Assembly: GCA_017964785.1 (NCBI GenBank)
Contig: JAGCRH010000001.1
Coordinates: 1 to 57,734, forward strand
From: Prevotella sp.
Lineage (GTDB): Bacteria; Bacteroidota; Bacteroidia; Bacteroidales; Bacteroidaceae
Direction of reading: 5' to 3'
Length of the DNA: 57,734 bases
Part shown: positions 1 through 57,734 of the stretch, piece by piece
Layout of the letters: every line of letters starts with the position of its first letter
Position numbering within the stretch: the first letter of the stretch is position 1
The notes under the pieces: generated by a model
Databases searched by the model: none
What the model was told of the DNA's origin: nothing
Seen by the model: the letters and a program-made list of their open reading frames with translations, nothing else
Made by a program: the position numbers and the translations under genes

Positions 1-68
1 CAGTCAACACCGATGGCGGTGATGACAACAGCGGCGATGATGAAAACGCCGGAGGCGGAGACCAGTAA
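1..68 (+). CDS. C-terminal tail of a probable HU-like DNA-binding protein (partial)
   Basis: The window opens inside a reading frame (third frame, stop TAA at 66-68). It encodes about 21 residues made almost only of Gly, Asp, Asn and Glu (for example DGGDDNSGDDE and AGGGD). Bacteroidales HU-family proteins often end in such an acidic glycine-rich tail, and they are often followed by a tiny 'smalltalk' gene like the one at 103. No domain residues remain in the window, so the identity rests on the tail composition and the neighbour. Another secreted or low-complexity protein is possible. Confidence 0.4.
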   Translation, partial: VNTDGGDDNSGDDENAGGGDQ

Positions 69-72
69 GCCT

Positions 73-100
73 AAAGGTGAAAAAGTGAAAAGGTGAAGAG
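73..100 (+). repeat. GTGAAAAGG-type purine stutter before a start codon
   Basis: Three imperfect copies of a GGTGAAAA-like unit fill the 34-base gap and end 2 bases before the ATG at 103. The same motif precedes starts at 1317 (-), 2127 (-), 6485 (+), 38313 (-) and 40432 (-). Confidence 0.7.
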
Positions 101-102
101 TG

Positions 103-216
103 ATGAAGAACAATCGCTTTATTGAGATAGCGGTGAAGGTGTTAGTAGCCGCGCTCACAGCCTTCCTGACGGCCATCACGACCACGAGTTGCACGGGGCA
201 TGGACCATTGTACTAA
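103..216 (+). CDS. smalltalk-type small membrane/secreted peptide, 37 aa
   Basis: This is a 37-codon frame starting at ATG 103. It has a basic N-terminus (MKNNRF), a hydrophobic alanine/leucine-rich helix (residues 7-25), then TTTSC and a short GHGPLY end. That layout is typical of the tiny Bacteroidales peptides catalogued as 'smalltalk protein', encoded directly downstream of HU-like genes. Their function is unknown. The helix followed by S-C resembles a lipoprotein signal with almost nothing after the cysteine. The call rests on composition, length, the position after a Gly/Asp-rich tail and the hairpin terminator that follows. Confidence 0.6.
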   Translation: MKNNRFIEIAVKVLVAALTAFLTAITTTSCTGHGPLY

Positions 217-233
217 TACATTTTAACCAAGAA

Positions 234-260
234 GAGGGTGTGTCAAACTGACACACCCTC
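234..260. terminator. Hairpin terminator between convergent genes
   Basis: A perfect 12-bp inverted repeat (arms 234-245 and 249-260) has a 3-base loop. It lies between the small rightward gene ending at 216 and the leftward kinase, whose stop codon is inside the right arm. There is no strong U-tract, so it is a likely bidirectional terminator judged on stem strength. Confidence 0.65.
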
Positions 261-1317
261 ATGCTATTGTCTTGTAGAGGGTCGTCGCATTGTGACGCCC
301 CTTCATCACATCCATGATTTCCTCTTCCGACGACAGGTTGAAGTCGCCAGGAATGGTGTTTTTCAGGGCAGCAGCAGCGAGTGAGTAGTTCAGTTGCTGC
401 TGTCTGTCGTTGGGGAAGAGACTGACGGCATGGAGCCAGCCACCCATAAAGGCATCACCCACACCTACAGGATCCACCACGTCGGGGATGTCAACGATAG
501 GAGCCTGTAACAGTTTTCCTTCCGTCCAGAGCAGGGCTGTCAAGGTGTGGTGACTCGACGATACGATATTGCGCATACCCATCATCCAGTGTTTCAGACG
601 GGGATACTGGGCGTGCAGTTCATCGAACCACTCGCCATATTCCTTCATCTGCATCTCGAAGTTGGAGTCGGTGGCGGTGAAAGGAGGCTGGGGGTGCTGT
701 GAGAGCCAGTCGAACTCGATGGCATCGCCAAACATCATGTCGCAACGGGAGAGCATCTTGCTCAGCGTCTCCCGAGGAGTGGCCCCCTCATATTTCCACA
801 GGTTTTTGCGGTAGTTGATGTCGAAGCAGACGGTGACACCCAGTTCGTCGGCAATGTCAAGTGCCTCGAAGGTAGCGGCAGCAGCCTGTTGGGAGATGGC
901 GGCAGTAATGCCCGACACGCAGAAATAAGCACAGTCTTTTAATATTTCCCGCCAGGGAATCATGCCTGGCTTCAAGTCATAGTAGGCTGAACCACTGCGG
1001 TCGTAGATCACCTTGGCGGCTCGCATGCCTGCGGGTGGCTCGAAGTAATAGGTGCCGATGCGCTGTCCGCCATAGAGCACATGACTCGTGTCCACACCGA
1101 GTTGCGCCAGGTTCATGGCACCGGCATGACCCACAGGGGTGTCCGGCAAACGGGTGATATAGGTCACATTCTCGCCCTGCGACGCTAATGAAACAGCCAC
1201 ATTCGCCTCGCTGCCACCATACTTGCTGGTGAACATATCCCCCTGCGTCAGTCGCAGGTGGTCGGGCTTCGAGAATCGGAGCAACAACTCTCCGAAAGTT
1301 ACAATCTTCTTGCTCAT
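259..1317 (-). CDS. kdgK: PfkB-family sugar kinase, probable 2-dehydro-3-deoxygluconokinase
   Basis: 352-residue ribokinase/PfkB-fold kinase. The N-terminus VTFGELLLRFSKP and the early YGGSEANVA segment form the sugar-binding part. The PfkB signature DPVGVGDAFMGG (about residues 282-293) holds the catalytic aspartate and anion hole. The FGELLLRFS opening and overall length resemble Bacteroidetes KDG kinases, which phosphorylate 2-keto-3-deoxygluconate from uronate breakdown, but fructo- or ribokinase-type substrates cannot be excluded from sequence alone. It is the last gene of a leftward unit after a DUF59 protein and LpxH, with a 45-base gap that holds a GTGAAAA stutter. A strong hairpin follows the stop. 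Confidence 0.75.
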   Translation of the reverse strand: MSKKIVTFGELLLRFSKPDHLRLTQGDMFTSKYGGSEANVAVSLASQGENVTYITRLPDTPVGHAGAMNLAQLGVDTSHVLYGGQRIGTYYFEPPAGMRAAKVIYDRSGSAYYDLKPGMIPWREILKDCAYFCVSGITAAISQQAAAATFEALDIADELGVTVCFDINYRKNLWKYEGATPRETLSKMLSRCDMMFGDAIEFDWLSQHPQPPFTATDSNFEMQMKEYGEWFDELHAQYPRLKHWMMGMRNIVSSSHHTLTALLWTEGKLLQAPIVDIPDVVDPVGVGDAFMGGWLHAVSLFPNDRQQQLNYSLAAAALKNTIPGDFNLSSEEEIMDVMKGRHNATTLYKTIA

Positions 1318-1327
1318 ATAGTTTAGT

Positions 1328-1363
1328 TTTTACCTTTTCTCTTTTTCACTTTTTCACCTTTTC
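1328..1363 (-). repeat. GTGAAAAGG-type purine stutter before the kinase start
   Basis: Read on the minus strand, GGTGAAAAAGTGAAAAAG-like units fill the gap between lpxH and the kinase gene and end about 10 bases before the kinase ATG. Confidence 0.7.
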
Positions 1364-2127
1364 TACGGTTTGCTTTCGCCCTCAATGTATTGCGACATCA
1401 GCAGATGTTCACCATCATAGACCACGTAGGAAAACTGGGTGATCCAGTCGCCGAGGATGATCATCCGGGCCTTTTTGGTCAATTGCAAATCTACCTCAAT
1501 ATGACGGTGCCCATAGATGAAATAGTCCACGTTGGAGTGATACTGGATATATTTCTTTGTGTAGAGCACCAGATGTTCACGACTCTCACCCATATAGGGA
1601 GGCTCCTCGTTGTTGGGACGTTTCAGGCGGGAGTGTTTGGCCCAGTTCAGGCCGAACCACATGCCCCAACGGGGATGCAGGGCGGAAAAAGCCCACTGAC
1701 AGGTCTTGTTGTGAAAGATGCTCTTGATCAACTTGAAGTTCTTGTTGGGATCGCCGAGTCCGTCACCGTGGGCCAGGAAAAAGATCTTGCCGTAGATTTC
1801 CGTCGTCTCGGGCTGCTTGTGCAGGATGACGCCACACTCCTTTTCCAGATACTCGTAGGCCCAGATGTCGTGGTTGCCCGTGAAGAAATGCACCTCTACG
1901 CCCATGTCTGTCAGTTCCGAAATCTTTCCTAAGAAACGGGTAAAGCCCTTCGGCACCACGTATTTGTATTCGTACCAGAAGTCGAACATATCGCCGAGCA
2001 GATAGACAGCAGCGGCCTTCTCCTTAATCGAGTCAAGGAAGCGCACAAGCCGTCGTTCCTGCATCCTCTGATGCGGGATGGCCAGCGACCCAAGATGGGC
2101 ATCAGACAAGAAATATATCGGTTTCAT
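1363..2127 (-). CDS. lpxH: UDP-2,3-diacylglucosamine diphosphatase (LpxH-type calcineurin phosphoesterase)
   Basis: 254-residue metallophosphoesterase. The five metal-ligand blocks of the family appear in order: SDAHLGS near residue 8, GDMFDFWYE near 45, GNHDIWA near 84, AHGDGLGD near 118 and GHRH near 206. LpxH hydrolyses UDP-2,3-diacylglucosamine to lipid X at the cytoplasmic face of the inner membrane, an early step of lipid A synthesis. Length and motifs fit LpxH; a generic phosphoesterase is the alternative. It lies between the DUF59 gene (26-base gap) and the sugar kinase, and the three are probably co-transcribed from the promoter at 2498-2529. Confidence 0.85.
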   Translation of the reverse strand: MKPIYFLSDAHLGSLAIPHQRMQERRLVRFLDSIKEKAAAVYLLGDMFDFWYEYKYVVPKGFTRFLGKISELTDMGVEVHFFTGNHDIWAYEYLEKECGVILHKQPETTEIYGKIFFLAHGDGLGDPNKNFKLIKSIFHNKTCQWAFSALHPRWGMWFGLNWAKHSRLKRPNNEEPPYMGESREHLVLYTKKYIQYHSNVDYFIYGHRHIEVDLQLTKKARMIILGDWITQFSYVVYDGEHLLMSQYIEGESKP

Positions 2128-2157
2128 TTTTTCACCTTTTCACTTTTTTACCTTTAG
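2128..2157 (-). repeat. GTGAAAAGG-type purine stutter before lpxH
   Basis: The 26-base gap between the DUF59 stop and the lpxH start consists of GGTAAAAAAGTGAAAAGGTG-like units on the coding strand. It is the same motif found before five other starts in the window. Confidence 0.7.
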
Positions 2158-2474
2158 TCGAACCCCAGTTCGACCCTTGCTTCCTCACTCATCATACTCT
2201 GGTCCCATGCAGGCTCGAAGACGAGGTTGACATTAGCCCCCTTGATACCCTCGACACTCTCCACCTTCGTGCGTACATCTTCTAATATATAGTCCGCAGC
2301 AGGACAGTTCGGTGCAGTAAATGTCATTTCCAATTCCACCGTGCTGTCCTCCTGCACGTCAATCTTGTAGATCATTCCCAAGTCATAGATGTTGACGGGA
2401 ATCTCCGGATCATAGACGGTCTTCAACACATCCACAATCCGTTCTTCAAGCAGTGTCTTTTCTTCTTGCGTCAT
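2154..2474 (-). CDS. MIP18/DUF59-family Fe-S cluster assembly protein (SufT/PaaD-like)
   Basis: 106-residue single-domain protein. The family hallmark DPEIPVNIYDLGMIYKI lies at about residues 22-38, and TFTAPNCPAADYI (about 51-63) carries the conserved cysteine of the SufT/MIP18 group. Such proteins help mature or transfer iron-sulfur clusters. It starts a leftward unit with lpxH and a sugar kinase behind a well-formed promoter (2498-2529). No suf genes are in the window. Confidence 0.85.
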   Translation of the reverse strand: MTQEEKTLLEERIVDVLKTVYDPEIPVNIYDLGMIYKIDVQEDSTVELEMTFTAPNCPAADYILEDVRTKVESVEGIKGANVNLVFEPAWDQSMMSEEARVELGFD

Positions 2475-2497
2475 TCGTTCTTTTCTTTTTCAGTTGG

Positions 2498-2529
2498 CAA
2501 AGGTACAAATAAGTGAGAAGAAAACCAAA
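2498..2529 (-). promoter_or_regulatory. Promoter of the DUF59-lpxH-kinase unit
   Basis: On the minus strand TTTG (2526-2529), 20 bases, then TACCTTTG (2498-2505), an exact match to the Bacteroidetes sigma-ABfr consensus TTTG-N19-21-TAnnTTTG. It lies 24 bases upstream of the ATG. Confidence 0.8.
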
Positions 2530-2571
2530 TAAAAAAACAAAAAAGTGTCCCTTGAATCTGGTGGAAAAATA

Positions 2572-2872
2572 TGCATGGGGTGCAAAAACGTGCCTCAGAT
2601 TCGGGGGAGGGTTTTGCACGGGGTGCATAAACATGCCCCAGATTTGGGGGAGACTTTTGCATGGGGTGCATAAACGTGCCTCAGATTTTGGGGAAGATTT
2701 TGCACGGGGTGCATAAACATGCCCCAGATTTGGGGGAGACTTTTGCATGGGGTGCATAAACGTGCCTCAGGTTTGGGGGAAGATTTTGCACGGGGTGCAT
2801 AAACGTGCCTCAGGTTTGGAGGAAGATTTTGCACGATGTGCATAAACGTATCCCAGTTTTTAGGCTGATTTT
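2572..2872. repeat. Array 1: seven tandem 43-bp units
   Basis: Seven contiguous units start at 2572, 2615, 2658, 2701, 2744, 2787 and 2830. Each begins with TGCAYGGGGTGCA, a TGCAC/GTGCA inverted repeat, and carries a second short inverted repeat of the CCCCA-GATT-TGGGG type. Two unit types (GTGCCTCA and ATGCCCCA) alternate in the first five units, giving an 86-bp super-period. The last unit is degenerate and ends in a GGCTGATTTT segment. 43 is not a multiple of three, so the reading frames across it are chance. The array fills most of the 528-base gap between the DUF59 promoter and the end of radC. Bases 2873-3002 hold nothing else I recognise. Confidence 0.95.
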
Positions 2873-3002
2873 TCAACTTCAGAAACGTGATCACACGAAA
2901 CTCACTCCTACCATCGGAACGCAAAAATGACTTGTTCAATAATCCAGGCAAATCATCCCATCTTCAAAATGATTCACTGTACTTTTCAGTCTGTTCTTTA
3001 TT

Positions 3003-3689
3003 TCAGCATTTACCTAACTCGTGGTAGGAGTAGTACTGGCCGTCGGTGATGATGACGTGATCCATGAAGAAGATGCGCATCAGTTCGCAGGCGTGCTTGA
3101 TGTTTCGGGTCAGGTCATCGTCGGCTTTGCTGGGGGTGAGTTTGCCTGAAGGGTGGTTGTGGCAGACAGCGAGGATGGTGGCATTGTGTAGTACTGCCTC
3201 TTTCATAATGACACGGATATCGACGGCGGTTTCCGAGATGCCACCGCGGGAAATGCGTACTTTCTTGATGAGGCGGTGGTCCTGGTTGAGTAGCAGCACC
3301 CAGAACTCCTCCACGTCGAGATCCTGCATCTGCGGGTGCATCTCGTTGTAGATCTTGGTGGCGGTGTTCAGTTTTGGCCGTTCCTCTGGACTTTCCTGCT
3401 GGCGACGCTTTCCGAGTTCGCAGGCAGCGAGGATGGTGATGGCTTTTGCCTCACCGATGCCGTTATAGGTGCAGAGGTCTCGGATAGTCTTCTTGCCGAG
3501 GGTGTTGAGGCTGTTGTGGCAGTCGTTGAGTACCCGTTTCATCAGGTCGACGGCGCTCTCCTTGGTAGAGCCGGAACCGATGAGGATGGCCAGCAACTCG
3601 GCATTGCTCAGTGCTTCTGCCCCGAGTGCCATCATTTTCTCTCTTGGGCGGTCTTCCTCTGCCCATTGATTGATGTTGAGTTTCTCCAT
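3003..3689 (-). CDS. radC: RadC-family JAB/MPN-domain protein
   Basis: 228-residue RadC-like protein. An N-terminal helix-hairpin-helix region holds LCTYNGIGEAKAITILAA (about residues 67-84). The C-terminal JAB1/MPN metalloprotease-like domain has HNHPSGKLTPSKADDD (about 176-191), which is the RadC zinc-site signature. Despite the name, a repair role is unproven, and the biochemical function of RadC remains uncertain. It is the third gene of the leftward efp-glycosyltransferase-radC unit, 24 bases after the glycosyltransferase stop. The repeat array lies just downstream. Confidence 0.93.
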   Translation of the reverse strand: MEKLNINQWAEEDRPREKMMALGAEALSNAELLAILIGSGSTKESAVDLMKRVLNDCHNSLNTLGKKTIRDLCTYNGIGEAKAITILAACELGKRRQQESPEERPKLNTATKIYNEMHPQMQDLDVEEFWVLLLNQDHRLIKKVRISRGGISETAVDIRVIMKEAVLHNATILAVCHNHPSGKLTPSKADDDLTRNIKHACELMRIFFMDHVIITDGQYYSYHELGKC

Positions 3690-3713
3690 AGTGATTTAAA
3701 GTTTGATGAATAA

Positions 3714-4814
3714 CTATTTGTAGAACGTTCGTTCGAATGCTGTGAATTCGTCTTGTTTGAGAATACACCGTTTCAGCCATGCTTCGATAAAGCCAAGACC
3801 GTAACCTGTCAGTTGGACGAAGGCGGCAGGGATGCTGAGCAGACCCACCCAGAGACTGCGGTTGCGGATAGTGGAATCGATGAAGATGATGCCGCTATAG
3901 AGTAGGAGGGGCAGCAGGGCCAGGATGCAGAAGACGAAGCCCACGCCTTGATGCATATTGTCAGTGGGTCGCAGATTGTAGGCGTCAAGCCACTCACCAT
4001 AGCAGTACAAGGCTGCACCCAGTCCAAAGAGCATCAGGCAACCGATAACGCCAAGAGTGAATACCGTCGGCAACAGATGCACGAGTTTTAGCGTGCCGGG
4101 ATGACGCTTCGTCAGGTTGATGCGGGCAATGCCACTGTTATAGACCTGACGGAAGAACTTTCGGAAATCCGTGCGCCGCTTGTGCCATACCCATGCCTCT
4201 GGGAAGAGCCGGGTCTTATGGCCTGCCTCTACAATACGGTAGGAGAAGTCGATGTCCTCACCGAAGCGCATCTTGGAAAAACCGCCCAGTTGGAGATAGA
4301 CATCACGACGGATGCCCATATTGAAGGAACGGGGGTAGAACTTATCGAGTTTGGCCTTTCCGCCTCGGATACCGCCAGTGGTGAAGAAGGAGGTCATGGA
4401 GTAGGAGATGGCCTTCTGCACGGGGGTGAAGGAGGGGTGGGATGCATCGGGGCCACCGAAGGCAGCGAGAGGGTGGTGGGTGTTGGGTGATGGGTGTTGG
4501 TTAATACCAAAATCAACAGCCTCCAAATAGCCTTTTGGTAGGACGACGTCGGAGTCGAGGATGATGAGCCACTCGCCGTTGGCGCGCTCGGCACCATAGT
4601 TACGGCTCTGGCCTGGGCCGCTGTTCTCCTTGGCGTAATAATGCAAAGCAAGGATGTCTGCGTATTTGTCGCAAACATCCTTGCAGGTCTTTACCGAGCC
4701 GTCTTCCACGATGATGACCTCGAAATCCTTTTGTGTCTGATTAGATAGGCTTTCGAGTAACTCGTCCACTTCGTCGGGACGATTGAAGACGGGAACGATA
4801 ATGGAAAACTTCAT
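3714..4814 (-). CDS. Family 2 glycosyltransferase with C-terminal membrane segments
   Basis: 366 residues. The GT2 (GT-A) fold starts with FSIIVPVFNRPDEV and has VEDGS near residues 36-40 and the metal-binding LDSDV near 86-90. The acceptor region carries FGEDIDFSYR. Two or more hydrophobic segments (about 240-310) suggest membrane attachment. It probably adds a sugar to a lipid- or cell-surface-linked acceptor; the substrate is unknown. The start codon overlaps the efp stop by one base (TAATG on the coding strand), implying translational coupling. Residues 105-116 (NQHPSPNTHHPL) are encoded by a GGGTGTT-type stutter that looks like an insertion into the domain. Confidence 0.9.
   Translation of the reverse strand: MKFSIIVPVFNRPDEVDELLESLSNQTQKDFEVIIVEDGSVKTCKDVCDKYADILALHYYAKENSGPGQSRNYGAERANGEWLIILDSDVVLPKGYLEAVDFGINQHPSPNTHHPLAAFGGPDASHPSFTPVQKAISYSMTSFFTTGGIRGGKAKLDKFYPRSFNMGIRRDVYLQLGGFSKMRFGEDIDFSYRIVEAGHKTRLFPEAWVWHKRRTDFRKFFRQVYNSGIARINLTKRHPGTLKLVHLLPTVFTLGVIGCLMLFGLGAALYCYGEWLDAYNLRPTDNMHQGVGFVFCILALLPLLLYSGIIFIDSTIRNRSLWVGLLSIPAAFVQLTGYGLGFIEAWLKRCILKQDEFTAFERTFYK
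4470..4501. repeat. GGGTGTT-type stutter inside the glycosyltransferase gene
   Basis: Successive imperfect units of GGTGGGTGTT and GGTGATGGGTGTT encode the Asn/His/Pro-rich stretch at residues 105-116 of the glycosyltransferase. The composition differs sharply from the flanking codons. Confidence 0.65.
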
Positions 4815-5380
4815 TATTCCTTCACGCGCTGCAGATAACTGCCGTCACGGGTGTCCACCTGAATAAGGTCGCCCTCATTGATGAACAGGGGAACGCGTAC
4901 CTCTACGCCAGTCTCCAAAGTGGCGGGCTTCAGGGTGTTGGTGGCGGTGTCGCCCTTCACACCAGGCTCAGAATGCGTCACGCGGAGCACGGTCTTCACG
5001 GGCATCTCAGCATAGAGGATGGTACCGTCGGTAGTGTCAGAAACCACCTCCACGATATCGCTCTCCTTCATGTACTCATGACCGATCACGAGTTCATTGT
5101 CGATGGGAATCTGCTCGAAAGTCTCCTGGTTCATGAAGATACGTCCGCTCTGGTCTTCATAGAGATACTGGTAGGGACGACGCTCGATGACCACGTCTTC
5201 GAGTTTCTCACCGATGTTGAAGCGGCGCTCCAGAACGCGACCGTCGGAAACATTCTTTACTTTGATGATCATGATGGTGTTACCCTTACCTGGCTTTCTG
5301 TGCTGGAAATCGATGCACACCCAGATGCCACCGTCCATACGGATGGCAGTGCCTTTTTTAATGTCTTGTGAATTAATCAT
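4814..5380 (-). CDS. efp: Translation elongation factor P
   Basis: 188 residues, the usual EF-P length. It has an N-terminal KOW-like domain with the loop HRKPGKGN; the conserved lysine at about residue 32 sits at the tip, which is the position modified in some bacteria. Two OB-fold domains follow and the protein ends with the signature region INEGDLIQVDTRDGSYLQR. EF-P rescues ribosomes stalled at proline stretches. It is first in a leftward unit with a glycosyltransferase and radC, and is divergent from rpmH. No EF-P modification gene is visible nearby. Confidence 0.97.
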   Translation of the reverse strand: MINSQDIKKGTAIRMDGGIWVCIDFQHRKPGKGNTIMIIKVKNVSDGRVLERRFNIGEKLEDVVIERRPYQYLYEDQSGRIFMNQETFEQIPIDNELVIGHEYMKESDIVEVVSDTTDGTILYAEMPVKTVLRVTHSEPGVKGDTATNTLKPATLETGVEVRVPLFINEGDLIQVDTRDGSYLQRVKE

Positions 5381-5417
5381 ATACCTAAAAATATAACTTT
5401 TATGTCATTTTCGGCTG

Positions 5418-5449
5418 CAAAATTAGTGCAAATTGAGCGAAAAACCAAA
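5418..5449 (-). promoter_or_regulatory. efp promoter
   Basis: On the minus strand TTTG (5446-5449), 20 bases, then TAATTTTG (5418-5425), an exact Bacteroidetes-type match 37 bases upstream of the efp ATG. Confidence 0.8.
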
Positions 5450-5464
5450 AAAACTCACATATTT

Positions 5465-5496
5465 CTTGCGTAATTCAAAAGAAATGAGTACTTTTG
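5465..5496 (+). promoter_or_regulatory. rpmH promoter
   Basis: CTTG (5465-5468), 20 bases, then TACTTTTG (5489-5496) lies 45 bases upstream of the rpmH ATG. The -7 element is exact and the -33 element has one mismatch. Confidence 0.7.
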
Positions 5497-5541
5497 CAGC
5501 CCAAATCAGTGAAAATATAACAAATAAATAAGTAAGAAGCA

Positions 5542-5697
5542 ATGAAAAGAACATTTCAGCCCCACAATCGCCGTCGCGTGAATAAGCACGGCTTCCGTGA
5601 GAGAATGGCCACGAAGAACGGCCGCCGCGTTTTGGCTTCACGTCGTGCCAAAGGACGTAAGAAGTTGACGGTTTCTGACGAGAATCACGGAAAGTAA
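5542..5697 (+). CDS. rpmH: 50S ribosomal protein L34
   Basis: A 51-codon frame starting [18 protein letters not shown] and continuing RMATKNGRR...[13 protein letters not shown]. This is the near-invariant L34 sequence, with a short acidic C-terminal extension (SDENHGK) common in Bacteroidetes. L34 is a structural protein of the large ribosomal subunit. It is divergent from efp and has its own promoter. A second promoter (5752-5782) serves the next gene, so rpmH may be largely monocistronic. Confidence 0.97.
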
Positions 5698-5751
5698 TTC
5701 TTCCGATTTCGTAGAAAAATGAGTAAAAATAGAAAGAAGTAGAGAATATTC

Positions 5752-5782
5752 TTTGCTTCTTTCTGTTTTTTTTGTACCTTTG
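5752..5782 (+). promoter_or_regulatory. Promoter of the PASTA-rluA-ddl unit
   Basis: TTTG (5752-5755), 19 bases, then TACCTTTG (5775-5782), exact consensus, with the ATG 18 bases further on at 5801. This position argues against starting the protein upstream of 5801. Confidence 0.82.
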
Positions 5783-5800
5783 CCATCAAATTACAAGAAG

Positions 5801-6463
5801 ATGAAAACAAAGGAGTTCTTCGGAAAGTTTGTGAGTGTCTATCTGCTAGGCAACTTACTGGCGATGGCACTGGTGATAGTCCTGCTATGCTTAGGAGTGA
5901 AATACGGACTGGAGTGGTACACCCATCATGGGCAGGGTATCGTGGTGCCGAAGGTGGAGGGGATGGTCTATGCGAATGCCATCACACTGGCGGAAGAGAG
6001 AGGACTGAACATCATGGTGTCAGACTCTGGCTACAACAAGCGCTTGCCAGCCAACTGCATCTTGGCCCAGAGTCCAGGTGAGGGAACCACAGTGAAGGAA
6101 GGACACACCATCTATGTGACGGTGAACTCTCCTTCGTCGCCTTCATTCGCCATTCCCGATGTGGTGGACAATAGTAGTTTCCGTGAAGCAGAGGCCAAAC
6201 TGATGGCCATCGGCTTTAAACTTCTCCCGCCGAAATATGTGCCGGGTGAGAAAGACTGGGTGTATGGCATTGTCAGTCGTGGCCGTCGGGTGTCGACAGG
6301 CGACATGGTGTCTATCGACTCTCCCTTGACGCTGATGATCGGTAGTGGCATGTACGACAGTGAGGATGAGGACTTCGACTATGTGGAACCGGGTTACCAG
6401 CAGTTCCTAAACGACGAGAGCGCAGCCGAGACGGACGAGTTTGAGGAAGTCACGGAGCCCTAA
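5801..6463 (+). CDS. PASTA-domain membrane protein
   Basis: 220 residues from ATG 5801; a longer frame exists, but it would begin inside the promoter. There is one N-terminal transmembrane helix (about residues 13-35), then two PASTA-type repeats: IVVPKVEGMVYANA...GLNIMV and FAIPDVVDNSSFREAEAKL...GFKLLP. The tail is strongly acidic. PASTA domains bind peptidoglycan fragments or beta-lactams in other bacteria. Here there is no kinase or transpeptidase domain, so this is a stand-alone anchored PASTA protein with a likely periplasmic role. It leads a rightward unit with rluA, ddl and an acyltransferase, which fits a cell-wall link through ddl. Confidence 0.88.
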   Translation: MKTKEFFGKFVSVYLLGNLLAMALVIVLLCLGVKYGLEWYTHHGQGIVVPKVEGMVYANAITLAEERGLNIMVSDSGYNKRLPANCILAQSPGEGTTVKEGHTIYVTVNSPSSPSFAIPDVVDNSSFREAEAKLMAIGFKLLPPKYVPGEKDWVYGIVSRGRRVSTGDMVSIDSPLTLMIGSGMYDSEDEDFDYVEPGYQQFLNDESAAETDEFEEVTEP

Positions 6464-6482
6464 AAAGGTGAGAAGGTGAAAG
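6462..6482 (+). repeat. GTGAAAAGG-type purine stutter before the RluA-family gene
   Basis: Two GGTGAGAA/GGTGAAAG units fill the spacer and end 2 bases before ATG 6485. The tract also supplies an alternative GTG start at 6476. Confidence 0.65.
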
Positions 6483-6484
6483 AG

Positions 6485-7549
6485 ATGGTGGGGGACTTTG
6501 AATTTGAGGAGGAGGGCCTGCTCGACATTGGTGAATCTGCCGATGATGGACAGTTATACGAGCACTTCCGCATAGAGGTCGACAAAGGCCAAGAACCCGT
6601 CCGCATCGATAAGTTTCTGTCTGAACACCAGCCTCACTCCAGCCGAAACCGTATCCAAAAAGCCGCCGAGGCGGGTTTCATTCATGTGAACGGGACGCCT
6701 GTAAAGAGTAATTATAAGGTACGTGCAGGAGACATCGTCACCCTGATGCTCGACCGTCCGCACTATGATACAACGATAGGGCCGGAGGAAATCCCTCTGG
6801 AAGTGGTCTTTGAGGACGATGACCTGATGGTCATCAACAAGCCTGCGGGGATGGTGGTCCATCCAGGCTGTGGCAACTTCAGCGGTACGTTGGTGAATGC
6901 CATCGCCTGGCATCTGAAGGATCTCGCGTCGTACGACCCGAATGATCCCGAGGTAGGATTGGTACACCGTATCGATAAGGATACCAGTGGTCTGCTGGTG
7001 GTGGCTAAGACCCCGGATGCGAAGACTTCCTTAGGAAAGCAGTTCTTCAACAAGACCACCCACCGCAGTTACAATGCCTTGGTGTGGGGTAACTTTGTGG
7101 AAGACGAGGGACGGATAGAAGGCAACATCGGGCGTGACCCGAAGGATCGTCTGCGGATGGAAGTCTTTCCGCCAGACTCCGAGGTTGGCAAGCCTGCCGT
7201 GACCCACTATAAGGTGTTGGAGCGCTATGGCTACGTGACACTGGTAGAATGTATACTGGAAACAGGCCGAACCCATCAGATCAGGGCGCACATGAAGCAC
7301 ATCGGACACCCGCTGTTCTGTGATGAACGCTATGGAGGCTGTGAGATTCGTCGCGGAGAGCGCACGGCCAGTTATAAGGCTTTTATCCAGAACTGCTTTA
7401 AACTCTGTCCCCGTCAGGTGTTGCATGCCAAGACCTTGGGCTTCGTTCATCCGACAACAGGAAAGCAGATGGATTTTTCATCGGAGTGGCCGGAGGATAT
7501 GGCGGCACTCATCGAAAAGTGGAGAAAATATATAAAGATAAAAGAATAA
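6485..7549 (+). CDS. rluD: RluA/RluD-family 23S rRNA pseudouridine synthase
   Basis: 354 residues from ATG 6485; an in-frame GTG at 6476 is the alternative. An S4-like RNA-binding domain (RIDKFLSEHQPHSSRNRIQ, about residues 40-60, then HVNGTPVKSNYKVRAGD) precedes the catalytic domain. That domain has the signature GLVHRIDKDTSGLLVVAKT, whose aspartate is the catalytic residue, and later GRTHQIRAHMKHIGHP. The architecture matches RluD (pseudouridines 1911/1915/1917 of 23S rRNA), though RluA/RluC-type specificity cannot be separated by eye. It lies in the PASTA-ddl unit with short gaps. The acidic N-terminal extension (about 35 residues) is common in Bacteroidetes homologues. Confidence 0.92.
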   Translation: MVGDFEFEEEGLLDIGESADDGQLYEHFRIEVDKGQEPVRIDKFLSEHQPHSSRNRIQKAAEAGFIHVNGTPVKSNYKVRAGDIVTLMLDRPHYDTTIGPEEIPLEVVFEDDDLMVINKPAGMVVHPGCGNFSGTLVNAIAWHLKDLASYDPNDPEVGLVHRIDKDTSGLLVVAKTPDAKTSLGKQFFNKTTHRSYNALVWGNFVEDEGRIEGNIGRDPKDRLRMEVFPPDSEVGKPAVTHYKVLERYGYVTLVECILETGRTHQIRAHMKHIGHPLFCDERYGGCEIRRGERTASYKAFIQNCFKLCPRQVLHAKTLGFVHPTTGKQMDFSSEWPEDMAALIEKWRKYIKIKE

Positions 7550-7572
7550 AAAAGAAAAAAGTAAAAGATACA

Positions 7573-8565
7573 ATGCAGAACTTAAAAAGAACAATTGCCA
7601 TCGTCTGTGGTGGCGACTCATCGGAACACGACGTGTCACTGCGTTCAGCACAAGGACTCTACTCCTTCTTCGACAAGGAGCGTTACAATGTTTATATCGT
7701 GGATATCAAAGGACAGGACTGGCATGTGGAACTGCCCGACGGTACAACGGCCAAAATAGACCGCAATGACTTTTCGTTTATCGAAGATGGCAAGGCCCAT
7801 CTCTTCGACTACGCCTATATCACCATCCATGGTACGCCAGGTGAGAACGGTCTGTTGCAGGGGTATTTCGACCTCATAGATTTACCCTATTCAACGAGTG
7901 GTGTGTTGGTGGAGGCTATGACCTTTGACAAGTTCGTGCTGAATCAGTATCTACGTGGTTATGGTGTGAGCGTGGCCGATTCACTGTTGATCCGCAAGGG
8001 CTATGAGGAGTTGGTGAGTGACGATGAAATAGAAGAACGCATCGGCATGCCTTGCTTTGTGAAGCCTGCTGCTGATGGTTCGTCGTTTGGCGTATCGAAA
8101 GTGAAGAATAAAGACCAGTTGGCTCCCGCCATCCGCAAGGCAATGATGGAGAGTCCGGAGATTATGGTCGAGAGTTACCTTGAAGGCACTGAGATTACTC
8201 AGGGTATCTATAAGACGCACGATAAGACGGTCTTGTTCCCTATTACCGAAGTAGTGACAAGCAATGAGTTCTTCGATTATGACGCGAAGTATAATGGGCA
8301 GGTGCAGGAGATAACTCCAGCCCGTATTCCGGAGGATATTGCCGACCGTGTGCGTAAGATAACCAGTCATATATATGATATCCTACATTGCAATGGTATC
8401 ATACGTATCGACTACATCGTATCGAAGGAAGGGAAGATTTCCATGCTGGAGGTGAACACCACACCAGGAATGACTGCTACCAGTTTCATTCCGCAGCAGG
8501 TGAAGGCCGCAGGTCTCTCTATGACGGAGGTGCTGACGGAGATTGTTGAGAACCAGTTTATATGA
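7573..8565 (+). CDS. ddl: D-alanine--D-alanine ligase
   Basis: 330 residues from ATG 7573. It is an ATP-grasp ligase joining two D-alanines for peptidoglycan precursors in the cytoplasm. Visible signatures are the N-terminal IAIVCGGDSSEHDVSLRSA, the substrate loop HGTPGENGLLQGYFDLI, the ATP-grasp lysine block PCFVKPAADGSSFGVSKV and the metal site MLEVNTTPGMTATSFIP. A longer frame from 7486 exists but overlaps the rluA-family gene and adds Lys-rich nonsense. The ddl stop overlaps the next gene's start (ATGA, 8562-8565). Confidence 0.95.
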   Translation: MQNLKRTIAIVCGGDSSEHDVSLRSAQGLYSFFDKERYNVYIVDIKGQDWHVELPDGTTAKIDRNDFSFIEDGKAHLFDYAYITIHGTPGENGLLQGYFDLIDLPYSTSGVLVEAMTFDKFVLNQYLRGYGVSVADSLLIRKGYEELVSDDEIEERIGMPCFVKPAADGSSFGVSKVKNKDQLAPAIRKAMMESPEIMVESYLEGTEITQGIYKTHDKTVLFPITEVVTSNEFFDYDAKYNGQVQEITPARIPEDIADRVRKITSHIYDILHCNGIIRIDYIVSKEGKISMLEVNTTPGMTATSFIPQQVKAAGLSMTEVLTEIVENQFI

Positions 8566-9701
8566 GTGAGTTTGACGAGATAAGGCCGTACGAGCCGGAA
8601 GAGATGAAACAGGCCTTTGAAGACCTGTTGAACGACCGCCAGTTTCAGGTTGTGCTGAAAGGCTTTGCCCCTTGGTTGCCGAAGTCTGTGCGCAACGGAC
8701 TGCTGCATCTCGCTTTCACGGGTGTCAAGACACCGCTCGACTTCCAGAAGCGGTTTATGAAACCTGTCGTCAACTACATCATCCGCAAGCATACCGATGG
8801 CTGCTCCTTTGACGATGTCAAGTTGAGGGATTACGAATCCCGTTTCACTTTCGTCAGCAATCACCGTGATATCGTACTCGACTCCGCCTTTCTCGACGTG
8901 AAACTGGTGAACGCCGGCTATCCTACGACCGTCGAGATAGGTATTGGCGACAATCTGCTCATCTATCCTTGGATCAAGCGTCTGGTGCGTATGAACAAGG
9001 CCTTTACCGTGCGGCGTGGCCTCTCACTCCGTGAGACATTGGCCGCCTCGCAACTCATGAGCCGATACATTCACTATGCGGTGACGCAGAAGAAAGAAAA
9101 CATTTGGATTGCCCAGCGTGAGGGTAGGGCGAAAGATTCCGACGACCGGACACAGGATGCTGTGCTGAAGATGCTGGCGATGGGTGGTGACCTGAAGGAA
9201 CTGAATATCGTGCCGCTGACCATCAGTTATGAGTATGACCCCTGCGACTACCTCAAGGCGCAGGAGTTCCAGCAGAAACGTGATAATCCCGCTTTCAAGA
9301 AGTCACGTCAGGACGACCTTGACAATATGAAGACGGGTATCCTGGGCTATAAGGGCAGGGTGGTCTATCGCGCCGCTGCGCCCATCAATACCTGGCTTAG
9401 CGAACTGGACGAGTTGCCCAAGACAGAGTACTACAAGACTGTGGCCGAGCGGATGGACAAGGAAATCCACCGTGGCTACGAACTCTTCCCCTGCAACTAT
9501 ATTGCCCTTGATGAACTCAATGGCCATACGGATTATGCTACTCATTATACTGCTGCTGACAAACAGCACTTTGAACAGTATCTCTCTGGTCAACTCGCCA
9601 AGATACAACTCCCCGACAAGGACGAGTCATTCCTCCGCGAGCGTATCCTTACGATGTATGCCAATCCGGTGATTAATAAAGAAGTAAGTAGTAAGAGGTG
9701 A
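8562..9701 (+). CDS. PlsC/PlsB-like glycerolphosphate acyltransferase family protein
   Basis: 379 residues. The acyltransferase core appears at SNHRDIVLDSAFL (about residues 99-111), followed by PWIKRLVRMNKAFTVRR and WIAQREGRAKDSDD, which corresponds to the EGTRS-like block of the family. Such enzymes transfer acyl chains to glycerol phosphates or lipid intermediates at the membrane. The spacing from His to Asp is five residues rather than the textbook four (HX4D), as written for NHRDIVLD. It overlaps ddl by four bases, so translation is coupled. The last codons (EVSSKR) are encoded by a GTAAGAGG stutter that pairs with one in the next gene. Confidence 0.8.
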   Translation: MSEFDEIRPYEPEEMKQAFEDLLNDRQFQVVLKGFAPWLPKSVRNGLLHLAFTGVKTPLDFQKRFMKPVVNYIIRKHTDGCSFDDVKLRDYESRFTFVSNHRDIVLDSAFLDVKLVNAGYPTTVEIGIGDNLLIYPWIKRLVRMNKAFTVRRGLSLRETLAASQLMSRYIHYAVTQKKENIWIAQREGRAKDSDDRTQDAVLKMLAMGGDLKELNIVPLTISYEYDPCDYLKAQEFQQKRDNPAFKKSRQDDLDNMKTGILGYKGRVVYRAAAPINTWLSELDELPKTEYYKTVAERMDKEIHRGYELFPCNYIALDELNGHTDYATHYTAADKQHFEQYLSGQLAKIQLPDKDESFLRERILTMYANPVINKEVSSKR

Positions 9702-9802
9702 GAGGTAAGAGAAATGTTTGTAAAGCAGAGAAATAATATAGCGAGTTTGGTGGTTGTAAAGGTAATCTCTTACCTCTTACCTCTCACTTCTTACCTCTTT
9801 CT
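9683..9802. repeat. Inverted GGTAAGAGG stutters flanking a start codon
   Basis: A GTAAGTAGTAAGAGGTGAGA-type tract (9684-9712) is followed 52 bases later by its imperfect reverse complement (9765-9802, CTCTTACC/CTCTCACTTCTTACC units). The pair could form a long hairpin placing the ATG at 9714 in the loop. The first arm codes the end of the acyltransferase and the second codes the lipoprotein signal peptide. Confidence 0.8.
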
Positions 9803-10436
9803 CGCAGGATGTACGCAGGATGCCTACGAGAAGGGGGAAGGCAAATACTCCCTGATGCGGGCAGACTTTGTGGAGGCACGGGCCAATACAGAGAAACAGA
9901 TTGACCAGATTACTACCGATGAGGGGGAACAGTTGCCGGCCTCCAGACCTTTTACGGCCAAACTGGTGGTCACCCCCGATTCCGTCTATCGTTGTATCTT
10001 ATATTATAATAAGGTACGCGATGAGAAAGGCCAAGAAGTCTTTGAACCCATTTCCATTGGTCAGGTGCCGTGTCCTAAAATTACACCTATATCAGAATTA
10101 GACAAGGAAATGAAGACCGACCCCGTGAAGTTTGAGAGTGCCTGGCTGAGCAAAACGGGTAAGTATTTGAATCTGAGTCTCTACCTGATGACGGGTACGA
10201 CAGACGATGATGAGGCTACTCAAACACTCCATGTCGTTCAGGACACCATCATGACGCATCCGGATGCCAGCCGCACCTGCTATCTCCGACTCTATCACGA
10301 TCAGGCAGGTCTTCCAGAATATTACTCTTCTCAGGTCTATGCCAGTATCCTGACCTCACAGATCGAGGCCGACTCCGTCTGTTTTACGATTAATACCTAC
10401 AAAGGTCCCGTCACCAAATCTTTTTCCTTGCGATAG
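9714..10436 (+). CDS. Lipoprotein of unknown function, possibly NigD-like
   Basis: 240 residues with a signal peptide and lipobox LFLAGC (Cys at about residue 33), so it is an outer- or inner-membrane lipoprotein. The mature part is mostly beta-strand with no recognised catalytic motif. An early KLVVTPDSVYRC and alternating polar/hydrophobic strands recall NigD-like Bacteroidetes lipoproteins, but I cannot confirm this. The signal-peptide core SYLLPLTSYLFLAG is encoded by a CTCTTACC stutter. There is no later in-frame start before the mature domain. It sits between the acyltransferase (12-base gap) and a GH5 gene that begins immediately after its stop codon. Confidence 0.7.
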   Translation: MFVKQRNNIASLVVVKVISYLLPLTSYLFLAGCTQDAYEKGEGKYSLMRADFVEARANTEKQIDQITTDEGEQLPASRPFTAKLVVTPDSVYRCILYYNKVRDEKGQEVFEPISIGQVPCPKITPISELDKEMKTDPVKFESAWLSKTGKYLNLSLYLMTGTTDDDEATQTLHVVQDTIMTHPDASRTCYLRLYHDQAGLPEYYSSQVYASILTSQIEADSVCFTINTYKGPVTKSFSLR

Positions 10437-12209
10437 ATGACATATCATATGAGAAAACAATTTAATGCAATTATTGGTGTGCTTCTTATGGTCACTCTCC
10501 ATGTAGAGGCAACTGATTTCGAGACGGCTACGGAGGCTGTGAAGAATATGGGACTGGGTTGGAATATGGGTAATACACTTGAGGCCAACAACCAAACGGT
10601 AACAGACTTCATGAATGAGGCGTACTGGGGACAACAGGGCCTTGAGTCGGAAACCTGTTGGGGACAATCTGTCACAAAGCCTGAGTTGTTGAAGATGATG
10701 AAGGATGCCGGCTTTGGGGCCATCCGCGTACCAGTGACTTGGTATAACCACATGGACAAGGAGGGAAAGGTGGATGAAGCATGGATGGCGCGTGTTCATG
10801 AAGTCGTTGACTATGTGATCCACCAAGGCATGTATTGTATCATTAATGTACATCATGACACGGGTGCTGATAGCGATAATCACAAGTCGTGGATTAAGGC
10901 CGATGAGGCCAATTACGTACAGAACAAGGATCGCTATGAGTATCTCTGGCGTCAGATTGCCGAGGAATTCAAGGATTACGACCAGCATCTGCTCTTTGAG
11001 AGTTATAATGAGATGCTTGACAAACTTAGTTCCTGGTGTTTTGCATCGTTTGCTGCTTCGGGGCAATATAATGAATCTGTCGCCAAGTCGGCTTACAATG
11101 CCATCAATAGTTATGCCCAGAGTTTTGTATCGACAGTGAGAGCCACTGGTGGTAATAATGCCCAGCGTAACCTGATTGTCAATACGTATGGAAGTTGTAG
11201 TGGTGGCGGCAACTGGAGTCAGCATTTGAAGGATCCTCTCAAGGAGATGAAATACCCTACTGATGCCGCAGGTGAAGGTCGCATCATCTTTCAGGTACAT
11301 GCCTATCCATCTTTGGTGGATGGTAATAAGGACCGTACGATTGCCAGCATTAAGAGTGAAATCGACGAGATGATCAATGCATGGGAAACCCATCTTGTCA
11401 GCAAAGGCGGACCGGTTATCCTCGGCGAATGGGGAACAAGTAATGTTGATGCTAATGTTACCGACTATGATGCGCGCCGTGAGTTGATGTTTCAGTTCTG
11501 TGAATATCTCGTACAGAAGTGCAAAGAGAACAATATTGCCACCTTCTACTGGATGGGTCTTACTGACGGAATGGCACGTTTCTTCCCTGCTTTCTCGCAA
11601 CCAGACCTGGCAAAGACCATCCTTCAGGCCTATCACGGCAGCAATTTCAATCCTGTACTGCCAGATGCCAAAGATTACAGCATCTCTTGTACCGTCGACT
11701 TTAGTCGGCAATGGGCAGAGTTGAATCTTTATAATGGCAGCAGTTTCACGTCACAAGACTATACCAGCATGATTTTGGAACTTGAAGAGGCTCCTGCTTC
11801 TGGACTGTTACAGTGGAAGGTTTATTGTTCAAAATACGCTAATGGTTATACCCGGAATATTACTTCTGTCGAAAGCACATTGACGTTCGCTGAAAATATG
11901 GGTACCATCACAGCCATAACCCTGCAGTGTAAGCAGAACAGCGGTCAGGTGAGAGTTAAGAATGTGAAACTCAGGACGAGAAGCAGTGAGGATGTATGGT
12001 GTAGTCCCACTGTCTCATGGGGTTGTACTATGGATGATATCACCGTTGTTACTGGTATCAGTGAGGTGAAACAGAATGTGTCGTCTGACGGCAGGATATA
12101 CGATCTCACAGGTCGTCGGTTAAACCACAAACCCGAGAAGGGCGTTTATATTCAAAACGGAAAGAAATATGTGTCCCAGCACGAGGAATTTTTGCTACGA
12201 CAGTACTAA
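10437..12209 (+). CDS. Secreted GH5 endoglucanase with C-terminal beta module and sorting-like tail
   Basis: 590 residues; the second ATG (10449) gives the better signal peptide, MRKQFNAIIGVLLMVTLHVEA. The GH5 TIM barrel spans about residues 30-390: GWNMGNTLEA, IRVPVTWYNHM, CIINVHHD, the acid/base Glu in FESYNEM (about 192) and the nucleophile Glu in VILGEWGTS (about 331). A beta-rich module follows (about 410-545), then a tail with DLTGRRL...KGVYIQNGKK, which resembles type IX secretion or Prevotella C-terminal sorting segments. It should hydrolyse beta-1,4-glucans such as cellulose or related hemicellulose. It starts 0 bases after the lipoprotein stop, at the end of an envelope gene run, and converges on another GH5 gene. 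Confidence 0.88.
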   Translation: MTYHMRKQFNAIIGVLLMVTLHVEATDFETATEAVKNMGLGWNMGNTLEANNQTVTDFMNEAYWGQQGLESETCWGQSVTKPELLKMMKDAGFGAIRVPVTWYNHMDKEGKVDEAWMARVHEVVDYVIHQGMYCIINVHHDTGADSDNHKSWIKADEANYVQNKDRYEYLWRQIAEEFKDYDQHLLFESYNEMLDKLSSWCFASFAASGQYNESVAKSAYNAINSYAQSFVSTVRATGGNNAQRNLIVNTYGSCSGGGNWSQHLKDPLKEMKYPTDAAGEGRIIFQVHAYPSLVDGNKDRTIASIKSEIDEMINAWETHLVSKGGPVILGEWGTSNVDANVTDYDARRELMFQFCEYLVQKCKENNIATFYWMGLTDGMARFFPAFSQPDLAKTILQAYHGSNFNPVLPDAKDYSISCTVDFSRQWAELNLYNGSSFTSQDYTSMILELEEAPASGLLQWKVYCSKYANGYTRNITSVESTLTFAENMGTITAITLQCKQNSGQVRVKNVKLRTRSSEDVWCSPTVSWGCTMDDITVVTGISEVKQNVSSDGRIYDLTGRRLNHKPEKGVYIQNGKKYVSQHEEFLLRQY

Positions 12210-12212
12210 TCA

Positions 12213-12254
12213 AAATTAAGACGGCCGTAATTTTTTTTACGACCGTCTTAATTT
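12213..12254. terminator. Bidirectional terminator between two GH5 genes
   Basis: An 18-bp inverted repeat with one mismatch (arms 12213-12230 and 12237-12254) flanks a run of T. A-rich and T-rich outer arms serve both convergent genes. Confidence 0.88.
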
Positions 12255-12273
12255 CTTCTATGACAATACTAGA

Positions 12274-13845
12274 TTACTTCGGAGCGTTATTGTAGATACT
12301 CTCTAAGGTATAGGTCTCGTCATTGCTTGTGGCAGCCTTGATCATGGTCTGCACAAGAGATCCCATACCGTTGGTGTAGGTCCCGTCGTTGTGACTGAAA
12401 TAACTATGATGCTCATTTCCGCCTCCTACCACGAAGTTGTCCCAGACACAGAGCGGCAGGTTATAGGTGTGCGCAGCGCGGCAGACGTACTCTAAATAGT
12501 AATTGCGGAAGAGGTTTGAACGGTCTGTCTTGTGCATCACGCAACCATACTCACCGATATAGACGGGGATATTGTTGGCAATGTACTTCTCCTGCAACTT
12601 CTGGAAGGTCTCCACGACATGCTCCTCATTGCTACCTTCTTGATACTTGCCCTTTGCTGCAGTATGACCCCATTCGCTCTTGCCATCGCTATTATCTGGT
12701 GTCAGCGTGAAGGTGTTAGGATCATAGAAATGAACACTCACCATGATGCGGTTGGCATCATCCTGAGGCAACTCGAAGGTATTTTCAAGTGCAAACTTCG
12801 GACTTGAAGCATAAGCGGGTACACCAATCCATCGGGTGGCGTTGTTGCCGCCAGTGGCACGGATGGTACTCACCACCAACTGGTTCCACTCGTTAAGTAC
12901 TTTGTACTGCTTACCGCCGTCAGTGAGGTTGTCACCCCAGCCCCATTTGCCGTCCTGTACCTCGTTGAACGACTCAAAGAAAAGGAAGTCACCCTTGTCC
13001 TTGAAGGTCTCGGCGATTTGTTTCCACGTTGTAACAATACGTTTCTTTATGGCATCGTTGATGATGTTGTTTAATGCAGCGTCCTTGATGTCGAGCCAGT
13101 ATTCGTCGTGGTGCATATTCAGGATCACGTTCAGACCAGCGGCCTCTGCCCAATCCACGTTTTGCTTGACTTCTGCCATATAGTTGGCATCGATGGTCCA
13201 AGCAGGCGACTGATAGTTACCCCAGGTGACGCAGATACGTACGGTGCTGACACCGGCATTCTTCAGGTTGGTGTAGAGGGTGGCAGTCGGGGTGGCATTG
13301 TCCCAGTAACTGCCAGTTTTATCGTCTTCATCAGTACTTGAGTCAAAATGGTTACCGAGGTTCCAGCCCCATCCGAGTTTCTTGGTGAGGGCTACGGCAT
13401 CGTTCTCACCGATGGGCTTCGGTGCTTCTTTGGTGGTGAAGTTCAGGGTGAACTCCGGTGCTGAGGCCGTAGCGTCTGTTGTTGATACGATGGCGCCGTT
13501 TTCTACCTTAAGGGTATATTTGGTACCTTCCTCCAGTGTGAGTGGGATGTCAACAGACATGATTGTCGTGGGGTTACTCTTTGCGGTCACTGCTTTACCG
13601 TTGAGCGTGATACCAGTACCTGTCACCTTGACGGTTGTGTTGTAGTCTAGGGTGAGCACAGTCGTTGTCTTGGCATCTACCTCTGCTCCTTCTGCGATAG
13701 ATTGAGAGCGTAGGATGATGTTGATGCTTGGGGTCGGCGTTGGAGGCGGTGTCGGTGTTGGATCTGGATCGTCACTGCCGCTACTTCCGCAACTGAATAG
13801 TGCAATTGATGCCGTGAGCATCAGGAATTGATAGATTTTTTTCAT
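12274..13845 (-). CDS. GH5 endo-beta-glucanase/xyloglucanase-type lipoprotein
   Basis: 523 residues. The lipoprotein signal ends at LFSC (Cys19), followed by an Asp/Pro/Thr linker (25-40), an Ig-like domain (about 41-140, ending LNFTTKE) and a GH5 barrel (about 148-510). The barrel shows GWGWNLGNHFD, VRICVTWGNY, NMHHDEYW, the acid/base Glu295 in FESFNEV and the nucleophile Glu432 in VYIGEYG. The layout of lipoprotein, Ig-like/BACON-type domain and GH5 is that of surface endo-glucanases of polysaccharide utilisation loci, possibly subfamily GH5_4 (my inference). It is preceded by its own promoter and by a terminator that separates it from the susCD operon. Confidence 0.88.
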   Translation of the reverse strand: MKKIYQFLMLTASIALFSCGSSGSDDPDPTPTPPPTPTPSINIILRSQSIAEGAEVDAKTTTVLTLDYNTTVKVTGTGITLNGKAVTAKSNPTTIMSVDIPLTLEEGTKYTLKVENGAIVSTTDATASAPEFTLNFTTKEAPKPIGENDAVALTKKLGWGWNLGNHFDSSTDEDDKTGSYWDNATPTATLYTNLKNAGVSTVRICVTWGNYQSPAWTIDANYMAEVKQNVDWAEAAGLNVILNMHHDEYWLDIKDAALNNIINDAIKKRIVTTWKQIAETFKDKGDFLFFESFNEVQDGKWGWGDNLTDGGKQYKVLNEWNQLVVSTIRATGGNNATRWIGVPAYASSPKFALENTFELPQDDANRIMVSVHFYDPNTFTLTPDNSDGKSEWGHTAAKGKYQEGSNEEHVVETFQKLQEKYIANNIPVYIGEYGCVMHKTDRSNLFRNYYLEYVCRAAHTYNLPLCVWDNFVVGGGNEHHSYFSHNDGTYTNGMGSLVQTMIKAATSNDETYTLESIYNNAPK

Positions 13846-13884
13846 TTTACGAATTGTTTTGATTGTTTAGATATACTTCAGGTG

Positions 13885-13916
13885 CAAAGATATGAAAAGT
13901 TTCTCTAACCACCAAA
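13885..13916 (-). promoter_or_regulatory. Promoter of the GH5 lipoprotein gene
   Basis: On the minus strand TTTG (13913-13916), 20 bases, then TATCTTTG (13885-13892), exact consensus, 40 bases before the ATG. Confidence 0.78.
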
Positions 13917-13943
13917 TTTTTGAGTCTTAAATTAACATAACAA

Positions 13944-13974
13944 AAGAATGCCCAAGCGGGAAATGGGCATTCTT
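13944..13974 (-). terminator. Terminator of the susCD-SGBP operon
   Basis: A perfect 11-bp stem (arms 13944-13954 and 13964-13974) with a 9-base loop lies 23 bases after the stop of the multi-Ig lipoprotein. A short T-run follows on the minus strand. Confidence 0.8.
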
Positions 13975-13996
13975 CTGTTATAGAGATGGAATAGCG

Positions 13997-15841
13997 TTAC
14001 AAAAGGACTATTTTCTTCACGATAATACCGGCACCGCAGATGACGAGACCGCCAGCATTACGAAGTTGTTCAATGTCTGCATCAGTGAGCACTGTCTTGA
14101 TGGATGTCTCTGACGGGTCGGGAGAGGCATTTCCATCAGGACCCCAGCCCTGCGTAGAGGGCAGAGCAACCCAACTACCGTTACCAAAGCGGATGTTGAT
14201 GTAACCAGGAGCGGGATCATACTCGTAATATATCTTCAGTGTTGTACCTGCTTTCACCTTGGTCCAGTCGTAACCGCCCCATGCGAGATCTTGCAAGCCT
14301 GCTTCCCAACTTCCCAGTTTGAATGAACCACTCCAGATGGTGTTCTCTAAGATGGAGAGCGTAATCTTTGTAACAGTGAAGTAAGCACCACAGATGACAA
14401 GACCGCCATTGGCAACCATCTCATCGATCATGGCTTGAGTCAGGGTTACGGAGAACTTGGTGTCCTCAGCGGTCAGCGGATTCACATCGGCAGTACCAGG
14501 CAGTGCAGCCCATGAACCGTTACCGACACGGATCTGTGACCATCCTGCAGACATGTCTGGTGTAAGGTAAACTGTCAGCACCTGTCCTGCCTTGGCGGTC
14601 GACCAGTTATAGCCACCCCATGCCAGATCTTGCAAACCAGCATTCCATTCGCCGATCACAAAGTTACCCGCCCAGATGACAGTCTCTGGAGCCTCGCTAT
14701 ACATAGATACTCTAAATGATACAGAAATAAAACTATTCTGAACGATTTCAATAGCACCATCGGACATGTCCTCCGGTACGGTGAAGGTCAGGGTGTTGCC
14801 GGACACCTTGTAGTCATTGAATTCTCCGATACCAGGCAGACTTATACTCTTGATACGGTCGAAGTTCTCACCAGTCAGGGTAATCACGTCGCCAACCTTG
14901 ATGTCCTTTGTCTTGGACACCTCGGTAACATTTAGTGTCGGTACGCTGATATCCTTTGTTGCAACAGCATCACCAGAGTAAAGCAGTAACGATACGGGGC
15001 CTGACTTGGTCTCTGCCGGGACAGTCGTTGTTATTGTCTTGTGGTCATCAGATATGGTGAAGTCAGATGACACACCGCCTGGGAAGATAACACTCTCAAC
15101 AGTATGCAGGTTGATACCTGTAATCTGTATCTGCTGTCCGAAGTCGGTGTTCTCTGTGATGCTGCTCACAGATGCTGTAATAATCTCAAGAGGCGCCTTG
15201 AACTCTTCTTCCCAATCTGCACCATCGTTAAAGATAATAGTACCTGGTTCGGCAGCCAGAGGCACGATAAGACGGATCTCTTTACGAGAGACATAAGTGA
15301 AGTCTTCAGCAGCCACAGGCGCACCAGATACACCAGAAGCAAAGATAACCTCTGCAATGTTGTATACGTAATCACCTTTAATGGTAATCTCGTCTCCAGC
15401 ATTCAGTCCAGTGGTGGGAGTTATTGATGTGACCGTAATCGGTTCCTTGAAGGAAAGAGTCCCTTCTGATGTGACGGTGTCTTTGCCGACAACAAGACGA
15501 ATCTTTCCAGGGACACTCTCATCTGGGATGTTCACATAGATGTTCTCATTATCTGATGACGTAAATGCTGCTCTTTCAACTTCTGCACCAGAAATGTTGA
15601 TAATTCTGCCTGCCCTTTCCAAGGTGCCTCCAGAGAAGACGACCTTGTCTACGCTATTCAGATTTGTACCAGTTATGCGAACTTCGCCAGAACGTGTGTT
15701 AGGTGACGGTCCAAATGCAAGTAGGTTGACACCTGACTTGTTGTATGGATTGGTATCATAGTCATCCTCGCTGCATGCTGTCAGGGATAGCCCTACGAGG
15801 GCTATCACAAACAGAGCGAATACATAATATATCTTTTTCAT
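13997..15841 (-). CDS. IPT/TIG multi-Ig surface glycan-binding lipoprotein with duplicated C-terminal module
   Basis: 614 residues. A lipoprotein signal ends at LTAC (Cys23). Four IPT/TIG-type Ig-like units follow (about 37-130, 135-220, 222-303, 304-380), with motifs such as ITPTTGLNAGDEITIKG and VGDVITLTGENFD. Residues 386-496 and 500-612 are two copies of one module: each has IW-G-F---W-AGLQDLAWGGY-W, then GNGSW-ALP, and ends GGLVICGA----KI-L. This fits an extended SGBP that holds glycan near SusC/SusD on the cell surface, with the twin module as the probable carbohydrate-binding end. I do not recognise the module as a named CBM. It is fourth in the susC-susD operon, ahead of a terminator. 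Confidence 0.85.
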   Translation of the reverse strand: MKKIYYVFALFVIALVGLSLTACSEDDYDTNPYNKSGVNLLAFGPSPNTRSGEVRITGTNLNSVDKVVFSGGTLERAGRIINISGAEVERAAFTSSDNENIYVNIPDESVPGKIRLVVGKDTVTSEGTLSFKEPITVTSITPTTGLNAGDEITIKGDYVYNIAEVIFASGVSGAPVAAEDFTYVSRKEIRLIVPLAAEPGTIIFNDGADWEEEFKAPLEIITASVSSITENTDFGQQIQITGINLHTVESVIFPGGVSSDFTISDDHKTITTTVPAETKSGPVSLLLYSGDAVATKDISVPTLNVTEVSKTKDIKVGDVITLTGENFDRIKSISLPGIGEFNDYKVSGNTLTFTVPEDMSDGAIEIVQNSFISVSFRVSMYSEAPETVIWAGNFVIGEWNAGLQDLAWGGYNWSTAKAGQVLTVYLTPDMSAGWSQIRVGNGSWAALPGTADVNPLTAEDTKFSVTLTQAMIDEMVANGGLVICGAYFTVTKITLSILENTIWSGSFKLGSWEAGLQDLAWGGYDWTKVKAGTTLKIYYEYDPAPGYINIRFGNGSWVALPSTQGWGPDGNASPDPSETSIKTVLTDADIEQLRNAGGLVICGAGIIVKKIVLL

Positions 15842-15856
15842 ACCTTTTATACTTTA

Positions 15857-17266
15857 TTATTTGTTAGGAACAATACGGATGTTGTCAATCTTGATGATGG
15901 TCTGACAGTCTGTACCAGCAATACCACCGCCATAGACAGCCATCCAGATGCTGGCGAACGACTCTTTGCTCATAGAGGCTGGGCAGAGTTCTCCATTGTA
16001 ACTGTAGATGAAAGATGCTGCCAAGGGAAGAGAAACAGTAATCCATTCACCACCAGTGTCATAACTGCCTGTAACTGTCCAGGGACGATAGAGTGCACGG
16101 GGCACAGAAGCATCGTTCATATACTCATTACTCTGTACGTGGATGGTATTACCGTAGGCATCTACACCGCCAGGGCCGTTCGTGGTCTTATCTGTTCCAG
16201 CAAAGACAATCTGCATGGCACCACCTGTCCAGGGATTAGATGCAGGAATGCACATCTCAAATTTCATGGTCATATTTGCCCAGTCGCTCATATCAACTAA
16301 GTCGTACAGGCGTGGGTAGACCTTGAAGGTCTCTGGCTCCTCCCAGTTACCTGGCCAGTATGCAAACGAATACTGACCCTCGTCAGGCCATCCGTTGTCA
16401 GCCGTTCCAGGACAAGTAGTTGTTCCATTACCAAACTGCCAATATTTGCCAGAAAGACTTGTTCCGTCTTCTGGAGAACTGTTGTGTCCGTTCCAGGCAT
16501 GCATGTCAAGAACGACATCGGAAACACCATTGGGTGAGTCGAAGTCGAAAAGCAAACCACGGGTATCTTTATACCAGAACGCACTCTTTGAAGTTCCATA
16601 GACAGATGTGGCAACAATAGGTCCGGAAACAGCACCTTCCGGAATAATAATGTCAACAGAGGTGAAGTCCTTGGCAATTGCTGTAATCTCCGCAGGAATC
16701 AAAGAACCGTCTGCTGCTGGGAAAGAAATGCTTAAAGGTGTACCTGGGTCATCTATAAAGTAATTACCTTTTAGGGTCTGAGTAGAACCTTCCTTAGCAT
16801 ATTCGTTTGCTATGGAGTTGACGATAGGTGCCGAAATGACAACCTTGAAATCATAAGTGACAGTATCTTTACTTGTTGTTACGAAGTAAATCTTGTCAGT
16901 AACCTCTCCAGGTACTTTACCGGGAATAGTCACGAAAAGAGCATTATCTGTCAATGTACTTTGATTAAGTGATGCTCTTAGGTCATTGAACCATATTTCG
17001 TAAACACTACGCATATTGTCGCCGATGATAGCCAGCGTGCTACCAGGGCTTGCACTAGTCACCAATTGCCCGTCAGTATACTGTGTGTCAGGTTCATCAT
17101 CCCAATTATGAATCTCAGATGACATACAGCGGATATACTTGATAGTGGGCTTCCCATCTGTTGACTCAAACTTGTCAGGCTCGTCTTTACAAGAGGTCAA
17201 CGCCATGGTGCTGATGGCAGTAACTGCCAACAACAATCCTTTACTATATTGCTTAATAATATTCAT
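15857..17266 (-). CDS. SGBP-B-like surface glycan-binding lipoprotein
   Basis: 469 residues from ATG 17266; an upstream extension of the frame overlaps susD and lacks a signal. The lipobox is MALTSC. Two IPT/TIG-like domains (about 45-220) precede a C-terminal beta-sandwich (about 225-465) rich in surface aromatics: LLFDFDSPNG, YWQFG, FAYWPGNWEEP, YRPWTVTG, GGEWITVSLPL and IIKIDNIRIVP. That arrangement matches the xyloglucan-binding domain of SGBP-B proteins encoded after susD. Role: capture of polysaccharide at the outer membrane for the neighbouring SusC/SusD. The gap to susD is 19 bases. Confidence 0.83.
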   Translation of the reverse strand: MNIIKQYSKGLLLAVTAISTMALTSCKDEPDKFESTDGKPTIKYIRCMSSEIHNWDDEPDTQYTDGQLVTSASPGSTLAIIGDNMRSVYEIWFNDLRASLNQSTLTDNALFVTIPGKVPGEVTDKIYFVTTSKDTVTYDFKVVISAPIVNSIANEYAKEGSTQTLKGNYFIDDPGTPLSISFPAADGSLIPAEITAIAKDFTSVDIIIPEGAVSGPIVATSVYGTSKSAFWYKDTRGLLFDFDSPNGVSDVVLDMHAWNGHNSSPEDGTSLSGKYWQFGNGTTTCPGTADNGWPDEGQYSFAYWPGNWEEPETFKVYPRLYDLVDMSDWANMTMKFEMCIPASNPWTGGAMQIVFAGTDKTTNGPGGVDAYGNTIHVQSNEYMNDASVPRALYRPWTVTGSYDTGGEWITVSLPLAASFIYSYNGELCPASMSKESFASIWMAVYGGGIAGTDCQTIIKIDNIRIVPNK

Positions 17267-17285
17267 GTCTTTTACCTTTAATAAT

Positions 17286-19082
17286 TTAGTAACTGTAAGT
17301 AGCGCGGATATCAACATGTTGTGCTTCTGCACTTGCTGCGAGGTTGGGGTTAAACACCACATCGCGTTCTGTCATCGGTATGGCAAAATACTTCTTGCCA
17401 GAGTCTGGGTCATCGCGCATGAGTTGTTCTACAAGAGGAGCAGTTGTATTCTCCGGATATTTTGCTGTCTCAGAAACAACCCAGTCACCGGTCTTGTAAT
17501 AATTCTCATAAATTTCGTTGAGTGTACCGTTTCCGATAACATCACGTTTTTGTGCCTTCAAATCATTGATACAGAACTGCGGATTATAGTAACTGACACG
17601 TACATAGTCGTACCAGCGGTCTCCCTCGAAGGCCAGTTCCAGGCGACGCTCTTTCCAAATATCATCAAAGGATACACTGGTTAAAGCAGTTAGACCGGCA
17701 CGCTGGCGAACAGCATTGATGGCATTGAGTGCTTCAGCATCTGTAGTAGAGGCTGTCTGAGGATTGCCGGGATTACTAAGGATGACTTTCGCTTCAGCCA
17801 GAACCAGCATAACATCGGCCACGCGCAGAAGTGGGGTAGCCAAACTGTTGGCCATACGTGCTGCAGGATAGCCAATACCTGCTGTGTGGTCGGCATTGTT
17901 GCCATAGATGTGTTTAACGGGATAGGCACCTGTAGGACAAACGAGGTGGGGCTTGTCGTTTTCAATTTCAACAGACGGGTTATAGTTATCGTCATAAACG
18001 AAACGTAAGAAGTCGAAGCCACCCTTGTCCATCCAGAAATATTCATACTTGAAACCAGGAAGCATCATGGTTGCCTTCAGACGGGCATCACGATGGTTGA
18101 GCCATACATTAGGCGTCTGTTCCAATATCTTGATGCCAAAGGCTTCCTGCAGGTCTGTACTCATACCTTTCCATTGTCCCCAACAGTCATCATCGCCCAT
18201 GCCTTTAGGGGCATAGTCGTTCTGCATGAAACTCTGGTCTGTCCACTGGTTATTGCTGGCATTCCAGCGCCATGAGATCAGACACTCTGGATTGATATTG
18301 TTGGCCAGACGGAAAATGTCAGCATAATTAGCCATCAGTGAATGGTTGGCGTGTGACAGGCACAGGCGAGCGTACTCAACGGCCTTGTTCAAATCTTCAG
18401 TGTTGATAGTACCGCTGAGACCAGCCTTGGTCAGATAGACTTTGGCTAAGAGCCCTTCCGCAGCAGCCTTGTCAAAACGACCAGCCTGCATGGGAGTCTC
18501 AGGTAGAATCTCTATGGCCTTCTCCAACGTCATGATGATATATTCCATGACATCAGCCTTCTTGACCTTAACGGCAGTGGAATAACTACCGGATTCTAGT
18601 TCAGCACTATTGTCGTGGATAATGGGTATTTCACCAAAGGTGCGCTCCAAAAAGAAATAAGCCACAGCCTTCCATAACAGGCATTCACCCATGGTCTGAT
18701 TCTTGCCTGCCTCAGTAGGACCGTTACTTTTCTTAATATAGTTATATACGGTATTGCAGTGAGCAACTGCCGACCACAGGGAGTTTGACATGGCTCCTAA
18801 CTCGGAGTCGGAACCGTTCAGCGAGAAATCCAGATACGGGCTGGTACCAGGATAGTAATTGCCAGACAACACCTCGCCAACATTGATAAAGTTTCGTGTG
18901 AAATCACTCCATGGCGAACTATACAAATAGGATGTTCCAGAAAGACATTCCGTATCAGAGGTATAGTAGTTGTCTGCATTATAATTGTCGATAGTTGGCT
19001 TGTCGAGGAAGTCTTCACAAGCGGTAAGACCGAAGCCGATAATCGCAACGAGTGCAATGGTTCTTATATTAATGAATTTCAT
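17286..19082 (-). CDS. susD: SusD/RagB-family outer-membrane nutrient-binding lipoprotein (PUL 1)
   Basis: 598 residues. The lipoprotein signal MKFINIRTIALVAIIGFGL ends at the TAC lipobox (Cys22). The SusD fold is visible from EDFLDKPTID, through the tetratricopeptide-like helical segments (KAVAYFFLERTFGEIPI, AAAEGLLAKVYLTKAG), to the C-terminal block WKERRLELAFEGDRWYDYVR, a family hallmark. It binds the oligosaccharide at the surface and caps the partner SusC barrel. Its gene lies 13 bases after susC, so the two are co-transcribed. Confidence 0.95.
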   Translation of the reverse strand: MKFINIRTIALVAIIGFGLTACEDFLDKPTIDNYNADNYYTSDTECLSGTSYLYSSPWSDFTRNFINVGEVLSGNYYPGTSPYLDFSLNGSDSELGAMSNSLWSAVAHCNTVYNYIKKSNGPTEAGKNQTMGECLLWKAVAYFFLERTFGEIPIIHDNSAELESGSYSTAVKVKKADVMEYIIMTLEKAIEILPETPMQAGRFDKAAAEGLLAKVYLTKAGLSGTINTEDLNKAVEYARLCLSHANHSLMANYADIFRLANNINPECLISWRWNASNNQWTDQSFMQNDYAPKGMGDDDCWGQWKGMSTDLQEAFGIKILEQTPNVWLNHRDARLKATMMLPGFKYEYFWMDKGGFDFLRFVYDDNYNPSVEIENDKPHLVCPTGAYPVKHIYGNNADHTAGIGYPAARMANSLATPLLRVADVMLVLAEAKVILSNPGNPQTASTTDAEALNAINAVRQRAGLTALTSVSFDDIWKERRLELAFEGDRWYDYVRVSYYNPQFCINDLKAQKRDVIGNGTLNEIYENYYKTGDWVVSETAKYPENTTAPLVEQLMRDDPDSGKKYFAIPMTERDVVFNPNLAASAEAQHVDIRATYSY

Positions 19083-19095
19083 AATGCTTCAGTGT

Positions 19096-22000
19096 TTAGA
19101 ATGTTACGTTAATACCAAATGAATAGGTAGTAGGCGAGGGATAGCGGCCATTGTCAAGACCTGCAACGAAACTTGACTGGGTGCTGGTACCTACTTCAGG
19201 ATCGTATCCGTCATATCCGGTGATAGTTAACAAGTTCTGGATATTGACATTGACACGGAGCGTCTCCAACGAGAGTTTGCGAACTAATTTCTTGGGGAAT
19301 GTATAGCCCAAAGCGATGTTCTTCAAACGGATGTAACTTCCATCTTCAATGTAACGATCACTCCATCGGTCGTTGTCGTTGGGGTCGCCCATAGACATAC
19401 GAGGCAGTGCGGCACCGGGATTGGCGATACGAACATTATTGATGTCGTCGTACCAGTTCCATATCAACTGACCGTCTCCGCGGTCAATACCTGCAGAGTA
19501 GTCTTTGTTAGGATCGATTGGCTCCAGACGGGTCGCACCGAGTACATCATCAAGTTGGTTGATCCAGGTATTGTTCATGTGGGTCAATTTATACTTGTTG
19601 TAATTACCCACCTTGTTACCGTAAGAACCATTAATAAAGATGTTCAGGTCGAAATTGTTCCAACGGAATGTATTTGTCCAGCCGAAAGTGAACTTAGGCA
19701 GGGGTGAACCGATGTCGGTACGATCGTATGCATCAATTTTACCATCGGGAACACCATCAGGACCACTGATATCCTTATACTTGATATCACCAACCCATAC
19801 AGTGCTGTTCTTGGCATATACACCATCTACACCAGGATGAACTGGTGTGGGGGAATTCTCAATGTCCTCCTTAGAAGTATAATAACCATCACAGACATAA
19901 CCGTAGAAACTGAACAGGGAACCACCTACTTCAGTCTGAGACACCTGAGGTTCCTGATCACCCCATTGTCCCCAGCCTTTTAGGGTCGCATTGCCTGTTC
20001 CGTCGTTAAGGGCAACTAACTTGTTCTTGTTAAAAGAGATCTGGAACTCTGAATCCCACTCAAATTTACCAACGATAGGATGAGTGCTTAGGGTAATCTC
20101 AAGACCAGTATTGCGGATCGTTCCGTAGTTACCGGAAGGTGCCTCAAGCCAAGATGAAGTGTTTCCGCTCGTTCCCATGTATGCCGGGAGTTGGAGCCCC
20201 ATCAGCATGTCCTTTGACTCTTTGCGATACCAGTCGACGGTCAGATTGATGCGGTTATTGAAAACACCAAGGTCAAGACCGACATTGAACTGCTCTTGGC
20301 TTTCCCATTGAATGGCTGTATTGGCTATGTTTGCAGGACGGTTACCAGATCCTAATGCTGAAGTCTGGTTTTTCAGGGCGACACCCCATTTGTAGGCACC
20401 AATGCTGGAGTTACCGGTCTGACCCCAACCTAAACGTAACTTTCCGTTGCTGAGCCATGTCAGATCCTTCATGAAGGCTTCGTTGTTGAAACGCCAACTG
20501 ACAGCAAATGAATGGAATCCTGCCCAACGTTTGTTTGGACCAAAGTTTGAACTACCATCGTAACGATAGGTATAGGTTGCATTGTAGCGATCGTTGTAAC
20601 TGTATGTCCAGCGGGTAAAGAATGATGCCATTGAACTTTCACCAAATCCTTCACCGATGGTAGGATTACCTGTACCAAGTGCAGGATTGTGTATTTTATC
20701 ATTGGGAAGAGCCGTATTTGTGATACTCATATAATCCCATTTTGATTCCCAGGCTTCTTGTCCAATCATTCCCGTGACACTATGCATGCCAGCAAAGGTG
20801 TGCATCCAAGTGAGGTAGTTCTTAATCTGCCAAAACTTATTTGAGTTCTTCTGTGTAGCAGCAGTATTATTGTTCTGATGGTAGGTTGCCAAACTAATAA
20901 TAGGACGATAACGGTCAGCCTTGCTCCAACCGAGGTCAAAACCTAACTCCGTGTGCCATGTCAGATCCTTATAGAACTTCACGTCGAAGAAGATGTTACC
21001 ATTCAACTTCTGACGGTTCAGTTTGTTGGAGTTCAATAAAGCCAAGGCTATGGGGTTAGGGCTTGAAGAACCTTCATAAGAACTGGATGCATAGTTGCCA
21101 TCCATGTCATAGATGGGAAGGTTCGGCGTGGTGGTCAGAGAGTAGTTGATAATACCTTCCTCACCATCTGCCAGTTTCAAATCATCGTTAGAGTCAGAGA
21201 AAGCAACATTTAATCCCATCTTCAGCCATGATTTCAAATCAGCATCAACATTGGCACGGGCTGACAGACGATTGAATTCGGATCCGATGATGGTACCCTC
21301 CTGGTTCATATATGAGCCACTGACATAGTAACGAACCTTATCGGTACCACCTTGTGCACTAATCTGATGCTGATGCATCAGGGCTGTCTGGAACACGGCG
21401 TCTTGCCAATTCGTACCTTTGCCAAGCAAACTCTTATCGAGGAATAATGGGTTGGCACTGGCCTCGCCAATTTCTACATATGCGTTGTAGTAGTCTGCAT
21501 ACTCACGAAGGTCGAGGATATCGAGACGCTTGGTCTGGCGGTTGATAGCAATCGTTCCATTGTAGGAGAACTTTGCTTCACCAGCCTTACCATGTTTGGT
21601 GGTAATCAGCACAACACCATTAGCACCCTGAGCACCATAAATTGCAGTGGCTGAAGCATCCTTCAGGATTTCCATACTGATGATGTCCTGAGGGTCGATG
21701 GTCGACAGAGGAGAGATTGTGGATACAGATCCATTACCTAATGCATCGCCCAGTCCGTAGTCGTAACCGGTAAGACCCTGACTTTGAACAATCACACCAT
21801 CGATAACATACAGAGGCTCTGCATTGGCATTGATGGTTGCCGTACCGCGTACACGGATGGAAGAACCTGAACCGGGAGCACCCGAAGTGGACACTGCACT
21901 AACACCGGCAGCATGGCCTTGCAGGGCTTGGTCTAATGAGGTAATGAGTGATCCCTTAATTGCATTCTCACCTACGGTTGTCGATGCACCAGAGATATCG

Positions 22001-22389
22001 CTCTTCTTCATTGTACCGTAACCGACGACCACCACTTCGTCAAGCATCTGCTTGTCTTCTTCGATGGTAATCTCATAATTGGTCTGATTGGCTGTGATCT
22101 TCACTTCCTTGTTCAGATAGCCAATGTAAGAAACGACCAGGGTCTGTCCCGGGCTGGCGTTCAGCGTGAAGTTACCATCGAAATCGGTGGCTACACCGTT
22201 CGCTGTTCCTTTCACGACAACACTGGCTCCGATGACGGGGCCAGAAGCATCGACTACAGTACCTGTAATCTTCTTTGCCTGCTGCACTTCCTGTACGGCG
22301 TCAGCGGCATAGGCTTTGGGTGAATAACATAATCCCAGGAGGGAGAATGCACCCACCAGCAGCGCTGTTTTCCTAAAAGTTTTGTTCAT
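19096..22389 (-). CDS. susC: SusC/RagA-family TonB-dependent transporter (PUL 1)
   Basis: 1097 residues. A signal peptide (about 1-28) is followed by a carboxypeptidase-regulatory-like pre-domain (KKITGTVVDASGPVIGASVVVKG...GNFTLNASPGQTLVVSYIGY), the SusC plug start DEVVVVGYGTMKKSDISG, plug motifs RIRGTATIN-type and LKDASATAIYGAQGANGVVLITTK, and a C-terminal barrel ending in GINVTF. It imports oligosaccharides across the outer membrane using TonB energy, paired with the SusD below. It is first in the operon behind the promoter at 22445-22478. Confidence 0.96.
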   Translation of the reverse strand: MNKTFRKTALLVGAFSLLGLCYSPKAYAADAVQEVQQAKKITGTVVDASGPVIGASVVVKGTANGVATDFDGNFTLNASPGQTLVVSYIGYLNKEVKITANQTNYEITIEEDKQMLDEVVVVGYGTMKKSDISGASTTVGENAIKGSLITSLDQALQGHAAGVSAVSTSGAPGSGSSIRVRGTATINANAEPLYVIDGVIVQSQGLTGYDYGLGDALGNGSVSTISPLSTIDPQDIISMEILKDASATAIYGAQGANGVVLITTKHGKAGEAKFSYNGTIAINRQTKRLDILDLREYADYYNAYVEIGEASANPLFLDKSLLGKGTNWQDAVFQTALMHQHQISAQGGTDKVRYYVSGSYMNQEGTIIGSEFNRLSARANVDADLKSWLKMGLNVAFSDSNDDLKLADGEEGIINYSLTTTPNLPIYDMDGNYASSSYEGSSSPNPIALALLNSNKLNRQKLNGNIFFDVKFYKDLTWHTELGFDLGWSKADRYRPIISLATYHQNNNTAATQKNSNKFWQIKNYLTWMHTFAGMHSVTGMIGQEAWESKWDYMSITNTALPNDKIHNPALGTGNPTIGEGFGESSMASFFTRWTYSYNDRYNATYTYRYDGSSNFGPNKRWAGFHSFAVSWRFNNEAFMKDLTWLSNGKLRLGWGQTGNSSIGAYKWGVALKNQTSALGSGNRPANIANTAIQWESQEQFNVGLDLGVFNNRINLTVDWYRKESKDMLMGLQLPAYMGTSGNTSSWLEAPSGNYGTIRNTGLEITLSTHPIVGKFEWDSEFQISFNKNKLVALNDGTGNATLKGWGQWGDQEPQVSQTEVGGSLFSFYGYVCDGYYTSKEDIENSPTPVHPGVDGVYAKNSTVWVGDIKYKDISGPDGVPDGKIDAYDRTDIGSPLPKFTFGWTNTFRWNNFDLNIFINGSYGNKVGNYNKYKLTHMNNTWINQLDDVLGATRLEPIDPNKDYSAGIDRGDGQLIWNWYDDINNVRIANPGAALPRMSMGDPNDNDRWSDRYIEDGSYIRLKNIALGYTFPKKLVRKLSLETLRVNVNIQNLLTITGYDGYDPEVGTSTQSSFVAGLDNGRYPSPTTYSFGINVTF

Positions 22390-22444
22390 ACTTAGTTATA
22401 TAAAATAATGTTAGAATTGTAGTACTTAGTTAGAAATGCCGTTG

Positions 22445-22478
22445 CAAAGGTATGATAAAATACTGAAATAGAAGCAAC
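22445..22478 (-). promoter_or_regulatory. Promoter of the PUL 1 susC operon
   Basis: On the minus strand TACCTTTG (22445-22452) is an exact -7 element 55 bases before the susC ATG. The best -33 candidate is GTTG at 22475-22478, 22 bases upstream and one mismatch off. The rest of the 234-base gap (22390-22623) shows only A/T- and C-rich runs; I found no clear terminator for the threonine aldolase side. Confidence 0.65.
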
Positions 22479-22623
22479 TTTTTTTGATTATTATTGATAC
22501 TTTTTTGCTTCCCCCCCTATTTTTAACCAAAAAAAGGGGTGGAAAGTGCTAATAAGTGTAACTATTACACAGGTGTATTTAGGACTGTTTTTGCCTTGAA
22601 TGTAAAGAATACACTTAAAGCAG

Positions 22624-23655
22624 TCAGCCGATGAGAATTTGTTCCAGTGTATTGATTTCTTCCTCAGTCGTGGCCCAACTGGTGACAAAGCGACAGATAG
22701 TATGATGGTGGTCGGTTTGGCCGAAGTGAGAGAACTCCACTTGACGGCTTAACCGCTCTGCCTGTTCGTTGTCGATGACGACAAACTGTTGGTTGGTGGG
22801 AGAGTCCACAAAGAATTTGAAACCCTTGCGCTTGAAAATGTCTTTCATCTTCATTGCCATACGGATGGCGTGTTCGGAGAGTTTGAAATAAAGATGATTG
22901 GTGAACAACGCATCAAACTGCAGGCCTATCAGCGCCCCCTTCGCAATCACGGCACCGTGTTGCTTCTGGATGGAAAAAAAGTGCTTGTGGGCCTTGCGGT
23001 TGGTGAATACGACCGCCTCGCCACAGAGGGCTCCTATCTTTGTACCGCCGATGTAAAAAACGTCACAGTGACGGGCGAGATAGGGCAGGGAAACATCGTT
23101 GCCTTCGGCCATTAGGCCGTAGCCAAGACGGGCTCCATCGATATAGAGAGGTATTTCGTAGTGTTGGCAGACCTGATAGATGTCGTCGAGTTCCTTGGCG
23201 GAATAGAGTGTGCCGAATTCAGTGGGGAAGGTGATATAGACCAGTCCTGGATGAACGGCGTGGTCCTTGTTACCGTCGTGCATATAGTCGTCGAGGTATT
23301 TGTCAAGTGTCTTGGCAGCCATTTTTCCCTCTATGTCGGGGATAGTGATGATCTTATGCTCTGTGAACTCTACGGCTCCGGCTTCGTGGACATTGATATG
23401 TCCGGAGCCCACACAGATAACACCCTCGTACTGGTAGAGCATCGAGTCGATGGTGGTGGCATTGGTCTGGGTGCCTCCTGTCAGAAAGAATATCTGTGCG
23501 TCGGGCATGCCGCAGGCCTCACGGATGCGGGCCTTAGCCCGTTCACTGTATTCGTCGAAGCCGTAGGGCGTCGGCTTGGCGTGGTTGTACTTGACCAAGT
23601 TGTCGAGCACCTCCTGACAGGCACCATTATTATAGTCACACTCGAACGATATCAT
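22624..23655 (-). CDS. ltaE: Low-specificity threonine aldolase
   Basis: 343-residue fold-type I PLP enzyme. Seen are the substrate region SFECDYNNGA, FLTGGTQTNA, the cofactor-stacking VHEAGAVE, the PLP aspartate in PLYIDGARLGYGL and the Schiff-base lysine in FYIGGTKIGALCGE (about residue 204). It cleaves threonine or allo-threonine to glycine and acetaldehyde in the cytoplasm. It is the last gene of the nine-gene arg/pro operon, 10 bases after the carbamoyltransferase. A link to amino-acid interconversion is plausible, but the reason for its place there is not evident. Confidence 0.92.
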   Translation of the reverse strand: MISFECDYNNGACQEVLDNLVKYNHAKPTPYGFDEYSERAKARIREACGMPDAQIFFLTGGTQTNATTIDSMLYQYEGVICVGSGHINVHEAGAVEFTEHKIITIPDIEGKMAAKTLDKYLDDYMHDGNKDHAVHPGLVYITFPTEFGTLYSAKELDDIYQVCQHYEIPLYIDGARLGYGLMAEGNDVSLPYLARHCDVFYIGGTKIGALCGEAVVFTNRKAHKHFFSIQKQHGAVIAKGALIGLQFDALFTNHLYFKLSEHAIRMAMKMKDIFKRKGFKFFVDSPTNQQFVVIDNEQAERLSRQVEFSHFGQTDHHHTICRFVTSWATTEEEINTLEQILIG

Positions 23656-23665
23656 GGCTTTTGTG

Positions 23666-24628
23666 CTATAGTGCCTCGAGCATTCGTTTGATGACCACCG
23701 AACAACTGATTTCCCGATTGGCGGCCTCCGGGATGACGAGGCTGTTGGGTGACTCTATCACATCGTCGGTGACGATGAGGTTGCGGCGCACGGGTAGGCA
23801 ATGTAAGAACTTGCCGTTGTTGGTCCACGACATGTGCTCGGTATCTACCGTCCACGACATATCCTTCGAAGTGATCTTTCCATAGTCGGCGGGATGGGTC
23901 ACGCCGGGGTTGCTCCAGTTCTTGGCGTAGATAAAGTCGGCACCCTCGAAGGCTTTCTTTTGGTCGTACTCCACACGGGCATTGCCAATAAACTTCGGAT
24001 CGAGTTCGTAACCCTCGGGGTGGGTGATGACGAGGTCGACATCGGCGGCGTTCATCCACTGGGCAAAGGAGTTCGGTACAGCCTGTGGCAGGGCACGGCA
24101 GTGCGGGGCCCAGGTGAGTACCACCTTCGGACGCTCTACGGTCTTATGCTCCTCGATGGTGATGAGGTCGGCGAAGGCCTGCAAGGGGTGTACGGTGGCG
24201 GTCTCCATGGCGAAGACAGGACGACCGGAATACTTGATAAATTGATTCAGCACCGTTTCTGCATAGTCATACTCACGGTCAGTGAGTCCGGCGAACGAGC
24301 GCACGCCGATGAGGTCGCAGTAACAACCCATCACGGGAATGGCTTCTAACAGGTGTTCACTCTTGTCGCCGTCCATGATGACGCCACGCTCGGTCTCTAA
24401 CTTCCATGCGCCAGCATTCACATCGAGCACGATCACATTCATGCCGAGGTTCATGGCTGCCTTCTGTGTCGAGAGGCGGGTACGGAGACTGTTATTAAAG
24501 AATATCATCATCAGGGTTTTGTTTCGGCCCAGATGCTGGTACTTGTAGCGATCGTTTTTAATCTCCTGTGCTTCGGCGAGGGCTTTCCGGAGGTCGCCGA
24601 TATCTTCTACATTAATAAAACTATTCAT
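23666..24628 (-). CDS. argF': N-succinyl/N-acetyl-ornithine carbamoyltransferase (ArgF')
   Basis: 320 residues. The carbamoyl-phosphate block reads FFNNSLRTRLSTQKA (about 43-57) rather than the canonical STRTR. It also has WKLETERGVIMDGDK, HPLQAFADLITI and the C-terminal HCLPVRRN block. These features mark the Bacteroidetes enzyme that carbamoylates N-succinylornithine (or N-acetylornithine) instead of ornithine, forming N-acyl-citrulline. The residue at position 90, which as I recall is Pro in the Bacteroides fragilis succinyl enzyme and Glu in acetyl enzymes, is Ser here (codon AGT). It lies between proA (36-base gap) and ltaE. Confidence 0.92.
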   Translation of the reverse strand: MNSFINVEDIGDLRKALAEAQEIKNDRYKYQHLGRNKTLMMIFFNNSLRTRLSTQKAAMNLGMNVIVLDVNAGAWKLETERGVIMDGDKSEHLLEAIPVMGCYCDLIGVRSFAGLTDREYDYAETVLNQFIKYSGRPVFAMETATVHPLQAFADLITIEEHKTVERPKVVLTWAPHCRALPQAVPNSFAQWMNAADVDLVITHPEGYELDPKFIGNARVEYDQKKAFEGADFIYAKNWSNPGVTHPADYGKITSKDMSWTVDTEHMSWTNNGKFLHCLPVRRNLIVTDDVIESPNSLVIPEAANREISCSVVIKRMLEAL

Positions 24629-24664
24629 TTCTGTAATGTTGGGTTTAATGGGTATAATGGGAAT

Positions 24665-25906
24665 TTATGGGCGAGTCTGGCCCTCGCCCTCGATGAGCCA
24701 TTTATAGGTGCAAATCTCTTCAAGCGCCATCGGACCACGGGGACCGAGTTTTTGGGTGCTAATGCCTATTTCTGCACCAAGGCCGAACTGTGCCCCGTCG
24801 GTAAATGACGTCGGTGCATTCCAGTAGACGCAGGCTGCATCGACATGGGCCTGGAACTTGCGGGCTGTCTCCTCGTTCATCGTGACGATGGCCTCGCTAT
24901 GACCAGAGCCATTTTTGTCGATGTGGTCTAAAGCCTCATCGAGCGAAGCAACAGTCTTGATGGCCATCTTGTAGTCCATGAACTCCGTGCCGAAACTTTC
25001 GGCGGTGGCGTGTTCCAAGTATGGGTATTTGCCGTAGAGGGTGGCAAAAGCGCGCTCGTCGGCATAGATGATCACGTTCTTCTCGGCCATGATCTCGCAG
25101 AGGGTGGGGAGGTCGTTCAGGCGACTCTCGTGTATGATGAGGCAGTCCAATGCATTGCAGACTGAGACACGGCGGGTCTTGGCATTGTTGATGATGGCGC
25201 GGCCCATCTCCAAGTCGCCGTCCTTGTCGAAGTAGGTATTCACGACGCCGGCACCCGTCTCGATGACTGGGATGCGGGCGGTGTCACGGACAAAGTCGAT
25301 GAGTTTCCTTCCGCCGCGCGGGATGCAGAGGTCAACGTAGCCCACGGCATTGAGCATCTCGCCTGTGGCTTCGTGGGTAGCAGGCAACAGGGCCACTACA
25401 TCTTTACTTACACCATATTTCTCTAAGATCTCATGAATCAGTGTCACCTCCTCGCGGTTGGAGCAGTCGGCATCCTTGCCGCCTTTCAGTACACAGGCAT
25501 TGCCGCTCTTAAAACAGAGCGAGAAGACATCGAACGTCACGTTCGGCCGAGCCTCGTAGATCATCCCGATGACACCGAAAGGCACACTGACACGACAGAG
25601 GCGCAGACCGTTGGGCAGTGTCTTCTGCTTGGTGACGTGTCCGAGAGGCGTAGGCAGGGTGGCGACGTTCCGCATATCGGCAGCAATACCTTCCAAGCGG
25701 CTCTCCGTCAGTTGCAGGCGGTCGTAGAGGGGATTGTCTTTCGACATCTTGGCCAGATCCTGGGCATTCGCCTCTAATATTCTCACCTTATTATATATAA
25801 TAGCGTCGGCAACGGCACTCAGTATTTCGTTGCGCTGCTCGTCGCTCAGCAGGGCCAGACCCTTGCTGGCGCGCTTCACTTTCTCAAACGTTTCTTTTAG
25901 TTGCAT
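24665..25906 (-). CDS. proA: Glutamate-5-semialdehyde dehydrogenase
   Basis: 413 residues, aldehyde-dehydrogenase superfamily. Visible are [16 protein letters not shown] (N-terminal NADPH site), [15 protein letters not shown], the catalytic cysteine in [11 protein letters not shown] (about residue 245) and the C-terminal [29 protein letters not shown], characteristic of ProA. It reduces gamma-glutamyl phosphate to the semialdehyde in proline synthesis. It overlaps proB by 10 bases on the same strand. Confidence 0.96.
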
Positions 25907-26670
25907 GGTATAAATTCTGTATGCGGGATTTCTTCTTTATGTTCTATCAAATCGACTAGGATATTCTCGCGCTCGCCGTTGGCGATGATGACGCGGATGC
26001 CGGCCTGCGATACTTTGCTGGCGGTGGTATACTTCGAGTGCATGCCGCCACGGCCGAAGGCACTTTTCTCTTCTTTGATGTACTGCGACAAATCGGTGCC
26101 GGGCTCCACACAGGGAATGATGCGCGACGCGGGATTGTCGGGATGACCGTCGTAGATGCCGTCGATATTGGAAAGCAGGATGAGCGTGTCTGCCTGCATC
26201 ATCTGTGCGATGAGACCCGAGAGTTCATCGTTATCGGTGAACATCAACTCGGTGACGCTCACGGTGTCATTTTCATTGACGATGGGCAGCACATCGTTTT
26301 CCAGCATCACGGTCATACAGGCCCGTTGGTTACGGTATTGCTCGCCAGGTTCGAAGTTCTCCTTCATCGTCAGCACCTGACCGACATGGATGCCGAACTC
26401 CCGGAACAGGTCGTAGTAAAGCCCTACGAGTTTAACCTGTCCAACGGCACTGAACAACTGCCGTTGCTCCACAGAGTCGAGTGAATGGTCGACGGTCAGT
26501 TCCCGTCGTCCGCAGGCGACGGCACCTGATGATACGAGTATCACCTCAATGCCCTGCTTCCGTAGCCAGGCAACTTGGTCGACCAGTGCTGACATACGGG
26601 TGACGTCCAGTTTTCCGTCTGTCCGTGTCAACACGTTCGAGCCAATCTTAATAACTATTCTTCTTTTCAT
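25897..26670 (-). CDS. proB: Glutamate 5-kinase, short form without PUA domain
   Basis: 257 residues of the amino-acid-kinase fold: [56 protein letters not shown] and the [13 protein letters not shown] block. The roughly 100-residue C-terminal PUA domain of E. coli ProB is absent, as in several Bacteroidetes. The enzyme phosphorylates glutamate for proline synthesis. Overlaps with proA (10 bases) and yraN (4 bases) imply translational coupling. Confidence 0.94.
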
Positions 26671-27026
26671 ATCAGTGCTACATCTATGATGTGGTCTATC
26701 TCGGGTTGAAAGCCTATCATACCAACAATACTGATGATGTCGAAACGCACATCTTGGCCTGTACGATGACTCTTAATATAATGGTTAATGGCTGATAGCA
26801 GACTTTTCCGTTTTTTGTAGTCGATGGCTTCCTCTGGATCACCGAACAGGCGGTTGCGACGGGTCTTTACTTCCACAATTACTAACGTATTTCCGTTCTT
26901 TGCCACAATGTCAAGGTCGTGGTGTCCAGACTTCCAGTCGCGCTCGAGAATCTCATAGCCTTTCTCTTCCAGATAGGCTGCGGCTATGTCCTCACCCCAC
27001 TTACCCAGTTCATTATGCGCCGCCAT
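26667..27026 (-). CDS. yraN: YraN/UPF0102 family nuclease-like protein
   Basis: 119 residues with the family signature: LGKWGEDIAAAYLEEKGYEIL near the start, then DLDIVAKNGNTLVIVEVKTRRNRLFG, a PD-(D/E)XK-type restriction-endonuclease-like core (D...EVK). The cellular role is not established. It shares one base with the acyl-CoA synthetase upstream and four bases with proB downstream, so it is part of the operon, though it has no obvious link to amino-acid synthesis. Confidence 0.92.
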   Translation of the reverse strand: MAAHNELGKWGEDIAAAYLEEKGYEILERDWKSGHHDLDIVAKNGNTLVIVEVKTRRNRLFGDPEEAIDYKKRKSLLSAINHYIKSHRTGQDVRFDIISIVGMIGFQPEIDHIIDVALI

Positions 27027-28693
27027 TATTTCTCCGCGTCTTTTTTCCGGATTTCTACACGGCGGATCTTACCACTGATGGTCTTAGGCAGTTCGTCGAC
27101 GAACTCGACGATACGGGGATACTTATAGGGGGCCGTCTCTTTCTTGACGTGCTGTTGCAATTCCTTAATCAGATCGTCGCCAGCCTTGTCCTTCCACTCT
27201 TTACCGAGCACAACGGTAGCCTTCACCACCATGCCGCGGATGTCATCGGGTACACCGGTAATGGCGCATTCCACAACAGCGGGGTGCGTCATGAGGGCAC
27301 TCTCCACCTCGAACGGGCCAATGCGATAACCTGAGGATTTGATCACATCATCGATACGACCCTCGAACCAGTAGTAGCCATCTTCGTCTCGCCAGGCCAT
27401 ATCGCCTGTATGGTAGAGTCCGTCATGCCAGGCCTCACGGGTCAATTCGGGATCACGGTAGTACTCCTTGAAGAGTCCGATGGGTTTGCGGTCACCGACA
27501 CGTACCACGATCTCGCCTTTCTCACCATCCTCACAGGGCGTGCCGTCGGCGCGGATGAGGTCGATGTCATACTGGGCATTGGGGATGCCCATGCTGCCTG
27601 GCTTCGGTGTCATCCAGGGGAAGGTACCGAGGGTCATCGTGGTCTCGGTCTGGCCAAAGCCTTCCATGATGTTGAGACCAATCTTCTCTTTGAGTTTGTC
27701 GAAGACAGCGGGATTAAGGGCTTCACCGGCCGTGCAGCAGTATTCCAGCGAAGAAAGGTCGTATTTGCTCAGATCCTCTCGTATCATAAAGCGGTAGATG
27801 GTCGGGGGAGCACAAAAACTTGTCACCTTGTATTTCTCCATCTGACGGAGCAGTATATCGGCGTTGAACTTCTCATGGTCGAAAACAAACACGGTTGCAC
27901 CGGCAAACCACTGGCCATAGAATTTACCCCAGACGGCCTTGCCCCATCCAGTATCGGCTACTGTCAGATGCAGCGAACCCTCGTGAAGGTTGTGCCAGAA
28001 GACACCCGTTGACAGATGCCCCATCGCGTAGAGGTAGTCGTGAGCCACCATCTTCGGCTCGCCGCTCGTTCCGCTGGTGAAATACATCAGCATCGTATCG
28101 TCGTTGGTATTGACAAAGGCGGGTCGCACGAACTTCGGGGCCAGTTTCCATTCCGTCTGCCAGTCGTGGAACCCTTCGGGGATGGGCTTGCCGTGATCAG
28201 TGATAGCGATATATTGCTTCACCGTCGGACTCTCGTCCATGGCAGCCTGAATCTGGCTCACCACATAGGAATCATCCACGCAGATGATGGCCTTAACGGA
28301 AGCGCGGGTATTCCTATATACGATGTCGTGTTTTGTCAGCATATGGGTGGCAGGAATCACGATGGCACCAATCTTGCAGAGGGCAAGCATCACGACCCAC
28401 CACTCATAGCGGCGTTTCAGGATAAGCATCACAGGGTCGTTCTTGCCGATGCCCAGTGTCTGCAAATACGAGGCTGCCAGATCCGTCTGTTCTTTCAGTT
28501 CGGCAAAGGTCGTACGGATCTCTTCACCTTGGTCGTTAGTCCAAAGGATGGCAAGACCCTCAGGTTTCTCCTCGGCCCAGACATCCATCACATCATAGGC
28601 GAAGTTAAAGTTCTCCGGGATGATGAACTCCAAGTTCTTATTGTAATCCTCGACAGACGTGAATGTCGTCTGCTTCAAAAATCTCTCAATCAT
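27026..28693 (-). CDS. AMP-forming acyl-CoA synthetase
   Basis: 555 residues of the ANL adenylate-forming family. The ATP-binding loop is YFTSGTSGEPKMVAH (about 204-218). Later come GEALNPAVF, GFGQTETTMTLGTFPWM (adenine/acyl site), YHTGDMAWRDEDGYYWFEGRIDD (hinge) and the C-terminal lysine in PKTISGKIRR. The sequence looks like the acetyl- or medium-chain acyl-CoA synthetase branch (ACSM-like); the acid cannot be read from sequence. The gene directly follows the XRE-cupin regulator (11-base gap), a pairing that recurs in Bacteroidetes, so the regulator may sense its substrate or product. Confidence 0.9.
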   Translation of the reverse strand: MIERFLKQTTFTSVEDYNKNLEFIIPENFNFAYDVMDVWAEEKPEGLAILWTNDQGEEIRTTFAELKEQTDLAASYLQTLGIGKNDPVMLILKRRYEWWVVMLALCKIGAIVIPATHMLTKHDIVYRNTRASVKAIICVDDSYVVSQIQAAMDESPTVKQYIAITDHGKPIPEGFHDWQTEWKLAPKFVRPAFVNTNDDTMLMYFTSGTSGEPKMVAHDYLYAMGHLSTGVFWHNLHEGSLHLTVADTGWGKAVWGKFYGQWFAGATVFVFDHEKFNADILLRQMEKYKVTSFCAPPTIYRFMIREDLSKYDLSSLEYCCTAGEALNPAVFDKLKEKIGLNIMEGFGQTETTMTLGTFPWMTPKPGSMGIPNAQYDIDLIRADGTPCEDGEKGEIVVRVGDRKPIGLFKEYYRDPELTREAWHDGLYHTGDMAWRDEDGYYWFEGRIDDVIKSSGYRIGPFEVESALMTHPAVVECAITGVPDDIRGMVVKATVVLGKEWKDKAGDDLIKELQQHVKKETAPYKYPRIVEFVDELPKTISGKIRRVEIRKKDAEK

Positions 28694-28704
28694 ATAAGTC
28701 TAGT

Positions 28705-29262
28705 CTATTCTACTGTAAATGCAAGGAATTTCACGGGCTTGTCGCCGACGGCGAGCATGCCATGGGGCTTGGTGGAGTCAAAGTAGATACTGTCTCCTTC
28801 TTCAAGGATTATTGTCTTACCACCGATGTAGAGTTCCATCTTGCCCTCAAGAATGAGGTTGAACTCCTGTCCCGGGTGTGAGTTCTTGTAGATGGTGCGG
28901 GCACCGGGCTTCGGCTCTACCGTGACGATAAATACATCGGCCTTGTGGCCCACGAAGCCACCCACGAGACTCTGGTACTTGTAGGCTTTTGTGCGCTCAA
29001 TGCTCATACCCTGACCTTTGCGCGTCACATAATATGATTTCATGTGCGGCGACTCGGCGAAGATCAGTTCTTCCGTTGATACACCATACTTGCGGGCTAT
29101 CTTCATCAGGTTGGAGATGGTGATATCCAGTTCGCCAGCCTCTATCTTTTCATATTTTTCCACGTCGATACCGATAGTCTCGGCCATCTCGCTCACAGGG
29201 ATGTCGAGCACATCGCGCAGTCCGCGCAACCGCTCACCTATTTGCTTTAATTGTTCGTCCAT
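28705..29262 (-). CDS. XRE-family regulator with C-terminal cupin domain
   Basis: 185 residues. An N-terminal helix-turn-helix (about 6-65: IGERLRGLRDVLDIPVSEMAETIG, then YEKIEAGELDITISNLMKIA) is followed by a cupin barrel (about 105-183: HPGQEFNLILEGKMELYIGG, then LEEGDSIYFDSTKPHGM). HTH-cupin proteins act as small-molecule-responsive regulators. It lies inside the operon between proC and the acyl-CoA synthetase (11-base gaps on both sides) and probably controls the synthetase step or the whole unit. No operator could be assigned. Confidence 0.9.
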   Translation of the reverse strand: MDEQLKQIGERLRGLRDVLDIPVSEMAETIGIDVEKYEKIEAGELDITISNLMKIARKYGVSTEELIFAESPHMKSYYVTRKGQGMSIERTKAYKYQSLVGGFVGHKADVFIVTVEPKPGARTIYKNSHPGQEFNLILEGKMELYIGGKTIILEEGDSIYFDSTKPHGMLAVGDKPVKFLAFTVE

Positions 29263-29273
29263 ATCTAATAAAA

Positions 29274-30053
29274 TTACTTTGCTCCTGCCTTTAAGCCTCT
29301 AATCACTGCTGAAGTAAATCCTGCATGCTCCATCTCGTTGAGACCCCTGATGGTCACACCGCCGGGGGTCGTCACCAGATCGATGGCGGCCTCAGGGTGC
29401 AGGCCACTGGCCTCCAAAAGTTCCACGGCGCCCTTCATGGTCTGCATCACAATCTGGGTTGCATCACTGGCCTTGAAGCCGAGTTCCACGCCGCCCTCAG
29501 CGGCAGCCCGGATGTAGCGCATGGCGTAGGCGATGCCACAAGAGGCGAGGGTCGTGCCTGCTGCCAAGTGCTGCTCGTCGGTGATGAGCGTATTTCCCAT
29601 CTCATTAAAAATGCCAACGACGGTCTGGATAGCGGTTTCTGATGCACCGACGGGTACGATGAAAGTCATCGACGCCATCTCGGCGATGGCGATGTTCGGT
29701 ATCACCAAGAACAATGGTGGGCAGTTCTCGCCCAAACACTCCTTAATGCTGGCCGATGGCACGCCTGCGGCAATCACAATCAGTATCTGCTTCTTGGGAT
29801 CCAGTTCTTGCTTGATGTCTTTCAGCACACTTTCCACGAGCCATGGCTTGACCACCACGCAGACAATATCTGCGCTGTCGGCAGCCAACTTATTGTCCGT
29901 CGTGACGCAGACACCCGTTTTTGCAAACTTCTCCACCACGGCTTGCGAGGGATCGCTCACGGTGATGTCTTCGTTTTTGAACTGCTGGCCCTTGATGAGG
30001 CCCTCTACGGTGGCACCGCCCATAGCGCCGGCACCTATCACTGATATTTTCAT
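29274..30053 (-). CDS. proC: Pyrroline-5-carboxylate reductase
   Basis: 259 residues. Rossmann motif ISVIGAGAMGGATVEGL is at the start and VVVKPW (cofactor loop) near residue 66-71. The C-terminal P5CR signature is spread over ELLEASGLHPEAAIDLVTTPGGVTIRGLNEME. It catalyses the last step of proline synthesis, NAD(P)H-dependent. It overlaps argD by 4 bases, placing proline and arginine genes in one transcript and allowing shared control at the glutamate semialdehyde level. Confidence 0.95.
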   Translation of the reverse strand: MKISVIGAGAMGGATVEGLIKGQQFKNEDITVSDPSQAVVEKFAKTGVCVTTDNKLAADSADIVCVVVKPWLVESVLKDIKQELDPKKQILIVIAAGVPSASIKECLGENCPPLFLVIPNIAIAEMASMTFIVPVGASETAIQTVVGIFNEMGNTLITDEQHLAAGTTLASCGIAYAMRYIRAAAEGGVELGFKASDATQIVMQTMKGAVELLEASGLHPEAAIDLVTTPGGVTIRGLNEMEHAGFTSAVIRGLKAGAK

Positions 30054-31189
30054 AATTCTTCTGGTTTTACTCTGATCAGTCTTTCTATAAAGTCATCGGC
30101 CTCTGCTTTGCTGAGACACAGAGGCGGCAGCAGGCGCAGGATGTTCTGTCCGGCACAGCCCGTAAAGCAATGCTCGTGCTTGATAAGGGGTTTACGAACC
30201 ATCGTGTGCGGCATATCCAGTTCAATGCCGATCATCAGTCCGCGACCGCGCACCTCCTTGATGTGTGAACTGCCGATGCCGCGGATGCCGTCCATCAGGT
30301 AGTCGCCCACCACACGGGCATTCTCCACCAGGCCCTCCTCCTCGAACACGTCGAGCACAGCCAGTGCTGCTGCGCAAGCGAGGTGATTGCCACCGAAGGT
30401 CGTGCCTAACTGGCCATAGACAGGTTCAAACTCTGGTGATATCAGCACGGCACCCATTGGGAAACCGTTGGCAATGCCCTTGGCTACGGTGATGATATCG
30501 GGTTTGATGCCGAGCCACTGATGGGCGAAGAACTTACCGCTTCGACCATAGCCGCACTGTATCTCATCGCAGATGAGCACAGCCCCATAACGTTTGCAGG
30601 CGTAGGCCAGGCCTTGCGCAAACTCCGGTGTGGCCATCTGGATACCGCCCACGCCTTGGATGCACTCTAAGATAACAGCAGCCACGCCGCCTTTCGACAA
30701 TTCCCGTACCCATGGCTCCAGATCATTCAAAGGCAGGAAACGCACGTGGTGGTTGTCGTTGATGGGAGCCACAATCTTTGGATTGTTCGTCACCTCGACA
30801 GCCAGGCTTGTTCGTCCGTGGAAGGCTTTTTCACAAGAGAGCACGCGGGTGTTACCCGTCTTGAAGGATGCAAGTTTCAGTGCGTTCTCATTCGCCTCGG
30901 CACCAGAGTTAATGAGGAACAACTGGTAGTCGTCGTAACCGGATATCTTGCCCAATCGCTCTGCCAGTTCCATCTGTAGTTTATTAATGACCGAGTTGGA
31001 GTAAAACGCGATCTTACTCAGTTGTTCCGTTACCTTCTCTATATAGTGTGGATGGGAATGCCCGATGCTGATGACGGCATGTCCGCCATACAGGTCCAGA
31101 TACTCCTGACCCTTTTCGTCCCACACCTTACAGCCTTGACCTTTGACGATATTCACGTCAAAAAGCGGATAAACGTCGAATAGTTTCAT
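30050..31189 (-). CDS. argD: N-acetyl/N-succinyl-ornithine aminotransferase
   Basis: 379-residue class-III PLP aminotransferase. It has DLYGGHAVISIGHSHPHY, INSGAEANENALKLA, EKAFHGRTSLA, the PLP aspartate in LICDEIQCGYGRSG, the Schiff-base lysine in DIITVAKGIANGFPMGA (about residue 238) and TFGGNHLACAAALAVL. It converts N-acyl-glutamate semialdehyde to N-acyl-ornithine. It is first in the nine-gene operon and has its own promoter (31215-31247). The succinyl or acetyl preference follows that of the N-acyl pathway in this organism and is not readable here. Confidence 0.94.
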   Translation of the reverse strand: MKLFDVYPLFDVNIVKGQGCKVWDEKGQEYLDLYGGHAVISIGHSHPHYIEKVTEQLSKIAFYSNSVINKLQMELAERLGKISGYDDYQLFLINSGAEANENALKLASFKTGNTRVLSCEKAFHGRTSLAVEVTNNPKIVAPINDNHHVRFLPLNDLEPWVRELSKGGVAAVILECIQGVGGIQMATPEFAQGLAYACKRYGAVLICDEIQCGYGRSGKFFAHQWLGIKPDIITVAKGIANGFPMGAVLISPEFEPVYGQLGTTFGGNHLACAAALAVLDVFEEEGLVENARVVGDYLMDGIRGIGSSHIKEVRGRGLMIGIELDMPHTMVRKPLIKHEHCFTGCAGQNILRLLPPLCLSKAEADDFIERLIRVKPEEL

Positions 31190-31214
31190 ATCGTTACCTT
31201 TCTATATTTGGCTG

Positions 31215-31247
31215 CAAAGTTACTGCAAATATCCGACAAACCACAAC
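31215..31247 (-). promoter_or_regulatory. Promoter of the argD-proC-proBA operon
   Basis: On the minus strand TAACTTTG (31215-31222) is an exact -7 element 25 bases before the argD ATG. The best -33 candidate is GTTG (31244-31247) at 21-base spacing. The -7 flank GTAACTTTGCAGCC is nearly the same as at argR (GTAATTTTGCAGCC), which could mean a shared operator half or simply the extended promoter consensus. Confidence 0.65.
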
Positions 31248-31276
31248 AATCTCCCGTCTTTTTGCATAAAAATAAC

Positions 31277-31355
31277 ATAACCCACCCTTATTTGGGAATA
31301 ACCCGCCCTTATTCAGAAATAACCCGTCCTTATTGGGCAATAAGGGCGGGTTATT
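31277..31355. repeat. 21-bp tandem repeats ending in a hairpin (probable terminator of the fasciclin/Sus operon)
   Basis: Three tandem 21-bp units begin ATAACCC (starts 31277, 31298 and 31319). An inverted copy of the ATAACCCGCCCTTAT core follows, so that 31318-31334 and 31339-31355 form a 17-bp stem with a 4-base loop and one G-T pair. It lies just after the last susD of the minus-strand operon and so could terminate it. The remaining bases of the 31190-31387 gap hold the argD promoter. Confidence 0.85.
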
Positions 31356-31387
31356 TGAAATGGTCTGAATATATAGTTCAAATACTA

Positions 31388-33199
31388 CTACATACCGATT
31401 TGTCCGTTCCACTGGAGATACCAGTTGCGTTCGTCGGTGAGGTCTTTCTTAATCTCACTGCGTATGATACCGATGTTCTCCTTGCCGCGGCGACTATAAA
31501 TCTGACGGGCCAGGAAATCTCCTGGACTGGGCTGGCGGTAGGCAAAACGCATGATGTCGTAGAAACGGGTGCCTTCGAAGGCCAGTTCCAAGGCGCACTC
31601 GTTGAGCAGCAGACTATCCACAAAGGCAGTCTGGATGGGCTTCTTCTGCTCTTCGGTCAGCAGCGAGTCATCGGGCAACTGATAGTATTCGTTCATCGGT
31701 GTCCAACCAGAGCCATGCGTATGGATGCCAATCGTGTTGTGTCCTTCCTCGGTGCGGCCGGTTGCCAGTTCATCGACGGTGAAGATGCCATACCGCTCCC
31801 TCGGGAAACTGAGGCTGTTAATCCATGTAGAGTCGTTACTTGTTGAACAGTATGGAAGAACAGTATTCTTGATGACATCGTTATTAAGACCTTGTGACAG
31901 CATCTGGAACGCAGCACGTGGGAATCCTGCACCATTAAGAGCCTCGGCCAGTCGCAGATAGAGCATCTGGCGGCGATAGATATGGACGTTCTGAGATGTA
32001 TATTTGTCATTGTATGAGGTCTCAATGCGTTCGCCTGAAAGACGGTCGGTTGTGGTTCCTTCACTATAATACTGATACAATCGCAAGTCGCCTGACATAA
32101 AATCGGGCAGATCCTTAGGTGCATAATAGAAGGTGGTTCCGTTTGATCCTACACAGCAGTGTACCTGACTACTTGACAGGTCGAACATATAGAGCGAAGG
32201 CACAATGCTGGCACGATAGTCATTATCCTGTTGTGAATTGAAGAGGTTGCGCAGTTCGCTGTAATGTCCTTCGGCGGGGATGGAGTCACCGGCAATCATG
32301 GTGATAATCTCTGCATTGGTTCCAGTTCCCTCTGTGAGGTTTCCTCCCTCATTACGTCCAGGTCTGTTCCAGTCTCCAGAACCGGGTGTCCAAGTATAGT
32401 AGGTCATGCCAATGGGATAGGCAGAGTTGGTTCCATTGCGCTCATTGATGTACTTGTAATAGCGCATGGCAGCCTTGCGGTAGGTTTCCTGACTGCCCGT
32501 TTTGCTGGCCAACCACAAGTTCAAGTCTCCGAGTACGATGTTGAGCGGGAAATAGAATAGGCGCGAGGCGTTGCTGCGGATCGTTCCGTATTCTGGATAT
32601 TCGTTGCCCCAGCGTTCTGCCAGAGGTTCGAGATCATTGATGAAGTACTCGCACACAGATTGAAGGTCGCGCCTTTGATAGTCATTTTCTGCATCAGTCT
32701 TAGTGAGAATCGGTTCTGTAATGAACGGGACACTGCCATAATTGAGCACCAGTTGCAGATAGGTCCAGGCGCGGATGGCCTTGACGGCAGCATACTCTCT
32801 CATGAAGACATATTCATTACGGTTGTTCTTCATGGCCGTATCAACGTTTGCGATAAAATAATTGCAGTTGTTGATGATGGCATAGTAATCACGCGGCTGA
32901 TTGTAGCGGTTATCATTTCCGATATTGAAGTTAGCCATGTCGCGCAGGTCGCTGTTGGCTGCATTCGTAATCTCAACGAGGTCGCCGCGTACCTCTCCAA
33001 GAAGGATGGTGCGGTCAGCAATGGACTGCAACTTGTTGAGGATACCAATGACACTATAAATCGTGTCTGTGGGATTATCCAGTTTGTTATTCTCGGTAAA
33101 GACGACATGCTCTGACTGCTGGTCAAAGAAATCGGAGCAAGAGGCTATGCCGCAGATAGCGCAGGTCGCGAAAATGAATTTATATATCTTAGTAATCAT
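31388..33199 (-). CDS. SusD/RagB-family lipoprotein, last gene of the fasciclin locus
   Basis: 603 residues. The lipoprotein signal ends at GIASC (Cys21). The SusD fold is visible as a helical N-terminal half (YAAVKAIRAWTYLQLVLNYGSVPFITEPIL), the LRLAEALNGAGFP helix and the C-terminal hallmark LLNECALELAFEGTRFYDIMRFA. It should bind the ligand imported by the SusC encoded 30 bases upstream. It differs from the PUL 1 SusD and has no carbohydrate-enzyme neighbour, so the ligand may not be a classical glycan. Confidence 0.93.
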   Translation of the reverse strand: MITKIYKFIFATCAICGIASCSDFFDQQSEHVVFTENNKLDNPTDTIYSVIGILNKLQSIADRTILLGEVRGDLVEITNAANSDLRDMANFNIGNDNRYNQPRDYYAIINNCNYFIANVDTAMKNNRNEYVFMREYAAVKAIRAWTYLQLVLNYGSVPFITEPILTKTDAENDYQRRDLQSVCEYFINDLEPLAERWGNEYPEYGTIRSNASRLFYFPLNIVLGDLNLWLASKTGSQETYRKAAMRYYKYINERNGTNSAYPIGMTYYTWTPGSGDWNRPGRNEGGNLTEGTGTNAEIITMIAGDSIPAEGHYSELRNLFNSQQDNDYRASIVPSLYMFDLSSSQVHCCVGSNGTTFYYAPKDLPDFMSGDLRLYQYYSEGTTTDRLSGERIETSYNDKYTSQNVHIYRRQMLYLRLAEALNGAGFPRAAFQMLSQGLNNDVIKNTVLPYCSTSNDSTWINSLSFPRERYGIFTVDELATGRTEEGHNTIGIHTHGSGWTPMNEYYQLPDDSLLTEEQKKPIQTAFVDSLLLNECALELAFEGTRFYDIMRFAYRQPSPGDFLARQIYSRRGKENIGIIRSEIKKDLTDERNWYLQWNGQIGM

Positions 33200-33200
33200 A

Positions 33201-33233
33201 ATTCTTAATTCTTAATTCTTAATTATTAATTAC
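33201..33233 (-). repeat. ATTCTTA-type stutter between susC and susD
   Basis: Four imperfect copies of a 7-bp ATTCTTA/AATTAAGA unit fill the 30-base spacer just before the susD ATG at 33199. Confidence 0.7.
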
Positions 33234-36200
33234 AGTTTAATCTTAATGCCTGCCACGATAGAACGGCTTTGGCTGAGTTGCCCGACATCAATACCCTGAC
33301 CGATGACGCTGGAGGTCATTGTGAATTCAGGATCACTGCCAAGATACTTTGTCAAAGTGAAAACGTTATTGGCCTGAATCCAGAACTGCAGACCCTGTAG
33401 GTACTCGTTCTGGAGCGGCAGGTCATAACTCAGGGTAATGCTCTTCAGACGCAGATAACTGCCGTCCTCAATCCAGCGGTCGCTAAAGCGGGAGTTGCCC
33501 ATCGGATCCTGGAACGTAATCTGCGGAATGTCAGTCTGCTGACCTTCCACCTGCCAACGGCGGATCAGGGCCGTTGTCTGGTTCATGAAGCGGCAGCCGC
33601 CTTCTAATTGTGAACGCTGATAGTTATAGACATCATTTCCTAACGAGTAGTTGAAACGGAAATCCAGTTTCAAGTGCTTATAAGTAACGGCTGTGAAGAT
33701 ATTACCGTAAATGTCGGGATTCGGATCGCCGATGAACGTACGGTCTGCCTCAGTAATCTGGTGGTCACCATCGAGGTCGGCAAAGTGGATATCACCTGCC
33801 TTGAAATAAGTGCGGTCGATACCATTGTCCCCGAGGATATAGAGACCGGCGGCCTCTGCCTCAGAAGTCGTGGAGAAGACACCGAGCGACTTGTAGCCAT
33901 AGAAGAGATTGGCAGCCTGACCCACCTGAGTACGGATGGTGGCACCGTAGACCTCGTTGTCAACGAAGTTCTGTCCTTCGGGCAGTTGGGTGATTTCGTT
34001 CTTGTAGTGACCGATACTACCACCTACTTCCCATTGCAGATTCTTGAGGGCGAGCACCTTGAGGGCTGCTGTCACGTCGAAGCCTTGGTTCTTTAGTTTA
34101 CCGTCGTTCGTCCAGTTCTCACTCAGACCGCTGAGGAATCCCAACGACTGGCGGGTGAGCAGGTTGTCTGTGTTGGAACGGAAGTAGTTCGCACTCAAAC
34201 TCAGGCGGTTATTGAAAAGATTCGTCTCTAAGCCGACATTGAAGCGGCGCGTGGTCTCCCACTGGATTTCCGAGTTGCCGATACCGGCGAAACTCAGGCC
34301 TGAGATGGTGTTCAGGAACAATGAGGAACTGAAGAAACTGCGGGCGGCATAGTAGTCGATGTCATCGTTACCGCTCACATCGAAGCCGGCTGTCAGGCGC
34401 AGGTAATTGATGGCCTTAATCTTGGCCATCCAGGATTCATTGCTGATGACCCATGATGCCTGTACACCGGGGAAGATACCCCAGGCAGCGTCGAACATAC
34501 GGAGATTACCGCCGTCGCGTCCGAAGCGTGAGGAGCCTTCAACCGTCACGTTAGCCTGCAGGAAATAGCGGTTCTTATAGTTGTATTCCCCTTGAGCATA
34601 CCAGGCTAAGGAGTTCCAGTTGTCACTGGTACCAAAGTCGTTGGTGTTTGTCAGGCTCGACTTCATGAACGGCTGTTTATCGTTACCTGTGTTGTATCCT
34701 AACAGAGAGGTCATCGAATAGGACTCCCAGTTGATACGTGCACCGCCGAAGAGATGGATGAAATGGGCATTGTAGCGGTTGCTCCAGTCGAGACGGGTGT
34801 CACTCATCACGGAGTTCTGCTTGGAAGCCAGTGAGCGGACCTCGTTCTCGCGGTAAGCACCGATACTGCTGACATAATAATCCGGCGTTCCGCTGACAGG
34901 GATATAGAAGATCTCGTTGGTGTTGACCAGATTATAACTGAAGTGCTCGGAGAGCGTCAGGTTGTGGCTCAGCCTATAGGATGGTGTAACTGTCAGGTTC
35001 AGCATGGAGTTCTCCAAGCGGTTCTTGTTCTCAGCCTCACTGTATTCGTTGATGGCTACAGGGTTACCCAACTGCCAGTTGTAATTCTTGTAGTTGGCTA
35101 ATGCCTCGGAGAGGTATGACTCTTCTTCAATGTCATAGTGCGTCTTCGACAATTCTCCGCGACCGTAACTGTAGGGGCTGAGGAACGGGCTCTTGGCATA
35201 GGCCAGGAATCCGGGAGCCGTCGGGGTCCCCTCGTCGTAGGTGGCGGGAGCACCGTCGTTACGGATGTCACGGGTGATATTACCGAAGGAGGCATCGAAG
35301 CGGATATTGAAGCGCTCGTTGAGTGAGATGTCCGTGTTGAAACGGATGTTCAGGCGATCCATGTCATTGTACCTCAAGGTGCTCTGCTGGTTGACGTAAC
35401 CCACCGAAAGGCTATAGTTGGCTACGGCATCACCACCTTCGACATTAATACCGTAGTTCTGTGTCATGGCGGTATGATACACATAGTCTTTCCAGTCGGT
35501 CTCCTGATGGTACTGCTTGTAATAATAGTAATCTGGATCCTCATTAAGGAACTTGAAGGTACGGTTACGCGTGTTCGTAGTCTTCAGCAGTTCCGAAGCA
35601 TAACTGCGGTACTGTCCTGCATCCATCATGGAGAGATACTTCGGTTGAAGGACGACACCTCCTGAGACGTTGGCCGTGATTCGGGTGGCCATCGACTTGT
35701 TGCGTCTGGTCTGGATGAGGATGACACCATTGGCACCCTTGGCACCATAAAGGGCCGTTCCATTGCGCATGACGGTCACCTTCTCAATGTCTGACGGGTT
35801 AATGGTCGAAAGGATGTCGTTGAAGAAACCCTCGTGAAGCATTGTGCGACCATACTGCTGGTCAATGATGACATCGTCGACCACTACTAATGGTTGGGCG
35901 TTGACATTCAGGGAGTTCAGTCCCTGTACGAACATCACATTTCCAATACCCGGCGTACCGTTACGAGTTACGCTGTAGACTTGGGCACCCAGATGTTTTT
36001 GTACCTCGTCCTTGATATTGACGGAGTTGGTATAGGCAAAATCCTTGGTGCTATAGTCGCCACGCATATTGATCTGCTTGTCGTATTCTGCCGCGAAAGT
36101 CACTGGATAGAGTTTCACCTCGCGCTGCTCCTCCTGATCTTGCAGACCCAGGCGTACGGGATTGAAGTCAGGCATATTGATATAGACTGACGTCGTAAAC

Positions 36201-36478
36201 GTGGGAACGTCTAACTTGTAGAAACCATTTTCCTCGGTGAGCGTACTGTAGCCTTCCACATCGTCGGCACTGACAATCGTACCTGCAATTGGCTGGCCTG
36301 TGGTAGCGCTCAAGACACGTCCGCGGATGGTTCTCGTGGGATACTGCTTATGCTTGGGCTTCAACTTGCGGGCAAGGGTCTCGATGATGTCTTCAGACTC
36401 AGTGTCCTCGTCCTGGGCTGCGATGCTTAAGGGGAAAGCCATCAGCAGTGTAAGTCCTAATATAATGTATTTTTTCAT
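33230..36478 (-). CDS. SusC/RagA-family TonB-dependent transporter, fasciclin locus (second pair)
   Basis: 1082 residues. A signal peptide (about 1-21) is followed by an unusual acidic/basic linker (DEDTESEDIIETLARKLKPK), a carboxypeptidase-regulatory-like pre-domain (TIRGRVLSATTGQPIAGTIV) and a plug with VQGLNSLN, VVVDDVI and VMRNGTALYGAKGANGVILIQTRR. A barrel ends the protein (GIKIKL). The canonical DEVVVVGYG plug start is replaced by a divergent segment. It is the partner of the SusD downstream and lies 32 bases after a fasciclin lipoprotein gene, so lipoprotein and transporter are produced together. Confidence 0.93.
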   Translation of the reverse strand: MKKYIILGLTLLMAFPLSIAAQDEDTESEDIIETLARKLKPKHKQYPTRTIRGRVLSATTGQPIAGTIVSADDVEGYSTLTEENGFYKLDVPTFTTSVYINMPDFNPVRLGLQDQEEQREVKLYPVTFAAEYDKQINMRGDYSTKDFAYTNSVNIKDEVQKHLGAQVYSVTRNGTPGIGNVMFVQGLNSLNVNAQPLVVVDDVIIDQQYGRTMLHEGFFNDILSTINPSDIEKVTVMRNGTALYGAKGANGVILIQTRRNKSMATRITANVSGGVVLQPKYLSMMDAGQYRSYASELLKTTNTRNRTFKFLNEDPDYYYYKQYHQETDWKDYVYHTAMTQNYGINVEGGDAVANYSLSVGYVNQQSTLRYNDMDRLNIRFNTDISLNERFNIRFDASFGNITRDIRNDGAPATYDEGTPTAPGFLAYAKSPFLSPYSYGRGELSKTHYDIEEESYLSEALANYKNYNWQLGNPVAINEYSEAENKNRLENSMLNLTVTPSYRLSHNLTLSEHFSYNLVNTNEIFYIPVSGTPDYYVSSIGAYRENEVRSLASKQNSVMSDTRLDWSNRYNAHFIHLFGGARINWESYSMTSLLGYNTGNDKQPFMKSSLTNTNDFGTSDNWNSLAWYAQGEYNYKNRYFLQANVTVEGSSRFGRDGGNLRMFDAAWGIFPGVQASWVISNESWMAKIKAINYLRLTAGFDVSGNDDIDYYAARSFFSSSLFLNTISGLSFAGIGNSEIQWETTRRFNVGLETNLFNNRLSLSANYFRSNTDNLLTRQSLGFLSGLSENWTNDGKLKNQGFDVTAALKVLALKNLQWEVGGSIGHYKNEITQLPEGQNFVDNEVYGATIRTQVGQAANLFYGYKSLGVFSTTSEAEAAGLYILGDNGIDRTYFKAGDIHFADLDGDHQITEADRTFIGDPNPDIYGNIFTAVTYKHLKLDFRFNYSLGNDVYNYQRSQLEGGCRFMNQTTALIRRWQVEGQQTDIPQITFQDPMGNSRFSDRWIEDGSYLRLKSITLSYDLPLQNEYLQGLQFWIQANNVFTLTKYLGSDPEFTMTSSVIGQGIDVGQLSQSRSIVAGIKIKL

Positions 36479-36510
36479 ATCCTTACAGTTCTTATATTCA
36501 TACTATAACA

Positions 36511-38313
36511 TTATTTTCTCAACCAATAGAAGGTGTCGCCGTCGCCGTGTGGGCTGATTGTAAAGCGTTCTTCATCAACGGTAGCGATACCATGAGGCAC
36601 GAGCATAATACAGTCAATCCTCAGCGTTTTGGTCCATGTGGTTCCTTTTCTGGCTACATTAGTTGCTACGGTCAGCGTTACCTGTGGCTCTGCCTCTACC
36701 AGTCCCCATGAACTGCAAGGGAACTTAAAGTCTTCTGCAAGCAGGATATAGCCGACCTCGTCAGGACTGGTAGTTATCTTGTCTCCAAGAACCTTTTCCT
36801 GCGCCGTCCCATCCTGATTATGGTAACTCAGTGTGCATTTTAGTTGGGTCGGGAGACGCTGGGCCTGGGTGGCATTACTATCATTGGCGAGTGCCGGAGC
36901 AGTGACAAGATAGATGTCATAACCGATGTTGGAAAGTACATCCTCAATATTGAAAGTCACCGAGTGTTGAATTTTACCTTCATTGACGGCTTCTTCAAAC
37001 TCCACAAACGCATCACCCCACACTTTACCATAGAAGGGGTTGTCGTTGAGGACACGACGGGTAATTGGCGTGACGGTTCCCAACTCTTCGTTCGTTTTCG
37101 AATCAGTATATTGGCTCACCTCCTTGAGGCTGCCTCGATCCTCAGCCTCGATGATGATCCACTGGTTGAAGGAGTTTAACTTGTCAATCTTCCAGTTGTC
37201 TGTCTTCATCACCTGTCCATTGGTGCACTGCACATTCTCAGTACCGTTGAAGATTCCTTCAGGTCCGAACGGTTTCTTCGTGTTGGTGGAAGAGATACCG
37301 CCATATTGATAGTAGTGGAGGTTGTTGCTTCCCCACATACGGCGGTTGACGTATGTATATGCTGCATTTGTAGAAACGGCGGAGTCCGTCAGTTGTGCAT
37401 CGGTATTGAGCGTTCTGCTAAAGATCGTTCCTGCCATAATGGCTAAGCGAGGAGAAGTATACATCATGGAATCACGGAACTTCACCTGATTGTCATAATT
37501 GAAATAAGGCTGGTACTCCTCTAGTAACTGTTTCCATACCGCATTCGTCGGTGCAACCATCCAATAGGTACTGTCCTCTTCGTTCAAGTCAGCATCAAGG
37601 ACGTTGAAGAGGTCGTTTCGCTGTACAAATACAGAATCAAGATAATAGGTCTTTCCATCGATGATACCTCCGGGAATGCTTCGTCCCGGGATAAACTCAT
37701 GGTGATATAGGTGATTGTTGTAGAAGAAACTGCTGACGCTGTCAAGGTCGGCATCCTTACGCAGATACTCGAAAATGTTGGTCGCGAACTCTGCTTTCCC
37801 ATCAATCGTGAAGAGAACGCCATTACTATAGAGTTCGTTTTTAGTCAGAATAGGACTGCTTCCAAACGAACTGGTTGACAGTTTGATCCGCTTGCCGTTC
37901 ATCATCATAAGGGAGTCGCTGCTAGCCTCGTAGATGGAGTGGTTATACATGGCGATGTGATTATGTACAAACTCCTTGATGACAGTATTGTCATCTTCGT
38001 TTACCTTGCCCTTCTCTGCGTTATAGGCCGCAATCAGTTCATCGGCTTCCTGGGCAGAGAAATGGTCATTGGTAGGGGCGAAGACGGTGAACACTTGGCT
38101 ACTGGAGAGTGACTTGTCAAAACCGCACTTCTCAATCACCTTGGCAAAGTTACTCAGGTTGCTGTTCTGCGAGATACCCTCCCAAAGCGTATAGTCCTTC
38201 ATGTCTTTGCCCTTACTTTCAAAATGGTCGTTCCATGTGTCGGAACAGGCCGCGAAGGTGAGGATTGCCAATGCAAATCCTATTACCTTATTATATATAT
38301 GTTTAGTGCTCAT
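36511..38313 (-). CDS. Fasciclin (FAS1)-domain lipoprotein, 600 aa
   Basis: A lipoprotein signal ends at FAAC (Cys23). The first FAS1 domain (about 40-235) has FTVFAPTNDHFSAQ at 76-89 and ends near TYYLDSVFV. A second FAS1-like domain begins with YWMVAPTNAVWKQL at 250-263. The C-terminal 250 residues are beta-rich with no named domain. FAS1 domains mediate adhesion or ligand binding; here the anchor implies a surface or periplasmic location next to SusC/SusD. A GTGAAAA stutter fills the spacer before its start. It sits between another fasciclin gene and a susC. Confidence 0.88.
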   Translation of the reverse strand: MSTKHIYNKVIGFALAILTFAACSDTWNDHFESKGKDMKDYTLWEGISQNSNLSNFAKVIEKCGFDKSLSSSQVFTVFAPTNDHFSAQEADELIAAYNAEKGKVNEDDNTVIKEFVHNHIAMYNHSIYEASSDSLMMMNGKRIKLSTSSFGSSPILTKNELYSNGVLFTIDGKAEFATNIFEYLRKDADLDSVSSFFYNNHLYHHEFIPGRSIPGGIIDGKTYYLDSVFVQRNDLFNVLDADLNEEDSTYWMVAPTNAVWKQLLEEYQPYFNYDNQVKFRDSMMYTSPRLAIMAGTIFSRTLNTDAQLTDSAVSTNAAYTYVNRRMWGSNNLHYYQYGGISSTNTKKPFGPEGIFNGTENVQCTNGQVMKTDNWKIDKLNSFNQWIIIEAEDRGSLKEVSQYTDSKTNEELGTVTPITRRVLNDNPFYGKVWGDAFVEFEEAVNEGKIQHSVTFNIEDVLSNIGYDIYLVTAPALANDSNATQAQRLPTQLKCTLSYHNQDGTAQEKVLGDKITTSPDEVGYILLAEDFKFPCSSWGLVEAEPQVTLTVATNVARKGTTWTKTLRIDCIMLVPHGIATVDEERFTISPHGDGDTFYWLRK

Positions 38314-38317
38314 AACT

Positions 38318-38342
38318 TTTCACTTTTCATTTTTCACTTTTT
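38318..38342 (-). repeat. GTGAAAA-type purine stutter before the 600-aa fasciclin gene
   Basis: Coding-strand units GTGAAAAATGAAAAGTGAAAA occupy most of the 28-base spacer between the two fasciclin genes, ending about 4 bases before ATG 38313. Confidence 0.7.
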
Positions 38343-40432
38343 TAGAGGTCGTCCTCCATATCTTCTCCATCGTCTGTGCCATAGACACTCTTCGGTACCA
38401 ACTCCAGGAAGTCGAGTGCGAACTCGTTGTTATTACCTTGCTTACCGTCAGATGCTACCCTGAATCTCATGTAATGGTCTTGGTTACAATCAAGATACGA
38501 CTGACTGACAACTTTACGTATACCGATGTTGTAAATAATATTGTATGCTCTACTGCCCTGTCCACCATTATCACAGTATAAGGAGCGTGGATGGGGATAG
38601 ACACCGAGGTTTTTCAGACTCTTGTAATATTCTGCTTTATCCTCAGCATTTAAACCATCGTAGGTATTGATATTGTCAATAAAGTCATCACCGATGTAAT
38701 AATCATCGTCCAGTTTCTTTGTCATATCCAGAGGAATACCTTGTGGTACGTCGTCAATATAGATTTGGGCAATACCGCGGCTATTCTGTTGTGTGAAGCC
38801 CAAACGTATTTGCCACTCACCATTGAACGGCACGGGTGGCAGACGGAAGGTGAAATCATAGTTGCCTGTGAGGTTGAATTCATCCCACATGTAGATATCA
38901 GCCCAACTAATAGGTCTTCTCCATGTTAAATGACAGTTGGAAAATTTAACCCCATCAAGATAACCTTCAGGGAAATACCAGTTACGTCCGTATTTGTCGT
39001 CAGTACTTGACTGTTGGAAGGGGTCTCCTAAAATACGCAGACCATTCGTGATAAATTCGGGGAAGACGGTGTTGAAGTCCATGCGGATACGCTGATTATG
39101 TATCTGCTCTTGGACGTCCTTGCTGAAGGCTACGATATCTTCAACATAGAAGTAATGTCCGTTGAGTCCATCGTGCTTATAGCCATCATTGTCTATAGGA
39201 TCAATGCGCTGGCCCGGATATTTTGCATCAGGATATTTTGCATCGATACGGCGATTGATATAGCGATCGCCTTTCTTACATCCGGCCAGATATTTATCGA
39301 CAGTAATCTTATCCACCTTGATCATCGTGTGAGGCAGAAGGGTATGATGCCAGTCACAGGGATTAACAAGGCTCTCATCAATACCGATGGCACCAATAAA
39401 GTTGGTTTTGTTGCTGATCTCTTGTGGCGTTAAGTCATCGGTACTGGCAGCAATTTTATTCAGAATATGATACTGGATAAAGCGATGCAGTGGATTGACG
39501 CTGTCCGTGAGGTTCTCAAAACTATGGCCGGGTGCACTCATGTCTTGCGGATAGACCTCGTCATAGATTTCGCAGGCCTTGTCGTAAAGTCCCTTGAGAT
39601 CCTTTATCCCATATTTTGCCTCTAATATAGAGTCTGGCTCAATGAAGAACGTATAGCCAAATTTCTTGGTATCTGGAGCATCATACCTTCTTTTATTCGA
39701 TTCTGCATCGCCAGAGGTCATGTAATATGCTTCATAATCCTTAGGATTATAGTTCTCATCCTCAACCAACATCACATTATTGACAACACCTGTAGCCACT
39801 AAGGCCTTATAGAAGAGGCTGATCTTTGGATTGTCACGCAATATGTCTGCAATGTAACTATTTGATTTTTCAATGACCATGTCAATGGGCTGCATGATAC
39901 CATTCTCTACCGAGTCATCCTTCAAGTTGAAATCGATGTGTGCCAGTCCTTCAAGAACAATGACGGCATTACTATCGTTGTCAAAGCCTGGTTCAGTTCC
40001 CAAATAGCGGTTTAGCATATTCACCGTTGGCAGTTTATGTCCAATCATCTCATACGTTGTGTACATAGAAGAAACCAGATGTGTACGGGCAATTGTATCG
40101 CAGTCAGCATCACTCAACTGTGATACACTGTTGAGTCCACGCCCCCGCAAGTATTTGTCGATAGCATCGTTGGAGGGGGCGAAGCAGGTGTAGTGCCCGT
40201 AGGTGGCAAGGAGGTTCATCAGACCTGCTCTCTCTACTATTTCTGCAAATTCGCTATATTCCGGACGATCCGGACTTGTCAGCCAGTCGCTCATCATCTC
40301 ACCCGTGAAGGTGTAGAAATACTCGCTGTCAGGCTCATCTGAGCAACTGGTCAGTATCAGCGTGTTGAGAGGAGTTAGCATGGCTATGAGCAATCCTCCC
40401 AGAAATCCTTTGAATATATTATTACGTCTCAT
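38342..40432 (-). CDS. Fasciclin (FAS1)-domain lipoprotein with large C-terminal beta region, 696 aa
   Basis: The start is taken at ATG 40432 (MRRNNIFKGFLGG), giving a lipoprotein signal ending ILTSC. A GTG at 40456 overlapping the susD stop would add eight Lys-rich residues from the GTGAAAA stutter. A FAS1 domain (about 45-190 of the mature protein) has YTCFAPSNDAIDKYL and IMQPIDMVIEK. The long C-terminal part (from about 420) is beta-rich with FRLPPVPFNGEWQIRLGF and IAQIYIDDVPQG, like a ligand-binding sandwich. This layout resembles Bacteroidetes FAS1/DUF5108-type proteins, whose function is unknown. Acidic C-terminus DDGEDMEDDL. Confidence 0.85.
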   Translation of the reverse strand: MRRNNIFKGFLGGLLIAMLTPLNTLILTSCSDEPDSEYFYTFTGEMMSDWLTSPDRPEYSEFAEIVERAGLMNLLATYGHYTCFAPSNDAIDKYLRGRGLNSVSQLSDADCDTIARTHLVSSMYTTYEMIGHKLPTVNMLNRYLGTEPGFDNDSNAVIVLEGLAHIDFNLKDDSVENGIMQPIDMVIEKSNSYIADILRDNPKISLFYKALVATGVVNNVMLVEDENYNPKDYEAYYMTSGDAESNKRRYDAPDTKKFGYTFFIEPDSILEAKYGIKDLKGLYDKACEIYDEVYPQDMSAPGHSFENLTDSVNPLHRFIQYHILNKIAASTDDLTPQEISNKTNFIGAIGIDESLVNPCDWHHTLLPHTMIKVDKITVDKYLAGCKKGDRYINRRIDAKYPDAKYPGQRIDPIDNDGYKHDGLNGHYFYVEDIVAFSKDVQEQIHNQRIRMDFNTVFPEFITNGLRILGDPFQQSSTDDKYGRNWYFPEGYLDGVKFSNCHLTWRRPISWADIYMWDEFNLTGNYDFTFRLPPVPFNGEWQIRLGFTQQNSRGIAQIYIDDVPQGIPLDMTKKLDDDYYIGDDFIDNINTYDGLNAEDKAEYYKSLKNLGVYPHPRSLYCDNGGQGSRAYNIIYNIGIRKVVSQSYLDCNQDHYMRFRVASDGKQGNNNEFALDFLELVPKSVYGTDDGEDMEDDL

Positions 40433-40458
40433 ACTTTTCACTTTTTTTCTTTTCACTT
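40433..40458 (-). repeat. GTGAAAA-type purine stutter before the 696-aa fasciclin gene
   Basis: Coding-strand GTGAAAAGAAAAAAAGTGAAAA runs from the susD stop up to ATG 40432, and creates the overlapping GTGA at 40453-40456. Confidence 0.7.
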
Positions 40459-42222
40459 CTTGGTCGTCTTTTGATAACTGTCGTTTTCACCACTGCCAAA
40501 GGCCGGATTCTGTACAAGATTCAGGTTGACTTTCATCTCATCAAGATTATACGGCCAATAGATGGCATCCATTTTGGTCAAGTGGTTGCTGATTAGTCCG
40601 GTGCCAGTCGTGTGTTTTGACAATGCGGCATCTTTCAATTGATTCGTATTGCCATTTCGCTGTGAGAGGCGGACAAGGTCGAACCATCGCTTGCCTTCGA
40701 ACATCAGTTCACGCTGACGTTCCTGAAGGACCAGATTCTCCATGTCAACTTTGGAATTGTATTCGTTCCTACGAAGTGTGTCAGCGAGTTGGTTTTGGCA
40801 GATGGCTCGCTTGTTTACCGCATTGACGAGGGTAAAGGCTCTGTCTAAAATAGACTTGTTATAATCACCGGTTTCCTGGTCACTCCCTTCACGAACCAAC
40901 TGTGTCAAGGCTTCGGCCTTCAAAAGCATGATGTCCGTTAGGCGATAGATAATCCAGTTGGATCCATTTTGGTTCTGTGAATAAAGTGAACCATAGGATA
41001 CTTCCGGAGAGGAACCAGAGACACTGATATCAATAGTACTTGTTGTATATTTGTTGATGGATTTATCGTCCAAATCACAATTGAAATACATACGGGAGTC
41101 ACGTTTTTTGTTGCGGTCAGCAAAAACTTTGCGACCCGAAGTCTTGTCGATATCATTGAAAATGTAGTCAGAGGGAGCAACCAAACCGACAGTCGCGTTG
41201 GAGTTACCATAGAAGGAGTTGACGGCGCCATTGGCCGGCATACCATTATCACTGGGGTTGTCATCGAAGATCAACTGGAAGATAATCTCCTGGTTGACCT
41301 CATCCACATTGCCTCTGTCTCTTCCAAACAAGACAGTATAAGCATCGCCAAAATAACTATTTGATGTTGAGTTGGAAACCAGCGGGAAACCATTGAAACG
41401 CTCCTCTGCATCTTCATTGGAGAAAGAACTGGAACGCTTTTGACGATTCTCCTCTGCAATGGCTTTTTTCGACTCAATGACCATGTCGGCATAGCGGATA
41501 CAGTTCTCATAGTCCTTCTTCCAGAGGTAAAGTTCACAAAGTAAAGCATGGATAACATCTTGTGTGATGCGTCCTGTCTGGTAGAGTTCCTTTGTGGTGG
41601 GGTAGCGTTTGATGGCCTGGTTCTGTACGCCTTCCAAGTCGTAGATCAATGAGTCAAGTACGTCGTTGAATTTTGTAGCGGGCAAATCCATCTTCTGATT
41701 GTCATCGATGTATGCCTCTCTTGAGAAAGGCACATCACGGAAAGCACGGATGAGATAGAAGTAGCAGAGACTGCGGAGTGCTACCATCTCTGCGATGTTG
41801 GCCTGCAACTCACTCTCTGTATAGGCAGGATCGTCGGCGGCCACGCCAGGGGCATATTTTATAACAGTGTTACAACGGTTGATGACGGTGTAAAACCCTC
41901 CCCAGTTGGTGTAGGTGTTTTTGGCATCGATGTTCTCCTTCAAGACTTTCTCGAGGCTTCCGTCAGAAGTGGTGTTGCTGCCCGGACCGATGTTGTCGCT
42001 GCGGAACTCACCCCATACCATCATGCGTTTGATGACTCCTTCCGCCTGCATACCTGAATAACAGCCTGCAATGACGGCATCCACATCGGCCTTCTCATTC
42101 CAGAACTGTTCCAAGATAATCTCATTCTGAGGCTTGATCTCTAAAAAATCTGTGCAGGAAGAGAGACCGCATATTGCGCTGAAGGCGCATATTATATAAT
42201 AATGTATTTTTTTCATATTCAT
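40453..42222 (-). CDS. SusD/RagB-family lipoprotein, fasciclin locus (first pair)
   Basis: 589 residues; a second in-frame ATG lies at 42216. A lipoprotein signal ends at LSSC (Cys22), followed by TDFLEIKPQNEI, the classical SusD opening. The N-terminal helical repeats include VALRSLCYFYLIRAFRDVPF, and the C-terminal signature LQERQRELMFEGKRWFDLVRLS is intact. It is a surface ligand-binding partner of the 1108-aa SusC encoded 6 bases upstream. Confidence 0.94.
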   Translation of the reverse strand: MNMKKIHYYIICAFSAICGLSSCTDFLEIKPQNEIILEQFWNEKADVDAVIAGCYSGMQAEGVIKRMMVWGEFRSDNIGPGSNTTSDGSLEKVLKENIDAKNTYTNWGGFYTVINRCNTVIKYAPGVAADDPAYTESELQANIAEMVALRSLCYFYLIRAFRDVPFSREAYIDDNQKMDLPATKFNDVLDSLIYDLEGVQNQAIKRYPTTKELYQTGRITQDVIHALLCELYLWKKDYENCIRYADMVIESKKAIAEENRQKRSSSFSNEDAEERFNGFPLVSNSTSNSYFGDAYTVLFGRDRGNVDEVNQEIIFQLIFDDNPSDNGMPANGAVNSFYGNSNATVGLVAPSDYIFNDIDKTSGRKVFADRNKKRDSRMYFNCDLDDKSINKYTTSTIDISVSGSSPEVSYGSLYSQNQNGSNWIIYRLTDIMLLKAEALTQLVREGSDQETGDYNKSILDRAFTLVNAVNKRAICQNQLADTLRRNEYNSKVDMENLVLQERQRELMFEGKRWFDLVRLSQRNGNTNQLKDAALSKHTTGTGLISNHLTKMDAIYWPYNLDEMKVNLNLVQNPAFGSGENDSYQKTTKK

Positions 42223-42228
42223 ATCTTT

Positions 42229-45200
42229 TTAGAACTCAACAGTGATACCTAATGTGTATGAACGAGAACGTGGTGTCTGGGCGCTGTCGATGGCGGGAGA
42301 GTAACCGCCGCTCGAAATGTCCGGGTCAACACCAGAGTACTTCGTGAGAACAAACGGGTTGTTGGCACTCAGATACAGGCTGATGCGGTTGACACCAAGT
42401 GCCTGTGCGTATTTTCTACGGATGTTGTAGTTCAATTGTGCATAACCCATACGCAGATAGGAACCGTCTTCCACAAAGCGGTCGCTGATCAGCGTGTTGT
42501 AGTTCGAGTTGCTGCCATACATGGCACGAGGAATCGACGTGATATCACCTTCCTTACGCCAACGGTAGTTCACAGCCTGACTCTGGTTGTCATTACCAGT
42601 CATGGCTTCAGCATGCAGACGGGCCCGGTTGATAATCTTATTACCGAAGCGGTAGGTGAACTGGGTGCTCAGACGCCAGTCGCCGTATGTGAAGGAGAAG
42701 CCGAAACCACCCGTCAACTTAGGCAGTGAAGAACCGAGATAGACGATATCGAGCGCATTGATCTGACCGTCATGGTTGATATCTTCATAGATGGCATCAC
42801 CACCGTTGAAGCGGTAGTTACGGCCCGTGGCGTCGTTGGTGTAGTTGAACATCATACGGACTGGGTCGCCCGTGCGCGGATCAACGATAAGATTCCCCTT
42901 GTCATCTATGGCTACAGGTGCTGTCTTGCCTTCTGCGAGGAACTGGGTGCGCTCTTCAGGTGTCATACGTTTAAAGGTGGAGTAATTGTACTGATAAACA
43001 CCTTTGTAACGGAAACCGTAGATGGCACCTAACGGGTTGTGCAACTGAACACGCTGCAAGGTCTCGTCGTTCGAGAAACCATAGACGGTGTTGTAATTGT
43101 CCAGTGTCAGATCGTCGAGTTCCAGCAACTCATTGCGGTTGTTACCGAAGTTGGCGTTCACATCTACCCAGAACTTCTTGCCGATGGTAATGACGCGGTT
43201 GGAACTGATATGGAACTCCCAACCCGTATTACGCATCTTACCCTGATTCTTATAGGCCACATTCTCGTATCCTGTGTTCGAAGGAATACGGTAGTTGGAC
43301 AACAGCATGTCGGTGGTTGTCTGTGAGTAACCCTCGATGGTCACAGTCAGACGGTCATTGAAGAAGCCTAAGTCGATACCGCCGTTCCAACTCTCGGTGA
43401 TTTGCCATTTCATGTCTGTCAGACGAATGTTGTTCGGCTTCATGGCCTGCATGTCGATATATCTGTCAGTAGAACCATACTTCGAAGTGTAGAGGTAGTC
43501 CTGACCAGGCTGCTGACCCGAACGACCCCAACTGGGACGGATGGCGAACATGGACAGCCATTTCTTTGTCGGCTCCATCCAAGGCTCGTCGCTGATAATC
43601 CACTTCAAGGAGAGTGAGGGGAAGTAACCCCAGCGGCTGTCTGGACCGAACTTCGTGGTACCGTCGGCACGTAGAGAACCGTCGATGATATAACGTCCCT
43701 TGTAGGCGTAGTGGGCAGAAGCCGTGAAGTACATGGAACGATGCTGGCTGAAGTTAGAACTCAGACTGGTGATCAGACCACCACCCTGTGTCGTGGTGAT
43801 ACCTGTGGGAACACCTTTCTTGTCTTCTGACTGGCTGGTAGAAGTACCACTGTTCAGTTCAAAACGTCCCAGCATCATGAAGGAGTGATCCTTATTCTTA
43901 AAGGAAGGAATCAATGTCAGTGTCTGCTTGGTATTGAAGGATACGCTCTTTGAGGAACTGTCAGAGGTTGTGTTGACCCCCTGATCCCAGGAGACGGTCT
44001 TCAACTCCTGCGGATAGTATCTGTTCGAATAGCCGTTGTTGATATTCAGATAGACCTGACCGCGCCAGTTCAACTGCCAGTGGTCGTCGTCCATGCCGAG
44101 CAGTTGGTACTGGATAATCAATTCGGGCTGCATGTCATAGGTGCTCTGCTGGTTCTTGGCCAAGTGCGCACTGGCAACGGGGTTGACATAGGTCTTCTGG
44201 TCGTTATTGAAGACTGAACTACCGCTCTGCAACATTGTATAATAAGAAGAGGTATTCTCACCAGTTACAGGATTCTGCTCGTAGATACTCATATTCGGCA
44301 TCTTCTTCATGGCAATGTCGAGCAGACCGTCAGAGTTACGGTCGTTCTTGGTATAAGTCATGGAGAAGTTGGTGCTGACGCGGATGCGCTCACTGACATT
44401 ATAGTCAAGAGCCACACGGGTGGAGAAACGCTGCAATTTCTGCTCAATCATCGTACCCGTTTCATGGTCGTAACCGGCACCGATACGGAAGAGGGCTTTC
44501 TCACCACCACCGCTCACGGTGACATAGTGGTTCTGGCGGAGACCCCATTGGGTGACGGCATCGCGCCAGTCGGTATTGTTATTATACTGCTCGTATTCCG
44601 AGAATGACGGATCGTAGTTCAGTTCAGGAATATCTGCGGCGGCATCGCTCTGCTCCGGGTTGAAGTACGACTCCTTCAAGAGCATTGTGTAGTCGTCACC
44701 ATTCAGAAGGTTATATCCCTTTGGCTGATAGGTGCCAGTCAGTTTCAATGAATACTGGAGTCTGGGTTTGCCTCGGGCACCACGCTTGGTGGTCAACTCG
44801 ATGACACCGTTACCGCCTTGTGAACCGTAGATGGCCGTGGCTGCTGCGTCTTTCAATACGCGGATATCAGAGATATCCTCTGGGTTGATATTCAACAACT
44901 CGGCAAATTTCTCATTGTTGGCGTTGGCAATGTCAAAGTTTTGAAGGCTGACTTGCCTGACATTACCGTCCACTACAATCAGCGGGTTGGCATCGGTCAG
45001 TGTGGAGAGTGAGGAAGCACCACGTAGACGCATGGTAGAACCGGAACCGAGGTCACCGGAGTTACCGATGATGTCAAGACCGGCGATACGGCCCTGCATA
45101 GCCTCGTCGATGGTGGTGAAGGACAGACCTTCCACTTCCTTCATCGAGAAGTTCTGGGTCGCATTGGCCACCTCTCGTTGCGGGATGGGCAGACCGTTAC

Positions 45201-45555
45201 CCGTGACACGCCTCTTTGACTGGATGGTCACAGGTGCTATCGTAGTGTTATCGGTCATCACAATCTTGAAATTCGTCTTGTTGATGGGCTGTGTGACAGT
45301 CTTCATACCCACATAACTGAAACGGATCTTGTCTTTCGGGTTCCTGACCTTCATCGTGAAGTTACCGTTCAGATCGGTAACGGCCGACTCGATGATACGG
45401 CCATTGCCGTCGATCTCACAGACAGTGGCACCCATCAAGGGTCCCATCTCGTCGCTCACGTTACCGTGAACGGAGGTAATCTCTTGTGCCTGTGCGCTGA
45501 TGGCAGTAACCACCATCAGTGCCAATAACATTATATATTTTTTAAAAGTAATCAT
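42229..45555 (-). CDS. SusC/RagA-family TonB-dependent transporter, fasciclin locus (first pair)
   Basis: 1108 residues. A signal peptide (about 1-23) is followed by a pre-domain (ITSVHGNVSDEMGPLMGATV...GNFTMKVRNPKDKIRFSYVGM), a plug with MRLRGASSLS, LIVVDGNVR and VLKDAAATAIYGSQGGNGVIELTTKRG, and a barrel ending in GITVEF. The plug start lacks the DEVVVVGYG box and instead reads TIAPVTIQSKRRVTGNG. It imports the ligand held by its SusD. Its ATG is one base from the stop of the 907-aa fasciclin gene upstream, so translation of the two is probably coupled. Confidence 0.94.
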   Translation of the reverse strand: MITFKKYIMLLALMVVTAISAQAQEITSVHGNVSDEMGPLMGATVCEIDGNGRIIESAVTDLNGNFTMKVRNPKDKIRFSYVGMKTVTQPINKTNFKIVMTDNTTIAPVTIQSKRRVTGNGLPIPQREVANATQNFSMKEVEGLSFTTIDEAMQGRIAGLDIIGNSGDLGSGSTMRLRGASSLSTLTDANPLIVVDGNVRQVSLQNFDIANANNEKFAELLNINPEDISDIRVLKDAAATAIYGSQGGNGVIELTTKRGARGKPRLQYSLKLTGTYQPKGYNLLNGDDYTMLLKESYFNPEQSDAAADIPELNYDPSFSEYEQYNNNTDWRDAVTQWGLRQNHYVTVSGGGEKALFRIGAGYDHETGTMIEQKLQRFSTRVALDYNVSERIRVSTNFSMTYTKNDRNSDGLLDIAMKKMPNMSIYEQNPVTGENTSSYYTMLQSGSSVFNNDQKTYVNPVASAHLAKNQQSTYDMQPELIIQYQLLGMDDDHWQLNWRGQVYLNINNGYSNRYYPQELKTVSWDQGVNTTSDSSSKSVSFNTKQTLTLIPSFKNKDHSFMMLGRFELNSGTSTSQSEDKKGVPTGITTTQGGGLITSLSSNFSQHRSMYFTASAHYAYKGRYIIDGSLRADGTTKFGPDSRWGYFPSLSLKWIISDEPWMEPTKKWLSMFAIRPSWGRSGQQPGQDYLYTSKYGSTDRYIDMQAMKPNNIRLTDMKWQITESWNGGIDLGFFNDRLTVTIEGYSQTTTDMLLSNYRIPSNTGYENVAYKNQGKMRNTGWEFHISSNRVITIGKKFWVDVNANFGNNRNELLELDDLTLDNYNTVYGFSNDETLQRVQLHNPLGAIYGFRYKGVYQYNYSTFKRMTPEERTQFLAEGKTAPVAIDDKGNLIVDPRTGDPVRMMFNYTNDATGRNYRFNGGDAIYEDINHDGQINALDIVYLGSSLPKLTGGFGFSFTYGDWRLSTQFTYRFGNKIINRARLHAEAMTGNDNQSQAVNYRWRKEGDITSIPRAMYGSNSNYNTLISDRFVEDGSYLRMGYAQLNYNIRRKYAQALGVNRISLYLSANNPFVLTKYSGVDPDISSGGYSPAIDSAQTPRSRSYTLGITVEF

Positions 45556-45556
45556 A

Positions 45557-48280
45557 CTACTTTCTCCTTACTTGATTAAGTTTGCTCTTCCAAGGTGTCA
45601 TCTCTTCGGCGAGAAGTACACCGTCTATCTGATGGACAACAGCATCGGATGCCTGATATGTCGTGGCGGCATTACCTGCGCCACTATACCAATACTCGCG
45701 GCAAATACAATTGTAGAGTCCGTCGGTCTTTACGACTTTGCGAACTTCATAAGGTTGGTTATTCTCCTTTTTCTTCTGATTGACATTGTCCATCACCCAC
45801 ATCTGGCCTCCCTCGTGATTGACGGTGAGAGGATAGAAACGACTCGTTTCCGGGTTACGTCTCATCGTTTCATAGTCGTTTTCGTATCTAGGTATTCTCT
45901 TAACGATCTCACCATCTTTTTCTTCATCATATATCTCAGGAGCCATATTGATGGCAATAGAATGGTCCTGTATGTGGTAGCGGATAAAGTCGACAATGAT
46001 ACTCTTGATGATACTCTGGGCTTCCTTTGCTTCATCTTCACTGCCTTCATAGGTGGAATCGTTATAAGCATCATAGTCATCCCAAGTGGGCAGCAAACCG
46101 TTATCAATCAGTTCCCTGATGGATTCGTTGGTAGGCACATAGACAGTATAGTTATAGTTGTCAAACAAGGACAGGTTCATATTACCTTGATTGCTCAGAC
46201 CGGCTTTTCTGCTCCCAGACTTAGCCTTTAAAAGGTCAGAACCTTCCAAAAGTTTCAGGAATTCTGAAAATTCGGGTTTTTCCTGAAGGGTCATATAGAC
46301 GGATTTCTCTGAAGCCATTGGCACTTGCTCATTTAAGATATAGGCTTTACCATTGGTTTTCGTGTAGATATTCTCATTGTCAACCGGCAATATTTTTTTG
46401 TTGTGATCTGTCTGCCAGCCACCGGCAAATGCCATTCGACCGTCAGGAGACTTGGTGACTCTGAGAAGTGTGCCGCCCTTTGACTTATAAAATTCGTGTC
46501 CGTCCTCTATGTCGCCGACAATGATCAATTGATCCATCAGTCGATACAAACAGTCTACAATGACATTGGTGGCAACATTGTCCTGGATCAGATCACCCAA
46601 AGTGATGTTTCCGTCTTCGTCTATTGTGCATTGGTAGCGCCGTGCCTGAACTTTTTGGTCGTTACCTTTCCTTTCATCGTAATAAAATTCTAGGACGGTT
46701 GGAGATGATACGTTTTCTGTATTATAACTGGCAAAATCGAGATACTGGAGCATGGCATCGTTTGAAGGAAGAATCAGACTGTACCTTGATTGCATGGAAA
46801 GCAAATAGGGTAGGAAGTTTAACCTTGCTGCTGGTGCACTCGAAGTTGCGGATAAAAGTGAGGCTGCTGAGATGGCCCAGTAAATCACATTCATTGCGGA
46901 CGGATGGGACAGGGCAGGATAGGCTACAGAAGCAAACTCTGCCGGGGTGAAAACGCGGTTTGTCATATATACCACGCCATTACAACCCATAAAGCAAGAA
47001 TCAACGTCTGACATCTTAATACCCATCTCTTCCTTGGCATCGTTTAGTATTCTGTCGAATTTCGAAGGGATGGCCTCCGTGAATACAGGCATCATATTGA
47101 CGTTGATGAGTTTAGCCATTGTGGCTTCGGGGATGCTGTCAATAACACCATATTCTTCTTGAAGATCCTTACCTTCATTATTCCACCAGTGCTCCAAAGC
47201 CTCGTTTGTAGGAGCAAACATAGCACCGGCATCGTAGTTCAGAGAATTATCCGTCGTGGCGTTGATATATTGGTTCCATCCTGGATCGAATCTCAGCATG
47301 GCATTTACTGCCTTACCATCCGGTGTGGAGACATTGGTGCCACCAGCAGAAACGTTACTATAGTAGCGAAGCGTATAAACTGAGTCCTGATTGTTGTAGA
47401 GTCGGTTGTATTCCCTGGTGCCGGCTGCATTATAGTATGGCGCACAAAACCGGTCGATTAACTGTGACCAACGGGATGTGCTAGGATGTTGGCGGATAAT
47501 CTCTGCCATGTTGGGGGCCGATTCAAATACACCGTCCACTTTTTGAATATAACCGTTTTTGCAAGTGATGTCACGTTCCACAACTTTCTTGCCGTTTACC
47601 CATGCTTCATTGATGTCGTTGGCCTGATGGTTTGTCAGTACGTCAAGATCTGCATTCGTAATCTTGTTGACTTTCATAAAAATGGGTAGGAAATGAATCA
47701 TCGGAGCGGTTGTGGCATCCTTCAAAATGGGAATGCTCTTACCGTTGTCCTTGAACTTGGCCCATACTGCTGTGTTCGGCATCTGGCTGGGCCGCAGAAT
47801 CTGTACGGAGTCGTAGATGCTGGTTGCCGTTTCACGGCGCATGGTACGACCCTCTTCTGGAGCGTTGTCTTCACCTTGAGGCCTGCCATTTGACATCAAC
47901 TCAATCAAGTAGGCGTTGTTGATCATTGAGTTGTTGAGCAGAAGTTTCTTCTGCGACATGGATAGTTGTTCGTAACGGTTTACACCCCATGGGTTTTTGG
48001 TAAACCATTCTCTGAAGGCTGAGTCATTGGCGACAAACAGGGTTTTTGAGCCTGTGTGGCTGAGAACCTCGCGCTGTCCCAAGTCGTCAATCAACTTTAG
48101 CATCGTGGTGTAATTGCCATCATCCTCCAGACGCTCATAAATGGAGTTTCCCAGCCAATCAGGTTGTCCTGTAAGCACAAAGTCGTCCTTACAACCCTGT
48201 AAAACTGAAGCACCCATCAGCAGTCCGCAGGCGGCAATGAGCCACTGACGCCATTGTTTTGCGATTTGTCTCTGTTCCAT
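45557..48280 (-). CDS. Multi-fasciclin (FAS1) lipoprotein, 907 aa, head of the locus
   Basis: A lipoprotein signal ends at VLQGC (Cys30). FAS1 hallmark strands recur four times: KTLFVANDSAF near residue 79-89, GAMFAPTNEAL near 352-362, YSLILPSNDAML near 500-511 and YTVYVPTNESI near 711-721. So about four FAS1-like domains span nearly the whole mature protein. It is the first gene of the seven-gene unit behind the -7 element at 48349-48356. FAS1 arrays bind other proteins or polysaccharides at surfaces; the ligand here is unknown. At 907 residues it is unusually long for a bacterial FAS1 protein. Confidence 0.88.
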   Translation of the reverse strand: MEQRQIAKQWRQWLIAACGLLMGASVLQGCKDDFVLTGQPDWLGNSIYERLEDDGNYTTMLKLIDDLGQREVLSHTGSKTLFVANDSAFREWFTKNPWGVNRYEQLSMSQKKLLLNNSMINNAYLIELMSNGRPQGEDNAPEEGRTMRRETATSIYDSVQILRPSQMPNTAVWAKFKDNGKSIPILKDATTAPMIHFLPIFMKVNKITNADLDVLTNHQANDINEAWVNGKKVVERDITCKNGYIQKVDGVFESAPNMAEIIRQHPSTSRWSQLIDRFCAPYYNAAGTREYNRLYNNQDSVYTLRYYSNVSAGGTNVSTPDGKAVNAMLRFDPGWNQYINATTDNSLNYDAGAMFAPTNEALEHWWNNEGKDLQEEYGVIDSIPEATMAKLINVNMMPVFTEAIPSKFDRILNDAKEEMGIKMSDVDSCFMGCNGVVYMTNRVFTPAEFASVAYPALSHPSAMNVIYWAISAASLLSATSSAPAARLNFLPYLLSMQSRYSLILPSNDAMLQYLDFASYNTENVSSPTVLEFYYDERKGNDQKVQARRYQCTIDEDGNITLGDLIQDNVATNVIVDCLYRLMDQLIIVGDIEDGHEFYKSKGGTLLRVTKSPDGRMAFAGGWQTDHNKKILPVDNENIYTKTNGKAYILNEQVPMASEKSVYMTLQEKPEFSEFLKLLEGSDLLKAKSGSRKAGLSNQGNMNLSLFDNYNYTVYVPTNESIRELIDNGLLPTWDDYDAYNDSTYEGSEDEAKEAQSIIKSIIVDFIRYHIQDHSIAINMAPEIYDEEKDGEIVKRIPRYENDYETMRRNPETSRFYPLTVNHEGGQMWVMDNVNQKKKENNQPYEVRKVVKTDGLYNCICREYWYSGAGNAATTYQASDAVVHQIDGVLLAEEMTPWKSKLNQVRRK

Positions 48281-48348
48281 AAATTTTGTTACTTTATTTT
48301 TGTTGGTTATTGTTTGTTGCGTTATGGCATTCTGATTCGTTGCGGATG

Positions 48349-48356
48349 CAAATTTA
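48349..48356 (-). promoter_or_regulatory. -7 element of the fasciclin/Sus operon promoter
   Basis: On the minus strand TAAATTTG matches TAnnTTTG 68 bases upstream of the 907-aa fasciclin start. No good TTTG lies 19-21 bases further upstream, so the promoter may be weak or need an activator. The rest of the 321-base gap to argC is AT-rich, apart from the terminator at 48490-48528. Confidence 0.5.
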
Positions 48357-48489
48357 CTTAATATTTTCTAATAAGAAATATTGATTTATAACAAATTTTA
48401 TAATAGATACACCTTGCAAAGTTTGTGTAACATTAAAGAATGTCCTTTTTATGAAGAAACCTGAAATGAGTGTAATGATGACCCGCAAA

Positions 48490-48528
48490 AAAAATAAAGC
48501 CTCAGTTATGAGCCGAGGCTTTATTTTT
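48490..48528 (-). terminator. Terminator of the argR-argG-argC operon
   Basis: A perfect 14-bp stem (arms 48490-48503 and 48515-48528) with an 11-base loop lies 75 bases after the argC stop. A run of eight or more T follows on the minus strand. Confidence 0.9.
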
Positions 48529-48602
48529 GCGGATAGTTTCTATACTGGCGCACTGAAGTGCGCCTAGGAGTGTACTATAGTTCTCTGGTAGGGTATCATT
48601 GC

Positions 48603-49568
48603 TTAGAAAGCAGATGCCTTTAATCTCAAGCCTGCCTTCTCGTTGATGCCAAACATAATATTCATGTTCTGCACAGCCTGTCCGACGGCACCTTTCAGAA
48701 GGTTGTCGATGCAAGAGGTAACGAGCAGTTTGTCACCGTATTTCTCTACATGTACCAGTGCCTTGTTGGTGTTCACTACTTGTTTCAGGTCGAGGGACTT
48801 TTCGCTGTAGTGGGTGAAGGCAGTGTCTTTGTAGAAGTCCTTGTAGGCCTCGATGATGTCCTCTATAGGAGCCTTAGTCTTGATGACTGCGGTACAGAAG
48901 ATTCCTCTGGCAAAGTCTCCACGATAGGGGATGAAGTCGATGTCAGCATCCAGATAACCCTGAGTCTGTTTCAGACTCTGGCGGATTTCTGCGATATGCT
49001 GGTGCTGGAAGGGCTTGTAAATGCTCAGGTTGTTGTTGCGCCATGAGAAATGGGTGGTAGCACCAGGCTTCTGACCTGCTCCCGTTGAGCCTGTGATGGC
49101 ATTGACGGCCACATCTTCTTTCAGTAGATTGAGGTGAGCGGCAGGCAACAGTGCCACTTGGATACAGGTGGCAAAGCAGCCTGGATTAGCCACGTGCTGT
49201 GCCTTTGCGATTTCTTCTTTGTTGATTTCAGGCAGGCCGTAGACATAGTCGTGGTCGCCCTTGATGCGGAAATCTTGGGCAAGGTCGATGATTTTCACGT
49301 TTTCTGGGATGGTGTGCTCCTTCAAGAAGGCCTCACTCTTACCATGACCGAAACAGAAGAACAAGACATCGATCTTGTCAAATGGCATTTCATCGGTGAA
49401 TCGCAACCCCGTTTCGCCGATGAGGCCCTCGTGGACATCGCTGACCAGATTCCCGGCATTGCTCTCCGAATTGGCGAAGACAATCTCTGCCTCAGGGTGG
49501 TTGAGCAGCAGACGGATGAGTTCTCCACCCGTATAGCCTGCTGCACCAAGTATTCCAACTTTAATCAT
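48603..49568 (-). CDS. argC: N-acetyl(acyl)-gamma-glutamyl-phosphate reductase
   Basis: 321 residues. The NADP-binding start reads VGILGAAGYTGGELIRLLL, the catalytic cysteine is in VANPGCFATCIQVALLP (about residue 131), and later come TGSTGAGQKPGA and the C-terminal dimer region. It reduces N-acyl-glutamyl phosphate to the semialdehyde in arginine synthesis. It lies 36 bases after argG in the argR-GNAT-argG-argC unit. The next arg gene, argD, is 17 kb away, with the fasciclin/Sus locus between them. Confidence 0.95.
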   Translation of the reverse strand: MIKVGILGAAGYTGGELIRLLLNHPEAEIVFANSESNAGNLVSDVHEGLIGETGLRFTDEMPFDKIDVLFFCFGHGKSEAFLKEHTIPENVKIIDLAQDFRIKGDHDYVYGLPEINKEEIAKAQHVANPGCFATCIQVALLPAAHLNLLKEDVAVNAITGSTGAGQKPGATTHFSWRNNNLSIYKPFQHQHIAEIRQSLKQTQGYLDADIDFIPYRGDFARGIFCTAVIKTKAPIEDIIEAYKDFYKDTAFTHYSEKSLDLKQVVNTNKALVHVEKYGDKLLVTSCIDNLLKGAVGQAVQNMNIMFGINEKAGLRLKASAF

Positions 49569-49570
49569 AA

Positions 49571-49600
49571 ATTCGTGTAATTCGTGAAATTCGTGGTCGA
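49571..49600 (-). repeat. TTCGTGAAA-type 9-bp stutter between argG and argC
   Basis: Three imperfect 9-bp units (AATTCGTGT, AATTCGTGA, AATTCGTGG on the plus strand) fill the spacer directly upstream of the argC ATG. Confidence 0.75.
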
Positions 49601-49604
49601 AAAA

Positions 49605-50807
49605 TCAGCGTTTCTCGTCTTTATGAATGCCGTAATAGACGCGCAGCGGTGTGCTTGATACTTTGATGAAGCCCTTGGCCTCGTCGGCTGTCCAGCCGGT
49701 CTGAGTCTCGCCATATTCGCCGAGTTTGCTCTTTGTCAGGTCATTGGCAGAGTCGATACCCACAGTTTCAAAACCGTAGGGACGGAGTTTCAGGATGGCC
49801 GTACCCGTCACATTACGCTGCGATGAGGTCAGCATGGCCTCGATATCAGGCATCACGGGCTCTAAGTATTGGCTCTCGTGCAAGAACATACCATACCAGT
49901 TGGCTACTTGGTCTTTCCAGTATTGCTGCCACTTGCTCAGGGTCGACTTCTCCAACAAGCGATGGGCCTCAATGATGAGTTTGGGGGCTGCTGCCTCAAA
50001 GCCCACACGGCCCTTGATACCGATGATGGTATCGCCAACGTTGGCATCACGTCCAATGGCGTAGGAAGCGCCGATCTCCTCAATCTTCTGGATGGCCTTG
50101 ATTCGGTCGTCAAAGTGCACACCATTGACACCTACAATCTCGCCTTTCTCAAACTGAATCTTCAATAGTGATTCCTGTTCCTTGGCAGTGACATGCTTCA
50201 GATAGGCGTCCTCAGGCAGACCCTGTGTCGGATCAAGCAACTCGCCGCCACAGATACTGGTGCCCCAGATGCCTACATTATAGGAGTATTTCAGTTTCGT
50301 GAAGTCTGCGAAGAAGCCGTGTTCGTTCAGATAGTCGACCTCCTCTTTGCGGGTCAGTTTCTGGTCGCGGGTCAGGGTAATGATCTCTACACCGGGGGCC
50401 ATGACGAGGAAAGTCATATCGAAGCGGATCTGGTCATTGCCGGCACCCGTACTTCCGTGGGCGATGGCATCGGCACCAATCTCTTTGGCATAACGGGCAA
50501 TGGAGATGGCTTGGAAGATACGTTCACTGCTGACACTGATGGGGTAGCAGTTGTTACGCAGCACGTTGCCGAAGATCATGTATTTCAGCGACTTGGCATA
50601 GTACTCCTGTGTCACATCGAGAGTGACATATTTTACGGCACCCAACTTATAGGCGTTCTCCTCGTTCTTCTTCAACTGTTCTTCGCTGAAACCACCGGTA
50701 TTGGCGCAGGCGGCATACACATCCCATCCGTCCTGGGTCAGTTTCATCACGGTGTAACTGGTGTCAAGCCCACCAGAAAAGGCTACTACAACTTTCTTGT
50801 TTGCCAT
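49605..50807 (-). CDS. argG: Argininosuccinate synthase
   Basis: 400 residues. The PP-loop ATP motif is VVAFSGGLDTSYTVMKL at the N-terminus, followed by HGSTGAGNDQIRFD and VDYLNEHGFF; the C-terminal oligomerisation helix is present. It condenses citrulline with aspartate to argininosuccinate. It is the third gene of the argR unit. argH, argB and a deacylase are not in the window. Confidence 0.97.
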   Translation of the reverse strand: MANKKVVVAFSGGLDTSYTVMKLTQDGWDVYAACANTGGFSEEQLKKNEENAYKLGAVKYVTLDVTQEYYAKSLKYMIFGNVLRNNCYPISVSSERIFQAISIARYAKEIGADAIAHGSTGAGNDQIRFDMTFLVMAPGVEIITLTRDQKLTRKEEVDYLNEHGFFADFTKLKYSYNVGIWGTSICGGELLDPTQGLPEDAYLKHVTAKEQESLLKIQFEKGEIVGVNGVHFDDRIKAIQKIEEIGASYAIGRDANVGDTIIGIKGRVGFEAAAPKLIIEAHRLLEKSTLSKWQQYWKDQVANWYGMFLHESQYLEPVMPDIEAMLTSSQRNVTGTAILKLRPYGFETVGIDSANDLTKSKLGEYGETQTGWTADEAKGFIKVSSTPLRVYYGIHKDEKR

Positions 50808-50844
50808 ATCTTTTTTTCTTATTATATTATACCTTATTTATATA

Positions 50845-51456
50845 TTATTCTTCTTTACCGTCTATCTGGCGGATGCGTTCTATCACATCGTCGGGAATTT
50901 TGGCGGGCAGGTGTTCTGTCGGATCGTACAGCATCGCCGTACAGATACAGTATTTCCGCCCAGTCCGATGCAGCACATCCACATTACAACAGCCTTCGCA
51001 GCCTTTCCAGAAAGCCTCGTCTTCCGTCAGGTCGGCAAAGGTCACGGGCTGATAGCCTAAGGCAGTATTCATCGCCATCACAGCGGCGCCGCTCGTCAGG
51101 GAGAAAATCTTAGCGTGTGGCCAACGGGTGCGGGCCAATGAGAAGGTCATATCTTTGATGCGCTTAGCCACGTGGTGCCCACGGTAGTCGGGGTGAACAA
51201 TCAGACCGGAGGTGGTCACATATTGTTGGTTCTCCCAGGTCTCAATATAACTGAACCCCGCAAACTGACCGTCTTTCGTAAGGGCAATGACGGCTTTGGC
51301 CTCCTGCATCTTTTTGGCCAGATATTCGTGTGTTCGCTTGGCAATACCTGTGCCACGTACCTTGGCAGCGTCTGCGATCGTCTCTAAGATCGTATCGACG
51401 TATTTTTCGTGCTCCGGCCCTGCCACAAGGACTTCAATTTCTATTTCCTGTTCCAT
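50845..51456 (-). CDS. GNAT acyltransferase in the arginine cluster, candidate N-acylglutamate synthase
   Basis: 203 residues from ATG 51456; a TTG at 51474 would add six residues. GNAT fold: an acyl-CoA-binding stretch GLIVHPDYRGHHVAKRIKD (about 84-102), preceded by FAGFSYIETWE. The C-terminal part is unusual, with a Cys cluster (FWKGCEGCCNVDVLHRTG, then KYCICTAM), which might bind a metal. It is second in the argR-argG-argC unit (50-base and 37-base gaps). Since an argA or argJ gene is not seen nearby, it could supply the first acylation of glutamate. This is inferred from position; the substrate is unproven. Confidence 0.85.
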   Translation of the reverse strand: MEQEIEIEVLVAGPEHEKYVDTILETIADAAKVRGTGIAKRTHEYLAKKMQEAKAVIALTKDGQFAGFSYIETWENQQYVTTSGLIVHPDYRGHHVAKRIKDMTFSLARTRWPHAKIFSLTSGAAVMAMNTALGYQPVTFADLTEDEAFWKGCEGCCNVDVLHRTGRKYCICTAMLYDPTEHLPAKIPDDVIERIRQIDGKEE

Positions 51457-51506
51457 TGAATTATCTGTTCTCAATTTGTTCTGCGTAAAACTGTGAAATC
51501 TATGGT

Positions 51507-51983
51507 TTATCTCATGCTTGGAACGACTTCACTGAGAGCCTCAGATACATCCTGATGTCTGACCCCTTCCTTGATGACGATGAATATGGTGTCATCGCCA
51601 GCGATGGTGCCGATAATCTCCGGGATGTCGCTGTTGTCGATGTTCCAGGCAATGGAACTGGCATAGCCAGGTCGTGTCTTGATGACACCCATGTTGCCCG
51701 AAAAGTTGATGCTGACGAAGCCGGGTACCTTCAGCATCTCTCGGATACTATTAGGGGTACTCACCCGCTTATACATCGTCTCGTTGGGCAGTACATAGAC
51801 ATAGTTGCCACTCATCGAGGCGGCCTTGGCCACCTTCAACTGCTTCAGGTCGCGACTCAGTGTGGCCTGTGTCAGTCTGAAACCTTCTTTCTGAAGGGCT
51901 GCCAACAATTCGTCCTGACTACCTAATTGCTGGCTCGAAATGATGAGTCGAAGTGCCTCTAATCGGCTGTTCTTTACTTTCAT
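51507..51983 (-). CDS. argR: Arginine repressor
   Basis: 158 residues from ATG 51983; an in-frame extension upstream would reach into the promoter. The N-terminal winged helix (LRLIISSQQLGSQDELLAALQ, then LTQATLSRDLKQLKVAK) binds ARG boxes. The C-terminal domain ends with IIGTIAGDDTIFIVIK, the hexamerisation and arginine-binding core. With arginine it represses arginine genes. It heads the argR-GNAT-argG-argC unit, and palindromes overlapping its own promoter (52005-52063) suggest autoregulation. Confidence 0.95.
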   Translation of the reverse strand: MKVKNSRLEALRLIISSQQLGSQDELLAALQKEGFRLTQATLSRDLKQLKVAKAASMSGNYVYVLPNETMYKRVSTPNSIREMLKVPGFVSINFSGNMGVIKTRPGYASSIAWNIDNSDIPEIIGTIAGDDTIFIVIKEGVRHQDVSEALSEVVPSMR

Positions 51984-52004
51984 GTTGGTATATTTATACA
52001 AAGT

Positions 52005-52036
52005 CGGCTGCAAAATTACATATTATTTTGCAACCG
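52005..52036. promoter_or_regulatory. Putative ArgR operator overlapping the argR promoter
   Basis: An imperfect palindrome: CGGnTGCAAAAT, 8 bases, ATTTTGCAnCCG. It covers the -7 element of argR. Its TGCA-A/T-rich core is like ARG-box designs, but the -7 consensus itself contributes the half TAATTTTGCA. Confidence 0.6.
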
Positions 52037-52042
52037 ACCAAA
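52011..52042 (-). promoter_or_regulatory. argR operon promoter
   Basis: On the minus strand TTTG (52039-52042), 20 bases, then TAATTTTG (52011-52018), exact consensus, 27 bases upstream of ATG 51983. Confidence 0.8.
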
Positions 52043-52047
52043 CATTT

Positions 52048-52063
52048 CTGCATATTTTTGCAG
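52048..52063. promoter_or_regulatory. Second TGCA palindrome upstream of argR
   Basis: CTGCATATTTTTGCAG is a 16-base near-palindrome just upstream of the -33 element. Together with 52005-52036 it gives two adjacent ARG-box-like sites, as expected for a hexameric repressor. Confidence 0.5.
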
Positions 52064-52089
52064 TTAATCTTGTATATATACCTTGTTTG

Positions 52090-52698
52090 TTACTTTTTCA
52101 TGTCGAAGCCGACGCGCACACCTTCGTATTGCTTGCTCAGTTCTCCGATCGTCTGCAAGTCTGTCCTACCACTCAGGGCGACCATGGTCTGCAAGACATT
52201 CAAAAGTTTTTTGCCCTCAAAAAGAATGGAGATGCCGTTCAGTTCTCTTTTGGCGTAACAGTTGATGGAGAGCAACAAGCCCTTCAATTTGATTTGTTGG
52301 TCTGCCTCGTTGAAAGTATAGGTGCCACTGAAATTCGTCCCCACAATCTTGGAGGAGAAGGTGCCATCCTGATTAAATGTAATATATGTGTTACTGGACG
52401 AGATGCCCACTTGCTGATAATAAGGTGCCAGTTTTTCTTCAATCTGCACGGCGGCTACCTCGCCACCGGCCTTTGCCAACAGGTTTTTACTCGTAAAGGC
52501 ACAGCCTGGCGCGTCGTACCTCCATGTCCCGATAAGGTTTTGTGCGCTGACCTTGTCGAGGCCAATCACGCTGGTGATGGCATTCACAACGCCAGTCCCG
52601 TTTGTCATGGCACTCAGTACCTGATTCATGTTGCCACAACTGGTCATCAGCAGACAAATGCCTGCGACCATCCCAATCATTATCTTTTTCATTTTCAT
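52090..52698 (-). CDS. DUF4923-family lipoprotein
   Basis: 202 residues. A lipoprotein signal ends at LLMTSC (Cys21). The mature part has LIGTWRYDAPGCAFTSKNLLAKAGG, then ITFNQDGTFSSKI and GTYTFNEADQQIKLK, a lipocalin-like 'NLIGTW...FNQDGTF' arrangement seen in DUF4923 proteins of Prevotella and Bacteroides. Function unknown. It reads leftward toward argR and is divergent from the ECF sigma gene. The -7-like CGAAATTA (52738-52745) is one mismatch from consensus. Confidence 0.82.
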   Translation of the reverse strand: MKMKKIMIGMVAGICLLMTSCGNMNQVLSAMTNGTGVVNAITSVIGLDKVSAQNLIGTWRYDAPGCAFTSKNLLAKAGGEVAAVQIEEKLAPYYQQVGISSSNTYITFNQDGTFSSKIVGTNFSGTYTFNEADQQIKLKGLLLSINCYAKRELNGISILFEGKKLLNVLQTMVALSGRTDLQTIGELSKQYEGVRVGFDMKK

Positions 52699-52797
52699 AT
52701 TGTTTATTTGTTATTGTCCGATTATTTAATTCGGTTGCGAAATTACACATTTTTCCGCCAATATCATTCTTTTTATCAGAAATTAACTTTGACAAGA

Positions 52798-52828
52798 CTT
52801 GCATATTATGGTTTATGTCGTACCTTTG
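52798..52828 (+). promoter_or_regulatory. Promoter of the ECF sigma operon
   Basis: CTTG (52798-52801), 19 bases, then TACCTTTG (52821-52828), exact -7, 79 bases before the GTG start. Confidence 0.68.
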
Positions 52829-52907
52829 CACTTGACTTTTGCAGTTTAAGATTTTTTTGCAATAAGGAGCGAGATATTTCGCCAAAGTTGTCGTATAACG
52901 AATAGGA

Positions 52908-53459
52908 GTGAGACAGAAAACGAGTGCTCTGACAGAGACAGAAATCGTGGAGGCCGTCCGACAAGGGCGGCGCGAGGGACAGACGGAGATGGTCTGTTGC
53001 TATGCTGAGCGTGTCTTTGCGATGGTGGTGCGCCAAGTGCCCAATGTGATGGATGCTCAGGAACTGACTCAGGATGCCTTCCTGCGGGCTTTCAGTCATA
53101 TCGACAGATACGAGCCACGCAAGGCTTCGCTCTCCACTTGGCTCTGCCGTATCGCCTACCGTCTGACACTCGACTTCCTGAAACGCCGCCGACCTGTCAT
53201 CGTAGCGATGGAGGACAATACGGAGATCAGCGATGAGGAAGTGGATTTATCCACAGGACGGGAAGAACGCATCGAGCGGTTGCAGGAACTGATGGACGAA
53301 CTGCCTGACGACGAACGGATGCTCTTGACGCTCTACTACTTCGAAGACCGTCCACTGACGGAGATTGCCTACATTACTGGCATTGAGCCTGGAGCACTGG
53401 CCAACCGTCTTTATCGGACACGTAAGAAACTCTATAAGATACTTCAAGAAGATGAATAA
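52908..53459 (+). CDS. ECF-type RNA polymerase sigma factor
   Basis: 183 residues starting at GTG 52908; there is no good ATG before the conserved region. Region 2 shows DAQELTQDAFLRAFSHIDRYEP...STWLCRIAYRLTLDFLKRR (about 42-92), and region 4 shows LPDDERMLLTLYYFEDRPLTEIAYITGIEPGALANRLYRTRKKL (about 132-175). It directs RNA polymerase to a small regulon, probably in response to envelope signals relayed by the membrane protein encoded next. The two genes overlap by eight bases. A third gene, a secreted protein, follows. Confidence 0.93.
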   Translation: MRQKTSALTETEIVEAVRQGRREGQTEMVCCYAERVFAMVVRQVPNVMDAQELTQDAFLRAFSHIDRYEPRKASLSTWLCRIAYRLTLDFLKRRRPVIVAMEDNTEISDEEVDLSTGREERIERLQELMDELPDDERMLLTLYYFEDRPLTEIAYITGIEPGALANRLYRTRKKLYKILQEDE

Positions 53460-54336
53460 ACTCAAAGATACAGACCTGCGCGAGGCGCTACGACGGAAAT
53501 ACGCCAACACGCCACAATTGCCAGACGACTTCATGGATAGCATCATGACGCGGATGGAGGCAGAGCCTAAGCCTGCCAGGAAAGTACGGCTCTGGCGCTG
53601 GGCCGCCGCTGCCGCCTGCCTGCTGTTGATGATAGGCATCGGTTGGACGATGATGCCGACGGAGGAAAAGGAAAAAACAGTGCCTTTGACAGCACAACAG
53701 GCAAAGGAAACACCAGTACAACAGGCTTGTACTGACAGTACAAAGGCTCTGTACGCCCAGTACAAAGGCTCTGTACGCCCAGTACAAAAGGCGCGTACTG
53801 AAAAAAAGGCTCCTGTCCAGCAGTCAGAAGCCATCGCCGAAGAGGTTATTCCTGTACCTGTCCGGGATCCGAACCTCCACTACGCCGCCCAGATACAGAC
53901 AGAGGACACCGTACCCTATCAGGCACCAAGCCGTGTGGATGAGTTCATCGCTAAACTGGCAGAATATAATAAGGTGAAAGGTGTGCCGCTCAACTGCACC
54001 TCAGACATGGGCCCCGACTCCACCATCGTCAGCACGGCCTATCTCTTCGAGGACAAACCCGAAATCGACATCTTCGCAAAGTTGCTGCAAGTGGCCTGTT
54101 GGTACGACACGAAGACACCCGGCTATCTGCTGAACTTCTCTCGCCAGCAGTTTATCTTCTGCCTGGACGATCCGCGCAAAGGAGAAAAATATCTCTGGAT
54201 TGCCGAGCGCATCGGTAGCGAGCGCATCCTGCTCTTCTCCACCCATTCGCCGAAAAAGACCGTCGTCTCATCGGCTTGCTTCCAAGACTATCGCGAACAG
54301 CTGACGCATAAAGGTATTAACATTTTAAATTTCTAA
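53452..54336 (+). CDS. Probable membrane anti-sigma factor
   Basis: 294 residues from ATG 53452, overlapping the sigma gene. A short cytoplasmic N-terminus (about 1-44, LREALRRKYANTPQLPDDFMD, then RMEAEP) precedes one transmembrane helix (about 48-68, WAAAAACLLLMIGIGW). A low-complexity linker and an unrecognised periplasmic domain (about 150-290, with FAKLLQVACWYDTK and GEKYLWIAERIGSERILLFS) follow. No zinc-binding anti-sigma motif is seen, so the assignment rests on topology and overlap with the sigma gene. Part of the linker is encoded by the 22-bp GTAC repeats. Confidence 0.72.
   Translation: MNKLKDTDLREALRRKYANTPQLPDDFMDSIMTRMEAEPKPARKVRLWRWAAAAACLLLMIGIGWTMMPTEEKEKTVPLTAQQAKETPVQQACTDSTKALYAQYKGSVRPVQKARTEKKAPVQQSEAIAEEVIPVPVRDPNLHYAAQIQTEDTVPYQAPSRVDEFIAKLAEYNKVKGVPLNCTSDMGPDSTIVSTAYLFEDKPEIDIFAKLLQVACWYDTKTPGYLLNFSRQQFIFCLDDPRKGEKYLWIAERIGSERILLFSTHSPKKTVVSSACFQDYREQLTHKGINILNF
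53714..53801. repeat. Four tandem 22-bp units with GTAC inverted repeats inside the anti-sigma gene
   Basis: Units start at 53714, 53736, 53758 and 53780. Each begins CAGTACAA and ends with a GTAC, so each contains an inverted GTAC...GTAC pair. Units 2 and 3 are identical. 22 is not a multiple of three, so the coded peptide changes from unit to unit while the protein frame stays open. Confidence 0.92.
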
Positions 54337-54349
54337 AAACAAAAGAAAT

Positions 54350-55504
54350 ATGAAAAAGAGAATGATTATTTTCAGCCTTCTGGCCGTGATGACCGCCAGT
54401 GGACTGGCACAGACAAAGAATGATGTGGTGGTCTTGGAGGCAGGTAATGGCTCTTGGGTGCCGATCCCTTCCGCCGAAATTGACAAGAAGACCAAGAAGT
54501 CGGTTGTTCATTGGAACAGGACCGAGAAGGACGACTGGTTTGAGCCTTCGGGCCTGGTGTTGGAGAATGTTCCCACCATCGAGACCCCTGGTGCTGATGC
54601 TTTATTTGTTGATATACTCAATGCCGAAGGTAACGCATATATGCCGATGCCTTGGCGGTTGACCGAAGAGAATGGCGAGACTGTGTTGCATTGCTATTTC
54701 CGTATGCCTGCCGACATCGTGGATAACTTCTGGCTGACTGATGAAGAGGGATGTATTCTCGACAAGGAGACAGGTATCAGTTACAGGGCTCGACGAACAG
54801 AACCCGATTGCTACTACAAGCGCTTTGGCATTAAAGGCAAGAAGGGTGATATTCTCGATTTCAAGATATTCTTTCCCAAACTGCCGGAAAGCGTGAGGGA
54901 AGTGGCCATCTACGGCGTGCCGAACTGGTATCTGCGAGGCAGGAACGTTACACTCAATCGTGGCAATCAATTCTATGGCGTGGCCCACTACTACGACACG
55001 ATTCCTGAGTTCCATCATCCCACCCAGATTGTCGAGGCCAAGAATTACGATAAGGACAACTTCTTTACGTGGTCGGAATACAAGGATGCCCACCTCATCA
55101 AGCCTATTCCTGAGGGTACGATGGCCATGTGGCTGACGCCTGAAGCCACATACGTCGCCATTTCCACCGAGATGAATTGGCGTAGGGAATATTTCGGCAG
55201 AGGTGGTAACACCATCCTGATTGACAAGTCGGGCCATCAGTATAAGTGCAAGGATGTGATAGACTATCCCGACGACACGCTGTTCTGGGTACAAGGCTAT
55301 TCCGGCGACTACTTTGCCATCGTCCTGGTTTTCGAGCCGTTGCCCCTTACACTTGAAAGCATCACCTATATCGAACCGGAGGGCGAACCCTTCAAGGCTA
55401 ATTTTGCCAATTGGAGTGGGGAAGTAAAGACAGACCTCAGCATCAAGGAACTCCGACAGAACCAGAAACTCTTCGAGTATTATCCAAGAAAAATAGTACA
55501 GTAA
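54350..55504 (+). CDS. Secreted protein of unknown function, 384 aa
   Basis: The signal peptide MKKRMIIFSLLAVMTASGLAQ has AxA-like cleavage near residue 20 and no lipobox. The mature protein is rich in aromatic and charged residues and beta-strands. It shows no catalytic motif that I can name; notable stretches are FGIKGKKGDILDFKIFFPKLPE and VPNWYLRGRNVTLNRGNQFYG. It starts 13 bases after the anti-sigma stop, so it is probably co-transcribed with the ECF pair and may be its target or signal input. A hairpin terminator follows at 55559-55584. Confidence 0.75.
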   Translation: MKKRMIIFSLLAVMTASGLAQTKNDVVVLEAGNGSWVPIPSAEIDKKTKKSVVHWNRTEKDDWFEPSGLVLENVPTIETPGADALFVDILNAEGNAYMPMPWRLTEENGETVLHCYFRMPADIVDNFWLTDEEGCILDKETGISYRARRTEPDCYYKRFGIKGKKGDILDFKIFFPKLPESVREVAIYGVPNWYLRGRNVTLNRGNQFYGVAHYYDTIPEFHHPTQIVEAKNYDKDNFFTWSEYKDAHLIKPIPEGTMAMWLTPEATYVAISTEMNWRREYFGRGGNTILIDKSGHQYKCKDVIDYPDDTLFWVQGYSGDYFAIVLVFEPLPLTLESITYIEPEGEPFKANFANWSGEVKTDLSIKELRQNQKLFEYYPRKIVQ

Positions 55505-55558
55505 ATAGTTCCATAAAAAGTAGGTTACAACCCTGGGAATCATTACGATCATCATCGA

Positions 55559-55584
55559 AGAACCCTGCCAACCGGTGGGGCTCT
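55559..55584 (+). terminator. Terminator of the ECF sigma operon
   Basis: AGAACCCTGCC pairs with GGTGGGGCTCT across a 4-base loop (one mismatch and two G-T pairs), followed by TTTAATTT. It lies 54 bases after the secreted-protein stop. Bases 55585-55828 show no gene; around 55620-55670 there is a TTTTCCG...TGCCAAACAAAAC segment resembling the promoter at 57190-57220. Confidence 0.65.
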
Positions 55585-55828
55585 TTAATTTATTAACACA
55601 GAGGTTTTCGTACTATTTTCCGAAGTTCCCTTGAGCGAAACGAAAAACTCTGCCAAACAAAACCGATTCACGAACTCAAGAATCTGTTTCCGATGACTTG
55701 GATCCTAGGTTACCGTGACCTGCCTGGCGTCCGAAAGGAATGTCCTTGCAACGATGTCGGTGCGGATCAGAATGGGGAGGAGCCGTCTCAGAGTCTGAGA
55801 ACCCTGCCCCGAATCTGGGACAGACCTA

Positions 55829-56116
55829 TGCACAGGGTGCAGAAACCTGCCCCGAAACCTAGGGACATTTATGCACAGGAGGCAGAGACATGACTCAGAT
55901 TTGGGTGAAGGTTATGCACGGAGGGTAGAGACATGCCTCAGATTCGAGGCACATCTATGCACGGGGGGTAGAAACATGCCTCAGATTCAGGGGACATTTA
56001 TGCACGGGGGGTAGAAACATGCCTCAGATTCGAGGCACATCTATGCACGGGGTGCAGAGACATGAACCAATTTCAGGGCTGAATTATGCACGGTGTGCAG
56101 AATGTTCTCCCAGAAA
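55829..56116. repeat. Array 2: 43-bp tandem units, same family and orientation as array 1
   Basis: Six full units start at 55829, 55872, 55915, 55958, 56001 and 56044, and a partial one starts at 56087. Each opens with TGCACRGGG, followed by a GAAACATGCCTCAGATTC-type core. A degenerate upstream unit is recognisable before 55829. Stems are kept with different bases from array 1: for example TGCCTC pairs with GAGGCA around AGATTC, where array 1 has CCCCA with TGGGG. The last units diverge and contain GGGCTGAATT, matching the GGCTGATTTT end of array 1. The array lies in an 810-base gene-free gap. Confidence 0.93.
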
Positions 56117-56243
56117 TGGATTTAAAAAACAACGAATTACACACGCGCTTGGCGACGCAAGAAGACACCTTCTATTCCGGACGGTCATTTAATACTTAAC
56201 TACTATAAATGGAGGTTAAAGATTCGGAATACGGGTAAGTTTG

Positions 56244-56275
56244 TTTGGAGGTTACGAGAATTATTCCTAACTTTG
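56244..56275 (+). promoter_or_regulatory. Promoter of the zeta-toxin module
   Basis: TTTG (56244-56247), 20 bases, then TAACTTTG (56268-56275), exact consensus, 39 bases upstream of ATG 56315. This rules out the upstream TTG start at 56273. Confidence 0.82.
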
Positions 56276-56314
56276 CAGACAGTAAAAGGAGTTGTGATAT
56301 TAGTAAAAAAAGAA

Positions 56315-56518
56315 ATGACAGAGATATATAAGAAATATCGACTTACATCAAATGAAGAGCCTACTGATGAGATGCTGGAGGCCCTGATGGAAGATGTGGC
56401 TCAGGCTGCGCGCGAGTCAAGCAACAAGGCGGAGACTGAAAAGCAAAGGAGACTATCGGAGGCTGTCCACACTATCGCTGTCAGGCGTTCCCAACGTAAA
56501 CACGTGCTTGATGACTGA
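56315..56518 (+). CDS. Small putative antitoxin of a zeta-like module, 67 aa
   Basis: 67 residues from ATG 56315: MTEIYKKYRLTSNEEPTDEML, then an alanine/glutamate-rich helix and an RRLSEAVHTIAVRRSQRK tail. It is small, charged and helical, and its stop overlaps the kinase start by eight bases. That is the usual layout of antitoxin followed by toxin. It does not look like the epsilon antitoxin of Gram-positive plasmids, and I recognise no DNA-binding fold. Toxin neutralisation is inferred from position only. Confidence 0.7.
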   Translation: MTEIYKKYRLTSNEEPTDEMLEALMEDVAQAARESSNKAETEKQRRLSEAVHTIAVRRSQRKHVLDD

Positions 56519-57107
56519 ACGACGACCTACGCTATGTGTCATTGCTGGTCCAAACGGATCTGGTAAGACGACAACAACAGTCCAATTGCTAAATAACGAG
56601 TGGGCAGCAGATAGTCTTTACATCAATCCAGACGATATTGCGCAAAAGATATTTGGAGATTGGAATGCCCCAGAGGCCGTACTAAAAGCAGCCGAGCAAG
56701 CCACGTCATTACGTTACCAATATTTAGAAGAACAACGTGACTTTGTTTTCGAGACAGTATTCTCATCTCCCGAAAAATTGGAGTTCCTTCATAAAGCCAA
56801 GGCAAAGGGGTTCTTTATCCGCTTCTTTTATGTCTGTACATCTGATCCCACAATTAATGTAGCCCGCATTACTCAGCGCTACATGAATGGAGGGCATGAA
56901 GTGCCTATTTCCAAAATTATAACCCGATATTACAAGTCACTCGTCAATGCAGAGGAGGCATTATCTTTTGTTGACCGTGCCTATGTATATGACAACTCCA
57001 TTGACAACCAACTTCCCCGTCTTTTGTTCCGTACCAGGGATGGAAACCTCTTCAAACGTTATACCGATGATGTTCCTGATTGGGCAAAGGCATTGATAGA
57101 AATCTAA
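56511..57107 (+). CDS. Zeta-toxin-family P-loop kinase
   Basis: 198 residues from ATG 56511. The Walker A motif CVIAGPNGSGKTTTT (about residues 9-23) and a zeta-like second block YINPDDIAQKIFGDW (about 37-51) are clear. FETVFSSPEKLEFLHKAKAKGF and RYMNGGHEVP (arginine/lid region) follow. Zeta toxins phosphorylate UDP-N-acetylglucosamine or related nucleotide sugars and block wall synthesis; chromosomal relatives may have milder roles. It shares a promoter with the small gene upstream and is followed by a hairpin at 57164-57187. Confidence 0.85.
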   Translation: MTERRPTLCVIAGPNGSGKTTTTVQLLNNEWAADSLYINPDDIAQKIFGDWNAPEAVLKAAEQATSLRYQYLEEQRDFVFETVFSSPEKLEFLHKAKAKGFFIRFFYVCTSDPTINVARITQRYMNGGHEVPISKIITRYYKSLVNAEEALSFVDRAYVYDNSIDNQLPRLLFRTRDGNLFKRYTDDVPDWAKALIEI

Positions 57108-57163
57108 AACTAACAGCAAAACTCTGAAACTACTTTCAGACTTTCACCCTTGGCACCCGATTT

Positions 57164-57187
57164 CTCGGAATTGCCGAGGGCTTTTTT
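57164..57187 (+). terminator. Terminator of the zeta module
   Basis: CTCGG (57164-57168) pairs with CCGAG (57174-57178) across a 5-base loop and is followed by GG, C and a run of six T. Confidence 0.72.
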
Positions 57188-57200
57188 GTGCCGTTTTCCG

Positions 57201-57208
57201 TAACTTTG
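57201..57208 (+). promoter_or_regulatory. -7 element before the beta-barrel remnant
   Basis: TAACTTTG matches the -7 consensus and lies 20 bases before ATG 57229. No TTTG is found at the right spacing upstream. Confidence 0.45.
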
Positions 57209-57228
57209 CCAAACAAAACTGAGGAATT

Positions 57229-57517
57229 ATGAACTGTAACATTTTCGTTTTCTGCCTACTATATACAATCTATGGCGGTGGCAGCAAGAGCGATGGCGAT
57301 AATCAGACCTTTGCCACATCGCCGCTCACCCACAACCGCCTTTATAGTTACAATACTGCCCGCAATTCAAAGAATAACTATGGCTATATCGACGGCGGTA
57401 TTGACTATCAGCGCACCTTCTCCGTGGAGGAACGGTGTCAAAAAGGCCGAGCGCTCCATCTCCAACGATGATGTCAAGGGCGGAGGCAGTGGCGGAAGTA
57501 GTGACAATCCTGACTAA
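57229..57517 (+). pseudogene. Degenerate remnant of an outer-membrane beta-barrel (TonB receptor-like) gene
   Basis: One frame (57229-57471) encodes LYSYNTARNSKNNYGYIDGGIDYQRTFSVEER, typical barrel-strand text. A second frame (ending 57517) encodes VKKAERSISNDDVKGGGSGG, which resembles the C-terminal tail of Bacteroidetes outer-membrane barrel proteins. The two pieces lie in different frames and the roughly 400 or more residues expected between them are missing. This suggests an internal deletion plus frameshift. An alternative is a short expressed 80-residue protein from ATG 57229, since a -7 element precedes it. Confidence 0.5.
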
Positions 57518-57618
57518 TCCTATATATAATATAATAAGGTGTAGTCTGTCTTTTGTCTTGATATTAGTCAAGAGTGGATGAAAATCTGCAAGAAAAGCGA
57601 AAATTTTCCCGAAAAAGT

Positions 57619-57649
57619 TTTGCAGGTTCGGAAAAAAGCAGTACCTTTG
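57619..57649 (+). promoter_or_regulatory. rRNA operon promoter
   Basis: TTTG (57619-57622), 19 bases, then TACCTTTG (57642-57649), exact consensus, behind an A-rich stretch (57575-57617) that could act as an UP-like element. Confidence 0.8.
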
Positions 57650-57734
57650 CACCCGCTTTCGCGCAAAAAACGAGTGCGGAGGCGGAAAGAGAGAGTTCTT
57701 TGAAAGATTTACATAGACAGAAGTAGTACAAGAA
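57650..57734 (+). other. rRNA operon leader, cut by the window end
   Basis: The GAGTTCTTTGAAAGATTTAC segment and the following AGACAGAAGTAGTACAAG are typical of the leader ahead of 16S rRNA in Prevotella-like genomes, with GTTCTTTGA as a boxA-like antitermination element. The 16S gene itself lies beyond the window. Confidence 0.75.

Follow-up and report, generated by a model that had tools for sequence, protein, structure and literature searches.

What is an outer-membrane locus for when it encodes two SusC/SusD pairs and three fasciclin-domain (FAS1) lipoproteins and no enzyme that could cut a ligand? The question arises from a stretch of 57,734 nucleotides of Prevotella sp. (GenBank assembly GCA_017964785.1, contig JAGCRH010000001.1, positions 1 to 57,734), called the window below, whose genome comprises 2.88 Mb in 147 contigs with a completeness of ~81%. 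All on the reverse strand, the seven genes run FASa-SusC1-SusD1-FASb-FASc-SusC2-SusD2, that is, FAS1-SusC-SusD-FAS1-FAS1-SusC-SusD. An earlier note, made from the letters alone, had placed them on this single strand and named their domains, and open reading frames, Pfam and TIGR04056 confirm both (Table 1). The genes are separated by 1, 6, 20, 28, 32 and 30 bp, the third gap becoming a 4-bp overlap if the GTG start of FASb is used, and lipobox cysteines can be seen by eye in all five cassette lipoproteins (FASa, FASb, FASc, SusD1 and SusD2). Each SusC-like gene lies beside a SusD-like gene on the same strand, giving two pairs of the kind by which a PUL is recognized, and both SusCs combine a Plug domain with a TIGR04056 score over the cut-off, as SusC/RagA-type transporters do.

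Table 1. Genes of the cassette, candidate signals around it and a protein family found upstream of it in relatives (window positions unless a locus is named).
Feature	Position	Strand	Description
FASa	45557..48280	-	907-aa FAS1 lipoprotein; two clear and two weak FAS1 stretches (Pfam, hhalign)
SusC1	42229..45555	-	1108-aa SusC/RagA-type transporter; Plug, CarboxypepD_reg
SusD1	40453..42222	-	589-aa SusD-like lipoprotein; Pfam SusD families
FASb	38342..40456	-	FAS1 lipoprotein, 704 aa from GTG or 696 aa from ATG at 40432
FASc	36511..38313	-	600-aa FAS1 lipoprotein; Pfam Fasciclin
SusC2	33230..36478	-	1082-aa SusC/RagA-type protein without recognisable Ton box; Plug, CarboxypepD_reg
SusD2	31388..33199	-	603-aa SusD-like lipoprotein; Pfam SusD families
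Hairpin then T run, possible terminator	48484..48530	-	After argC, upstream of cassette; -21.8 kcal/mol, z -6.3, 0/200 shuffles as good
TAAATTTG, Bacteroidetes -7-like element (presumed consensus)	48349..48356	-	76 bp before FASa start
Inverted-repeat region, possible terminator	31270..31365	-	After SusD2; -35.6 kcal/mol, z -3.6, 1/200 shuffles as good
TAACTTTG, -7-like element	31215..31222	-	Just before argD; read by eye
Members of a ~1,200-aa protein family	L111:16454-19900, L113:6920-10500, L055/L115, L056, L125:12283-15882, L127:11976-15506, L068/L092		Upstream of cassette in relatives

That the run holds neither enzyme nor sensor, as the note had also stated, is borne out: Pfam finds no carbohydrate-active enzyme in the cassette or in the adjoining genes of the window, which are argC/argG and argD, and no linked regulator of the HTCS, SusR or ECF/anti-sigma kind was found in the run or next to argC/argD, a scope outside which a 185-aa gene at 28705-29262 falls. 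A scan of the window for RNA families and tRNAs returned none. Within the same genome, which has about ten SusC-like places, a Fasciclin search found two places, FASb and FASc, both here, so that the cassette may be the genome's sole one; the search missed FASa, which is over the cut-off in Pfam. According to one survey, 103 of 121 putative PULs have a CAZy gene within 10 kb, which is thus usual, not universal (PMC8636109). The answer towards which we lean, by a narrow measure for the explanation in full, is that the whole set specifies a single co-inherited outer-membrane machine for the capture and import of large, branched glycans. That they form a single co-inherited machine we consider probable; the ligand and the assembly are the weakest points of the explanation.

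Within the family, relatives of FASb occur in 217 of 301 genomes drawn (E 0.001; matches that are weak or lie away from the cassette are counted too), so that the system may be frequent both in the rumen and beyond it. They also occur at 18 loci of named genomes. The closest belong to uncultured Prevotella (best 90% identity) and come mostly from the rumen or other ruminant stomachs; the host bacterium, too, is probably from the rumen. We inspected 58 loci, namely these 18 and 40 regions chosen among the matches listed from the 301-genome search, all selected through FASb, so that half-cassettes without FASb could not appear. The exact seven-gene order is present in 44, of which 42 were called directly and two by tblastn (L070 and L088, where genes lay under antisense frames). 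Three more are small variants, with FASb twice in L057 and L058 and SusC1 in two frames in L086, and five are cut by contig ends (L044, L045, L049, L051 and L067). The remaining six have FASb without the other six genes (L054, L072, L077, L082, L083 and L084, the last with three FASb copies). Median intergenic gaps in the inspected cassettes are 8-32 bp. The lone FASb of L054 stands among GH29, GH43 and GH31, and that of L083 among GH95, an HTCS gene and, by similarity, a GH43.

The cassette also reaches well beyond the family. Of 393 genomes drawn from the order, 44 gave FASa profile matches, as did 41 of 395 from the phylum (E 0.001; many of the matches short or weak). We fetched 20 regions around the stronger ones and assigned their genes by a profile for each of the seven proteins. 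Fifteen show the exact order, eight from other families of the order (L199-L204, L206 and L207) and seven from other orders of the class (L210-L216); some of the fifteen stretches end within the last gene, and L206 carries one FASb-like gene more. Profile scores keep SusC1 and SusC2 distinct, as in L210 (958 versus 405 and 842 versus 406). The five deviating regions are L205, with FASb before FASa; L208, without FASb; L198, with two FASa and no FASb found; L209, which is cut; and L217, a six-gene relative ordered FAS-SusC-SusD-FAS-SusC-SusD. Around L217 we noted by eye sialic-acid genes (a NanA-like lyase, a Kelch epimerase, a sialidase and an MFS gene). Other classes of the phylum gave weak FASa-profile matches only, so that the demonstrated age covers the class but not the whole phylum. 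Carriage on plasmids was considered and rejected, as 72,556 plasmid records gave no FASa match (E 1e-5).

Together with this age, the fixed order is the strongest of the new facts. Tree distances of the genes are correlated as well: across 48 complete cassettes, the 21 gene pairs give r of 0.867-0.964, each above its 200 permutations (best of all 0.421), values that include the contribution of shared species descent and have no unlinked gene as control. The earlier note had named an absence of co-occurrence in relatives as grounds for dropping its reading. The seven-gene order instead recurs across families and orders, and with the tight gaps and correlated distances it supports the view of the genes as one unit. 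Such a set in one order suggests a fixed machine whose parts divide the work, and not a loosely assembled uptake locus; what the conserved order shows is shared function, not a physical complex.

A competing account, which we take seriously at well under even chances, is that two ordinary SusCD importers with separate ligands travel together, with the FAS1 proteins as accessory binders and no shared assembly. In the main BLAST segments, identity is only about 26-27% between SusC1 and SusC2 and likewise between the two SusDs, and tandem SusCD pairs are known elsewhere, for example in Maribacter PUL 7 (PMC11036162). Yet the fixed order and the correlated distances of the seven genes exceed what loose co-travel explains, and the 58 FASb-selected loci show half-cassettes at contig ends only, apart from the six with FASb alone; L208, which lacks FASb, and the six-gene L217 lie outside that set.

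The unequal Ton boxes of the two barrels are a good lead. In a TonB-dependent SusC transporter, a Ton box is expected between the CarboxypepD_reg domain and the plug. It is an N-terminal SusC region at the periplasmic face, according to a structural study (PMC7618045). By a loose pattern made for this analysis, an EVVV-like core occurs in 34 of 56 SusC1 and 4 of 55 SusC2 orthologues, and the same pattern finds it in neither SusC of the window. The VVVVGYG-type plug start, which the earlier note had found missing from both window SusCs, is indeed missing there, and it is absent from all 56 SusC1 and all 55 SusC2 orthologues; these counts and the profile separation of SusC1 from SusC2 favour the distinct branch that the note suspected. 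Six of eight other SusC-like places in the genome have the motif. Those on contigs C16 and C63:9225 also lack it, with N-termini probably inside the stretch read, so its absence from the cassette SusCs is unusual, not unique, and the contrast is weakened. The best solved-structure match of the window's SusC2 is a dextran SusC chain (8aa4).

In the machine that we propose, the three FAS1 lipoproteins would capture long or branched glycan at the surface, acting as binding or scaffolding subunits that replace the usual glycan-binding proteins and enzymes. SusC1-SusD1 would be a TonB-driven importer of the glycan pieces. SusC2-SusD2, mostly without a recognisable Ton box, might dock, be a gate or be powered differently, and so could assist the first pair or import a second product. 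A shared assembly of both transporters is plausible as a hypothesis. A bolder form, an ancient heteromeric double transporter in which SusC1D1, SusC2D2 and the three FAS1 proteins would sit in one surface complex, with only the first barrel energised by TonB and the second pair a passive partner for docking and handing on, seems to us rather doubtful. The single-machine reading predicts that the two SusCD pairs share an assembly, that one of the barrels has no Ton box and that the FAS1 subunits bind glycan; if true, it would assign a function to bacterial FAS1 proteins whose length is mostly without a Pfam family.

The FAS1 assignment itself is secure in all three, with Pfam Fasciclin scores of 55.8 (FASa), 45.9 (FASb) and 39.8 bits (FASc) against a cut-off of 22. 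By hhalign, the clear FAS1 stretches of FASa lie at profile positions 52-256 and 648-857 with two weak ones between, so this protein may be an array of four FAS1 domains. FASb and FASc have one clear domain apiece, followed by ~500 and ~430 C-terminal residues, respectively, without a Pfam family. An enzyme domain hidden in these C-terminal parts, which the earlier note had held would undo its claim, was found neither by Pfam on homologues nor by PDB profiles of FASb and FASc. At E 0.05, Pfam detected no catalytic domain across FASa, FASb and FASc homologues; it found Fasciclin in 22 of 22, 25 of 25 and 18 of 23 of them, respectively, and other families in one member each (best E 0.0015). The PDB profile searches with FASb and FASc returned FAS1 proteins, all other matches being insignificant, and for the remainder no chain beyond chance; FASa was searched against the PDB as a single sequence. 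The best solved relatives by sequence are periostin and TGFBIp (PDB 5yjh and 5nv6), animal matrix proteins with tandem FAS1 domains, and the remainders of FASb and FASc showed no relative. A C-terminal domain common to these two was considered and dropped, as hhalign gave no alignment (probability 0.6%).

The earlier note had read the locus as an import machine without enzymes. That holds for the window's run; it is not a rule, as cassettes of relatives adjoin ASD1, GH43, GH3 and Glyco_hydro_cc genes and distant ones GH115, GH95, GH105 and L-rhamnose isomerase. On these glycosidase-like genes we reject an enzyme-free importer as the general rule; the enzyme-free state is a trait of this lineage. 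Among 25 cassettes with fetched flanks, 10 have a glycosidase-like gene within 6 kb and 15 have no convincing seed enzyme (an eleventh, in G246, gave a single weak hit, to a Pfam-less family, and is not counted). An ASD1-domain arabinofuranosidase with CBM_4_9 is next upstream of the cassette in G108, and its homologue holds that place in G033. GH43 or GH43 with CBM6 lies near the cassette in G103, G202 and, by similarity, G118; Glyco_hydro_cc in G033 and, by similarity, in G123, G207 and G137; GH3 in G165; a GH31-like gene in G103; and an ASD1 gene ~3 kb off in G233. Outside the family, L-rhamnose isomerase adjoins the cassette in L215 (2hcv, E 2e-133) and GH115 in L213 (5by3, E 4e-199), and by eye a ROK kinase, a sugar isomerase and LacI adjoin L212 and L216.

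Such genes were also counted around the 25 cassettes, among genes of at least 200 aa. Within 6 kb, 23 of 144 genes are hits to enzyme seeds versus 12 of 259 further away (p 0.0002); without seed self-hits the figures are 18 of 139 versus 11 of 258 (p 0.002), and without six near hits that are weak matches to proteins lacking a Pfam match, 12 of 133 versus 11 of 258 (p 0.07). The seeds were taken from cassette neighbours, adjoining stretches cause a number of genes to enter the count twice, and the excess is indicative only. GH95 as a constant partner was tried and rejected, since only 3 of 45 genomes (G938, G629 and G464) have it no more than 10 kb from the cassette, against ~0.7 expected by our own estimate. 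Among the matches listed, GH105 is within 10 kb in 2 of 20 (beside the cassette in G938 and ~7 kb away in G694; ~0.8 expected, again by our own estimate) and GH78 is ~10 kb away in 1 of 20 (G464). The proximity of GH95 and of GH105 is only slightly above these chance estimates.

With glycosidases beside relatives' cassettes, the locus is most simply read as one for taking up glycan whose enzymes, in this lineage, are encoded at other sites: they would be supplied in trans in the window's lineage and in cis in some others. Four ASD1 matches, not all full length, are present on other contigs of the window's own genome. Because enzymes for arabinofuranose, rhamnose, fucose and uronic-acid glycans stand beside the cassette in some lineages, we tentatively name pectic side chains, arabinogalactan or arabinose-decorated hemicellulose as the likeliest ligands. 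One ligand for all cassettes is unsupported, since contexts vary between lineages, and there may be several. A ligand that is not a glycan at all (a peptide, a glycoprotein or a hydrophobic molecule), with FAS1 as protein- or lipid-binding modules, seems to us distinctly unlikely. It would suit the enzyme-free cassette of the window, the astaxanthin-binding fasciclin proteins among the weak PDB profile matches of FASb and FASc, and single peptidase genes (M3 and M19) among the scanned neighbours, and some SusCDs, such as RagAB, move peptides. The neighbour census from which those peptidases come covered 59 of the 72 genes first collected and, with 25 of 103 families listed, has GH43 as the commonest, with four members; this count and the glycosidases, rhamnose isomerase and other sugar genes adjoining relatives' cassettes speak against the idea.

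Other neighbours recur in relatives. An AraC-type gene follows SusD2 in L033, L034 and L048 (L033:19031-20758, the only one scanned); its protein of 567-575 aa has a C-terminal AraC-type HTH in L033 and, by eye, a Kelch-looking N-terminus, and is possibly the cassette's sensor. A secreted protein is encoded upstream, divergent to the cassette, at 11 of 18 loci (L035, L036, L038-L041, L044 and L046-L049), with a CBM_4_9 match in L035 and, by eye, T9SS-like tails in L035 and L048. Sought in the window's own genome, the regulator and the CBM_4_9 protein gave partial matches only, the regulator by its HTH end alone. Among the 25 genomes whose flanks were fetched, seven encode, upstream of the cassette, members of a family of ~1,200-aa proteins (Table 1); the two members with a result have no Pfam match and one has no PDB match.

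The site of the cassette raises a last alternative, that it is a relict inserted into the arginine operon and without a function of its own. It lies between argG-argC and argD-proC, splitting the operon (window 30050-31189 and 48603-50807) by 17 kb between argC and argD, genes that are close together in most congeners checked, and no enzyme stands beside it. An ArgC search of 21 congeners gave a strong match in 12, and in nine of these argD follows argC on the same strand within ~530 bp; in the closest, L218 (argC 92% and argD 95% identical to those of the window), ~40 bp separate them. In the other three, argD is inverted (L220) or absent from the stretch read (L226 and L229). Some congeners with an ArgC match carry the cassette elsewhere, and it is found as a unit at different genomic sites. 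Among close relatives, argG-argC stands before the cassette in five, argD behind it in five, and both in three. Against a relict stand dN/dS values of 0.01-0.15 for all seven genes (window versus five relatives), the intact frames and a conserved promoter-like element, and we find the idea hardly credible. In the same comparison the barrels evolve slowly (dN 0.010-0.033) and the lipoproteins faster (0.049-0.143), which would fit a role of the surface parts in specificity.

With the hairpin after argC and TAAATTTG on one side and the inverted repeat and TAACTTTG before argD on the other, the cassette looks like its own transcription unit set into the arginine operon, judged by these candidate signals. 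In all 16 loci scanned (the window and 15 others), the 300 bp before FASa contain TAnnTTTG, extended to TAnnTTTGCAT in 13, a recurrence part of which may come from chance in AT-rich DNA or from shared descent. The terminator scan lists neither flanking hairpin (8 sites versus a shuffle mean of 14.4), and a sigma-70 scan gave 34 sites versus a shuffle mean of 26.3. A Bacteroidetes-type promoter pattern had no match within the run; the same pattern also misses the promoter-like element before FASa. Just upstream of the -7-like element in L035, L036, L040, L041 and L046 lies an AT-rich palindrome, TATTAT-N3-ATAATA, a possible operator.

Among known systems, the cassette is a variant of SusCD loci rather than a separate kind. 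The Xus xylan system of Prevotella bryantii, distinct from the xenosiderophore Xus, reportedly has tandem SusCD pairs (XusA-D), and thus two SusC/SusD pairs in one operon of a rumen Prevotella, as here. It is set apart by its own xylanase gene, and it is not known to have FAS1 proteins. The utilisomes of the B. thetaiotaomicron levan and dextran PULs are SusC2D2 assemblies with surface lipoproteins (PMC7618045), and they share with the cassette a SusCD system with extra surface lipoproteins from one locus. The window's cassette has two different SusCD pairs, not one, three FAS1 proteins in place of one GH and one SGBP, and no enzyme. A utilisome is defined by a stable equimolar complex of all outer-membrane components, which for the cassette would be a hypothesis. 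Gramella portivictoriae and other Flavobacteriaceae also have a SusD-containing PUL, with GH5, GH9 and GH26, in which a FAS1 domain protein is drawn and is named only in a figure legend; the presence of a FAS1 gene is the likeness (PMC4891872). The context of Maribacter PUL 7 (GH29, GH115, GH105, GH43_18 and GH78 with the tandem SusCD pair) resembles the cassette's; growth on arabinogalactan gave no detection of its tandem pair (PMC11036162). In a mussel symbiont, a FAS1 gene with high transcription is read as adhesion (PMC10199937). No description of the seven-gene order was found among the matches listed in open-licence PMC full text. At 10437-22389 the window holds another, separate locus, a xyloglucan-type PUL, in which SusC0 and SusD0 are joined by a 614-aa protein that has no Pfam match, a protein with an SGBP-B xyloglucan-binding domain and GH5 genes on both strands.
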